Shown piece after piece: positions 1 to 64,000 of a stretch of DNA of 64,000 nt. Where the stretch lies: the NCBI GenBank assembly GCA_012295275.1, contig CM022665.1, positions 24,463,946-24,527,945 on the forward strand, given 5' to 3'. The stretch's first letter is position 1. Every line of letters begins with the position of its first letter. Source of the stretch: Chrysomallon squamiferum. Lineage: Eukaryota > Mollusca > Gastropoda > Neomphalida > Peltospiridae. Both the position numbers and the translations under genes were made by a program. The notes under the pieces are model-generated. The model saw only the letters and a list, made by a program, of their open reading frames with translations. It made no database searches and was not told where the DNA came from.

Positions 1-1111
1 AAGTGAATATTAAAGAAAACATTCTAAATTTGGGACAAAGTATAAACTGAAACATAAAATTAACACTGCGGATAAAAACGATTTTTAAAACATTTCAGTT
101 TATTGAGTTTCTAATAATTTTTAGTTTTTCAGCATGAAAATTGGAAAAATGTTTTATAGGAAACTGAAAATGCATCTTTTTTAATATACATTTTATGTGT
201 CTGATTCTAGCATTTATTTATTTATTTATTTATATGCCTAAAGTACATAGCAGAAAACTAGGTTAATGAATATTTATATTTCCAGAATTAAACAAATAAA
301 TTTTAACAGCTGTTCTCTTATTATTAAAGCATGTATTTTGACGTTTTCATGTTGTATGGTTGATATACTAATTATTATTTTCTTTTATCTGCATACACAT
401 AAAAGATGCATTGCTGCAATATATATATGTATATATATATTTTTTTTTTTTTTCATTTTATTATTTATTAGTGGCATTTTAAAGGGGTAAAAGTTTTGGT
501 TTCATTTTTTTTATTTGATTATTATTCTTTTGTAATTTTCTTTTTATTTAATTTTACTATCATTTATTTATTTATTTATTTATTTATTTGTTGTTATTAC
601 TATTATTATTGTTGTTGTTTTTGTTGAGGTAGATACTGTTGTTGTAGTTGTTATTATGTTACTCTTGCTGTTGTTAATACTATCGATCTTATCATGATGA
701 TCACGCTGGTTACTGTTATTGTCATTAATGTCATTTTGCACTCAGTGGTATTATGTTACCAAATGAGCCCAACCAAACAAGTCATCAAATAATACGACTG
801 TCAACAATGAGAGAGACAATGCAAAAAGATAATCTCTGCGCATAATTGAGAAAGAAAAAAAACCCAGACAAAACAAATATGACCTTCACTAATCACCAAA
901 CTCAAAATGCAAAGTCAAAAATACACGCTGGTTCATGTAGGTTAAATAAAAAAAAAAAAAAAATTGTCAGCGTGAAAATATTAACTTATTTCTTTTGTAA
1001 AAGACGTATAATCTTTAAAAGAATCATGACAAACAGAAGAACAGAAATCAGGTTACAGATAAAATAAATAATAAATAGTCGACAAATTCATAATCGTTGT
1101 CTGTGAAATTG

Positions 1112-1225
1112 AGGTAAGGGGCCATTCGTAAAATACGTAGAAAGCCAGGGGGACGGGGAGGGTTTGTTCATGAATTATTAAACGACGAGTGTCCAAGGGA
1201 GAAGGGATTTCCTGACGGTGTACAT
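1112..1225. repeat. Probable relic of a dispersed transposable repeat
   Basis: A G-rich island in AT-rich surroundings. It begins with GGGGCCATTCGTAAAATACG, followed by G-runs (gggggacggggaggg) and a GAGTGTCCAAGGGAGAAGGG stretch. Phrases of this type recur in abundant non-coding repeats of many invertebrate genomes. The assignment rests on that resemblance only; no terminal repeats or coding capacity were seen. Confidence 0.35.
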
Positions 1226-1687
1226 GTGTTTGAATTCAACTGAAAAAAAACAGAGAAAAAAAAAACAGTATTAACTATTTAAATATCTGTTAGATGTGAG
1301 ATGTGTATTAAAAATTAACTAAATTTTGTTTTGGTGTTTTTGTTGTTTGGTTAATGTTTTATTGCTTTTTTTTTCTTTTTTTTTTTTTTTTTTTTTGTCC
1401 ATTTTGTTTTGTTTTGTTGGGGTTTTTTTTGTTGCTGTTTGTGTGTATGTATGTGTGTGTTGTTGTTTGTTTCGTTTTTGCTGTTTTTTTTAACGTTTTT
1501 TTTTTTTTTTTTTTTTTTTTAATGTGTTAACGTTATCAGTGTTAAATATATGCAAATCTGAATTTCTAATTACGTTTAACTTACTCTTTGTCTCAGGAAT
1601 CTGATACTTGCCGTAAGATTTAGAGTAAGAGGCTCATATCAAACATATGTAATACGGTGTAAAAAGATTAGAATATATTTTATAATT

Positions 1688-2043
1688 TGTCTACATATTA
1701 TGTGTATATGAATTTTTTATATACGTATTTTGCATGTATATATTTTATGTGTACGTATTTTATATGTACATATTTTGTGTATATGTATTCTGTGTACATG
1801 AATTCTATTCACATATTTTGTGTTTATATATTTTGTGTAAATTTTACGTCTCCGTATTTTTGTGTAAGCATTTTGGTTACATATTTTGTATGAATGTATT
1901 TTGACTTGTACGTATTTGTTTGTGTATAATTTTGTGTGTACGTATTTTGTGTGTACGTATTTTGAGTGTACGTATTTTGAGTGTACGTATTTTGAATGCA
2001 CGTATTTTGAGTGTAAATGTTTAACTGTGTGAACGTATTTTGT
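1688..2043. repeat. 15-bp minisatellite (gtgtacgtattttgt-like unit)
   Basis: About 20 or more degenerate copies of a 15-bp unit. They are most regular at 1937-2015, where gtgtacgtattttga repeats almost perfectly, and more diverged to the left. Because 15 is divisible by 3, both strands stay open and yield 5-residue-periodic nonsense peptides. I do not regard these as genes. Confidence 0.85.
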
Positions 2044-2393
2044 GAATTTTCCTAATAAAATTTAAACAATAATGAAATAACTGTGAGTAGGCGGATGCTT
2101 TTTCACGATGTGATATGAATTACATACACTCAAATGAATACATAGTCACGTGACTAGTCATGTCATGTTAGTGAATTTATTTTCTTCTTCAATTTATTAA
2201 ACGTTTTCTTATGATACAGTATGTACTCACATAGAAAGCACATGCTTATTAACACAGTTTTTAAACTTCTATAATAACAGTCAGTGTTTCTGATTGGTGA
2301 TTTGTGAGGGTTTTTATGTGGGAAAGGTTGCTTTATATTGACTGTTTGCTTGTATGTTTGTTTTGATTTTAGTTCGTTTTATTTTTTTTTTTT

Positions 2394-2431
<38 letters not shown>

Positions 2432-3072
2432 TTGATTTTTAAGTGGGAGAATGACTGTAAAAAAAATATATGTAAATCCTCTGGATAATAAATGCTTTTT
2501 ATGTTTTTTATTTCCAAGAGTGTAATTTTCATTGTTTGAAAACTTGGTTATACATCTTAGTAGATTAAACGTTTATTTATATTAAAAAAAAAAACCAAAA
2601 AAACGTTTTAACCGACATATAATATTCTGTCCTTGTCTTAAAATTAATATTAGCTTTTTAAATAATTCAGTTAATTTTGGGGAAAACAAAAATTAGAAAT
2701 GAACCTATGTTTCGCCATTAGCCATTAAAGGAAGAAATAAAAGAAGAAAGAAAGAAAGAAAGAAAAAAAAAAAAAAAAAGCAACTTTTATCTGTTTTTTT
2801 ATTTTTTATTTTTCTCCCTCTTCGTTTTCCAGTTACACGAAGTACAGCGACATTTTCCCCATTGATAAACTGTGCTCGACATTACCTGTACTAAAGAGAT
2901 TTTGTTTGATTTGGGTTAATCAGCAGAACGCTAGGTGGGGAGAACGTGTAATTTTTCAAAGATACTTCTCGCAGCTACACTCCGTTCCACACGTACGCCA
3001 TTTTGAAAATTGAGGTAAATATTAAAATTTTCCAATAACTCATCGTACTATTGTCATAACCTGTTTTGTTAG

Positions 3073-3147
3073 TGACGTTTTCGACACCAGGGGACGTTAC
3101 GCATGAAAAAACAAAGACGTAGATAGTTGCTTGGTCATGCTATATAA
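3073..3147 (+). promoter_or_regulatory. Globin-1 promoter (CRE/SOX/GATA block plus TATA)
   Basis: A 53-bp block at 3073-3125 aligns without gaps to 16178-16230 upstream of globin-2 (39 of 53 identical by eye). Motifs in order are a TGACGT CRE-type core at the left end, GTTACG, an AACAAAG SOX/TCF-like site and an AGATAG GATA-like site (3121-3126). A TATATAA box follows at 3141-3147. Transcription would start about 30 bp further on, near 3171. Motif identities are known consensus matches; binding is inference. Confidence 0.7.
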
Positions 3148-3170
3148 TGTAAGTACCTCGGGTTTCGGCT

Positions 3171-3209
3171 GTTTTCTTTTCACTTCGTCAAAGGATTCCG
3201 ATAAAGGAG
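3171..3209 (+). other. Globin-1 non-coding exon 1 (approximate start)
   Basis: The start is estimated from the TATA box. The 3' end is a consensus splice donor (AAAGGAG|GTAAGG at 3209/3210). The segment resembles the matching exon of globin-2: both contain a CAAAG.ATTC stretch shortly before the donor. Its intron would run to the acceptor at 5795. Confidence 0.6.
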
Positions 3210-5795
3210 GTAAGGAATAAGGTTTCATCTCTGTTTGTTTGGGGTTTTTATTTTATTATTTTTATTTAACTCTGTTTCTTATCAGTAGCAGAGTATAATC
3301 TAAGTTAAATGTTTTTATATAACAACTTTCATCTGAATTACAAATGAAAAATGTTTGTAGTTTTTTAATTTTTTTAATTTTGCTCCTATAAATAATTATT
3401 ATTTATTTTGTTTGACTCCTTTTATATGTGTATGTGTATGTTTTTCTTTCATTAATTAAATTATTTATTTTATTTTACATATATATATTTAAATTTTATG
3501 TGCTATTATTATTGTTTAATTTTGTTGTTTTTATTTTGTAAAATTCGTATTGTTTTTGAATTCTTTTCAATTTTTAGAAAACAAATTTTTAATTCAAAAT
3601 ACGGTCAATAGATTAAACTGTTTATTCAGCATTATGCTGTTTTATTATTATTATTATTTTTTTTTTAATGATTAATCTTGTTTTCTTATGTTTTAATTTA
3701 TACATATGTATGTATCTAGATACACATACTCTTTTATTTTAATGACATACCAAAGTTTTTAGGGAGGTCCGTAGACATGCCCCGCTAGAAATTTTAAAAA
3801 AATTTAGTAAGTAAATTTCAAAGATTTGTTTTCCTCAGAATATGTCAAATGTTTAAACACGCAGATACCGCACATTACGATATAACTGCGAAAATTTCAT
3901 ACAGTTCAGATCGTCGTGCTATTTTACATATATATATATTTTTTTTTTTTACACATCCTCGGACGAACATCGGCAAACTATGGGGTGTGCGTATGCACCC
4001 CTCGCGCCCTAGCACATATTCTCTGCACGTGCCTGGAATTTTATTTTCGACCAGGTCATAATAACGACTCAGCAGTTTGTTATAACCGTTTGTGCGATGT
4101 GATGTTTATTTATGCGCTGATACATATTAAAAATAATTATCATGCAAATGATGCAATAAATTGCTGTATCATTATTATGCCGCACGTTTCGTCCAGGTCA
4201 AAGATAAAAGTTCACTTCAATTCAGTTCATTCAGTCTTGCCGCCGGCGTTAGACAGGTTGTAGTGTTTGCGCTCACCGATAATTTCATTTGACCTAAGTC
4301 ATCTAAGGTGGGTATTTACTGTTCGACATTTGTAAGATTTTTTCTGTGCTATCGTCGTGGTATTTGTGATGCCCGGAGAAAAATACCAAGATGATGACAT
4401 GTTTAGTCAAAATTAATTAATAGTAGCGAAGAATAATAAAAAGTGTTTTTTTTTTTTTTTCTTAATTTTTTAAATGTTAGAACTTTTTTTTTTTTAAAGA
4501 AAAGAAGAAAGAAAGAAAGAAAGACAAATAGAAAAGTAAATGTTTATTATAAATTTTTTAAATTTTATTTATTATTTAATTTTGAAATTACACATTATTT
4601 GTAAACTAGATCTTTTGAAATGCATATATTTTGTTAGGTAATTTTGAAACTGACGTTTAACAGGTTCTTCATTATGCTGTAGGCTTCTTTCTTTTCTTTT
4701 TCTGTTTTGTTGCTGTGTTGTTCTTGTTATTTTTTATTTTTTATTTTTTGTTTTATTATAATAATGATATCAGGGAAGAAATCAGATACCATTTCGCTAT
4801 TCTTATCAATTAGCAGCACGTATATGTACTTCCAGTGAAGCGTAAAGCAGATAGTACATCTTTTGCTATTTTAGTCACGGCGTATTGGTTGGAATGGGAA
4901 ACACGCCAAGTACCGCACCGAGAAGTATTGATCCTAGACAAATAAAGGAACAAATATTTTATTTCACTGCGCATCAATACATTTGAATCCACTGTTACGT
5001 GACGTCACTACATATGGCTCAGTACCGTACAGATAATGAGAGAGGAAACGTATTGCCTATATGCGATTAACTTCTTGATTTCGATTTGTATGAAGGAACA
5101 TTTTATATGTACTTTCCCGTAGAAAAGAAAGTACATAAATCGCTCGATGATCCAATTTCGGGACATTAACAGGGAAAACAGAAATAGCGCAAAATGGCAC
5201 ACCTTGATAGATTGGTCCTGAGATATATCATACATCAGCACTCCAGTGTAATTATCTAGCTTTTCCTCAACTACTACTAAATACAGTCGTCAGCTTTTTA
5301 ATGTGTGTTGTCAAACGAAGCGAAAAGCTGGTACGTTATTAGGGATGGGTGACGTTTACTGTATATACACGTCTTATGTCGGCGACGTTTGGATGATCCG
5401 TACAGTTATACAATACACATTCATATTCATAGCGAGCAGCAGTTCAGTTCTTTAAGGGGGCGCATCTAGTCTGAAGGATCGTAGGATCGAACCCGCTAAA
5501 TACAACGGATGGTTTATTTCTTTTTCCGGCAAAAACGCGAGAATACCAACAAGCCGGTTTCACTATTTTCTATTTTAGTAAAGATTTTGTTGTGAAAAAA
5601 ATTGTTTTTTAAACAACGTAAGAGTTTTCATTGCGGCACTAATTAAACAAAAATTAATACATTTTTTTTTTCTCTGACCTAGACTTTATCCTCGTTGGGT
5701 TTTTTTTTTTTTTTTAAATTTTATAAAATGCGTTCGTTTAACAACCAGTCTCCAAAAAAAATGTTCAGTAAAGAAATTACTTTTTTTCACTTCAG
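3210..5795 (+). other. Globin-1 5'UTR intron
   Basis: A 2.6-kb intron between the non-coding exon and the coding exons, ending in a pyrimidine tract and acceptor (tttttttcacttcag). It holds poly-T and TTTA runs, a CpG-containing stretch from about 3950 to 4330, and another from 4800 to 5560 with a perfect CRE palindrome TGACGTCA (5000-5007), a TGACGTTT (5350-5357) and a TATA-like tgtatatac just after it. These could be an intronic enhancer or second promoter. No protein-coding potential is convincing. Confidence 0.5.
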
Positions 5796-5812
5796 ACTAA
5801 AAAGAACTCAAT

Positions 5813-6093
5813 ATGTCCGCCAAGACTTTCACTGACAAGGAAAAGCAGATTCTACGACAGACCTGGAAACAGTTCAACGAAGGTGACAAAGTCGAGAATG
5901 GAGCTCATATGTACTTCAGGTAAACAGCTTGTTTAAAACAATAGTTACTAAAGAAGGGGCGGATCCTGAATTTAAAAAAAAAAAAAAAATAAAGAAATGA
6001 AATTATTATTTAATCACTGAAAAATGAAGCAGAAAATCATGGGATGAAAGTATATACACCTTAAGCTACAAAATGAATAAGTATGTTTAAAGG

Positions 6094-6124
<31 letters not shown>

Positions 6125-6855
6125 TAAAATTATTAGTATATATTATTACTATTATTCGAAAATGTAATATGTTTAACATTTACTAGTGTTTATTATTTAA
6201 ACAGTAAAGTCAACATTTTCTGTGACTTTACCGATAGAAATTAAAGCATGCTTTCATAATGTATATTGTTCCCAGCGTTAAGTAAAAGGGTTTAATTAAT
6301 TTTATTTTAAAAAAGAAAATGTAACTATAACAACGGTAATTCACTTAAACCTGTTTTGAAACTGATATAAATATTTCGCAAATACTCTTTTATATGTAAT
6401 AATAATAATCATAATAATAATAACAACAACAACAACAACAACAACAATAATAATAACTGTCATAATTTTTATTGTTTGCAGATTATTCTCAAAATATCCA
6501 GAAACGAAGAAACTTTTCAGTTTCAACGACAACGAGGTGATTGATGAGAGTAACTACAAGGTAAACACGCAGTTCTGCAACCACGTCAACAAAGTCTTTA
6601 GCGACACCCTTGGCACGGCCGTCGACGGTTTGGATGACCTCGTGGGACTGGGACCGATTCTGAAAGATCTTGGCGCGAGGCACGTCAAATATGGCGTCAC
6701 TCTGGAACACTACAGTGTAAGTATATTACTGAATATGTAAGCGACTAGAGGTAAAATTAATGACAGAACTGGAGGAAGCTTTTTACTGGAAGTATCTTTT
6801 ATGGGTATGGTAAAACAAAAAGATAAAAAGAAAAAGGATAATTATATTTTATAAA

Positions 6856-6889
<34 letters not shown>

Positions 6890-7004
6890 TAGTGTGATTC
6901 TCATATTTATTTTAAATAACCATCATTATTGTTGTGATTTTATTGTTGTCATCATCATCGTCGTTGTCGTTGTTGTTATTGTTGTTATAGTTTATCTTTT
7001 TCAC

Positions 7005-7067
<63 letters not shown>

Positions 7068-7209
7068 TCAGATACTGGGCGAATGTCTGATTTATGCTCT
7101 GGGACACAAACTAGGGTCTGGATTCACCAAAGAGGTGGAAAAGGCTTGGGTCGACTTGTTTGCATTCGTCGAGCTTCACATGACAGCAGGAATGAAAGGC
7201 GTCAACTAG
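5813..7209 (+). CDS. Globin-1, intracellular heme globin (159 aa)
   Basis: Heme protein expected to bind O2 or other small ligands in the cytoplasm; there is no signal peptide. The coding exons are 5813-5919, 6482-6716 and 7072-7209. Introns fall at B12.2 (phase 2, splitting Arg36) and G7.0 (phase 0), the ancestral globin pattern. Key residues are Trp18 in helix A, Phe48 (CD1), distal His70 (E7, in FCNH) and proximal His103 (F8, in GARH). CD1-E7 spacing is 22 and E7-F8 is 33, closer to neuroglobin than to myoglobin. Shared blocks with the downstream paralogue are ENGAHMYFR, LFSKYP, LFSFNDNE and LGEC. The ATG follows the acceptor by 17 nt. Whether it is a blood, muscle or nerve globin cannot be told from sequence. 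Confidence 0.95.
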
Positions 7210-7315
7210 ACATAATGCAACGGTGTTTTATTTTCTTTGATTTTCATATTTGCCATTCACTAAAATGTATTTGAACAGTGCACAAAAAGTTTTAAAAAAT
7301 CACAATCTTGTTTCA

Positions 7316-7321
7316 AATAAA
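7316..7321 (+). other. Globin-1 polyadenylation signal
   Basis: AATAAA lies 107 nt after the stop codon, giving a short 3'UTR. It is the first canonical signal downstream of the coding region. Confidence 0.6.
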
Positions 7322-7558
7322 ATACAGTCTGTCCCCGATTTACACTATTCGAGAATTACAGGTGCGTTATTATCACTATGTGACAAATCGTACCGGATTC
7401 TCACGCGTGATTGAACACTAAGGAGAAAAACCTAAATAGTGAGATAACATCGTTCCTGTTTACGTGTTCTCACAGTATGGTTCAGTCACGAGACTGCCAT
7501 TAATACCTTCTTCACGTTTCGAGCATTCATTTTTACTCTTACCAAAAAAGTTTAAAGT

Positions 7559-7599
<41 letters not shown>

Positions 7600-7639
7600 G
7601 GCTTTTGCTGTTTTCGTTTACAAAACTTAATAATTATTA

Positions 7640-7671
<32 letters not shown>

Positions 7672-9343
7672 ACTTAAAAATAAATAAAGCAAAATTTTAT
7701 GTCAGTTTTGGTTTAATAATAAAATTTAGGTCTCAAAACTGTCGAAATCTTTCTCCTTTTTACCTTAATGGTAGTTGCGTTTCCAAGAAATCATAATATG
7801 AAAAGATTATCAAGACCGTGTTATTCCTGTAACCCAAAGGAAAAGGGGACGACTGTTCAGTTTTTCACATTAATCAAAATTTGTGATATATTTGACTAAA
7901 GAAAAAAAAATAATGCCAAAAAAATATAGTTTAATAAAGTTTGTGAATCTTTATTATTGTCTGTTTTTTTTTTTTTTTTTTTTTTTCGTTTTTTTTCTTT
8001 CTTTTCTCCTCTTTTCTTTTCATTTCTTTTCTTAGCTGTTACAATACATACAGTGGCTTTCATGTGGCTGTTTGGATTCTATCCCGTTGTTGTAAAGCTC
8101 TTTTATTATTCAATGCACTATCGCTGAATTGTTACAGCGCAGGATTAAAATGCTATGGTACCGTGATCAGTCCTTCTCACTGAATGATTTCTAGTTCCAC
8201 ACCTAGCTTATCAAACGATATGTTGAGTGCTTTCACGTCTATAGAAAGATGCATATAAAAGAAACCTTGCTGTCAAAAGAAAAAGAATAGCCTAACAATG
8301 TGGTGGCAGTGGGTTTCCTCTTTCATTATGTGCATGCTGCCCGTACTACACCATAATATTTAAAACATGCTGAATGTGTCAGTTAAATAAAACAAATCTC
8401 CCTCCATTCCGTAACGAAAAGCTAACGATTTAAAAACACGATTTGCACGGACTTGCTATACCCAGGCTGCAGATGATCACATTCTGTCAACAAATGAAAA
8501 TCCACAGGGGATCTGTCATAGCAGATTTCTTGTAGTTCATCAAAAATGATATCTCAATCTACATTAATTATATATTGTCATCTTAAAATCTGCTGTAGCT
8601 GCATTATAAAGAGAGTTCGGTCATTTTCTCTATGATTAACCCATTTTAAAACGCATAGTTTTGGTGTAAAGTGGTTTGTTATTTTCGGTCAGCGGAACGT
8701 TGGTAACGTAACTGATAATAGCATACACGTGTGTATATCTGCATGTATCTGCGTGCTTGTGTACGTGACTATGTGTATGTACATATGCGTGTACTGTACT
8801 CTTAACGCGTGTTAAACTGTAGTCATGCTATGTTCACACGCCTACGACCGCCGCAAACCCATTAGGTAACTACTTTTGAAATATTTTCAGTTTACAGCTG
8901 AAGTGATTTAACTGAAGTAGTTCATCTGTAGCGTGTACACTCCACAAGTATAACAATGACATATCAGTCTTTAAAATTAAGTGTCTATTTAGAGTCCTTC
9001 GTTCGAAAATATTGTTGAAGACAGAGTCAATGGCGTAGATCGTCATTTCAGTGCCTTTGTATTTTTTTTTTTTTCATATATATTTACCATTGTTTGACAT
9101 TCTATTCCAGAAGTTTGGGTATTTGTTTTATGTTCGGGTGTTGTTGAAAATTCATTCTTTTATTCAACCCATTTTTGAAACGAAATACAATGCAAGGTTA
9201 AAGGAAGGACGTTGCTGAAATAGGTGCTATTTATGTATGATATTCTATAAGATGAACTTGTAATCATTGTATTTTGATCATATTTGAGAAAGAAATCCGC
9301 TATCAACGTTTTTATACTAAACTTATTTTCATCTTTTTTTCAA

Positions 9344-9345
<2 letters not shown>

Positions 9346-9400
<55 letters not shown>
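9346..9400. repeat. (ATT)n microsatellite
   Basis: Uninterrupted ATT trinucleotide array of about 18 copies in the intergenic region. Confidence 0.9.
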
Positions 9401-9402
<2 letters not shown>

Positions 9403-11503
9403 TAGTTAATTAATACTTTAACAGTTATAATAAAAAATAAATAAATATAACTATATGTGTGAGTGTATTTATATATGGATATAGATAAAGATATATAGAT
9501 GTGTGTGTGTGTTAAATTTATTTAAAAAAAAATCTAAAATCAGTTTATGATCCGCCATAAATGAGCCTCATAGGAATAGACACATTAATAATTATACCAG
9601 TATAATTCTATAATTTATCAGTTTGAAATTACATTAGTTGGAATCACAAGTTATATCGTAATTCGAGAGTTACACACTTTACCATAGATAGAGAGGAATT
9701 TTGTACTTTGGTTTGTTAATTTAGAGCTAACAATAGTCACGGTAGAGTTCTGATAAAGTTAAATAATTTGAGTTGCATGGAAAACTGATAACCTGCTTTA
9801 AAGACGAGTGTTCAAAGGTTATTTTTCATGATAAGAAATAATCTAAATATATTTAGCATACTTCCAGTTTATGTTGTTGTTGTGGTTGTTTTTATTGCTT
9901 GTTTGGAGTTTTTTTTCAGTTGTTATTTTTATTTTTGGTTTTTGTTTCTATCCATTTTTTTTTTTTCTTTTACTGTTGAATTTGTTGTTGGATTTAAAAA
10001 AAAAAAATTGTTCTTTTGTTGTTTGTGTTGGTTTTTTGTTGTTGTTTTTTTGTTGTTTTTTTAGTTGTTATTGTTGGTTTTCCTTCTTGTTTCTATCCAG
10101 TTTTAATCAACAACGAAATATAACAACAAAAGAGTACATATAAAACATATCTGTGGTCTGTTATCGTGTACAGGGTGAACCAGTTTCTTCTAAGTTTCTT
10201 CTTGTAGAGTCAAGTAGAGCTGACAGCTGTCAACTCGCCATTTACGCGATGACGTCACGACTACAGTTCTTGAAAGTGTAAAATGTGGATGTTCGTAAGT
10301 TTTCGTTTTCTAATATTATTCTATTTTGACACTTTGTTAATAATTTTGATGATAGCTTGCCCAAAATAATAAAATAATAACTTGAAAGTATAAAGTAAGG
10401 GGTGTTATACCATTTATTCGTATTGTGGTTAATTCTGGTAGTCTGCGTGGGTTTGTTTCTCTGGTAACGGCAAGAAAAGCGCAGATCTTGTAACTAAACC
10501 TGTATTTAAAATAGCGTGTTCCCGATGGACAATCTTGATGATGGACGCTGTGCCCAATATAAATTTGCTTTCTTGAAAAACAACTTAAAATGAAGTCCTA
10601 TCCAAACAAAAAGTCAGTTACAAGATCGAGTGAATTTTACGAACAGAGACGTCATAAAAAAACAACAAAAAAAAACAACATATTATTGAAATACAAACAA
10701 AAACAACAATTTCACAATCTGAAGAAAAAAAAAATATATAAAAAAAAAATATAAAAAAAAAAAAAAAAAAAAAAAAAAATTCACCTCTTTGCTTATTCAT
10801 TTGATCTTTTTTTCTCTCTCTTCTTTTTATTTATTTTTATTTATTTTTTTTTTTCTTATCCATTTTTTCATTATTATATTTTCCATATTTTCTCTATTTT
10901 ACTGTTTTGTTTTGAGTTCTTTTGTATTTCCTTTCAATTCACGTTTCTTTTATATTGGTCTGTTCGCCATCTTATCTCGGCTCAATCTGAATTTTAAACA
11001 TTTTGCACTCTCCATGTACGATTAGTCAAAGATCACTGCGCTCACTTGTGTCATTTTCGAAACTGGAGCCTGGCTACTTCAGCCCCATGTTATTCCCAGC
11101 AGCTAACAGAATTACAAAGATGTACAAGTTATAAAGATTTTCAAGTTATAAAGATTTAGAATTCACAAAGATTTAGAAGTCACGGCCTAGTCGCTGAGCA
11201 CAGACAGAAAAAAGAAATATCCCGTTGAGCCATAGAAGAGATGTCACACTATGTATAATAAATATCTACGTGAAAAAGTGGGGGTATAAATGCTGTATAT
11301 TCAGGGAAATACAAAAGCCTTTCGTTAATTTTGTTATTCTGGCAAATAATATAGAAAACTGCGAGGATTTTTGCTGTGAGTGTGCCTGTGTTTGTATTTG
11401 AGTTTTGTTTCGGTGTTTTGAAAGATAATTTTTTTTTTTATTTTTTTTTTTTTTTCGAAAACAAAAAACAAATTATAATCCTTGAACATTTTTATTAAAA
11501 TAT

Positions 11504-11534
<31 letters not shown>

Positions 11535-12082
11535 AATAAATAAATAAATAAATATATTATTTAAAATAAATTAAAATTGTAATATTATGCATAGATAATA
11601 CTAAAATAAAACAAAATAAAAATTAGGAGCGTTTTAGTTCAAAAATAGACCGATAACCTTTTCAAACTTAACTATGAAGTCTCCGTGAGTTGTTTCCCTT
11701 TAAATAAAATTAATAATAATAATTACACGCAGATACACATGAACACGCTCATGCACATACACACAGTAAAACTTCGTAATTTCTAATTATTATCATTATT
11801 ATTTTAAACGAACAATCTATCCACTGACTTAAGGGGACTCGGGTTAAGGAGGGCAAAGAGGTGCAGATTTTCCCGAAATTTTACAGAGATAAAGACACGA
11901 GAACTAATTTGTTCTTGTTTTGCTAAATTTTCCTCACCGTTTTGCCTGAATTTTGGGGAGAACAGTTTTCTACCGCCTTTCCCCCGAGCCCATGATTCGA
12001 GTTGCAGTTGATCACGTTCTGACCCTCAAGGGATTTGCCGTATGCAGCCAATGCACACTTCTTTTATTTTATTTAATAATAA

Positions 12083-12123
<41 letters not shown>

Positions 12124-12656
12124 TAATAATAATAATGTCATAAGAATATTCTAATCAGGAATTCCCATGCTACATCCTACATACTGCGTTCCTTTTAATA
12201 AATGAAGGGTAGCCGGTACTTTTTCTTTTGTTTAATGCTTGGAAAAATACTGATATGTCATGTCCAGTTTAGATTAGTCTTCATTGAAAAAAAAAAGACT
12301 GAAATTTTATCCTGTTATGAAATTAATGAAGCTTGAGCTTCAAAGCCTGTAAGCCAGGAGGGATCTTGAAACAACTTTAATCCATGTCTGAGATGTCATG
12401 GTTTAATTTTTAAAACATTTATGGTGATCTGTCGTGAAACCAGCCCGTTGAAAAAGAAATAACAGTTCAAGCTTCAGCGCCCCAAACATATAGGTCCACT
12501 GCAGTATGTACGTATGTGTGTATGTGCCTGTGTGAGTATGTATGTATGTAAGTGTGTATATATGTGTGTGTATGAATGTGTCTGTATGTGTATATATGTA
12601 TGTGTCTGTGTGTTTGAATGTGTGTGTGTACATGAAAGTGTGTTTGTTTACAGGCA

Positions 12657-12728
12657 TAATAAACAAAGATATTGTTTTAATAGTTTAGTTAGTTTCAAAT
12701 AACCATATAATGATGTTAATAAGAAATT
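12657..12728 (+). repeat. Dispersed repeat, copy 1
   Basis: This roughly 72-bp segment matches 23371-23448 in the same orientation. Both share ATAAACAAA, TATTGTTTTAA, GTTTAGTTAGTT, CAAATA.CCATATAAT and GATGTTAATAAGAAAT-like phrases with few differences. It has no coding potential and is probably a fragment of an interspersed repeat family. Confidence 0.7.
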
Positions 12729-13975
12729 ATTATTTGAGACAAAACTATTGTTTACATTAAAAGAGAAGACGGATGTTATGAGTTAATTCGTTAGATAAAT
12801 AAATGCTGAGCAAGTTACAGATATATGTTTGATCAGCCATATTTGTAATTTATATGTGTTTTGACACGATACTATATTTCTGCTGTCTTCATATTGTATT
12901 GCTTTTTCTTATTTGTTTTCGTTTTTTTTCTTCTTCTTCTTTTTTTTTTCTTTTTTATTTTAATCAAGGACTACATATGTCATTTTAAACGTATTTCTAA
13001 TGAAATATTATAGACAAACATTATTAAATCTTTAAATTACTTGTTTTAAAATTATATAAACAAAATTAATTTCCTATGAAAGCTTAAATAAGTAAATAAA
13101 TAAGTAAAATTTAAAATGTTATTATAATTTGTTTTGTTTTTTTTTGGTTGTTTTCTTTTGCTAGTTTCACACATTTTTATCGATCGAGAAGTAGTGGTAT
13201 AATGAACTTAATATTTCGAGATCACAGTAATAAAATATTTATTATTGTATGTAAATGACAATGCGAACAGATCGAATTTAAACCAAAAAAAAAAAAAAAA
13301 AAGACAATAAACCCTCCTATTGTCTTTTTTTATACAAATAAGATACAAACGTATTACACGTATTAAGAGATCAAAAACGATCACACCTAGAGGTATTATT
13401 GTGATATATTTCCCAAGAATCCAACAGTCAAAAGAATAGATTAACTTGTTTTGTGTGTAAAGAATTTCATATCGGAAGATTTTTTTTTTTTTTTTTTTTT
13501 TTATGCGCGGAAAAACAACTGTGCTCGGTAGACTCGGCCGAAATTACTGTTTGAAATTAGACATTCTAACTAAAACGACAAATAACAACGATGGATATCA
13601 GAAGTGGTTAACTAATGAAAGATATGTTTCATTTAACTACATAATTTTTGTATCTACGATTACATGACGTGATATATTTTCGTAAAGAACCAGATAAATA
13701 AAATGAAACGAAATTCACTTCCGCCACACGACAGACTGCGCCATTTTGGTTAACAACAAATTATTTTTTACATTCAATTTCGCAGAGACACACGAGTTTT
13801 CCAGTTATTTTAATAAAAATTATAATATTATCTGCATTATTTTAGAGTGAGCAGACAACTTATTCCATTATAAATGCATACAAATAACGTTTAATATTAT
13901 AGTCAGGTTATGTTTTATAATCTATATAATCCAAGACGGTCAAACCCAGTTAGAATTACTTGGAGAAAAGAAAAG

Positions 13976-14006
<31 letters not shown>

Positions 14007-14519
14007 AATCTGAAACCTGACTGTAAACTACCTATTACTGCTCTGTCGAAAAGAATAGTCCATGTAGGTGGCGGGTTTCCTGTCATATCTTAGCTGTAAT
14101 AAATAAAAGGAATGATTATTATATAATATGTTATTAATAGTAATGTTAATATAAATGTTGAATTAATATTCGTAATTTCGTCATATTGAAAATAGTTTTT
14201 TGTTGCATTTTTAAAACTTTGTTTGAAAAGTACAATGGATATAATAAAGAAAATGTTTCTATTTAAAGAAATATTTATTAACACCAGTGATTTTACAATG
14301 AGAGATAAATTAGACCTTTCTTGTTTTCCAGTTTAACGGATATTTATGGACGAGTTATATTTGGAATTCTTTCGTGGTTTCAGTTACGTTTTCAAAATAT
14401 ACATGTTTCTGTTGTTGAATTTTAAAGTTTTTGTTTTTTTATTTTTTATTTTTTTTCCAGGTTTTTTATAATTTTGTTGTTCTATTTTTCCTTTTTCTTC
14501 ACTATTATCTTTATTTCTA

Positions 14520-14520
<1 letters not shown>

Positions 14521-14578
<58 letters not shown>
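14521..14578. repeat. (ATT)n microsatellite
   Basis: Near-perfect ATT array of about 19 copies, followed downstream by long poly-T (about 14650-14687) and poly-A (about 14776-14800) tracts. Confidence 0.9.
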
Positions 14579-14580
<2 letters not shown>

Positions 14581-14647
14581 TCTTTTCTTTTCCGTTTTAT
14601 CATTACTTAGCGTCATTAAAATATTAAATTTTTTCTTATTCCTTTTT

Positions 14648-14688
<41 letters not shown>

Positions 14689-14770
14689 TTCAGGGAACAA
14701 AATGCATTGTTTGAAAGAAACCCTCTGTTGTTGGGTTTTTTTTTTTTTTCATTTAAAAAAATATCCTTTT

Positions 14771-14802
<32 letters not shown>

Positions 14803-15180
14803 TGTTATCTTTATAGGTTTCACTCTGTTAGAAAGAGTTCAACATGACATGACTAGAACTGATCAACTTAGCGCGGGGCCCAATTAGGAGCAAATGATCT
14901 CGTACGCTTAAAGCGACACTGCTTCGTGTGAACGAAATGCTAATATTATTACCTAGCAGTCTGATATATCATTTTATTACCTGTAACAAGTTACGTCAAA
15001 GTTTGGTAAGAAATAATTAAGTGAAAAGTGACTTCTCATTTACCAATGGTATCGATATTTTGGTGATTCAAATATCTATACGTGTTTGGCCAAATATTTT
15101 AAACGCGAGGGCAATTAATAATAATAATAATAATATTGTTGTTGTTGTTGTTGTTAGTAGTAGTAGTAGTAGTAGTAGTA

Positions 15181-15787
15181 GCATGTTGTTGTTATCGTTA
15201 TTATTGTTGGTGGTGGTTAGGTTGTGATGGTGGATGCTATAGTAATATTTATCTGAATGTTTATTTATTTACGTCTATTTTTATTTCTTCGTCATACGCC
15301 CACAAAAACAAACACACACAAAGAGTTACACAGTCACGTACACATGCTCTTGATCACGTTTATTTTGAAATATATCGATATATTTGTGATTTACTTAAAA
15401 ATACATAAACGTTTGTTTTATTTTTATTTTTTTTATTCGGCCTTTTCTTTATTTTTTTGTATGTCATTATGAAAACACTGGTGTCAATACATATTTCTTT
15501 GAAACAGAAACAATTTCTTTTTATCTTTTAAATAAAGTTTTAAAAATGAAACAAAAAATACATACAACAAAACGTTTACGTATTTTTAAGCAAGCAATAA
15601 GTATATCTATATATTTACATATAAACTTGTTTCAGAGAACGTGACTGTGTATCTCTTTTTTTGTGTTTGTGGGCGTATGAGGTAGAAGTGAAAATAGATG
15701 TACATAAATAAGCATTCAGATAAATATTACCACTGCATCAACCACCACCAACAGCAACAGCAGCAACAATAGTGATAACAGCAACAC

Positions 15788-15792
<5 letters not shown>
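15181..15792. repeat. Long imperfect inverted repeat (foldback-like)
   Basis: The left arm, about 15181-15440, is the diverged reverse complement of the right arm, about 15540-15792. Matching landmarks, read in the same sense, are GTTGGTGGTGGTT, GTAATATTTATCTGAATG, TCATACGCCCACAAA, ACACAGTCACGT, CTTAAAAATAC and AAACGTTT. The outer edges are flanked by trinucleotide arrays (AAT/GTT/AGT on the left at 15118-15180, AAT on the right at 15788-15840). Arms are about 250 bp with a centre near 15490. No transposase is present. It may be a foldback/MITE-type element or a local inverted duplication, about 390 bp upstream of the globin-2 promoter block. Confidence 0.8.
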
Positions 15793-15827
<35 letters not shown>

Positions 15828-16177
15828 GTAATAATAATAATGTAGGTACATGGGCACGAAACAGAATATTCAGCGTCAGAAATATTTTTAGAACCGACAC
15901 TGTAATTGAGATTTTATTTCTATACAAACGTACATCAAATGATACTCTTTTTTCTTCTTTTTTTTTTTTTTTTTTAAAATTATTATCTCTTTCTCTCAGA
16001 CAGTCACAGAATTATTTTTCTTAACGTCATAATTACTTTATTTTCCATAAACTGGAACATAATGATTTGTTTGCTCACGTGCGTGACCATCTAACTACAA
16101 TATTGCCATATTCTATTATCAAACACACGTCAGAAATAATTAAAATTTTCAAGAACTGTTGCAACACGTCTGCTTGC

Positions 16178-16259
16178 TGACGTCGTTGACGGCAGGCGTT
16201 GTTACGGTTGGGAAAACAAAGTCGCAGATAACACGATACGTCGGGGTGTTTGTATATAA
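16178..16259 (+). promoter_or_regulatory. Globin-2 promoter (CRE/SOX/GATA block plus TATA)
   Basis: The block at 16178-16230 aligns gaplessly to the globin-1 promoter block. It has TGACGTC at its left end, GTTACGG, AAAACAAAG and AGATAA (16226-16231). A TATATAA box sits at 16253-16259. The surrounding 16080-16320 is CpG-rich relative to its neighbourhood. Confidence 0.7.
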
Positions 16260-16282
16260 CGGTACTCCAGCACAGACACACG

Positions 16283-16322
16283 GGTCGTTTTATTTTACTG
16301 AGGCAAAGATTCAAACGAAAAG
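16283..16322 (+). other. Globin-2 non-coding exon 1 (approximate start)
   Basis: The start is estimated about 30 bp after the TATA box. It ends in a donor (ACGAAAAG|GTAGGA at 16322/16323). It is similar in length and 3' sequence to the globin-1 leader exon. Confidence 0.55.
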
Positions 16323-17233
16323 GTAGGAAAAATGTTTTGTTTTGACATTAGGAAAAGATAACGTTATAAATAACGCTTCTGTATTCTAATATCTAATTTA
16401 CTGAAAATAATTTTATAACTTAATAATAAAAAGAATAATAATAATAATTTTAATAATATGCGTTTTTAATTATTAAAGTATCTTATATACTGTTTTCATA
16501 TATACAAGTTTTTTTTTTTTTAATTTAATTTTTAATTTTTAATTTTAATTTTTTTCTTTTATTTATTTTTTTATTTTTTTTTTTTTTTTTTTTTTTTAAA
16601 TCGTAGACCTGTATTAATAAAATAATATTATTATATGCAGCCTGAATGTGTTAGATCCTGTTTGTGTTTGTAAGAATATTACACTGTAAATTCCAAAGAA
16701 TCTCAACTTGTCTTGGAATTTAAAAATTGAGACAGTACTGAAAGAATTTTATAGATAACACCGTAAATTATTTTTTTTTTTAAATCTTTTTAATTATTAT
16801 TTATTTATTTATTGTCCATTATATATGTATCAGCATCTAGAATATTAAATTATAAATTTGTTTATTTATCGGAGTTTGGTTATCAGTATTTATTTCAGTA
16901 TTCATTCAGTGTTGTCAAAATTACAGTGACTCAATGCCGCATTAGGCGAAAAGCTATTTCTTTAAAATTGTTTTTCCTTTGGACTTTAGGTCAGGCGCTA
17001 GAGTTGTTGCCACCCCTGGCACACCAACATCGGCGCCCTAAGTTACCGTCGTGGAAATTTCCTTTGTGATTTTGTTTTTGTCATCTGGATCATCGTAACA
17101 GAAATATTTAATAATGAAATATTAGAAAATTTGCTTCAGTCAAGAAATGTTCGTATCCGAAAGTGCGTTATTTCATTTTATTTATTATTTTAACATTTTC
17201 CCAACTGTATTTAGGTCTCCAACACATTTTGCT

Positions 17234-17305
17234 GCGCCCCCTACCTATCATATAGCGCCCCCTACCTATCGTGTGGCGCACCCTATCTAGCATTAGCGCC
17301 CTGGG
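17234..17305. repeat. 21-bp tandem repeat (GCGCCCCCTACCTATC unit)
   Basis: Three units at 17234-17254, 17255-17275 and 17276-17295, and a partial fourth to 17305. All start with GCGCMCC and share CTACCTATC or CTATCTAGC. They sit in a GC-rich island ending in GCGCCCTGGGAAACTG, a phrase typical of interspersed-repeat remnants (inference). Confidence 0.75.
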
Positions 17306-17541
17306 AAACTGTCCGATTTGACAGCCAGACTTGCTCACGATACTTGTAGCCCAAAGGCATACAAAAGAGTGATCCGGCAATGCAGTGACTATAAATGTTG
17401 TACATGATTTATTCGTTATTATGCACGAAGTTTTCATTGTATAGTTATTGATTACTAAGTGTGCATTGCATTAATGTGTAAAACAATTATAAATTTTCTA
17501 CTTTCAGAGTTATCTGTTAGGGGTAAAATAAACATATTCAA

Positions 17542-17578
<37 letters not shown>

Positions 17579-17653
17579 ATGAAACTATTTAATTATTAAA
17601 CAATATGTTTAGATAAAACGCAAGATACTTTTGTAAAGAAAAGGATTAATGAA

Positions 17654-17654
<1 letters not shown>

Positions 17655-17684
<30 letters not shown>
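17655..17684. repeat. (CA)n microsatellite
   Basis: About 15 CA units, followed after a short interruption by another short CA run ending near 17697. Confidence 0.9.
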
Positions 17685-17686
<2 letters not shown>

Positions 17687-18779
17687 GACACACACACGTG
17701 TGCTATAATTTAGTGTCCTTACATCATTGTTTCACTAATAATAATAAAAATAATAATAGAAACAATAAAGAACAATATCAGCCACAACTTACACATATGC
17801 TCCGCCAGCAGTGCGGTAGATAAAACTTTAAAGATGAAATGAGATTTGTTGTAAAGAAAGTAATATTGACTGGCTAAAAATAGGGATGGTTCGCCCTTTT
17901 GATTTGCGCATAATACGTTAAAATTACACCTAAAGATTTCCTGATAGGAGCGAACAGGTTGAGACAAAACCACCCCCCCAAAAAAAAAAAACCCACAACA
18001 ACAACACCCTAGTAAAACAATATACGCCTATGTCAGTAACTGAGATTTTGATCCTTATTCTAAATCTCGTCCGTTCACGGGTTAGTAAGTTTGTTATTCT
18101 ATTCACCTGCCACTCTGTAGGTAACAAAATGTCGCTCTGACAGAAGAGCGTACCGAGATATCCGATATTTAAATAATTAGTCAGTTATCTTCAGCAGTTA
18201 GGTATATCGTATTAATCCATGTAGAACTAATACTCGTTATTTGTCATATATTTGGAAATATTCCAGTGGCAAGTATCTGATTTTCTGGTATGATACGACA
18301 CGATACTGTTCTCTTGTTATAGTGCTGTAAAATGAATGGGGGATTTCTCTCAGTTTTGTTTTGTTCTTGGTTATTAATTATATTTGTTTTCTAAACTGTA
18401 TTAATTTATCGAAAATTTTCGTTTATCAGTCCTGATTTATGAACGTATACTTACAAGTATGTGACGATGATGAAGATGATAAAGATGTTAAATGAGAATG
18501 ATAAAAGTTATGAAGACAATAACGATGATTAATAAACATACCAAAAAAACAACAACAAATAAACAAACATATACATAAATAAATAAATCGAAATATAATT
18601 TCGATATAGGTGAATATAGTCATGAAACAGTTTTGATAATATATATATATATAGAAAATGAATATGTATATAATACATCCTTTTCTATTTAAACAATTAA
18701 AAATATTTTCCAAATGTTGCATTGTTTACTAAATTAATATTTACTTTTTGTTATATGTGTAAAAAAACACAAAAAAAAC

Positions 18780-19160
18780 CAGCAACAGCAACAACAACAA
18801 TAATAATAATAATAAAATTAGCTACTACTACTACAACAAAAATTGGACTTATGACTATTAGTCCTATTTCTGCTACTACTATTACTACAACTACGGCTAC
18901 TAATTACACTTGTTTCTGCAACTACTACTGCTAATACTATTCTACTACTGCTAGTACGACTGTCACTGTTACTGCGGCTACTGCTACTACTAATACTGAT
19001 ACTGTGACTGCTACTATTACTACTGCTCTTATCATTTATTCTTCTACTATCACTACTACTACTAACTGAATAATAATAATAAAAACAACAACAACAGTAA
19101 TAATACTAATAATAGTAACAACAGCATCAACAACAACAACAATAATAATAATAATAATTA
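18780..19160. repeat. Complex trinucleotide repeat region
   Basis: Mixed CAA, AAT, CTA/TAC and ACT triplet arrays over about 380 bp with point interruptions. Open frames translate to Thr/Ile/Ser/Tyr runs and are repeat artefacts. Confidence 0.8.
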
Positions 19161-19823
19161 ATATCTTTATCGACACAATAACATTTCAGAACATTGTTGT
19201 TTGGGTGCTCGCGAACTACAAGATTATTACTGAAATAATTACAGGAGTTAAATTTCAGGAATCATTGTGCATGTCTGTTTATTTATATAAACGACAACAA
19301 CAATGACTATAATAATTTGTTTTAAAGACGGCGGTTACTTGAACATTCAAATCTATATTCATTGTATTTACATCGATAACATTAACAACTCGACATTGTG
19401 AAAAAAATTACCCCACTAATGACTCTATTGTCATATAAATATTTTAATCCTGTACTTATTGTTCATAAAACACATTTTCTTAAATGAGGCAGTCGTATTT
19501 CACAAACTTAAGTATTTTATTTATTTGTGTTGTGATAATTTGCTTGGGTTTCATTGTTCAAGGTAAGAGGTTTTTTTCCGACGAAGCTAGGATGACAAAA
19601 ACATGATCGTTCAGCGGTCAAGATTTTTCCACGATACGAAAATTACCGTTAGAGACATGTTGTTTATGGACAAAACACAAGTACAAATCAGCTAGACTAT
19701 CCAAAACACGTTTTTCTGTGGTTCTTATAAATGTCCTCATGGAATATCGTGTTACTTTGATATTTGTTGTTTTGAGCTTGCCGTAACCTGCTAGGTTTTT
19801 TATTATTATTATTATTATTTCCT

Positions 19824-19827
<4 letters not shown>

Positions 19828-19891
<64 letters not shown>
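19828..19891. repeat. (GT)n microsatellite
   Basis: About 31 uninterrupted GT units inside the globin-2 5'UTR intron. A second GT array interrupted by GC steps lies at about 20083-20133. Confidence 0.95.
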
Positions 19892-19892
<1 letters not shown>

Positions 19893-20101
19893 TTATTTGC
19901 CTTCACAAATATCTGTCACCAATTATAAGAATAATAAATGATAAAAATGGTATTAAATCTAAATAGTTTCACAGATAAATTTGTTTTGATATAACTTGGG
20001 GGGGGGGAGAATAAAATAATAATAATAAAAAGATAAAGATCCATATTTATCTGACATGAGAAATTTAGCATGAAGGTATCTGTGTGCGTGCGTGTGTGTG
20101 C

Positions 20102-20136
<35 letters not shown>

Positions 20137-20722
20137 GGATTATGAGCAAGTATTTTTGTCTGTTATTTCTTATTTAAATAAGACATTTATCTGTTTAATT
20201 TTTTTTTAATAATAATAAGATGTAAATTATACAACATTTCGTGATTTGGTGTTGCTGAGATAAGATATTTAATTATACTTTGATATGTCAAACTTTATTT
20301 CACGAAACAGGATCAACAAGACGGCCATAGATAAATAATGCAAGACAAGCCATAGAATATGAATTTATTTGATTTTTACTTCTCCAATACATCTTTCTTT
20401 ATCTTTTGTGCTTAATTCTTATCCTCCTTTTTTATTTAACCTTTTATCCCCTCTTATATAAAACTACTGCGTTTTATTATGAAGACGAAAAGGATATATA
20501 AAAAAAAAAAAAAAAAAAAAAAATGACTTTAAAAAAGAGAGAGAAAAAAACAACAATAACAATAGAAAACGAATAAACAGTTATATAGTTTATTACACCT
20601 TCTTTTGGTATCACCTGGCAACTTACCCATTACCTCGACTAGTTAGTTGTTTGAAAAATAAAATAATACATTTAGTCTGCCTTGATGCTTGTTCAGTAAG
20701 TGACCGGTTACATATTATACAT

Positions 20723-20725
<3 letters not shown>

Positions 20726-20777
<52 letters not shown>
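20726..20777. repeat. (CT)n microsatellite
   Basis: About 26 CT units, roughly 100 nt upstream of the globin-2 coding exon acceptor. It is a long pyrimidine tract that could be mistaken for a splice-acceptor tract. Confidence 0.95.
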
Positions 20778-20782
<5 letters not shown>

Positions 20783-20890
20783 CAGTCCTTCAGTCGTTTA
20801 CAACAGTAACAACATGATGTTAATTTTTGAAATGGCTATTTATTACTGTATATAAAAATCACCGTATCTTTAAGATAACTAAATACAACG

Positions 20891-21827
20891 ATGGAGGAAA
20901 AACATATTCAACTTCTTCATAAATCCTGGGAACTGTTCAATGAAGGAGATCTTTTAGAAAATGGAGCTCACATGTACTTCAGGTATTCTATTTTAGTTCT
21001 CGTGATTTGATTAAGAAAATTCTCATGTAAAACTATTTTATAAATTTCTTATTTATAGTGCCTTTTATCAATGTCCAGTAAATAAATATATAGCATATTC
21101 TAATGAAATTTTGATAAATTTAAGCTTTTAGAATATGTTAATGATTTTGCTAATTTTTTTTCTTTTACAACTGTAGGTTATTTTCAAAATATCCCACAGC
21201 AAAATCCTTATTCAGTTTCAACGACAATGAAGAACTGACGCCTGAAAATTTCCGCGAAAATGTAAAGTTCTGCCACCATTTAAAGATGCTGTTTAGAGAC
21301 ACCATGAACGCCGTCATCAACGGCCTGAACGACATCATGGACCTGGCAGCACTTGTGCCATTTCTTAAAGGTCTAGGTGAACGTCATCATACCCGCGGCA
21401 TCACCAAATACTTTGATGTGAGTGTTTGCGATTATTTATCTTCGTATAGTTATTCTTTGGAACTGTTGCATATGCCTGCATAATGTAATAATGATCTACC
21501 TGCATTTATAATAATATGGTTGTTTTTAATTATTACTATTAAATTTATTTTCTCTAAGTTTTATAATAAATATAAAAAAGTAATTTTAAATAAATTTTAA
21601 AATAATAATAATAATAATAATAAAATGTGATATTTAAGCAGACAAATAAAACATACAATTTTATTCAAATATATTCATACCCACACTCACATACATATGT
21701 ATTCCAGATTTCGTTTGATGACAGTCAATAAATGTCTTCTTTGTTTATAGTTGTTTTTGGAAAATATATTTTTTAATTTTTTAATTATTATTATTAATTT
21801 TTATTTTCATATATATATATATATTTA

Positions 21828-21858
<31 letters not shown>

Positions 21859-22031
21859 TTTATTTTTTCCTGATACAGGCACTGGGTGAATGTCTCTATT
21901 ACGCACTGGAACGTAAACTCGGGACACAATTTACTCCAGAGGTGAAAGAAGCCTGGATTGCCTTGTACGGAATCATTGAGATAAACATGAAAGCTGGGAT
22001 GGCCGAACAAGCGAGAAAGGATGGACAATGA
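20891..22031 (+). CDS. Globin-2, intracellular heme globin (161 aa)
   Basis: Paralogue of globin-1 with the same exon plan. The coding exons are 20891-20982, 21177-21417 and 21879-22031, with a phase-2 intron at B12.2 (Arg31) and a phase-0 intron at G7.0. Residues are Trp13 (helix A), Phe43 (CD1), distal His65 (E7, preceded by His64) and proximal His101 (F8, followed by His102). E7-F8 spacing is 36, because the EF region is 3 residues longer than in globin-1, and the FG/G corner is 1 residue shorter. The C terminus has a short charged tail (QARKDGQ). There is no signal peptide. It is an intact, plausible ligand-binding globin, probably from tandem duplication. Expression site is unknown. Confidence 0.95.
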
Positions 22032-22246
22032 TGTACCACTTTAGTATTTAAATTAATAAGCTGCACTGTGTGACATATTGGAGTATGAAATATTATGCGT
22101 ATTAAACATGGCGCAAACAAGCCCACTACTGAAAATGGAAGACGAAGAAAATGCATGCATTTTAGACGTTACTGAAATTTTCAAATGGGCAAGGAAAGGA
22201 CATAATATTTCAAAACATCTTTGTCCTTGTGATGCATAAAGAAAAG

Positions 22247-22252
22247 AATAAA
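22247..22252 (+). other. Globin-2 polyadenylation signal candidate
   Basis: AATAAA lies 216 nt after the stop codon, followed by several overlapping AATAAA copies in an AAAT run to about 22271. Confidence 0.5.
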
Positions 22253-22279
22253 AAATAAATAAATAAATAAAAACACCTA

Positions 22280-22964
22280 TATTTAATCGAGCTAAATATA
22301 CAACCACGTATTTAAGTTTTAATGAATTAACAATAATCATTTATGCTTTTATTTTTTTTATATAATATCATTGCCATTAAATTATATTAGAAAACTCCAT
22401 TTTGTTGTTTTGTGATATGTTTGGAAATTATGAATTTTGCTACACTTGATTTTTGTGGACTGGGTAGTAGCAGTGTGCTAAAGTTAATAATGTGAGTGCA
22501 AGTAGTTTTTAGCCTGTTTTCTTCTAAAGAACTGTGGAAGCATGCCCAACAAGGACACAATGTCTAACTTTATCTAATCCATCAAAGCCATAAACATGTG
22601 ATGTTGGCATTACTGATAGCTTGAAAATTAAAAGATAGATATTAAAATAAGCATATTATTTCATTCTGTTTGTGTACAATTTAGCCTCCACTGATTTTTA
22701 CCATGTCATACTAATTATTTTAAATGTCTTATATAACTGCATAACTCTGAAGTTTAATATTCCTGAAAAACTCTTATTTGATAATTTTCTACAGTGTCAC
22801 AAGGTGGGTTCTTATTTTTTTATTTTTTTTATTATTTGTTTTGTTTTTTCACAGATAATTCAGTTAAACATAAGGATAAAATAAACTAAAATTAAAAATC
22901 AGCAACCTCCACACCATAAAACAAATACATATTGCAGTTTCTTGGTTTTTTTTTTTTTTTATTT

Positions 22965-22997
<33 letters not shown>

Positions 22998-25900
22998 TTT
23001 TTTTTTTTTAATAATAAAAATTATCTTTCATTTTGGCATTGCTGGGATGTTTTCTAATACATTTAAAAAAAAAAAAAAAAAAAAAATTAAGCACTTTCAT
23101 TTACAGTTATAAACTAAATCAGTTTAAAGTCCTATCAAAAATTTAACCAATAATATTCTAAAATATGATCTTAAGAAAAACAAAAGCAATATTTGTATTC
23201 TTAAATTTTATTTTCAGATTTTCATTTATGACACAAGTTGTATCATTAGAATACATGATTAGTTTCACAGAAAACTCATCAAACTCACACGAAAACAGTC
23301 CTGTGTTATCTCAGCAGGCCTAATCTTAACTTTCTATGGTAGGAAGATAGTATTTCTGCATGCATGTAGTTTAATAAACAAAACTATTGTTTTAAAAGAA
23401 GTTTAGTTAGTTCCAAATAGCCATATAATAATGTTAATAAGAAATTTTATTGATATAAAATAAAAGCTGAAAACAAGACATAAAAATCGGGTTTATGGTA
23501 ACTGTTTTTAGTAACAAGGTTATTTTAATAAACAGTTTAATTATATTGTTTCATATACACAGCCTTATTTGAGTATTAACTTTTTTATTTCATTCTTCAA
23601 AGTGAACAAAAGCATAAATTAAATTTAAAAGAAAAGAAATATCTATTAATAATGAAAACATAAATTTAAAATGTTTTAAAGGCAAAAATATCTGTTAATA
23701 CTCAAAAATAATAATTAAAAAAAATGAAAACAAAAATTTATTTAATGATTTTCATCATAGGAGGTAAATTAAAAATATATATTGTAATTTTTTTTAAATA
23801 AACTGCTTTTTTATCTTTTGAGACTTCTTACCACTGGCAATGAATGTAAGCATCATGTACACTCTGGTACAACTTTGACTTCCCACCAATACATATTAAA
23901 ATATACAAAAATAATTTTGTAATGTAATACTTAATGGTTGTGAATATTGAGTATCTCTCTTATTTGCTCGCTCTTAACTGTACAGTACATTTTTGGGATA
24001 TAGTTTACACAAGTGTGCATAAAAACTAATTTGATCAAGAAATGAACATGATTGGGGGTTTTAAATCATTTTCATCATCCATATATTTTTAACTGATGAA
24101 AAAATCAATTGAATATAGAAAGTTCATTCATATAAACTGTATTAATTTAATTTAGAAAATTTTGTAACATACACCTACTCAAAAAAGACAATTACCTTGA
24201 GTAAAATTCTGTTAAATATAAGTTAATAACATTATTATAAAAAGCAGTATTAAATAATCTCTTCTTTTTTTTTTACTGATTAAAAATCTGAATTAAAAAA
24301 TAATTAGGCAAAACTAATAGCTTAAAAAGATTATATGTATATATATATATAAAGACAGAGTGAAAGAAAGAACTAAATAAATAAATAAATTATTGCGTAA
24401 GACATTCCAGCAACAAATAAAAAAAAAGAACTAACAAATAATTTAAACTAATTTATTGCACATGACACATTTTGTTTTTCTTCAGAAAAATATTATCAAA
24501 ACAAGGTGTATAGAACCAACACTGGTGTAAACAACCATTAAAAACTGTTGGTATATTCATAAATAAAGGGTAAAATAAATATTAATAATTAAAATACCCT
24601 TCTTCTCAAAATCCACTCACAATGAAAATATTCATTGTTATTTGAAAATTACAAATGTCTTGATTTTTGTCTTTAAGCTGACTTCAGTATTACAAGTATT
24701 TAAAAACAAAAAATAAATTAAAAAAGGACTTTGTTGGATAAACTGTTATTTTTGTTATGTTTAAAACTAAATTTATTGTGTTTCTAAACCAGTAATCTCA
24801 TGTTTAATTCAACAGTAAAAGAACATGTATTATTATTTCAACTAATGGCATTGAATTGCAAATAATTTACCACTTCACAAATATTAAGCAATTGCTCACT
24901 CCCTATTAATAAATTACATGTAATATTTACATATTTATAATGGGTTTATTACACTGGTGAAAATAAGTTAAATGGAACAACTGTTTTTTCATGGTACAAT
25001 TAATAAAATGGAGCTAACAGCAAAACTATCTAATTAAAATATGGCTTTGTGCACACTCATATTGACCAATTTACATTTTCATGCAATAACACATTTTACT
25101 TGTTGTTTTCAGTTTTTTTCTCTCACAAACAAAAGCATATAAAACTATGCCACAATTTGACATTAGTATAATGTGAATATTTTGAAAATAATAATTAGAT
25201 TTTGTTTTAATTATTATTATTTTTTTTAATTTATTATTTTTTTAAAAACCTTTTTTTTTTTAAATTATTCATTTATTTTTTTTGCTGAGTATTATATTAG
25301 TCAGCAAACAAACCAAACCAATTAAAATTAAAAAAATAAATCACTGAAATTTAATTAAATAACAGTAATCTTTTTTTCTTTATTAAAAGTAATGTTTGTA
25401 ATAAATTAATAAAATTTTATATATTTACTTTAAAAATGCAAAACAGAACTTTCTTTAAAGAATAAAATATAAAAGCATGCATAAAGTAATTTTAAACTAA
25501 ACACTTCGTGTATAATATTATCTTATTCTAGGAATGGACAAAAATGAAAAAGCATTGAGTACTGTGAATAAAATAATTCTATATGGATATTCAGTACTAA
25601 CAGAAACATTTAAACATTGCACTTTTGATTATTTCTTGTGTCATAATATATCAAATATTGAACTGTATATATTGCAGAATGTGGAAATCAAAATTTGGCA
25701 CATGCACATTCATCAATATTCATAAACATCATTAGTAAATAACTTCATTAAAATATAAAGTAATATCAGTTATATGACATGTTGAATGATACATATACTA
25801 CATTGTTTTCATCTGATCTTACAACAGTGAAGCACAGAATAATATAACTATCTGTTTTTCACGCACTAAACATTAAAGTTCAAGAGCAGAGACAGCTAGT

Positions 25901-26764
25901 ATTTAAAATATTAACTTTCAAACAAGCAACACATAGAACCAATTACCTAATTTCTAGTTTTTCAAACAAAACATATTTTAAATTCATTTTTCATATAACA
26001 AATAACATCAGGAAAAACAAAAAACTTGTGATCAAAAAGGTTAACAATGAAAAACCTTGCAAATAAATATTTATTATTGTTATTATTATATTTTAATCCA
26101 TTCTTGTATCAAAGAATAAGGTTCATCCTGTACAATTCATACTTCTGTTGACTTACTTCTGCAAAGATCAAAGTGGCAGATATTCTAAAATTCTGATTTT
26201 CCATCTTTTACGTTCATCATAATACACAAATACCAGTCCAAGTTTTGTATTTATTTCATACAATTGAAATTTTATGACCATCTCAGTATTTATCGTTTCA
26301 GAGACAGCCAACAAAACAGAACACTCTACAAAACTCTAATTAAAAATTCTACTGCAGCCAGTTTTCATTACTTTCTAAACACATCCACACAATTAGTAGA
26401 GGTCTTAGAAAACAAAAAACAAAGAAAAACCAAGGAAATAAAAGGCTGTGATAATTTTATCTATGGGTTCTTCACAGCAAATACTAAAGCACAGTTAATG
26501 CAAATAAACAACATTTAAATTTCTATAACAAAATAGTTTTCTGAAGAAATAACTCCAGTTGATTAAAATTAATAAAAGGACAATCATTCACTTCTGTGTA
26601 ACTGTACAATTCATATCAAAATCTGAATAAAACTTTAAGATGAAAACTAAACTGGAACTGTCATCAGTGATGAAAAATAACATGGGAATATTCTGTTTTG
26701 GATGTCACTGCAATATACAACACAAATTTTGTGTTGTAACAAAAAGACTTTGCTATTAAGCTTG
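22280..26764 (-). other. Convergent intergenic region / probable RyR 3'UTR
   Basis: AT-rich sequence between the globin-2 3' end and the RyR stop codon, with no supported gene. CpG is rare here, as in the RyR introns, whereas it is common left of about 22.3 kb. This suggests that part or all of the stretch is transcribed with RyR. Minus-strand AATAAA signals are many, for example at 26250-26255, so the true 3' end cannot be fixed by reading. It contains poly-T and poly-A blocks at about 22946-23010 and 23065-23086. Confidence 0.4.
23371..23448 (+). repeat. Dispersed repeat, copy 2
   Basis: Same-orientation match to 12657-12728. It lies in the probable RyR 3'UTR or convergent intergenic region and is more diverged at both edges. 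Confidence 0.7.
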
Positions 26765-27108
26765 TCAAGAAACTTCATTTTCATACTGTTTGCGAAAGCA
26801 TTCTCCCACTGGAATAAAGTTCCAGCATCGTTGTTGATACAACTCCCACACATAAGTTTCCTATAAACATTAAAAACAAAAAGAAAAAAAAAAAAAAAAA
26901 TTTCAAACCTTAACAAAGATTAAGCATATAATATATGTAGGAAAAAAAAATGATATTTGAAAAACAAAGAAAAACTTATTTTTTAAATGTAAATTAGTTT
27001 TAATGAATCTGTTTAATAAATAAGCAGAAAAATAAGTTTAATTTTCTTATACATGTAAAATGATTTATTTGAAGTATTCCACTTACAATAATAATAACAG
27101 AAATAATA

Positions 27109-27139
<31 letters not shown>

Positions 27140-27982
27140 GTAATATTGAAAATGAAAATGAAAATGGGAAAACAGAATAGAAAAAGAAAGGTAAAACTCA
27201 CTTGTCCAGTATACTCTGTGTCAGGCTTATTAATTAAGTGCATCAAAAAGAACCTGAATAATAAAAAATAAAAAATAAAATAAATATTTAGTCTTTAACT
27301 TAACATGCTACAGAAAGTACATATGTTTTGCAGTTTTGCCTTATGTTAATTATTGGGTTTTAAAGTTTATTTTACATCTTTTTTTTTCTTTGTTTGTTTC
27401 TTTTAACTGAAATAAACAAAACAATCCTTGACCAACAACATTCTTCAAGAAATAAAAGACAACAATTGGTTTTTAATATTTTTAAAATTTTGTGGAAACT
27501 GCAGTGTCAATAAAATAAATACATGTTTTATTAAAAACAATACTTACATATAGTTCGCAAAATTATGTTCATTTTGGACATGAGTCTCAAACCCATGCGG
27601 CACTTTGTCGAAATATTCTTTTCCAATCCCACAAATGAAACATTTGGACTGAAATTACAAGATATTTTATTAATTAACAAAGCTTATAATATTATGACAT
27701 TCAACTCTTTGAAAACAGTGTTACATACATATCCACTCTTTATTTTTCAAACCGAACATATTGAAACCTTCAGTCAAATAAATTAACCAATAACTTCCCA
27801 TATCTTTATTAAATGGTTATTAATATTTAAATTATTTATCCCTGACATACAAGAATAGTGTTATTAATGATGATATGTAAAACGATAAATATTTAACAGG
27901 TGAAATATCAATAGTACCTCCATGTCTTCTTTGACTTGTTCTAACTGATCTCTCAATTCTCCAAAGGCATCAATAATCAAAC
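26765..27982 (-). CDS. RyR: RyR exons 54-57: S6 extension and C-terminal zinc domain
   Basis: Exons 27918-27982, 27548-27648, 27202-27253 and 26765-26860. They encode the S6 cytoplasmic extension ([13 protein letters not shown]), then a zinc site: Cys2278 and Cys2281 in KCFICG, and His2298 and His2303. The spacing equals that of vertebrate RyR1 C4958/C4961/H4978/H4983. Then come [20 protein letters not shown] and the terminal block ending QYENEVS before TGA. This end is intact and of normal family length. Confidence 0.98.
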
Positions 27983-28719
27983 CTAAAAATGTTAAATGTT
28001 GAAACAAATTTATATCAATGTTAATCATTTTATACATAGTTTAATCTTTGTATTTCCTACAGAAAACAAAAATAAAATAAAATAAAATAAAATAACTATT
28101 TTGATTAGATTATATTTTACAGATAACTAGTTTTCACTTTTATCCAACAAAAAACAACAAATAATCTGTAATTAGAGGGAAAAAATTAATTAGTATTTTA
28201 TGAGTGAATTTGGCTGATACAGTAAAGCAAAAAAAATCTTTATAAATAATAATAAAAGCTGATGACCTTGTATAATGGCCAGCAGAATAACAATGACAAA
28301 GAAGAAGAAGGTGATGTCAAAGAGAATTCGGTACACTTCATATGGATCTCCATCTGCTGGTTCTATCTCATCACCAATTCCTCCTCCAGCCCTCACACCA
28401 GTATGCAGATGATAAACAAAACACTAAAATAATAATAATGAATACAGTTTATATTTAATTATATTTTGAAGTTACTATATCACTGTAGATTTAATTGTGA
28501 ACAAAAAAAAAAAAAAAAAAAAAACACAAATTAATATTTTCATTCATATACTGTAAAAGAATTTCATGCAGACCATTACAATGTGTTTATCAGATTTTAT
28601 CTTTTTCTTTTTAATTTTAATTTTAATTAAGTAATTAATTAATTAATTTATTTAGTACCTCCATGACTTTTATAAAATTCCTATAATAATTTTTTCTATT
28701 CTTTTATTCTATTGATTTC

Positions 28720-28757
<38 letters not shown>

Positions 28758-28812
28758 TTCCTCCCATAATTATTACATAAATTAATTTTGTGAAACAAAT
28801 ATTCAGTTTACT

Positions 28813-28895
<83 letters not shown>

Positions 28896-31800
28896 TTTAC
28901 ATACTTTTAGACTATCAATAATTAAGCGGTAAAATGTGATATTTTACAAAGAACACAAATTAAAAAACTTACTGTCATCATGTCATGGCATTTGTAGTCA
29001 ACCTGGCCATCTTCCTCCTTTACGTAGAACTTACGGAAGAAGTTGAATGCCACAACAGTATAAATATACACCAACACACACAGCAGCATCACAGTCAACA
29101 CCAGCTGAAATGCCCATGTGTTATAAATTAACATTACATAAATCAAAATCAAAACCCTCAATGGGTTTTACTTTCAGTTTGAATAATACAAAATAATAAT
29201 AAAAAGGTAAATGAAATCCTGGAAATAAATATTTGTAATATGAATTTCATCTTTTTAAAAACAGTGAAAATACTCTTGTAGCAAGACAAATGAAAACTAC
29301 ATTTATTATCAACACAAGCAAATGAAAACTCTAAATTATGATATGAAAGAAATCTGAATGAAAATGCATTAAATTTGATCATATCTGAAAATAACAAAAG
29401 TTAATTAATAAAAGTTTTTTTTTTAAATTAGAAAAAAGCACAATATAGCAAGTAATATATAATAATTAACAATTTTAGGAACTAGGATACTAAAATATTT
29501 TTAAAATTTTAAAACATTTAAAAATAATAAAACCCATAAACTCAGTATAGGCATAAAAACATATATGTATGCTAATTAAAAAAAAATTTAAAATAAATTA
29601 AAATAAAAAATAAATTAATAGGACATAGTTCTGCACAAAATGTAATAAGACTAGCAGTAGTTACCTGTTTTCCATTGTGTGTTACAGACTGCATTATGGT
29701 TCTCAGAGTCTTGAAACCAATGGCAACATCAAGCAGGTGGGCAGCGAAGAAGAAATAGTTGAAGTTGCCAAAAACGGAGAACAAAAAATACCAAACTATG
29801 TATAGGAAGGACTGAAAAAAAGCAAATGGATGAAAATTATATTACAACCATTTATTATTAATAAGTTTTCAAATGATATTTTAAAAAATAATGGAAAACA
29901 TCTCTGATTCATTATAATATAAAAAGATATTCTTCAAAGATTAGGTATAATTGTTTTGTATTTAATCTCTGAAACTTATGTAAATTAGAAAATACTGACA
30001 ACCTTAAAACATTAGGAAAACCTTTACCAGTACTATTTTGGTGATACATCAAACATTTAGAAAAAGAATATGATTCAAGGTCACACAAGACAAGCTGTTT
30101 GCCACTGCATCAACAACTCTGAAGTTTTTTAATATTATCTTTGTATAGGCAGGATAAGAAATGGAACTGTTTGTAAAATTTAACACTGAAAAATATGCAA
30201 GATAATAAACATACACATGTTTCAAGACTTCACAGTTTTAATTAAATCTATCTTTCTTTATTTGCCATCATGCAGATTTAATGGACTCGTTAAGAATTCA
30301 CTTTTATGCTTAACAACACATTCTGATTTGCACTGTCTGTTTTCTGTTGAATTGTAACACAGAATATCTACTTACATTGTCAGTGAAGATTACTCCCCAT
30401 TTCCAGATCTGATACTGCAAGTCAATGCTGACCAATCTAGAATCAGAAAAAGAGGAAAGAATTACTATAAGTTTGTATCTGGATTATCAATTCAACTAAA
30501 ATTTATTCAGATATATTTATATTTTAAATATTAAACCAACAAAACTGCTGGTAACAAAGAATAAAATAAGCATATATGGATGCATGGTAGGTGTCATTTT
30601 CGCTTGTTATACCATGATGGAATACAAAAATAAATGAAAATGCCAGATATTCTCAATAAGACATATCTGCAATGATTGACCCATGTTTAATTTTTATTTG
30701 TGATCACAATAACATTGCGGTGTCACAAACTTCTTATTTTATCATAACACTTTATTATTAACAAAGATTGTTGGTTAGCAAGAAACACAATGATTTATAA
30801 ATAATTAGATCATTTATACACAGCGGCAAAAATACTTCAGTGTTTATAAGTCATATGAATATACAATTTTTTAATAGGATTTAAAATAACAGTATGCTGA
30901 GACAGATAAACAACACTTACAAAGCTGTAAATCTTGACTTCTGTTCACTGTCTGCAGTGATAGTATCACCTTTCTCCATGCCTAGCAGATTGCTGATAGC
31001 TTCATAATCATACTGTTCTGAGTAGCGAGAACGAACCTTTTTCTTAACAAACTTGTCCCAGTAACTTTCTGGAAAGGACTGAGTACTCAGCACCAGTTTA
31101 TCCCAGTGTGCCTTCAGGTCATCATCTCCTGGCTGTTCTGCTATATACAGTCCTTCAAATTCAAGTTTTCTAGCAATTTCTTTTTCTCGTTTGAAAATTA
31201 CTAAAGGCACTTTAAGACAGTAGTATCCGACAAGCATGGAGAACGATATCAGTGTGTGTATCACTGCAAAACATCGCATCACTATCTCCAAATAGGAGAG
31301 GTCACCTTCAATTATAACAATCTCTTCAACTTCAGCTTCTTCAGAGTCAGTGGCATTTACATTTTCTTCTAAGTTGCCATCTGCATCTGGCATCACCTTG
31401 GCAACCTACATGGAACATTTTATATTCAGATTTCATTAAATACTGATACAGTAACATTCCACATTATGTAAATTTTATAAATTTCAAACTGGAGAAAATT
31501 AATTCAATGAAGAGAGTAAATTTCTGTTTGATTAGATATGATTAATGAATATTTTTAAAAGAAATATTTGGTATCCTTCCTAGAAACCCTTTCAGAGATT
31601 ATTTTCTCAATATTAAGGAAATAGAAAAAAATATATTTCACTATATTTATAAAATAAATACTTACCTTGTAGAAAAGGAGAATAAAGTTGATGGCAAATG
31701 CCAAAGCCAAAGCCAGGTATTTGAAGTTATAGAAATTTCTTGCAAACAAACTCTGTAAAACAAACAAACAAATTTTAAAAAAAATTCTTTAAAAAAGAAT

Positions 31801-33146
31801 TTAAAAAAACATATATGCACAAAAACATTTTCTGATGAAGTTATTAAATGGTTTAGTTACCAGTATGTATTTTCCATAATCAAAAGAGGGTACTTCTTGT
31901 TCTTCTTCTTCAGATTTCTGAACACCTTCTCCAACAGCAGGATCAACAACACTAGCAGCTCTGTGGAGTAAAATTTTAAAAAATACTGTATATAAAATTA
32001 TTGAATAATTAAAACTTACATTTAGTTACATTTACAAAATTTAATACAGAAAAACATTTCATGCTCTATGTATAAAATGTATTGAAATTAATAATTTATA
32101 AAACTGATTATAAATAAATGCAGATTACATACACTATTCAAATGAGTAGCATATCTAATATAGATTAAAATGTGAGTTTTGTTTCAGAAAAGATAAAATA
32201 ACATACACTTTACGATAACTTACATCAACTTGTTCTGTATGAAATAATCATTGTGATAACAAATTATATAATTCTAATCACATACAGAAAGATCATGCTG
32301 AAGCCATATTACTGGAATATATCATATTTTTCACAAGATAATTATTACAAACTTTCAAACAATAATTATATCATAAAATAATCTGACAAAGAGTTGTATC
32401 CCTCTGTATAGCTTTATTCACATTATATATGAAATCACAATTTTACAAATAAATGCATCATAATATAATGAAAATTTTACCTGACAAGTTCGGGTGTCTG
32501 AATTACAGGTGCTGCCTGCATAGTAGGTGCAGGTGCCTCAGTTTTATACACTATTTTCTCCTGAACTATCTGTAATATGAAATAATATACTTGAATAAAG
32601 TTACAGGCAAAAGTTTCTAAAACTAAGGAATAACAAATTTAAAAACTGCCATTATATCACAGACATTGAAAAAATATGTCTTATTATTTTACAAAGTTAG
32701 CAAATATATATATAAAAAACAAAAATGTTTACTAGATTTATCACTTGAAAATTTGTATCTGTTTTCACTGACTTTAAAGTTTTAGGTTTACTCACACAGA
32801 CATAACACTGAAGCTGAAATGCTCCACACATTAATAAAATCACACTTTCAAACAATACAATAAAAGGTATGCAAATTATTTTTAAACACATTATTTGTAT
32901 ACACACACAGTTTTATGAAAAGGCAAAAAAATAAATAAATAAATAAATAAAACTAATTACTTCAGCCAAATAAGCAAGTAAATACCTCAGTAGTCTCTGT
33001 TGCGGACTGCCCAATGACTCCATTCAGAGTTGTGTCCCCTGCAACACCATTTGGCATATTGCTATCAGCATTTGTTGTTCCAGGTGGAGCAGTGGATAAT
33101 GGTGGGACAGATTTCTCTCCATTCATCACATTTCTGTTAAAAAGTC

Positions 33147-33195
<49 letters not shown>

Positions 33196-36100
33196 GTAGT
33201 AGTAGTAGTAGTAGTACTAGTAGTAGTAGTATTGGTAATATTAGTTGTAATAGTAACAGTAGCAATAATAATGGATAAATCACATTTTACTGTTGGTACT
33301 GCTGTTTGAATGTTAGTTTTAAAGAAATTGTACTGCTCAGTTTTAAAATATAAAACAAAACAATAAATTTATCTCTTTAGATAATATTTATAATCGTAAA
33401 TGTGTTTTGATTCCTGCTATAGATCACACTTTTATGTATTAATTTCATGTTATTAAATTACATCACAAGATTATGCACCAAGTATATACATCACTTGTGA
33501 CTATAATACAGTCAATATAAACACATACTGATTGGTATCCATAGGAGAATCACTAGGTAATGGTGGCTTCAGATCCCCATTTTCATCAGGCGGGTACAAT
33601 CCCACTATTGGTGCACCCAGTGCTAATGGACCCACTGGTGCTGGCGGAACTTCCTCAGCCTTTGTCTCCTCAGCATCCTTATCTCCCATCATCATGTTAA
33701 TGAGAAACTTCATCAGAGTCCTGTAAAACAAATAATAACATATCACAGCCTTTTTAAAATCATGCAGGATATACTTCTTGTGAAAGGACAGAGATATTAT
33801 GAGCATACGTTTTAATTATTCTTAGAAAAGACTCAGTAATATTGTAATGATTAATGAAGAATTACTTATAACATACAAATAACAAACAATAAGAAAAAAG
33901 AAAGAAAAAACAAACATATAAAAAATGAATAAGGATAAGCTAATTAAATAAAAGATAGTTTTATACATGATTAATCTTCCTGGTGATCTTTTTGAAAAGC
34001 AGTTCAAGGGTTCAGAACATATCTGCCATATGGCCTAGAAATCAAATGATTTAAAGTTTCAAAATACATATATTAATAATACCAGTTAAATTATCAGATA
34101 AATGTATAACACAATTACCAGAAAATGTGAAAGATGAGAGTCAACAGAAGGAATGCCATTTTGAACGTGAGTTTGATGGATGCCACAAACAGCTGCCAGT
34201 ATGTCATGCTTTTCACTGTCTTGTAGGTTTTCTTCAGGTTTGTCCAGGTTAGGAAGGAAAGTAAGGCAGACAGGTTGTCTTTGATGAACCTGTATGTCAA
34301 CACAACTGGCTCAAGTACACTGAAATACAAAAAAGATAAAAGTTGTTTTAAAGCAGCTACAATAGCTATCCCCATACTTTTAAATTTTTAAAGTATACTT
34401 GAAAAAGATGAATGTAAGTGTGTTATATTATATACTGAGTCTTAAAATTTTAAACTGCATATATAAGAAACCTTACTTAATATAATATGTATAGCCATAC
34501 CTAAAATGATGATGATGATGATGATGATGATAATAATCATGATCATAATAATAATAATAATAATAATAATGTATAATTTCAGTGTGCTTTGTTAGGTCAA
34601 AAGAAATTTGAAATTAGATTTTACAAAAAGATGAAGACAGAGAGTCAGATGGATGGGTTGAAAGAAATAAAGAAAGACCAGCAAAATGCACAGAAAGTTC
34701 AGAGATTTTGATGAGTTTGTTTTATGTTGGATTGTGAAAAGGAGTTCAGTTGTATCAGTGTTACATGTGTTTGAGTTTTTCTGCTTATTTTATAAGATTA
34801 ATAGTTTAAAAGATAGGGGAGAAACAAAAACGTTTTTTAAATTCGGTTTCATGTCTTTTTCTTTCTTTTTTTGAAATTTTTAATCTGAAATGATATAATC
34901 AAAATTCCAAAATTAACTTTAAGGTTTATGAAATGTAAAATATAATAATAGTAATAATATAATAATGTTGATTAAAAAAAAAAAAAAAAAATTCTGATCT
35001 GTAATCATTATTAAATAATTTGGGACATTTGTTTCTGAAAATGATTGATAAAATAACAGAGTGGTGTTGTAAATGATCAAAATTATTAGCAATGATATTT
35101 GGGGAAAAAAAAGTTATATGTGCAAGCATCAAGGTTTTTAAATTAAGAAAATAGAAATGAACAGTTATTTGGGGCAGGAGTAACAAAATACTGAATAATA
35201 TATTCTGTTAAAAGTACTGTTTTATCATTTAATTTGAAATCTCTTTTCAAATTTAATATTTAATATTTAAATTTACATGTAATACTTACAATCTTTATAT
35301 GTTCAGAATAAATTATAAACTAATTCTGACAATCATTTTCATGAATTAATTAATTAACAGTTAACAAAAACTGGAAACCATCATTAGCACATTTATTGAA
35401 TTTTTTAACAAGTCATGCTTAAAATCAAGGTGCATTTTCGTGGCTGATTTTCATGGACTGAAAAGGTAATAAACAAATTCAATAACCTTGTTCCTGGTTC
35501 TTTTGGTTTTGTTTGACTGAAATAATATCACAACAGACTACAACATGCTATCAACTAAAGATAACACTGAATCTACAACAGAATACATAACATATAATGC
35601 TATTTTTGTATATGTAGTTATCTTAAACAATGTATCTGTGCTCACTATTCCAATAACAAAGGAAATTAAACTGACAATATGGAAAAGCAAAAAATATAAA
35701 AATAATTAATTGCTTTCACTAATAGCATTAGTTAAAAATAGTAGTAATGCTCTAACAAGCAGACAAAAAAAATGTTTAAGAATCAAACCAACTACTAATC
35801 TGTCTTTTAAAATTCAGTTATAAAAAAAGAACATTTTCATTCACAAATTTTTATAACTATTCTATTTAGATGTCTAAACAAGTTCTGCATGCCGATAAAA
35901 GATATGAAAGTTTTTTTTATACATTAAAATCCTTTAAGAAATACAAAATTTGTTTAAGCATTTTATTTCCCTCTTCATTCCAAAATGTTTTCAAGAATAT
36001 TTTGAAAAATTTGTGTTTATTTTAATAATAAAATTACCATATAAAATGCTAAATATATTTTCATAACTGTGGGTGTCGCTATAATTAAATATGTTAGTCA

Positions 36101-38702
36101 GTAATTTTATTTTATTTTTTAATACATATATTTTTTATTGTCCCAAAACTGTTTTATGATAATGAGCTGGTTGGGGCACTAATTTCATTACCATAATTAC
36201 AAAGCTTTAAACAAATGTTACATTCTTAATCTAAGAATAATTTCATCAGTATTTTAACTAATGATCAACTCACCCTCCATCACCACTGAAACCAGCTCCA
36301 CTTCTCATAGCTGCAATCCTCTGTTCTTCAGCACTTATACTTGTTGCATGTTGCATCTGAAATAAAAGTTTATTAAATATTTTTTTATGATGATGAATTA
36401 ACTGACTGTCTTTTGGTTTCTTATCTGTTTAATATTTCAGTGTATGTAAACAGGCATTCTCACTAGTCAGTAGTGTTGTTTTGCTCAACATAAAATTGTT
36501 GAAGTTTCAAATTCTGTGACAGTTTACTGTAGAATGTAATACAAAATAAAACAAATTTCATTATTTAATGATAAATTTTAAGTAGACACCAATGTTTTTA
36601 TGATATTTGCTTATTGTTTTACATATTTTGTTACTTAATCTTTATTTTTGTTTTAAATAATATGCTTATTTATTTATTTATGTTTTCCAATTTCAAACTG
36701 ACAATACCTCAAAGATTGTGTCCTCACAGAAATTGATAAAACTTTCAAGTTTTTCCTTGTCTCCTCCTTCATTTACAACACTGTGTAAGAATGATCTCTT
36801 TGACTCCTGAACAAAAATGAAAAAATTGTTTTTATTAGTTAGAGAAGACTGTCTTTGTATAGTTCAGTTTTATTCAGAATGTTTTTTGTAAATTTTATAA
36901 ACTTATATATTTTTTTATCACTCCTTCATTATTATTATTACTATTTTTACTTTTATAGCTTGTGAAAAATTCTTTTGAATTTGATGATGATGATAATGAT
37001 AATTTCTGGTTTGTATATATCTATTCATTTACTTCTTTAATTTTTGTTCTTCATTTATATATTTCTTTACATGTCAGACAAGATGTGCAGAAATTTTGGA
37101 GAGTATCCTGATATAAAAAAAATTCTTGTTATTCTCATATCTGGCTGATTCATTATTACCTAACCCTTTTAAAAATCGTAATTTAGATTACAAACAAACT
37201 GATTACCTTAATCTGTGGTTTCTCCCACTGGTCAATGTGAGACTGTTTGATTTCAAAGTACACTCTTTCTATTCTGTTGGCACTGCCCATGATCTCAATC
37301 CTGCCCAGGTATGGCTCAAAGTAAGTCAAAACACTGGCTGCCTTTTCCAGGAGCCTCTCGAGTCTACAGGTGAGAATTAAGATTCATGTAATAAGAAAGG
37401 TAGATCAGAGGTACATTATTTAAATACCTGTATGTATACCACTGTGCTTTTATTTTTAGTGGACTAAAATTAACATTACTTTATAATTAGCCAAAAATTA
37501 AAGAGAGATAAATTTGTTGTTTTAAGAAAACATACATAAATTATGAAACTGAAATAACAATGAATTTCTAATATAAATGTTTTCTCCTTAAACACCTATA
37601 TAAATATTTATTTATTCACTTCATATTCTCATAGCCTCTAGAGAGAAAGAATTATATTTTGACAAAAACTGAAATGATGTTTGTATATATAATTATTACT
37701 GAATTCTCAAGAAATAAAGTTTCAAGGTTGTCTGTATCATCAAAAAAAATAAATAAAAAATAACATTTTGAAAAAGATATTTCTTTTTGCTTTCAAATGA
37801 AGAGTGAAAAATCAAAATACACGTAAATTAGTTTAAAACAACAAACCTGGGTTCATTTGGCATATGTTCAGACAGATTGGTAAGCAGTACAGCCATAGTG
37901 AAACCAATATCCTTAGCTGGATTGTGGAAACGATCTGTGAATTCATGGAAATCTACTTTGCCATCATGGTTAGCATCAACACACATCATAATGTATTCTA
38001 TTTCCTCTCTGCCAAAATACAAAAATAAAAATCATTTATGTATATTATTAGGCAATAAGTGTTTTTTAAAGTACATTTTTAAATTTCATGAAAGTACATT
38101 TAAAAATATAGAATTTGTTAATAAAAACCTATAAAGTATATGAAAGAGTATGTAAATTTAACTGCAAGTAAATAATACTCCCAAAAATTAATTGCAAAAG
38201 CTGCATAAAACTTCAAAAAAAAATAAAGAAAGAATAAAAATAAAATAAAACTACACTCTAAAGAAATATTTTGCAGTTAATATAGTCTTTGTGAAAGTTT
38301 ATATGAATATAATTTTATAATCTAGATTATTCGTACACACAAAATGGGTTTATTCATATGAATGTGAAAAAAAAAGTATTATTTTATTATTGCATTAATA
38401 AAAATGCAAACAACTGATATAACAAAAAATACACTGCAAAAAAGGTTAGTCAGAGCATGAAATCCAAGGGGAATGATAAGGGGAAAAATCACATTTTGCA
38501 GTAAATGTTCATAGTAAAATAAGTTTTGTAACAAAAATCAAAATGGATTCTCTGAAATAAAATCTTTAAATTATACACATGATAAATGCTCAAAACATTA
38601 TACACAATAAAATAATTTAAAAACACAAATTAAATCACTCCAGATTTAAAACTAAAAGACATAAATTTTAAAGTTAGACATTTCATTCCACAGTACCAAT
38701 TT

Positions 38703-38733
<31 letters not shown>

Positions 38734-41534
38734 ACTCCTTTGGTATTATTTAGTTTTATTTAGCAAAAATATAATTCTCTTAAAGTTTATTTTCATCTTC
38801 TGAAACTTAATATTATTGAAATATTAAGTTAAGGAGTTAATCAATAAAATGTTTTAACACATTTAATAAATAAAATATAAAAAAACAATGACAAAAAAAT
38901 AATAATAAAAAAGCATTCCACAAAAGGAAAATTTGAAGTTTTCAATAATAAAATTTTAAAAAATAAATCAATTTATTTTTTATAAAAGTAGTCAATGAAA
39001 AAAAAAGATAGTAATAAGCTGCTCCAACAAACAAGCACACTTTTTAAAGGCTTTTATTTTTTAATTTTGATAAAATCAAATCAAATCTGCAACATGTTAT
39101 TTTAAAAGTAAGGCTGTGATAATGATGTAAATTTAACAAAGGGCAAAAAGGAAAAGAAATCATGATGGCTTGAGAAATTTCAAAACACTGCACAAAAAAA
39201 GGTAAAATGAAAATGTATCTTGTCACTTTCTTTTATGAAGTAGCTAAACAAGGATATTCAACCACATAAAAGATGAGGGCTGATTGAGGTTGGGAATGTA
39301 ACAAACAAACAAATGAATAAAAATAATAACTGAAAACAGTGTTCATGTATTTTGATTTATTTTTCTTTGTTATGGTTTTTAGTTACTTTCTATTTTGTTA
39401 TTTTCTTTGCCATTATTTTAACATTATGAAAATGTTTCTCTAGTATGTTATTTAAAATTCAAAATATAATAATTGTAAATAAAACTTGGAACTAAACATC
39501 CATTATTTGTTGACAATTCATTTCAAAATTGCAGTTAAAGGAAAAACAGTTTATTGTAATGTTTTAAATAAAGAGAGTAACACACAGGAATTTTGTGGTG
39601 TTTTTTTTTTTTATTGTTTTTGCAGCATTTTTCAGTGAAAGAATTTATCTTTAACAAGCAGAATACATGGTTTTGTATGGTGGATTCTGTGTGTGTTTTC
39701 ATTTTCTGTAAACTTAACAAATGAAAATCTAAAACCTGTGTGCACAAATTGGGGTGAAAATTGTGAAACAGCAATGAAACATCACTCGGAATGGGAACTT
39801 ATCATTCAATGGACAAAACTCAGGCTTCATGCAGCCAACTTACTCCGAGTAGAACTTTTGGGCTTCCAAAGCCCTTCTGAATTCTTTATGTGAAATCCAG
39901 CCATCTTTATTTGTATCAAATTCCTACAGTAAAATAACAATGTAATACAATGTAGAAATATACATCTGACAGAAGAATATGTACAGGTATGAGCTAAAGG
40001 TATCACAAACCTGGAATATGCTTTTTGGCTGTCCATGGCCTTTCGAAATTCTTTAGAAGAAATGTAGCCATCTTTGTTGGTATCAAACTCCTTTTTGAAT
40101 GCATTAATACAAGAAATTCAGATGAAGATTACAGTACTTAAAAATGATTAAATATGTAAAATAAAAATGTTAAATAAAAATGCACAAAAAAAAAAGTCAA
40201 AATAAGATATAACACAAATTTGTGTCTGTATAAACATTAATGAAATTTTTATCACCTTTGAAAATAATGTTTTTAAATATGCACAGTAAATGAGAAAGTG
40301 TGAAATAGCACCTCTTTATCTAAACAGTGTTTTTATGTGTATTTTTGGATGAAAACAGCAGAATATTCACTCATGGAAATATGTAAGAAAACAAACTATT
40401 TACCAAGAAAGCTTCAGATGTTGTGAGATCCTTCATTTTCAAGAATATGTCAAAGAACTTCAAAATCATCTGCAACGAGAATATTTAACATTCTTGAATA
40501 AAAGCTTTATAGAAGGAAATGAGGTATATTATATTTTACCTAACAATTTAAAGTGATATATTGCAAACACATTTTGCATAATAAATTGCTGAAAATCCAA
40601 ATTAATTTGACTTAAAAAATTTGTAGAAACAATAATTATATCTGTATATAATTTTGTTTCTAGAAGAATAAGATATAAACAAAAACAAAAAGTAGTTAAA
40701 TTTACACCCTTAATTTTTATGATCCATCCATGTAATAATTTGTATAATGTATAGCATGAGCATGTATTATATTTAACCATGGTTAAAATTCTAAAATCAT
40801 ATCAAGCTGGTAAATTATTAAAGCAAAAAGATAAAACAATTTGTTTTAAAGAAACTGAATGAAAAATATATTAATTGTACCTCAACATTACTGGCAGATT
40901 CTACCAAAGTATCCACCATCTGTTTTCCAATTGGTCCATTCATCACATTACCTGAAGATAGTAAAGGACATAAACGTAAGTTATTTTATTAAATATATAA
41001 ATCTAATCAAGTCCTATAAAAATGTGTACACCTTGTGTTATAATTATATTTCTGTTATCCATTGAAAATAATAAATTCCAATTTCATTAAAAAAAAAAAA
41101 ATAATAATAATTCCGAATAAATACTGTGTTTACCTGAAAAAGAACAAAGATAAGAAACCATGAAAAATATGATATAAAAAAACCCTCAATATCTTAGAAA
41201 TTAAATATCTCAAGATATTTAAAATTTCAGATAAATATAATTATAACTGACAAGAAATTAAATTTTTTTGCTAAGCCAGAAATATATATCAAAAGCATAT
41301 GAAGTTATATCATGTCTAATGTAAAAACCTTGAAAGGAATATTAATATTTTTAATGCAAATAAAAAATAATGTCTCTGTCCTGCTCACCTTCCAGCATTG
41401 AAAGCAGCATAATCATCATGTCTTTCTGAAGTTTCATGAACTCACGCAACAGGTCCAGCTGTTCAGGGTCCTGTTAATACCAAAAAATTAAATTATAAAT
41501 TCTTTTTTTAAACTGAATGAGGAATAAACTATAT

Positions 41535-41565
<31 letters not shown>

Positions 41566-44500
41566 GATGATGATGATGATGATGATAATGATAAGAGCAA
41601 CAACAACAATAATAACAATAACAACAGAAACAACAGTAACAATAATAATAATAAAAAATAAATAAAAATAATGATAATAATAATAAAAAAAAAAAAAAAA
41701 TTCAAAATTGCAAATGGTGATAAATTGTTTTCAATTTTACCTTGGAAAGTTTGTCCTGCATGTGCGCAAATATATAGAAAAATCCACCAACAGCATCCCA
41801 CAGTCGGCTGTGTGCCAGAGCCAGCTGGTTCAAGGAACAAGGACCCTAAAAAACAAATATGTAAATCCACTTAATAATTACAGATAATTATCATTTAAAG
41901 TTATTTATTTTATTATTTATTCTTATTTCTTCCCATCTTAAAAAACAACAACATCCAAACAAAAACATTTTAAACTTGAAAAATTAATGAATTTTATAAA
42001 TAATTTTATAACTGTGGTATTATTGGGTTTTTAAAAAAAGAGTATCAAGGTATTTATTATTTTATTATTTATATATATTTTTTTAAACATATAATACAAA
42101 AAATACATTTATTTACATATTTATTTTTCATAAATGGACACATGTTCATAAATAATTTTAGGCTGTACAACTCAAGAAGTTCTGCGAAAAAGCTTATTGA
42201 AAAAACAATTCTGAATTAGTTTATATTCTCATGTGAATTTGAAAATAAAGCTAAATACAGTTCAAGAAAAGTTTAAATAGCTGAATCATTATGGTCTTCA
42301 GTGTAACTGCCAAAGCCCAAACTTTTACTCCATTTACAGTCTTTGATATAAATTCCAAATCCCAAGACTCATTCCATTCACACATTCTGATATACTGATG
42401 TCAATTACCTGGATATATTCAGACAATGTGTTGAACACCTGTGATGCCACTTTGATGGCCTTACAGAAATTGTCTTTGCCAGCAGTGTCAATGATATCTT
42501 TGCCTGAGTAGTGCCAGTAGAAATCCATTATAGATTCCTGTAAAGGTTTATAATCAAAAGTAAAATAAAGCTGTTGTTTTAAAAGTGACTGTATCTGCTA
42601 AAAGATTTATTCTGTAATTGATACTTAAATTTTAATATTTCAGTTGCTTAACATTAAATGTGTATTCATATATTTATAAAACTTGATTGATTTAATTATG
42701 ATCAATAAAAATCCATCTAAAATTTCATATACAGTTAAAATTAAAATTATTTGTAGACTGTTTGGAACAAAAAGATTTGGAGAACTCAACATCTGAGTGA
42801 CTATTTCGAGGTTTTTATATTTATTTTTTCACTTTTATTTATTTATTTCATTTTTTATTATTATTATTATTATTATTATTTTTTTTTTTTTTTTTTCTGA
42901 TAAAATTCAAGAAGGATCTTGTCAGTGTAGTAAATAAATAAAAATAAAACCTTGGACAGCTTGAAAAGAAAATAATCACTAAAGGAAAATGTTGTACATT
43001 AATTTTATTAACAGAAAACATTATAAAGTGTTTTATTATAAATGAAAATATAATAATAATCATAATATTACCTGAAGTCTAAGGACATAGTCTACTGTAC
43101 AGATGATGATGTTCACTGTGGTTGTGTTACCAGCCTGTGTTCTGAGGTAGTTTTGAAATTCTGGCGGAAAATAAATTGAAAAAAAGAAGAATATTGAATA
43201 TGAAAATAATTTTAATATTGGTCATGTTTGCTTTAGCTTAAACTTTTCTCAAAAGAATTTAAGAAAATTCTAATATTATTGTGTTGATGGAAAATAGTGT
43301 ATTCTCAATCCTTTTTTTTTTTAAATCTATAAAATTATTAGTAAAAATTGAAGAATAAACAATAGTACAAATATTAAGAAAAACAATAGTGCTGATAATG
43401 GTGATGGTTACAATAAAATGATAAAAATTCATTTTCTTAGCATCAGTTGTCTGTATGCAGCAATAATGTAAAAAGTAAAAAACAGAAACAGGCTGACAAA
43501 GAATATTTTTAAAATCTAACCTAGATTGTGACCCTCACACAACAGTTGTAGGAATCTGAACAGTTTACAGGTGAACTCAGTCTTGTCCTCCTCATTAGTG
43601 TCAGCACTCATACCCAAACCTTCTGCCTTGTTGGTTCTCTCAAAAGCATCCAAATCCAATACACTGCAACCAAAATTAATAATTAAACTATAGTCAAAAA
43701 TAAAAATTTAAGAAACAAATAACAAAAGCAAAAATATATTGCTTATTTTACGACTTTTTAAAAATGTATCACATTTTGCAATTAAAAACAATATTAGCAG
43801 TGCCTGAAAAAAAGAAAAAAGAAAAAAAAATTCTGTTGTAAGTAACAGATCATGTACATAAAAAAAAAAATTCTGTTTAAAAGAATCAGTGTTTACAAAG
43901 CCAATGATTCACAACAGATTACAAACCTGCACTGCTGCATCAGACCGGCCACTGATGTGAAAAACCCTACATCTTTCTTATCCTTGAGATGCTGCAACAT
44001 TTTCTTGAAGAAAAAAAAAGAAAGAATAAACATATAAATTAAAGACGCTACTGGCAATAACGATGAGGATTATTTTTGCTCATTTCTGTCAGAAATCTGT
44101 TCACACATGCATCTTATGCCATAACCTCTGACAGGACAGGATGGTTTTCATTTTATTTTGACCTTACACTGTAAAATGGCCAATTAATTAAATGAATTAA
44201 ATTAATTCCAACTCAATGATGAAAAGTGAGAAATGATCAACCATGGTTGTACTTTGTAAAATCTAGTCAGCACTTACTTTCTGAACATCAACATTGCCTC
44301 CTCTTAGTAAAGATATTCCTAAGTCAATAGTGTTCATAACCATAGGACCGTGTTCTCCTGAAAAAATGTATTAAAATTGTTTCTAATACATTCAGCAATC
44401 CATTTTTATTTTATACAAATATATAATATTCATTTACTTTTAGTGAATTAAAACCGTTATAGTCACTAACCTCTGCTGGCTCCCATGTAGAGCAGAACCA

Positions 44501-47500
44501 TCTCAGCAGCTCCTCTGTCTGCCAGTCTTGACTGTTCAAACAGAAGTTGTTGTTTCTCCATCTCTTGTTCCTTTAAACACATATGCAAAATGAAGTATTA
44601 AAATAGAAATATCTTCCATATATACTTATCAAGGATTTAAAATGTATGTATTGCTGAAAAGAATCCAGAAAACTGTTTTCATTAAAAAAAAATAATAATT
44701 TAAATTAATTACACAACATTAAAATTTAAATCATAAGCATAAAGGAAGTGAAAGGTATGAAGATTCAGAATGTTATTATTTCAAACAAATTGAAATGAGT
44801 AATTATATGAGTAATTATATTTCATGAATCAGTTCAGTTTGCAATGGCAATTCAGTACATGTATATGTTTTAAAGGAATTTTTTATTTTTTATTTGTTAA
44901 TTTTTTTTTTTTTTTTTACCTTCCAGAATAAATTATTTTACACACAGAACAAAGATGGAACACATTGAAGGGTTTCATAAAATTAATAGCAGAGACTGTC
45001 CAATAAACAGTAGGGAAATATCTCATAAACAGTAAGGACTTTTCAGTAAACAGCAGGGATAGCCTAATACACATCAGGGACTATCCAATAAAAAACAAGG
45101 TTAGACCAAGACACATCAGGGATTACCATGAATAACAGGGATAGCCCAATGCCAATACAGTAATCAGCAGGAACTGCCATATAAACAGCAGAAATTTTCC
45201 AGTAAGCAAAAGGGGAAGATCCCACAAATAGCAATGATTACCGCTACAAATACCAGGCAACATGGATCATAAATTTTTTAATGATCCTTTAAACACATAA
45301 GTTAAAGACAATAATAAAACATCCGAAATGAATTTTTAAAATTATTTATAATATAGACAAATAACAACCTTATGCAAACCATTTGTAAAGCACTAATTTA
45401 CAATTAAATCAAACAATTTGACAAAATGAAACTGCAGAGCTTTGGTTTTAAACATAAATAAATACAGCATTCCATACAGTGCAAAATGTCTCATTTTATA
45501 AGTGCTGTTTATTAATATCTACAAATTATTTCTACTTAATGAGCTATGTGGTTTCCCTGTAGTTGTATAGAAACTTTAAAAAAAAAAATCTAATCACTGA
45601 TTACTGATTATAAACGAACCCACAAAATAATTTTACATAACAATATAATCTGTTTAAATTAGTAAATGTAACTGTGTTTTGATAATAAAGAGTGTAATCA
45701 TACTTTTGTACATGCAATACTACCTAATCTTCTCTGAGATATTTAGTTTTGCTTCTTTTGGAAGACAAAAGAACAAGTGGTTGAAATTTTTTCATTTATT
45801 ATTTTTATTTTCCTATTGTTTGTTCAATCAGAGTATAATTATTTTGCCAATAAAATTTAAAGTTCTTTGAAACAAGTGTAATAATCTTTAAAGACAAAAC
45901 TCAGAAACACAAATCAATTTCTTTTAAAGCTAATTTATAATATCAAATATCCATTTTTACATAATGGAATCACAATCTGTTACCTTTTTCTCTTTTAACA
46001 AACCCATTATTTTGCAATCCTACACATTAGCTGATCAAACTGCATAATAACAGGTATTCGCTGCAGTATGAAATTATTAATTCTGATTTTCATTTCAAAT
46101 TATTATTTCTTTCTTCTTTTTTTTTTCTCACAAACGTTTTATATATTTAAGAATTGAAAATTCTACAACTATGCTACGTGTGGACATTATAAACTAATGA
46201 CTACAGCTACAACATGATGTACGCAGACATTTGTCCATCACAGAGTACACAATGTCTACCTTTAGAATATCCAGTTTGATCTGAGAGTTGCAATATGTTA
46301 AACAAATAAAAAGACATAATACAAAAATCATATGAGAAATAAGTGTTTAACTGATATTTGAATACCTTAAATTGTCAAATAAATAAGATATTGTATTATG
46401 CTAAAAAAACAAAACATCAATTAATAGAAGTTTGAAATTATGATGTGATGTCAATATATCTCATAAAATAAACAGAAAATGCATTCTTAAAAGGCTTAAA
46501 TAATAATATTTTTAAAAATCTAAAACAATAAATATATACAAAAAAATTTAGTATCTACCTGATGAGATGAAAATAAAAATTTAAATAATGGTTTATTGTA
46601 AAAGACTATTAAAGACTGCCATTTGACAGTGTTCAAAAATTATATATCAAGCCATAGCAATTTCTAATAACTAACACTAGAATTCAATTATAATATAGAC
46701 ACATTGCTAAACCTTCTGATGTTTCAAGTGGATGACTCAATTGTTATTTGATTATGATTTGAAACATTAATTTTTTTTCTCTAACTAATCTAGTATATAA
46801 TAGCATCTTTAAAAAAATCTCTCTTTTTTTTTTTTTACTTTGGATTTAGAACATTTACATAATACTCTTTATCAAACACTTTTGAGTTTTATTTATTTAT
46901 CATCATTTTTTTTTAATTGTTTCTTCATTTTATTTTTTGTCTAGTTATAATTTATTTTTATACAAACAACTGTTGTGATTAAAGCACAGATAAATATTTT
47001 GAGTGATTATATGCAGGAAAGCAGGTTGCAGCTTACATAAAGTCTACATTTCATTAAGCACATCTAAAAACAGATTTATGTGAAATATTTACAAATGATC
47101 AAAAAATGATAAAATATATTTGAAGTAGTTAGTAAGAAGAGAAACACCAATTACAAAAGCTTATTAAAAAGACATTTAATTTCTTTACTTACCTCAAATG
47201 ATGGGCCGGGACCTTCTTCATCACCACCATCATCATCATCCTCTTCATCCTCACCACTACAGCTCTGAAAGATTAACATAAAACAAAATAAAAAAATTTC
47301 TTGCAGTGATAATGTATGTAATTAAACAATTTGTTAACAGTTTATTTATACTGTTTATCAACTTATAAATATGATCAGCAAATAATTAAAATGTTACGGT
47401 TGACAAACTTCACATTTACTACAAATGCACATGTTCTCATTTTATATAACTGTAGTTTATTGTTTCAGGTCAGTGCTAACCTTGCTCATAATGCCAGCAT

Positions 47501-48572
47501 AAGCCATATACAGTGAATCTTCAGGTAGACTGCTTGTTTGTTCTTTGGTTGCTGCTCGGCTCAGAGCTGTGATGAGCTGTGTCAGAGAGTCTGGTTTTAC
47601 TTCCTCCTCCACATCCTTCTTTTCTACTTCTTCTTCTTTCTCATCAGAACGCTATAAGAGTAAATAAATATGCATTCTGAGTAAAGGAAAATTAAAGCAA
47701 GCAATAAAGCCACATTCCATATTGTGGATAAATGAAAAGTGAAGACAAGTAACTAAATCAAGGTGCTCTAACAGTAAATGTATAATGTTGGCAATCTATA
47801 GAAAAATTACTGAAGGAATTTGGAACTGTTCTTCTTGAAATATATTTTAAAATATGTACTTCAATAAATGATCTGTTTCTGTAATATTTTTTTATAAAAA
47901 TCTGTCATTTGGAAAGTGTCTGCATATGCATATAGTTTGTGGTAGACCATGTCATGTACTTACAGTCAGGTCCTCAATAAGGATGTTTTTGTCTGGTTCC
48001 TCTGTCTGCAGCCACTGTTCTTTGTAGTGTTTCAGGAACAAATTGATTGCTCGGTGCCTGAAAAACAATGCACAACAATTCAATGTATGGTTTTTATCAT
48101 AACTATTTCTTTGTTTTACCAATCCATTACAGCTGAGTGTGTATCTTTCTGTCAATATTTTGTGTATCTTTGGGTCTAAATATTGCCTAGGGGTTTACAA
48201 ACAAGCTGACTTTTAAAAATAAAATTGAAGTGAATATAATCACACAGACATGAAGTATTTAAGGCTGATCTCTGTGGAAATTAACAGACTGTTTGTTAAA
48301 TTACCTGGGTAAGCTGTACAGAGGAATCATTCTGAAACATGCCATTACAGCTCTCTTTCTTTGTGATGAAATTACTTTCTTCCAAGCACCTTTAGCTATA
48401 GCCTGTGGATGCTCAACCTATTTGGAGGAAAATATATTAAAACAAAAACAATAGCCAGAAGACTTTAGAGTACATAAGATAAATTCAAATGACAAAAATT
48501 AGAAAGGACACCAAGAAGAAGAAGAAGATATATATTACTGTTAACATATACAAACAAAATAATGTATATAAA

Positions 48573-48603
<31 letters not shown>

Positions 48604-50210
48604 CACTAATTTACAAATCTTAAGCCAAATAATTATTAAAATATACAAGGAGATTTTTGTTATATAGAATATTTTTTTTAATAAATATGGATTTTAAAAA
48701 TGATCTTACTTTTGACATTAGTGATTCATATCAACAGATAAGTATTATTATTTAACACGTGAACATAATCCAAAATTCTTAACTTTTTTGCTTGGTGTAT
48801 ACAAAACAATTAGGACAAACTTCTAAGATTAACTAAATATCAGACTAACCAAATGAAGTCCATGCATGACTTTTGCCATGGAGATGATACGATCAATGAT
48901 TTTGCTCTGACTAAGCTGACTCTGGCCAGCCATTTTGGTGTCTCCAATTTTGCGATATAAAACTTTCTGCCACTGTGTCGCTTCATCAGTGACCTGGGTA
49001 AATAAAACAGAAATTATATAATATTTTAAATTGAAGTATTATACAAATTTTCTTTCATAGTTCATATAAAGTATTTATTAAATCAATTTCAAATTTGAAT
49101 TAAAAATGTTTTACCGAAATACATTATCTAAATGAAATCATGAAGTGTTTCACAAATAAATCTTTAGGATAAATGTATAAAAACTATTATATAATTTATT
49201 TATTTATTAATTATTTTCCTAATTATTTCTGTGCATAATAGTAATAATTACATATTTTATTATACGTAAATATTAGCATTATAAACCTATAAAATAATAG
49301 TAATAATAATAACAATAACAATAAAATAATAATAATAAATAAATATAATAAATAAAAAAAATAAATAAATAAATAAAATAATAATATTAAGAAGAACAAG
49401 AACAAGAACAAAAAACAACTGAAAACAGTAAAAATTAATGATCAAACTGACCTGTTCCATCATCTCCAAACTTTGCAGAAGAAATTCTTCAATGTCTCCC
49501 TCCGGCTCCTTCTAAGGCAATAAAAAATTAGAAAAAAGGCCAAGATGAAGAACACCATGCAAACATTGCACACCATGCACTAACACTGGTTAGGCATTCT
49601 GCTGGTGTCAACCCACACATAGTCATTGTTTAATTAATCATCAGTAATTTATAATATGGAAAAACAATAAGGGAAACAACAGAAAATACTTCAGGTAATG
49701 TATTTGTAAAAGATAAAGTAAGAAACGATAGTAAAAGTTAACAGTGGAAATAAATGAAGAAAAATAGAGGGAAAGAATGAGAATGAGAAATGTGTGAGAG
49801 AAAGGAAAAGTTGAGTTCACAGAAAAGAAAATCTTGACCTAATGGGAAGTTATGTAATAGAAATGATAAATTCATGTAAAAAAAAATTAAAATTCTGATA
49901 AGAAAGAAAAAAAAGATCATTTAGAGAATAGAAATGAAATATAAAATATCAGAAATAATAATTGTAAATAAAAACATTTCAGATAACCAAAATGAGAATA
50001 TATGCAACAGAAATTAAAAACAAAACAAATAAAGAAACCAAAATTACATACAGAAATAAATGTTGAAATAACAGAAATAACTAAACTGAAAATTTTGTAC
50101 AATCAGATTATAAAATTTAATTTCAAATGAAAGATTTAGATTAAGAAAAAGAAAAAAAAAGAAAAGAAAATGAAATTTCAATAAAATAAAATAATAATAA
50201 TAATAATATA

Positions 50211-50267
<57 letters not shown>

Positions 50268-51683
50268 CAACAAATAAATTACTTAATTAATTATTAATAA
50301 TTTAAAAAATAGGTAACAAATTTGATAAAGAAAAAATTCATACAATGTAAAATGACATAAGAATAATAATGAAAAAAATAGTCATAAATAAAAAGAACAG
50401 TAATTATGTATATAATATAAAAAATTAAAATTAAAATAATTTAGAAAGACAAAATAAAAATGGAAAATCTGAGGAATTTTAAAATAAAAATGAAAACCAA
50501 ATTGAAAATGAAAAGAATAAAAAAATTAAAATTTATATTTCTTTCTAAGTAAAAGAAAAAAAAAAGAAAGAAGGGAAATAGAAAAGAAACAACAATAAAA
50601 TATGATATTAAAGTTCAGTATTATTAAATCCATAATTATTATGGTGCAGATATTACAGTTTTCATAATCCTAAATATGTGCATAATAGATGAATAAATTT
50701 TGTTTCAATACATATTTTATTATGTATTTTTTATACGAGGGAAAACAAAAATGTTGGACATGCTCACAGTCCACATCAATGTTTAAATGAATCACACACT
50801 GTAATTGCAAGCAAAGTGCTTCAAATGGTTTCATGTGGGCACAGTAAAAACAAATTAAAATAATCATACATGTGCAAAAATGCATGACTGTGATCAGATC
50901 CATTACACATATCCATACACAAGAACAAAATAAAATTTAAAATGCAGGACAGATAACAGATGGGGCAAACCTCAAGAACAAAATAATTTATTCTTTAAAT
51001 TATGTTTTTTTTATATAAGTTATTATTAATAATGATACTAATTTTAAATTAGTTAAATAACTTTTTAAACATTATGGGCATTACTTAATAGAACAAGATT
51101 TGTTACCTGTCCTAATTTTTTAATTTATAAATTTTGCTATTGCAAGTAAACAGAATACATCTGTATAAGTATATAAATTAAACTTAATTCACAATAAAAT
51201 TCACAATATCTTTTCTTGACCTATTAATATTAATCTAAAATTTGATTTTCACTGTTTTTGCTGTATCTCTGAATTTTTCTTATTCAACTGCCTATTTAAT
51301 CTTCAACATACCTGAATCAATTTTTGCTTAGCCTGTTGCAACAACTCTTGCTCTCTGCCAGTGAAGAAAGACAAACCAACAGGAACCAGTCTCTTCAGAC
51401 AAGCAACATTCAGACTGTTGTGTGGCTCCAAGCGAGTCTTCCGTTCTCGTTTCTTTGATCCAACATGGCGTTTAGAGCTTGTGCCACCATCCTGGTTTGG
51501 CTCCATCTTGGATATAGCCAGGTGCTTTGACTGACTGGGCATAATCAATGCCATGTTGTCCACCTCATTGTGTGCTACAAAGTTCTGTTCTTCTCTCATG
51601 AACATCTGAAAAAACCATTATGTGAAGTTATGAATTTGTATGTAATGTATGTAAACAAAGACAAGTGTGCATATTTGTATTAA

Positions 51684-51716
<33 letters not shown>

Positions 51717-54700
51717 ATGTGAAATAATATTTAATTCAGTGTATACTTAACTGATGATTATGCTTAAGAATTTTTATTTATAATCATGTGCTTTACAAAT
51801 GTTAATGAAACAATGTTCAAAATAATTATGAGGAATTTTGTTACAGTACAGTTTGTATTAATCCATTTTCAGTTTAATCTATTTACCATTATAAGATTTA
51901 TTTTAAAAAAGAAAGAAAAGAAAACAAATATTGCAAATACACACACAAGCAAATATTTCAATACATGTGTCTTTTATTGCATTAAGGGAAAATTTAGTAT
52001 TTTCCTATGTTTTCACTTACAAGAGATCTTGACCAAATGGAGAAAATTTCTGCCACACAGCTAAAGAGTTCCTCACACTCTGCAGTTGGATATTTCAGCC
52101 AATGAGATCTGTGCAGGTCTACATACTTGATGAGCAGTGGGTAGAAAGCATACATGTCACGTGTCAGGTTGTTGTATTTCTGAAATAATGCACATGTAAT
52201 TATTTATTATTATTATGACAACAAAAATTTTAGAAGCATTAGTCAAATATTTATTATATGAAGACTGAAATCATTTTAATGAAGCTGATTCAATTCAAAA
52301 GCGGTAAAATTTTAAATCTTTCCAAAATGCTTAAATTTTATGTATATTTAATTCTTATTTAAAAGTTAATTCTCACAGCAATTAATAATAGATATAAAAA
52401 GCATTAAAGTTTATTAAAACAAACGAAATTTGTAAATATTCTCATAGCTTTAATTCAGAAATCTAGTGTATGAAGCAGCAAGCCTGAAAGCAAAACAAAT
52501 ATAAGATTTTTTAAAAATGCAGTTGGAAGAAAGATTTAAAAAAAAAAAAAAAGATAAAGATCCTAAAATTAAATAAAAATTATTATGTCAGTCCTTTAAT
52601 TTCTATAACTTTATTAAAATTATTTAACATTTTATTTTTTACCTCCTGCACTGTTGCTTCCATGTCAGAAGTGTCCGAAACCGTTCTTTTCTCTATGGCC
52701 AGTCTTTTTTCAAGGTGCTCCACACTCATTGCAGTTTCTTTCAGTTTTTTGGCAATCGGCAAGAAGTGATCTTTTATCATGTCAGGAGTAGAATTGGCAA
52801 TAATTGGCTGTGTTCGAGCTATTGAAAAACAAAAGTGAAAAAAAATGAAGTATCTTTTAATATGTATATATGCTGATGAATGAATGAATGGCATCTTAAA
52901 GCAAAAAGCAAAGTTAATTTGTCTGCTATTTTTTTTATTATTGTTATTTGTTATTTTTTTTTATGGTAAGAAATAATTAAAACTTTTTTTTAGATTTTAT
53001 TGTGTTTGATTTAAAATATTTTTGTTAGTAAGGTTACCAAAATTAATAAATGATTCATCAAGAAACAAAATTTTAAATAAAATAAGTTGGAAATGTTATA
53101 ACTGGAATACATACACTTGTTGTAATTATTTTATTTTATTTTATTGACAGTCATAAAAATAACACTATCTTTGATATTTATCTAATTAAAACTCAAGAGT
53201 ATTACTGGCAATTCTGTTCATCCAGGGGGCATCTTCAATTCCAATGTTGTTGCCTATCAAACTGAGTACATTGCCCAGAACTCCATTCATCTGCTCAGCT
53301 GTCACTGCAGACAGCTTGGTACTTCTGAAAATTAAAACAAGTCAAGAAATTGGTTACATTTTTGAAATTATACATATTTATTTATTTTAAATAATAAGAA
53401 TTAAAGAATCTTTTTATATTGTAAACTTTTTAACAAATAATTGTAATGTAAATTTAAAATAAAATAATAATAATAAAACATTCTAAACTTTTGAAAAATA
53501 CAGCCAATATCACAGGGACCACCAAACAATATTGAGTTAACCAAATACCAACTCAAACAACTTTATATAGATAAAAAATATTGTTTGAAAATGAAATACA
53601 TGTATATATTTATTTTTTATGGAATAATACAGTTTTAACACACTTTATAATAGTGCTAATTGCTATACAGTTACTATGGCTAGTTCTTGCCAACAATAAT
53701 AACATGCATACTGAATCCAGATTAGAGTTATGAAACTAATTTTATGTTTGAACATTTAATACAAATTTAAGAATAAAATTACATCTGTTTTATGGAAGAA
53801 TAAGTAACAAATTGAACTATCACACAAATAGGCCTAATTAACAAAGTCCACAATAATGCTGATAATGTCCATTATCTTTTAATGTTTGATCTTTTCATTA
53901 ATAAAAAAAAAATTTGCCATAAATTTATTTGGTTAAAATCAGTTTCCATTTTATATCTAATTATATTAACATAATAACAAAAAATACTTACTCCTCTGGT
54001 TTAAGAGTATCAGTTCTCTGATTCAGCCAAAATGGCAGATAGCTAAACAAAAAAAATAATAATAATAAAATAAATAAATAACAAAAATAAAAATAAATAA
54101 TAATAATAATAATAATAATATAAAATATTAAAAGTATTTTGTTAAAAATAAATCAGTTTATCTGAGTATTTTATTTTATTTTATTTATCTTCTGACATAA
54201 ATACATGATCTCACTGCACCAGATAAGTTTTAATACAGAATTCATCCAGATAATATTTCTAAATAAATAAGTTTAAAAAAACAACAAAAATTAAACAAAA
54301 ATTTCTTTTACAAAGAAAAATATGCTTGAAAATCTAAGTAACAGATAACACATTACTTTAAAAAAAAAAAAAGATTTCATGTCTTTATGAGATAAATATT
54401 TAACCCATATACCTGCACAGCATTGGCAGAGTTACTTCAATCACATGGGAAGCCTCATTGTATTTTTCTCTTGAGTTGGAGAGTTCTCCAATTTCTGCAA
54501 AAATCTTTTCTAAAGTAGGCAGATTCTGTGCCAGCTGGTCCATTACCTCTGAAATACATATTCACAAAAACAATGCAACAATGAACATTTTAAATATAAA
54601 CATCTGTGATTAAACATGTTATCCTCATACAAAAATTGACCTATAACAAAAAAAAAAAATTAAAATTCAATTTTCAGTTAAATAAAAAAAATAAACAAAT

Positions 54701-55486
54701 AAATCATTTACATTACCAGTAAAATTAAATTATGAAAAACAAAATACAGCTAATGCATACCATTAAACCATAGAATAGTTTTTATGTAAATAAAAAAGAC
54801 AAGTATATGTTATTATATATATTTATCCAATATACTAATTATATGTATATCACTCCAATTCATGTTCAGATATTTTAATACTTTTTCCTTCATTTGTACA
54901 GATGTTAGATTTACCTTGAGCTTCCAGTGAATGTTCTGATATTTTTCCTTCTAGACCAAACAATATAGAGTTCTTGTTGTATTTGTTCAGTTCTGGTTCC
55001 AGGAAAGCCACAGGAAAACAGCTGGCAAATGATCCAATACATTCACCAAGAGCTGGTCGATGTCTACAAACAAATCAAAATTGTTTTACATAACAAAAAT
55101 TTGTATTATTTATTTTCATTTGTTACTGAAATTGCTTGTTTTTATTTATTATGTTTCACATAATAATTATTATTACTTACTTTCTTTTGATTTTTTTATT
55201 GTTATAATATGTTTATACAGTAATTAATATTATTACTTGTTTTCTGTTTTTCAATGTTATTATTATTTCTTTTTACTTCCCTTGTTAAACTTCTGACCCA
55301 TATAATTGAAAAAATTAATGTGTCATTTCTAGAATAAATTAAAATTGTTGTAGGAAAAACGTTCAGTAATAAAAATAAAAATATAAATTTAATATATTAA
55401 TGAACATGTATATTCTGAATACTTTTTATTTTTTACTATTATTTATTATTTTATTTTATTTTTTTATTATTATTTTTTTTTATTAT

Positions 55487-55541
<55 letters not shown>

Positions 55542-58500
55542 TTATGATTATTATTTTTTTTTTTTTTTTGTTGTCCTAAACAGGAATTTAAAAAAAATAA
55601 TAATAAAAATGTCAGCATCAAGTGAAAAATATAGTTGAGTATGCAATGGCTTTAAAATAAATTAATAGATTTAACAGCATGACTTGGACAGAGGGTGAGA
55701 GAAATTTTTCTTATTTATTTCAGCATTAAACCAAAAAATGTTAATTAAGTTCTTCAAATCAAGACATATATATATATAAACTGATGACTATTTATTATAA
55801 GCTAAATTATAACAAATAATTTTATTCAGAAATAACTGGTAGTCATTTCCTATGGAATATAATTCAAATTAAATATACACTCTTAATACTAAACTAATTA
55901 TTTATCCTTAGCTAAATTACAAAAAATATTACTTTTTAAAAATGGTGATCGGTACCAGTAAAATGTAAATATAAAAATTTATACTCAGTTGTACACACTA
56001 TTAAAAGGAATGCACACAAAAGCATATATTATTGAAGCATGCAGAATGTAGAGGGTTTGTTTGGGCTAAACATGTTAATATATTATAAAATGTGAAAGTA
56101 AAAAGGGTGCAATAAAAATTAAATTAATATCAAACCACACATCTATTTTCATTTTTTTTTTCTTCTGTTTTATATAAATATATCTTTTTTAAGTAATATA
56201 TTTTGTATATTTTGTAAATATCACTACATACTTGAACTAATAATAAAAGTCTATCACAAAACACAAAAACGAATTAAAAAAATAATATTTTGTATGGAAG
56301 AACAAATTAAACAATAAAAGTAACTAAACTTAGAAAGCAACTTTCAGTGTAAGCAAGTATTATGGACAAATATAAGTAATTAAGTTGAAAACAGAAATCT
56401 CTCAAAATCATTCCATGCTTTGTGTACCTTGCGAGCTCTGCCGTTATAGTTTCCCTAATCCATGGTAAGTTAGAAAGAGAAAATAAATTACAACTTACTT
56501 AATACAGGAAGAGAGAGAAATAATAAAAATAATAATAATAAATTTAGAAATATAAAATAAAATAAAAATAAAGACATTTAAAGTTTAAATGATAGCCCAT
56601 GCATCCAAACAAAATTATAAATGAAGAAAAACAATATCTGAAAATCTATCATCCTTCTCATTTTTTCTTTTTTTTTAAATTCAATCTTTATTGCCTCTCC
56701 AAAATTAAAACTTATTATATACAAGTGCAAATAGACAAGTTTATCATCAAATATGCAAGCGTTTGTGAAGAAAAGAAAAATAATTATCAGAAAGAGATAC
56801 ATTCGTGTAAGTAGTACTTAGGTTTTTTGGATCCATATAACCAGCTATAAGGATGAAAAAGATAATGACTGTGTAATGAATGATCTATAATGGTGAATAA
56901 TTTTCTACAATCATTCAGTGTGTGTTAGTTGAAACTTAAGTATATATATGTTATCTTTACTTCTTTTGTAATTTTATAATCAAATTTGTTTTAAAAACTT
57001 TCCCCCCCGACCCACTTCAAATTAGAAAAAATATTTGCTTTCTTATTGGTGTTTTTTTTTTGCTTTTATTTTTTTTAGGGGAGAGGGTGTTTGTTGTTTT
57101 GTTTGTTTGGGGTTTTCTTTTTTCAAAAACTGACATGCTCAGAAATATGAAATAGTCATTTTTAACAATATACATTTTTTTTTTTTTTTTAAATTTGCAA
57201 ACTATAATCATTCAGTGATACAAGTGCAAATATACACAAAATCCTCTATATAAAATATACATATGTTTTTAAATATGTGTACTTAAAAATGTATTATAAG
57301 TTATATTTATTAAACTTTTGTCTTTCTTATAAAGCTGAATTTTATAAATTAACTGTAAATAAACTCTTTTGTTCCATAAAATTATTGGTACTAAAATATT
57401 CAGACAGTGATTGAACTGAACATTATCATTACTTTATTATTCATTTTTAAATTAAAAAACTTTTTTTACCTTTTGACAAAAGAAGAACTGTTTGTGCCAA
57501 GACAATACAGAGCATTTAGGATTCTGTAACAGGCCAGCTGAACATCTCCAACTGAGAATATATAAAAACAAAGAGACAATAGTAAATTTCTGTCAAATAT
57601 ATTTACTTTAATGACACATCTTTCAGAAAGTTACTTATTTTGTATTTTTGTCAGATCATATATAACAAGCAAATTTGAAATGAATTGTTCCTCTGATCAA
57701 AGCTTGCCAAAATTTGTCCACAAGCTCAAAATAAAATTTTAAATAATGGTTTTAAAATTGTCTTACCAATTTCTCCCTTAAAAAACAACAACAAAAAACT
57801 CAGATAATAATAAAATATAATGTTTGTAATAGTATAAATGTTAAACCCAAACTGTAAGAACTAACCCAGAAGGTCTGTGCCAAAGCTGTTCACACCAAGA
57901 TGTTCGTATGTGGCAGAAAGGACTGGCAGCAGCACCATGTGGACATAGTCCAGACTGGTTGCTCCTCTAGTGATAGTTCCTTTCACATGACTGAACCGTC
58001 CCTTCTGCAAGTTGTCCATCACCTGGGCGAGGTCATCGGCAGCATTGTTGAAAAATGGCAGAATGGAAGCTCGGACAAACTCTGGACTGTTCTTCACCAC
58101 AGATCTGAGATTGAAGGATGCATTAGTTATAAATAAATAAATAAATAAATAAATAAAATAAAATTCAAAAAAAGTATTATAAAATTTTATAAATGAAAAA
58201 TAATAATAATAAATGGAACAAAAAAAAAAAAAATGAAAATAAAACAAAATAAATAAAATACAAGCATTTTAAAAACACTAAGAAAAATACCAGAATATAT
58301 TAATATATAAAACAAATAAATGAACATAAACATTTTAGCAATATAGGAAAAATGCCAACTTTTTCAGCATTAAAGGTAGTTTACAAGAACAAAACAATGA
58401 TGTTTATCTTAATATTTATTTGTCACTCTAAATCTAAACTAAATGAAATATTTGATTCGTGGGTGAGCAGTGCTGATTCACAGCAGATACTGACGTGTTA

Positions 58501-61500
58501 AAATTATATATCATGTAAGAAATAAATATTAACCTGAAGTCGACAGCCTGGACCAGCACTCTGAGACACCGTACAGAGATGTTTACATTGTGACCAAATG
58601 CTGAAATCTTGGATCTGAGAACCTGGGCAAGCTTACAGAACAAACTGAAAGTATAAGATTTAAAAAAAATTAAAAATTAACAAATTAATCATTTAAAAAA
58701 AAAAATTGAAGAAAAGAAGTTTTTTCAGTTTTTAAATACATTTTCAAATTAAATTTACAATATTATTCTCAAACTGAAAATATTATTATTTAATATGAAG
58801 TCAGTATTTCTGTTATAATGCATAGTATAAATATAGTACAAATATGTGAAGATTTTGTTTCAACCAATAATCAAAAGTAATATAAAAATGAATAATCTAT
58901 ATTAAACATCTTAACAAAAATTTAAATTACAAATAGGAATAATTAAAATGCAAGATCTGGGCAAAAAAAAAAAATAATGATAATAATACACTATAACAAG
59001 AATTTGCTTTTAAACAGAACTTTCTTTTTAACTAAAGAGACCTTTTTTCACTTTTTAATTTTAGCTGATTCTATACATGATATTTCAGTCTCCCACAACT
59101 ATATTAAACAAAGCAATAAATAACTAAATATTTATTAAAGTTTTTACCTGGCTGTCATTTCTTTCTCTTTGATAGAAGCTATGCCTGATGTGCTCTGAGG
59201 AGTGTTTGGTGAGGCAATGAAATAGAGGCGATGAGCTCGGAAATACCGCTCAACAAATGGCAGCACAACCTAATGAAAGTATGTTTTCTTTGTTTTAACT
59301 GACATTTCTAATTCAGTTATTTTGCAATTCAAAATTTTTTATAATTTGTTTGAGAACTAATAATAAAGAGCAAAATCAATACTGATTGTTGTTTGTTTAA
59401 TTTTTGAAAGAAACATTTTGTCAAAATATATGAACTGTTAAATGAATTTTTAAATTTTCTATAAAAACACCATTTAAAAATTCAGTAAACTTCTTTTTTA
59501 GATAAAGAAAAATATTTATAAAAGATCCATACTAAATTTTAAATACAAAGGCATAAACCTTTCATAATAAATTCTGTTTCAAGAAAATATTTTTGAATAT
59601 TAAATGGTACATATTTTACAAACAAATTAAAAGTATTCATTTAACAAAGGGAATAATACATTCTATATTCTGGATGTATATATGCAAATTTCAAAGAATT
59701 CATTTTAGACATAAAATATGCATTTTACATATTTACAAGATATATGGATTTTTGCAATTAATTGAATTTATCAGTATAAAGTACTGAGACATATTTCACA
59801 CAGTAGAGTCATTTATGGAATTCTACAAAACTTTTTATGTATACCTTTCCAAAGAACTTGACGTCTTCTGTTGTTTGACTGTAGCTCTCTCTTCTACTGT
59901 ATTTCCTGCTGGCACGAGACATGGTCATATTCACTGAAGCTTTATCCAGGAAATCCAACAGCTTCTCCAGCAGACTGTATGCAAATCTACGCTCCATCGC
60001 TGAGACTGTTACTCCACTGTCAGCTGAAGCACCACTCTGCCTAGAATGAGATTCACGTCTTCGATCCAAGCCCATGTCGCCACTTAACGATGAGAAGTGC
60101 AGAAAGAACACCAAGAAGAAACCAAGGACGAATGAAGAGAAAGGAAGAAAGAAAAAAAAAGAAAGAGAAACAAAACAACAATGTAAACAATAAACAACCA
60201 TCACCAATACAACTGAAATGAAAATAATTAAAAATGGCACAAGCAACTAAAACAGATATTCTTCAGAAGAAGTTTGTAAAGATATTTTTTTTCTGTAAAG
60301 CAGACATAAAGAAGCAGCTAAGTTTACAGCAAAATTTAAGAGCATTTGAAAATTTTATGCAGATTAAAAAAAATATATTATTAAGAATGAGTAATTAAAA
60401 TAATTGTTTAATTATTTTAATTATATTCATTTTTAAATAATAAAATGGAATGGTTACAACTATTAAATGTACTTAAATGTTTTATTATACTGAATCTCAT
60501 TAAAAAATATTTTTATTATGAATACACAAGAATGTAATTTTACTTTTTAACTGTTGCAGCAGTGTTTTTATAAAACAACTTTAAACAATAATGTAAAGTC
60601 ATCAATGTTCATAAATCATGAGTTAATGTATTTAAAATTATGAATATATAAGATATAAATATAAACTTTAATATTTGAAACATCTCACAATAATAATAAA
60701 GAATAATTAAAACTGAAAGAGAAAGAGTAATAATAACAGCAACAATAATAATAATAATAACAGCAATAATAATAAGAATAATAATAAAAAGAGATACCAT
60801 CAGAGAATGATAGTAATAGTAACAATAATAATAATAATACATATACAAGCCATGCTACTAATGACCTGGTAATTCTGTAACTAAGGAACTGCAGAAAACG
60901 TAACAGTTCTTGAGCGTGTTCTCTGTTTTTGCTCTTTTCCTTGTCAGTGAGGATGTCATAGGGGACAAGCTGTGGGTGTACACCACCACCTGAAAAAACC
61001 CAGTAGTCTTACATTTAACTGGTTACAGTTCTATCTCTCAAATTATAGGTATTTTGTTTTCATATTCTGAAAGCTAAATCAATTATCATGTCAATATCTT
61101 TTACCAAAACAATATAACTTTTGTTAAAATTTTAATATTATTTACTCATGAATAAAAAATGAGATATTTAGCATATACTTTTTTATTAGCAGTATGTACT
61201 ACAAAAAGTTCTGTACTGAATGATTAATTATGTACATGGCTTATGTACATTATTTTGTTCCTAATTTCAGTTCCTAAACTACTGTAATAAAAATGTGTCG
61301 TTTTATATATATACATAAACATATTTTTTTCCTTGTTTTGCTAATTTTTTGCAAATATGATTTAAATTTATGTAATTTCTTTTGCTGTTTAACTAGTACA
61401 TGATAAATTTAATTGCAAAAGAAAAAAATCAATTACCAATAGCTTCAAGTTCTTCCTTTTTTCTTTTTGCCCACAGGTCATGAGCATTTTCTGCCAGTCT

Positions 61501-63877
61501 TTCAGACATGGTCTAAAATTAAATCAAAATTATTATAATTAATTATATTTTCAGTCTTTTATTATGTTAGATGCATAATTCTACCAAATGGAATAACAGT
61601 CTCATCAGTTTTGTTTTCCTTGTATGTATAATTGTGTCTGTGATTGTGTAAGACTATTCTAAAATTTAAAAAAACCCTGTTATTATAGAATTTCAAACAT
61701 AACTTGGATGAAAAGAAAGAAATTTACAGAGAAAATGCATTAATACTGTTTTAAAGTATTACAGGAAATGAGATAAAATCTGAAGTATAAAATTACTACT
61801 TAAATCTACAATTATTTTATTTTATTTTTTTTAAATATAAATAAATAATAATATCATACCTGCAACTCTCTGGAAAGGGTTATGTTCCTCAGATCATAAG
61901 GTCTTGGACTGTATCCATGATCAAACTGAGAAAAGAAATTAATATAATTATATAATCTAAAATTTAATCTATGATGAAATCATAGTGATAATGGTGAAAC
62001 GAAAACCTTTCTTTTTTATAAAAACAATTTGACGAAAGGGTTTAATTAATATACTCACAGCATTTGCTTTAGAAGCCCTCCTCTTTATGCTGTCCCTGGT
62101 AGTTGAAACTCTGTTTTTATCTTGTTCAATTGTCCATCCAAGAGCCAACATGGCCTTCAGGTTTTCACGCACTGGTTCAGTATACCTTCTCTTGAACTGG
62201 AAAAATAAAATATAATTCTTTTACTCTATCCAAAAATTCCTTAAAAAACCCCCCAAAACCCAATATCTTTAAAAATATGTTAAAATTTATATCCAGCATT
62301 AGAATTCTAGGGAATGTGGTATTATTAAAGACAGGATATTAAAATAACATACCTTTTCATCAAGGAGATGAAATGGTTTGATCATTGGATGTGTCTTTTT
62401 ATGCTCATCATAAGTTGTTCCATATGCCCATCCAGATTCAATCTACAGATACATTTTATGTTAAGATTAAAACAAAAATAATTAAATATAAATAAAACAC
62501 ATTCTTTATATGACCAAAATATTTAGTGCTCATGAAATTTTATATAAAATAAACATAATTTAGCAGTACATGGTTTTAGGCAAATAAGTTATTTTAAATG
62601 AAAACATTCTTTGGATATTTTACAGGTCTGTGATATACTTATCTTCTTAGATTCTTTTAACACTCTTGAAAATACTCAGTATTCTTTTAAAAGCAATCTA
62701 AGCTCTATAATGTAAAAATTAAACTCAGACCTTTTTGATGGCCCAGCAGTCATGGAAGTGTTCAGAGAATTTGAGTACAGCTGATTCCAGAGACTGGTTA
62801 AGATTCACCCTGAAAAAATAATTATTTTTGAAAATTTTTGTAAATCACTGGTAACAGTCTGTTGTGATAACAATAAAGAAAAGAAACTTGAAAGAGTTTT
62901 TCAAATTTGTTGCATCAAATAGTTTCCTTTAAATATGTTTATGTTTATCTTAATAATAACAGAAAGGTATATTTGGAGATGTTTTATGATAGATTTTTTT
63001 TCCAGTACACATTCTTAATAATTACCAACATCAAAAAATTAGAGTGTATTTTATTTATTTTATTTCTGCCAATATTCTCATAACACTATACCTCAAATAT
63101 TCTGTTAAGTATATAACACAGACTTCTTAACACACACATTAGGTAACTGTAAAAGTATGGACAGTGCTATTTATTATCCATTATTATAAAACAAATTCGT
63201 TAAGAAAATCACTCATTTTATTTGTATTACTAATGTTTGTTTTTTCACAGTGACTACCTGGTTATATCCACAGGGCGTGGTACATAGACACCTTCAATGT
63301 CACTGCTGGAAGGTTCAGCCCAGCTATCATCTGTGTGACTCAGAGCATATTCTGGTGACAAAGCACAGCCAATAGCAGACAAACATGGCAGAGCTTTGGA
63401 AAATAACTCTGGATCATAAGCCTGTTGGGAAAAATTGACAAAATGAAAAGATAAAAAATTAATGCAAAATGTATTTTTTTTGACAATTATAATTTATGTC
63501 ACTTAATAATAAAATAAACATTTTTATAAAAAAGAAAAAAAAAGGACAAAACATATGATTTTAGTATTTGCAAATATAAATATATTCTTCCCCATTTGAA
63601 GGGTAAAATTAACAAATTTAATTATCTTTATTTTCAAAATAATTCATATTCATTAGTATGATATTATTTGCTATTTTAGTTTGTAAGCAGTATCTAAAAG
63701 AATTGAATTTTTTTTTTAAATTCTTTAACATACCCGCTGTGCCAAAGAATCAAAGATCCCACTGAAGAGTATCATGGTGAGACGTTTTTCTTCCTCAGTT
63801 GCAGTACCCTGGGAACCAAACCCACCTCCGCCGCTACCATAGTAACGACCAACTCTCTCATAATGGGAAGTCAGTAC
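26765..63877 (-). CDS. RyR: Ryanodine receptor, C-terminal half (2357 aa, 5'-partial)
   Basis: Endo/sarcoplasmic-reticulum Ca2+-release channel, a homotetramer; full-length family members are about 5000 aa. Exons in transcript order: 63734-63877, 63258-63421, 62731-62809, 62353-62442, 62059-62196, 61860-61925, 61437-61512, 60866-60989, 59845-60082, 59148-59269, 58534-58644, 57866-58104, 57470-57551, 56428-56454, 54915-55063, 54413-54548, 53992-54042, 53206-53324, 52643-52818, 52021-52179, 51312-51605, 49452-49511, 48850-48993, 48305-48417, 47964-48057, 47481-47651, 47193-47264, 44471-44570, 44278-44357, 43927-44003, 43521-43663, 43072-43160, 42409-42537, 41741-41845, 41389-41470, 40881-40951, 40404-40469, then 40011-40090 or 39844-39923, 37847-38008, 37207-37363, 36708-36806, 36274-36356, 34119-34319, 33529-33720, 32986-33133, 32481-32569, 31861-31960, 31666-31752, 30921-31405, 30376-30436, 29665-29811, 28973-29104, 28267-28423, 27918-27982, 27548-27648, 27202-27253, 26765-26860. 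All phases join without a stop. Residue numbers used below count from the first codon in the window. The 5' half lies past 64,000. Confidence 0.97.
28267..31752 (-). CDS. RyR: RyR exons 48-53: transmembrane pore domain
   Basis: Exons 31666-31752 (S1, [16 protein letters not shown]), 30921-31405 (S2, [20 protein letters not shown], then the cytosolic loop with [19 protein letters not shown] and [10 protein letters not shown]), 30376-30436, 29665-29811 (S3-S4, [20 protein letters not shown]), 28973-29104 (S5, [13 protein letters not shown]) and 28267-28423. The last holds the selectivity filter [11 protein letters not shown] (GGGIGD at residues 2214-2219) and the start of the S6 inner helix ([16 protein letters not shown]). 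All pore hallmarks of a functional Ca2+-release channel are present. The style is close to protostome RyRs. Confidence 0.98.
28821..28892. repeat. (GT)n microsatellite in RyR intron 52
   Basis: About 36 GT units on the + strand (CA on the RyR sense strand), between the S5 and pore exons. A poly-T tract lies at 28728-28754 in the same intron. Confidence 0.95.
31861..34319 (-). CDS. RyR: RyR exons 43-47: divergent region before the pore
   Basis: Exons 34119-34319, 33529-33720, 32986-33133, 32481-32569 and 31861-31960. Exon 43 has a hydrophobic, membrane-like stretch ([13 protein letters not shown]) preceded by [17 protein letters not shown], as in the vertebrate region before S1. Exons 44-47 are a low-complexity linker rich in Pro, Ala, Thr, Asn, Gly and Glu, expected to be disordered and weakly conserved. 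They were assigned by frame and splice continuity. Exon 47 returns to conserved sequence (SFDYGKYIL). An AAT/AGT array lies in the intron at 33147-33230. Confidence 0.88.
33147..33230. repeat. (AAT)n/(AGT)n compound microsatellite
   Basis: An AAT array followed by AGT units, ending near 33230, immediately upstream (sense strand) of RyR exon 45. Confidence 0.9.
36274..38008 (-). CDS. RyR: RyR exons 39-42: EF-hand 2 and U-motif
   Basis: Exons 37847-38008, 37207-37363, 36708-36806 and 36274-36356. Exon 39 encodes [12 protein letters not shown] (residues 1498-1509), a second EF-hand loop with canonical ligands, then the conserved [20 protein letters not shown]. Exon 40 has [20 protein letters not shown] and exon 41 has [20 protein letters not shown]. 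These match the family closely and correspond to the core solenoid tail and U-motif that couple cytosolic Ca2+ sensing to the pore. Exon 42 begins the divergent linker. Confidence 0.96.
39844..39923 (-). CDS. RyR: RyR exon 38b: EF-hand 1, alternative version B
   Basis: An 80-nt exon with the same phases as 38a, encoding [19 protein letters not shown], continuing to FYS(E). It is 19 of 27 residues identical to 38a, including all loop ligands. Differences include Tyr/Trp and Ser/His in the loop and Arg/Glu at the last, split codon. The acceptor (ttttactgtag) and donor (GA|GTAAGT) are good. Including both exons shifts frame to a TAG 9-11 nt into exon 39. Omitting both gives a TGA about 33 nt into it. 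The exons must therefore be mutually exclusive in functional mRNA. Confidence 0.88.
40011..40090 (-). CDS. RyR: RyR exon 38a: EF-hand 1, alternative version A
   Basis: An 80-nt exon, entering at phase 0 and leaving at phase 2. It encodes [19 protein letters not shown], continuing to AYS(R). The loop [12 protein letters not shown] has acidic or amide residues at EF positions 1, 3 and 5 and Glu at 12, so it fits the canonical Ca2+-binding consensus. Its acceptor (attcaaaaag) has a poor pyrimidine tract and its donor (AG|GTTTGT) is non-consensus at +3 and +4. It is first in transcript order. Only 87 nt separate it from exon 38b. Confidence 0.88.
40404..44570 (-). CDS. RyR: RyR exons 28-37: RIH-associated domain and core solenoid
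   Basis: Exons 44471-44570, 44278-44357, 43927-44003, 43521-43663, 43072-43160, 42409-42537, 41741-41845, 41389-41470, 40881-40951 and 40404-40469. This is the most conserved cytoplasmic part: [141 protein letters not shown] and [15 protein letters not shown]. It corresponds to the RIH_assoc domain shared with IP3 receptors plus the helices that lead into the EF-hands. Confidence 0.96.
41541..41700. repeat. AAT/ATG/AAC compound trinucleotide tract with poly-A
   Basis: Lies in the RyR intron between exons 34 and 35. The minus-strand open frame across it is Leu/Ser repeat noise that runs into real exon 34. Confidence 0.9.
44990..45250. repeat. Degenerate 20-30 bp minisatellite in RyR intron 27
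   Basis: About 11-12 diverged copies of a unit resembling ccaataaacagcaggga, spaced mostly 20-24 bp (longer in one case). The CAGYAGGGA or CATCAGGGA end is the best-kept part. It lies in the 2.6-kb intron between 44570 and 47193 and has no coding potential. Confidence 0.7.
47193..48993 (-). CDS. RyR: RyR exons 23-27: calmodulin-binding segment and acidic linker
   Basis: Exons 48850-48993, 48305-48417, 47964-48057, 47481-47651 and 47193-47264. Exon 24 (residues 997-1033) contains [19 protein letters not shown], closely matching the main calmodulin-binding helix of vertebrate RyR1 (about 3614-3643). It is followed by [14 protein letters not shown]. Exons 26 and 27 encode Glu/Lys- and Asp/Glu-rich stretches around [13 protein letters not shown], as in other RyRs. 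Confidence 0.95.
49452..55063 (-). CDS. RyR: RyR exons 15-22: solenoid after the microexon
   Basis: Exons 54915-55063, 54413-54548, 53992-54042, 53206-53324, 52643-52818, 52021-52179, 51312-51605 and 49452-49511. Diagnostic stretches are [109 protein letters not shown] and [12 protein letters not shown]. Order and spacing match the family. Exon 21 (51312-51605) includes a basic KKRERKTR patch, where vertebrates have a similar Lys/Arg cluster. The intron between exons 14 and 15 carries the longest poly-T run in the window (about 55492-55538). Confidence 0.94.
50191..50268. repeat. (AAT)n-(ATT)n self-complementary microsatellite
   Basis: AAT units switch through ATATAT into a longer ATT array, so the tract can pair with itself as a hairpin. 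It lies in the 1.8-kb RyR intron between exons 21 and 22, in a stretch that is otherwise A-rich low-complexity DNA from about 49,690 to 50,600. Confidence 0.85.
55492..55538. repeat. Long poly-T tract
   Basis: About 47 consecutive T on the + strand (poly-A in RyR sense) within the intron between exons 14 and 15, embedded in T-rich sequence from 55,425 to 55,570. Confidence 0.9.
56428..56454 (-). CDS. RyR: RyR exon 14: 27-nt in-frame microexon
   Basis: Encodes (R)ETITAELA(R), flanked by acceptor ccatggattag and donor gtacac. Both sides are phase 2. Skipping it joins AG to A and still gives Arg, so VKR reads directly into HRPALGEC. Vertebrate RyRs have no equivalent residues between the ...YVEK and RPALGEC segments. 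It is therefore probably a lineage-specific or optional insert. The call rests on splice sites and frame only, because 9 residues are too few for homology. Confidence 0.75.
57470..60082 (-). CDS. RyR: RyR exons 9-13: central helical solenoid
   Basis: Exons 59845-60082, 59148-59269, 58534-58644, 57866-58104 and 57470-57551. They carry family blocks [68 protein letters not shown] and [13 protein letters not shown]. Exon 9 has a Ser/Arg-rich insertion relative to the vertebrate receptors, between MGLD and MERRFAY, containing RRES (Ser305). A second RRES lies downstream (Ser360). Low-complexity intron DNA separates exons, such as the (ATA)n-rich tract near 60680-60840. Confidence 0.93.
60866..63877 (-). 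CDS. RyR: RyR exons 1-8: RyR repeats 3/4 and phosphorylation loop
   Basis: Residues 1-294 of the fragment. Exon 1 (63734-63877) carries the conserved LTSHYER and SGIFDSLAQ stretches; a Gly/Ser-rich insert ([11 protein letters not shown]) lies between them. Exons 3-5 and 7-8 form the paired RyR repeats: ESGWAYG...THPMIKPF in the first, and LAENAHDLW...[15 protein letters not shown] in the second. The loop between them (exons 5-6) contains KRRASK, an RRxS kinase site at Ser201 that aligns with the vertebrate cardiac RyR2 RRIS site (Ser2808), followed by the conserved [10 protein letters not shown]. In known RyR structures this module sits at the cytoplasmic corner of the channel. Confidence 0.93.
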
Positions 63878-64000
63878 CTAAGAAAAGAAAACAAAATAAT
63901 TAAAAGTTTTAAAGAAAAAATTATTATCAACTCTAATAAATTATTGAGAAATGTAAAATTATTATTATTTTATTTTATTCTTTTTTATTTTAAATTTATT

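Follow-up and report, generated by a model that had tools for sequence, protein, structure and literature searches.

The ryanodine receptor (RyR) gene of the gastropod Chrysomallon squamiferum carries two versions of one exon, a and b, each encoding the Ca2+ loop and the exiting helix of EF-hand 1. Their use as a mutually exclusive pair is supported by the reading frame and by comparison with other molluscs. The pair lies in a stretch of 64,000 nucleotides of contig CM022665.1, hereafter the window. The explanation judged probable here is that an old tandem duplication gave rise to the two versions, and that splicing between them tunes the low-affinity inhibition of the channel by Ca2+ and Mg2+.

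The RyR gene and its exon pair

The 3′ half of the RyR gene occupies 26768..63877 of the window (minus strand), where it aligns with residues 2692-5060 of the RyR of Gigantopelta aegis, the closest protein to the gene. Matches to RyR entries of the PDB (best E 1.1e-35), with homology across the C-terminal half, establish its identity. Splicing with exon b gives a stop-free stretch of 1088 amino acids that shares 93.8% identity with the Gigantopelta protein and 74-82% with the RyRs of the five other molluscs compared. The GC content of the window is 27%. Its portion downstream of the gene (1-26700) is rich in simple repeats and holds eight open reading frames of at least 90 amino acids, none striking by eye. 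Two pieces of the Gigantopelta protein were left unplaced in the gene model. The segment EKEQTKKLPKKRM before LEPV, missing at 36273-34377 (minus strand), is perhaps a small or optional exon, and the junction modelled there is doubtful. Residues ~3249-3256 are missing at 57468-55072 (minus strand), and an open frame near 56.46 kb looks like the corresponding small exon.

Exon a (40011..40090, minus strand) and exon b (39844..39923, minus strand) are each 80 nt long, stand in tandem in a common phase, and are separated by a spacer of 87 nt (39924..40010, minus strand). An earlier note on this DNA had described them as such and as about 70% identical, and the counts bear this out, with 56/80 nucleotides and 19/26 whole codons identical, or 19/27 residues if the split last codon is counted. 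Exon a is bounded by GT and AG, ends in Arg and has a-like orthologues. Exon b ends in Glu and matches the Gigantopelta aegis RyR (P0002) in 27/27 residues. The upstream exon (40404..40469, minus strand), modelled against the same protein, runs in frame into either version; the downstream exon (37847..38008, minus strand) encodes EF-hand 2.

With exon a alone or exon b alone, the reading frame stays open. Joining both exons leads to a TAG and omitting both to a TGA, as the earlier note had predicted, and reading the frame through places both stops inside the EF-hand 2 exon. Constitutive use of both exons is thereby ruled out. Each transcript would have to take exactly one version, since with both or with neither the shifted frame runs into a stop, and this frame logic, together with the presumed decay of faulty messages, would enforce exclusivity.

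Among the exons searched, the duplication stands alone. Forty-five of the 47 modelled RyR exons had a peptide that could be compared with the whole window, and only one, the a/b exon, was convincingly matched at a second place (tblastn, E 8.9e-11). At E <= 0.05, the other matches were four weak ones, all from a single exon (E 0.009-0.047), and an off-frame alignment of the a/b pair itself (E 0.008). A single convincing second copy among 45 searched exons argues that the pair is not a product of chance.

The eight residue differences between a and b fall at loop position 7 (Tyr/Trp), loop position 10 (Ser/His), the final residue (Arg/Glu) and five sites along the exiting helix, exactly where the earlier note had located them. 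Its claim that all Ca2+ ligands are kept also holds, as D1, N3, D5, S9 and E12 are common to both versions. Both loops fit the canonical 12-residue EF-hand pattern, with acidic or polar residues at 1, 3, 5, 9 and 12, Gly6 and Ile8. The note had further spoken of a swap of the whole EF-hand 1. This stands for the loop and the exiting helix, but not for the entering helix (..TTSEAFL), which is encoded at 40469-40404 in the upstream exon, outside a and b. The swap spans the Ca2+ loop, the exiting helix and the start of the linker between EF-hands 1 and 2.

Splice sites and the spacer

Splice sites were compared on a gene model in which consensus sites had been slightly favoured when the exon bounds were set. 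The acceptor of exon a (..TTCAAAAAG) scores poorly, with a lower score in only 1/47 acceptors of the gene, and its donor is strong, with 39/47 donors scoring lower. For exon b, lower scores were found in 23/47 acceptors, which makes its acceptor the median one, and in 17/47 donors. Because b has the better acceptor, exon b looks like the default and exon a like the regulated version.

The 49 modelled introns measure 113-2622 nt, and the 87-nt spacer is shorter than all of them. This would agree with a size barrier against double inclusion of the kind described for other Ca2+-related exon pairs (PMC9177970). The spacer contains only two YTNAY branch motifs, one 21 nt past the donor of a and the other 6 nt before the acceptor of b. 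An AG intervenes between the first of these and the b acceptor. The intron after exon b holds a TGCATG (UGCAUG) at 39828..39833 (minus strand), starting at intron position +11, a possible Rbfox-type site. Across the window the motif shows no enrichment (34 observed, 30.4 expected), and its position after exon b is suggestive only.

Position on the channel and possible function

The a/b segment aligns at equal length with residues 4079-4105 in the EF-hand region of rabbit RyR1, and includes the equivalents of D4079 and K4101. In RyR1, both residues are described as touching the S2-S3 loop of the adjacent subunit (PMC10832476), and a K4101-D4730 bridge is described for the inactivated state (PMC8947763). 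The K4101E mutation shifts the Ca2+ IC50 from 0.85 to 2.4 mM, and K4101A and two D4730 mutants are listed with no significant change in Ca2+ inhibition (PMC10832476). Placing the EF1 of RyR2 into RyR1 is reported to make Ca2+ inhibition weaker (PMC12119028), and the EF-hand/S2-S3 contact may matter less in RyR2 (PMC10832476). The alternative segment falls on an element that RyR1 mutagenesis has tied to Ca2+-dependent inhibition. Like the laboratory swaps between RyR1 and RyR2, this natural exchange of EF1 offers a direct test of its contribution.

Most of the S2-S3 cytoplasmic loop is encoded by the exon at 30921..31405 (minus strand). The loop was aligned to RyR2 and the RyR1 numbering was taken from PMC10832476, in which RyR2 E4660 corresponds to RyR1 D4730 and RyR2 R4666 to RyR1 R4736. 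The window has a Glu at the first of these positions and an Ala at the second. Among the matches listed, the K4101-equivalent Lys is present in 166/168 proteins matched, and in the two misses the script had matched EF-hand 2. Of 33 proteins asked for the S2-S3 stretch, 32 yielded it, and the D4730-equivalent is Glu in every one of them. In these 32 invertebrate RyRs, the position of the RyR1 disease site R4736 is taken by Ala, Gln, Ser or Glu. With no Arg at this position in the 32 RyRs checked, they lack one of the two inactivation bridges of RyR1, and the Ala in place of this partner makes the transfer of the RyR1 mechanism uncertain.

The residue adjacent to the K4101-equivalent Lys is Ala in a and Phe in b, and the residue four positions further is Arg in a and Glu in b. 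Since the segment includes this lysine, which by homology to RyR1 would touch the neighbouring subunit's S2-S3 loop from the exiting helix, tuning of Ca2+/Mg2+-dependent inactivation is the likeliest role of the swap. The two isoforms would have common Ca2+ ligands and would differ in loop positions 7 and 10, in the exiting helix of EF-hand 1 and in the charge at its end. The choice between a and b may then alter the affinity of EF1, the inter-subunit contact or both, giving different low-affinity inhibition by Ca2+ and Mg2+. Contact with the acidic S2-S3 stretch might be favoured more by exon a, with its Arg, than by exon b, with its Glu, and channels containing a might be the more inhibited, a direction that is guessed.

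The swap might instead act through regulation by calmodulin or luminal Ca2+. The EF-hand domain of RyR2 is needed for the response to ER Ca2+, and the EF-hands are needed for calmodulin regulation, according to a review (PMC8301844); moreover, the molluscs checked lack one of the two bridge partners known from RyR1. However, the remaining bridge residues (Lys and Glu) are conserved, and exchanging EF1 in RyR1 alters Ca2+ inhibition (PMC12119028), which makes this route rather unlikely though worth serious consideration.

EF-hand 1 segments in relatives

Three protein searches, one of which gave the best 120 of 162 matches, yielded 181 proteins. The database was clustered at 90%, so isoforms of one species are mostly hidden. 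The third search, for shorter proteins, gave 24 matches, none recognisable as a mollusc by name or reading. Among the matches listed, 179 RyR proteins had a usable anchor, and of these 168 have one EF1 segment, ten have none and one has two. Nine of the ten begin after the segment and the tenth has a shortened one. The protein with two, P0123 of Plakobranchus ocellatus, has an a-like and then a b-like segment in tandem, in the same order as the window. It is evidently a faulty gene model that joined both exons, and is the only model with both versions among the matches listed; the published RyR proteins of other gastropods and of bivalves carry a single version.

An Arg before the EF-hand 2 helix was found in 7/169 proteins matched (among the matches listed), all of them gastropods or bivalves: Haliotis, three Elysia, Mya, Mercenaria and Ostrea. 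The 27 residues of the segment were compared over 30 rows, made up of 28 hand-chosen proteins, mostly molluscs with near outgroups, and the two Plakobranchus segments. Arg is last in eight rows (the seven proteins and Plakobranchus copy 1). Glu is last in 12, which include Gigantopelta, Lottia, Littorina, two Biomphalaria, Bradybaena, Pomacea, Pinctada, Sinanodonta, Plakobranchus copy 2 and two unnamed proteins. Another residue is last in the remaining ten (Mactra, Tegillarca, Mytilus, Capitella, Liolophura, Lingula, Lineus, Octopus and two unnamed).

The comparison of related species that the earlier note had proposed revealed a-like and b-like segments between identical flanks in gastropods and bivalves. 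Among the sequences compared, neither of the two outcomes that the note had set against the pair turned up. With 75/75 flanking residues identical, EF1 agrees in 18/27 residues between Mercenaria and Mactra and between Haliotis and Gigantopelta, and in 17/27 between Mya and Mactra and between Elysia and Biomphalaria. The contrast between flank and EF1 gives Fisher p values of 4e-7 to 2e-6 for these four pairs, which were picked post hoc as discordant. The EF1 segments of Mercenaria and Mya, in turn, are identical in 25/27 residues. Identical flanks around sharply different EF1 segments make a single exon evolving in place hardly plausible. In gastropods, a-like rows match window a in 18-23/27 residues and b-like rows match window b in 21-27/27. 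Mercenaria (22/22) and Ostrea (20/20) are tied in identity to a and b, and Tegillarca is ambiguous, with 19 residues to a and 17 to b.

Two versions retained through the frame constraint could be functionally equivalent, the swap being neutral, and the unchanged Ca2+ ligands and K4101-equivalent would agree with this. However, the last residue marks the classes by charge, with Arg confined to the seven gastropod and bivalve proteins above (among the matches listed), and both versions have persisted for long, so that equivalence seems improbable.

Age and selection

Exons a and b differ with a dN of 0.20 and with saturation at synonymous sites (pS 0.76, from 14 sites only), which indicates that the duplication is old and under purifying selection. 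A recent duplication is ruled out by this saturation and by the tandem pair in Plakobranchus. Judged from the sequences, the pair is very probably older than the divergence of the lineage of the window from Plakobranchus. It likely also predates the split of gastropods and bivalves, an age that is not proven and is less sure than the gastropod one. A single origin of all a-like segments was not recovered in a tree of the 27 residues, in which the a-like segments of Elysia and Plakobranchus separate, with low support, from the others. The gastropod-bivalve age consequently rests on shared residues, namely Ala or Ser at loop position 10 and Arg at the end. If cephalopods, chitons and other groups lack the pair, it would offer a genomic character of a rare kind for tracing how molluscs are related.

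Exon a could also be a decaying relic, a pseudo-exon beside an exon b that alone is spliced in. Its weak acceptor would fit such decay, as would the lower match of a-like gastropod rows to window a than of b-like rows to window b. However, exon a is open and in phase, its donor is strong and its ligands are intact, dN is well under dS between the versions, and an a-like segment stands in the RyR that represents Haliotis, Elysia, Mya, Mercenaria and Ostrea, all of which renders decay very unlikely. That relatives differ in a and b through having two RyR genes, or through errors in gene models, is scarcely credible, even with one version per representative and an artefact as the sole model with both, because a single gene of the window has the two versions 87 nt apart, one Plakobranchus model has them side by side, and a-type and b-type species have identical flanks.

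Relation to known systems

Alternative EF-hand exons are already known from alpha-actinin, as are duplicated Ca2+-related exons from P/Q channels and OGDH and exon pairs from insect RyR. Exons 19a and 19b of ACTN1 (alpha-actinin) are likewise mutually exclusive and encode EF-hand 1. However, one ACTN1 version does not bind Ca2+, whereas the molluscan RyR keeps its ligands in both and is not an on/off switch. A brain transcript of ACTN1 includes both exons, whereas double inclusion breaks the frame in the molluscan gene. The 37a/37b pair of CaV2.1 (P/Q-type) encodes an EF-hand-like part. These too are alternative exons of a calcium channel, cited among duplicated Ca2+-related exons in PMC9177970, whose reference list includes a title on a splice switch for Ca2+/calmodulin-dependent facilitation of CaV2.1. 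Unlike RyR, CaV2.1 is a plasma-membrane channel encoded by an unrelated gene and working through calmodulin. Exons 4a and 4b of OGDH form a pair that switches Ca2+ sensitivity, with a size-restricted intron between them; this is an on/off switch in an enzyme, and distant branch points have been shown there but not in the RyR pair (PMC7969005).

Insect RyR also has a mutually exclusive pair, SPRY2 a/b (IASI/ASI), regulated by stage and body part (PMC3342285; PMC3989282; PMC3787966; PMC5778984). It lies near residues 1135-1173, about 3000 residues from the molluscan EF-hand pair. A second insect pair at residues ~3720-3756, computationally predicted to be mutually exclusive, covers the calmodulin-binding site rather than the EF-hand (PMC4309888). 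Tandem exon events are given for RYR3, fly Ryr and worm unc-68, with no position stated (PMC9741552). For unc-68, exon 1 and the DR2 region are treated and five further alternative exons are given, and the term EF-hand is absent from that text (PMC7644089).

The earlier note had suspected that an EF-hand switch in RyR was new, and within the open-licence full texts, among the matches listed, no prior report of such an exon pair was found. Gene databases may hold such isoforms unremarked. The position of the pair at the RyR EF-hand is unusually informative. Invertebrates are described with one RyR gene, and splicing has long been proposed as a diversifying route (PMC7644089). A broader proposal, offered tentatively and with less than even confidence, is that a splice switch that arose before gastropods and bivalves separated yields two channels with different EF-hand 1/S2-S3 interfaces and hence different Ca2+/Mg2+ inactivation, doing by splicing what vertebrates do with RyR1 and RyR2 as separate genes, and that decapods independently made the neighbouring segment alternative. 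If true, this interface would be a repeated target of exon duplication, in molluscs and in decapods.

Decapod RyRs have an alternative segment just before EF-hand 1, for which no report was found in the open-licence literature, among the matches listed. The decapod swap affects the entering-helix segment, in another phylum, and is known from proteins, whereas the molluscan swap affects the loop and the exiting helix. The two decapod versions, ..VELILRYFDMFLKLRDLTSSTTF.. and ..VEMIVRFFNLFLRLKEVTSSASF.. with close variants, occur in 16 and 7 of 23 rows, respectively (two unnamed). Isoforms within one species differ in this segment in Macrobrachium rosenbergii (P0034/P0036) and Scylla paramamosain (P0061/P0065).
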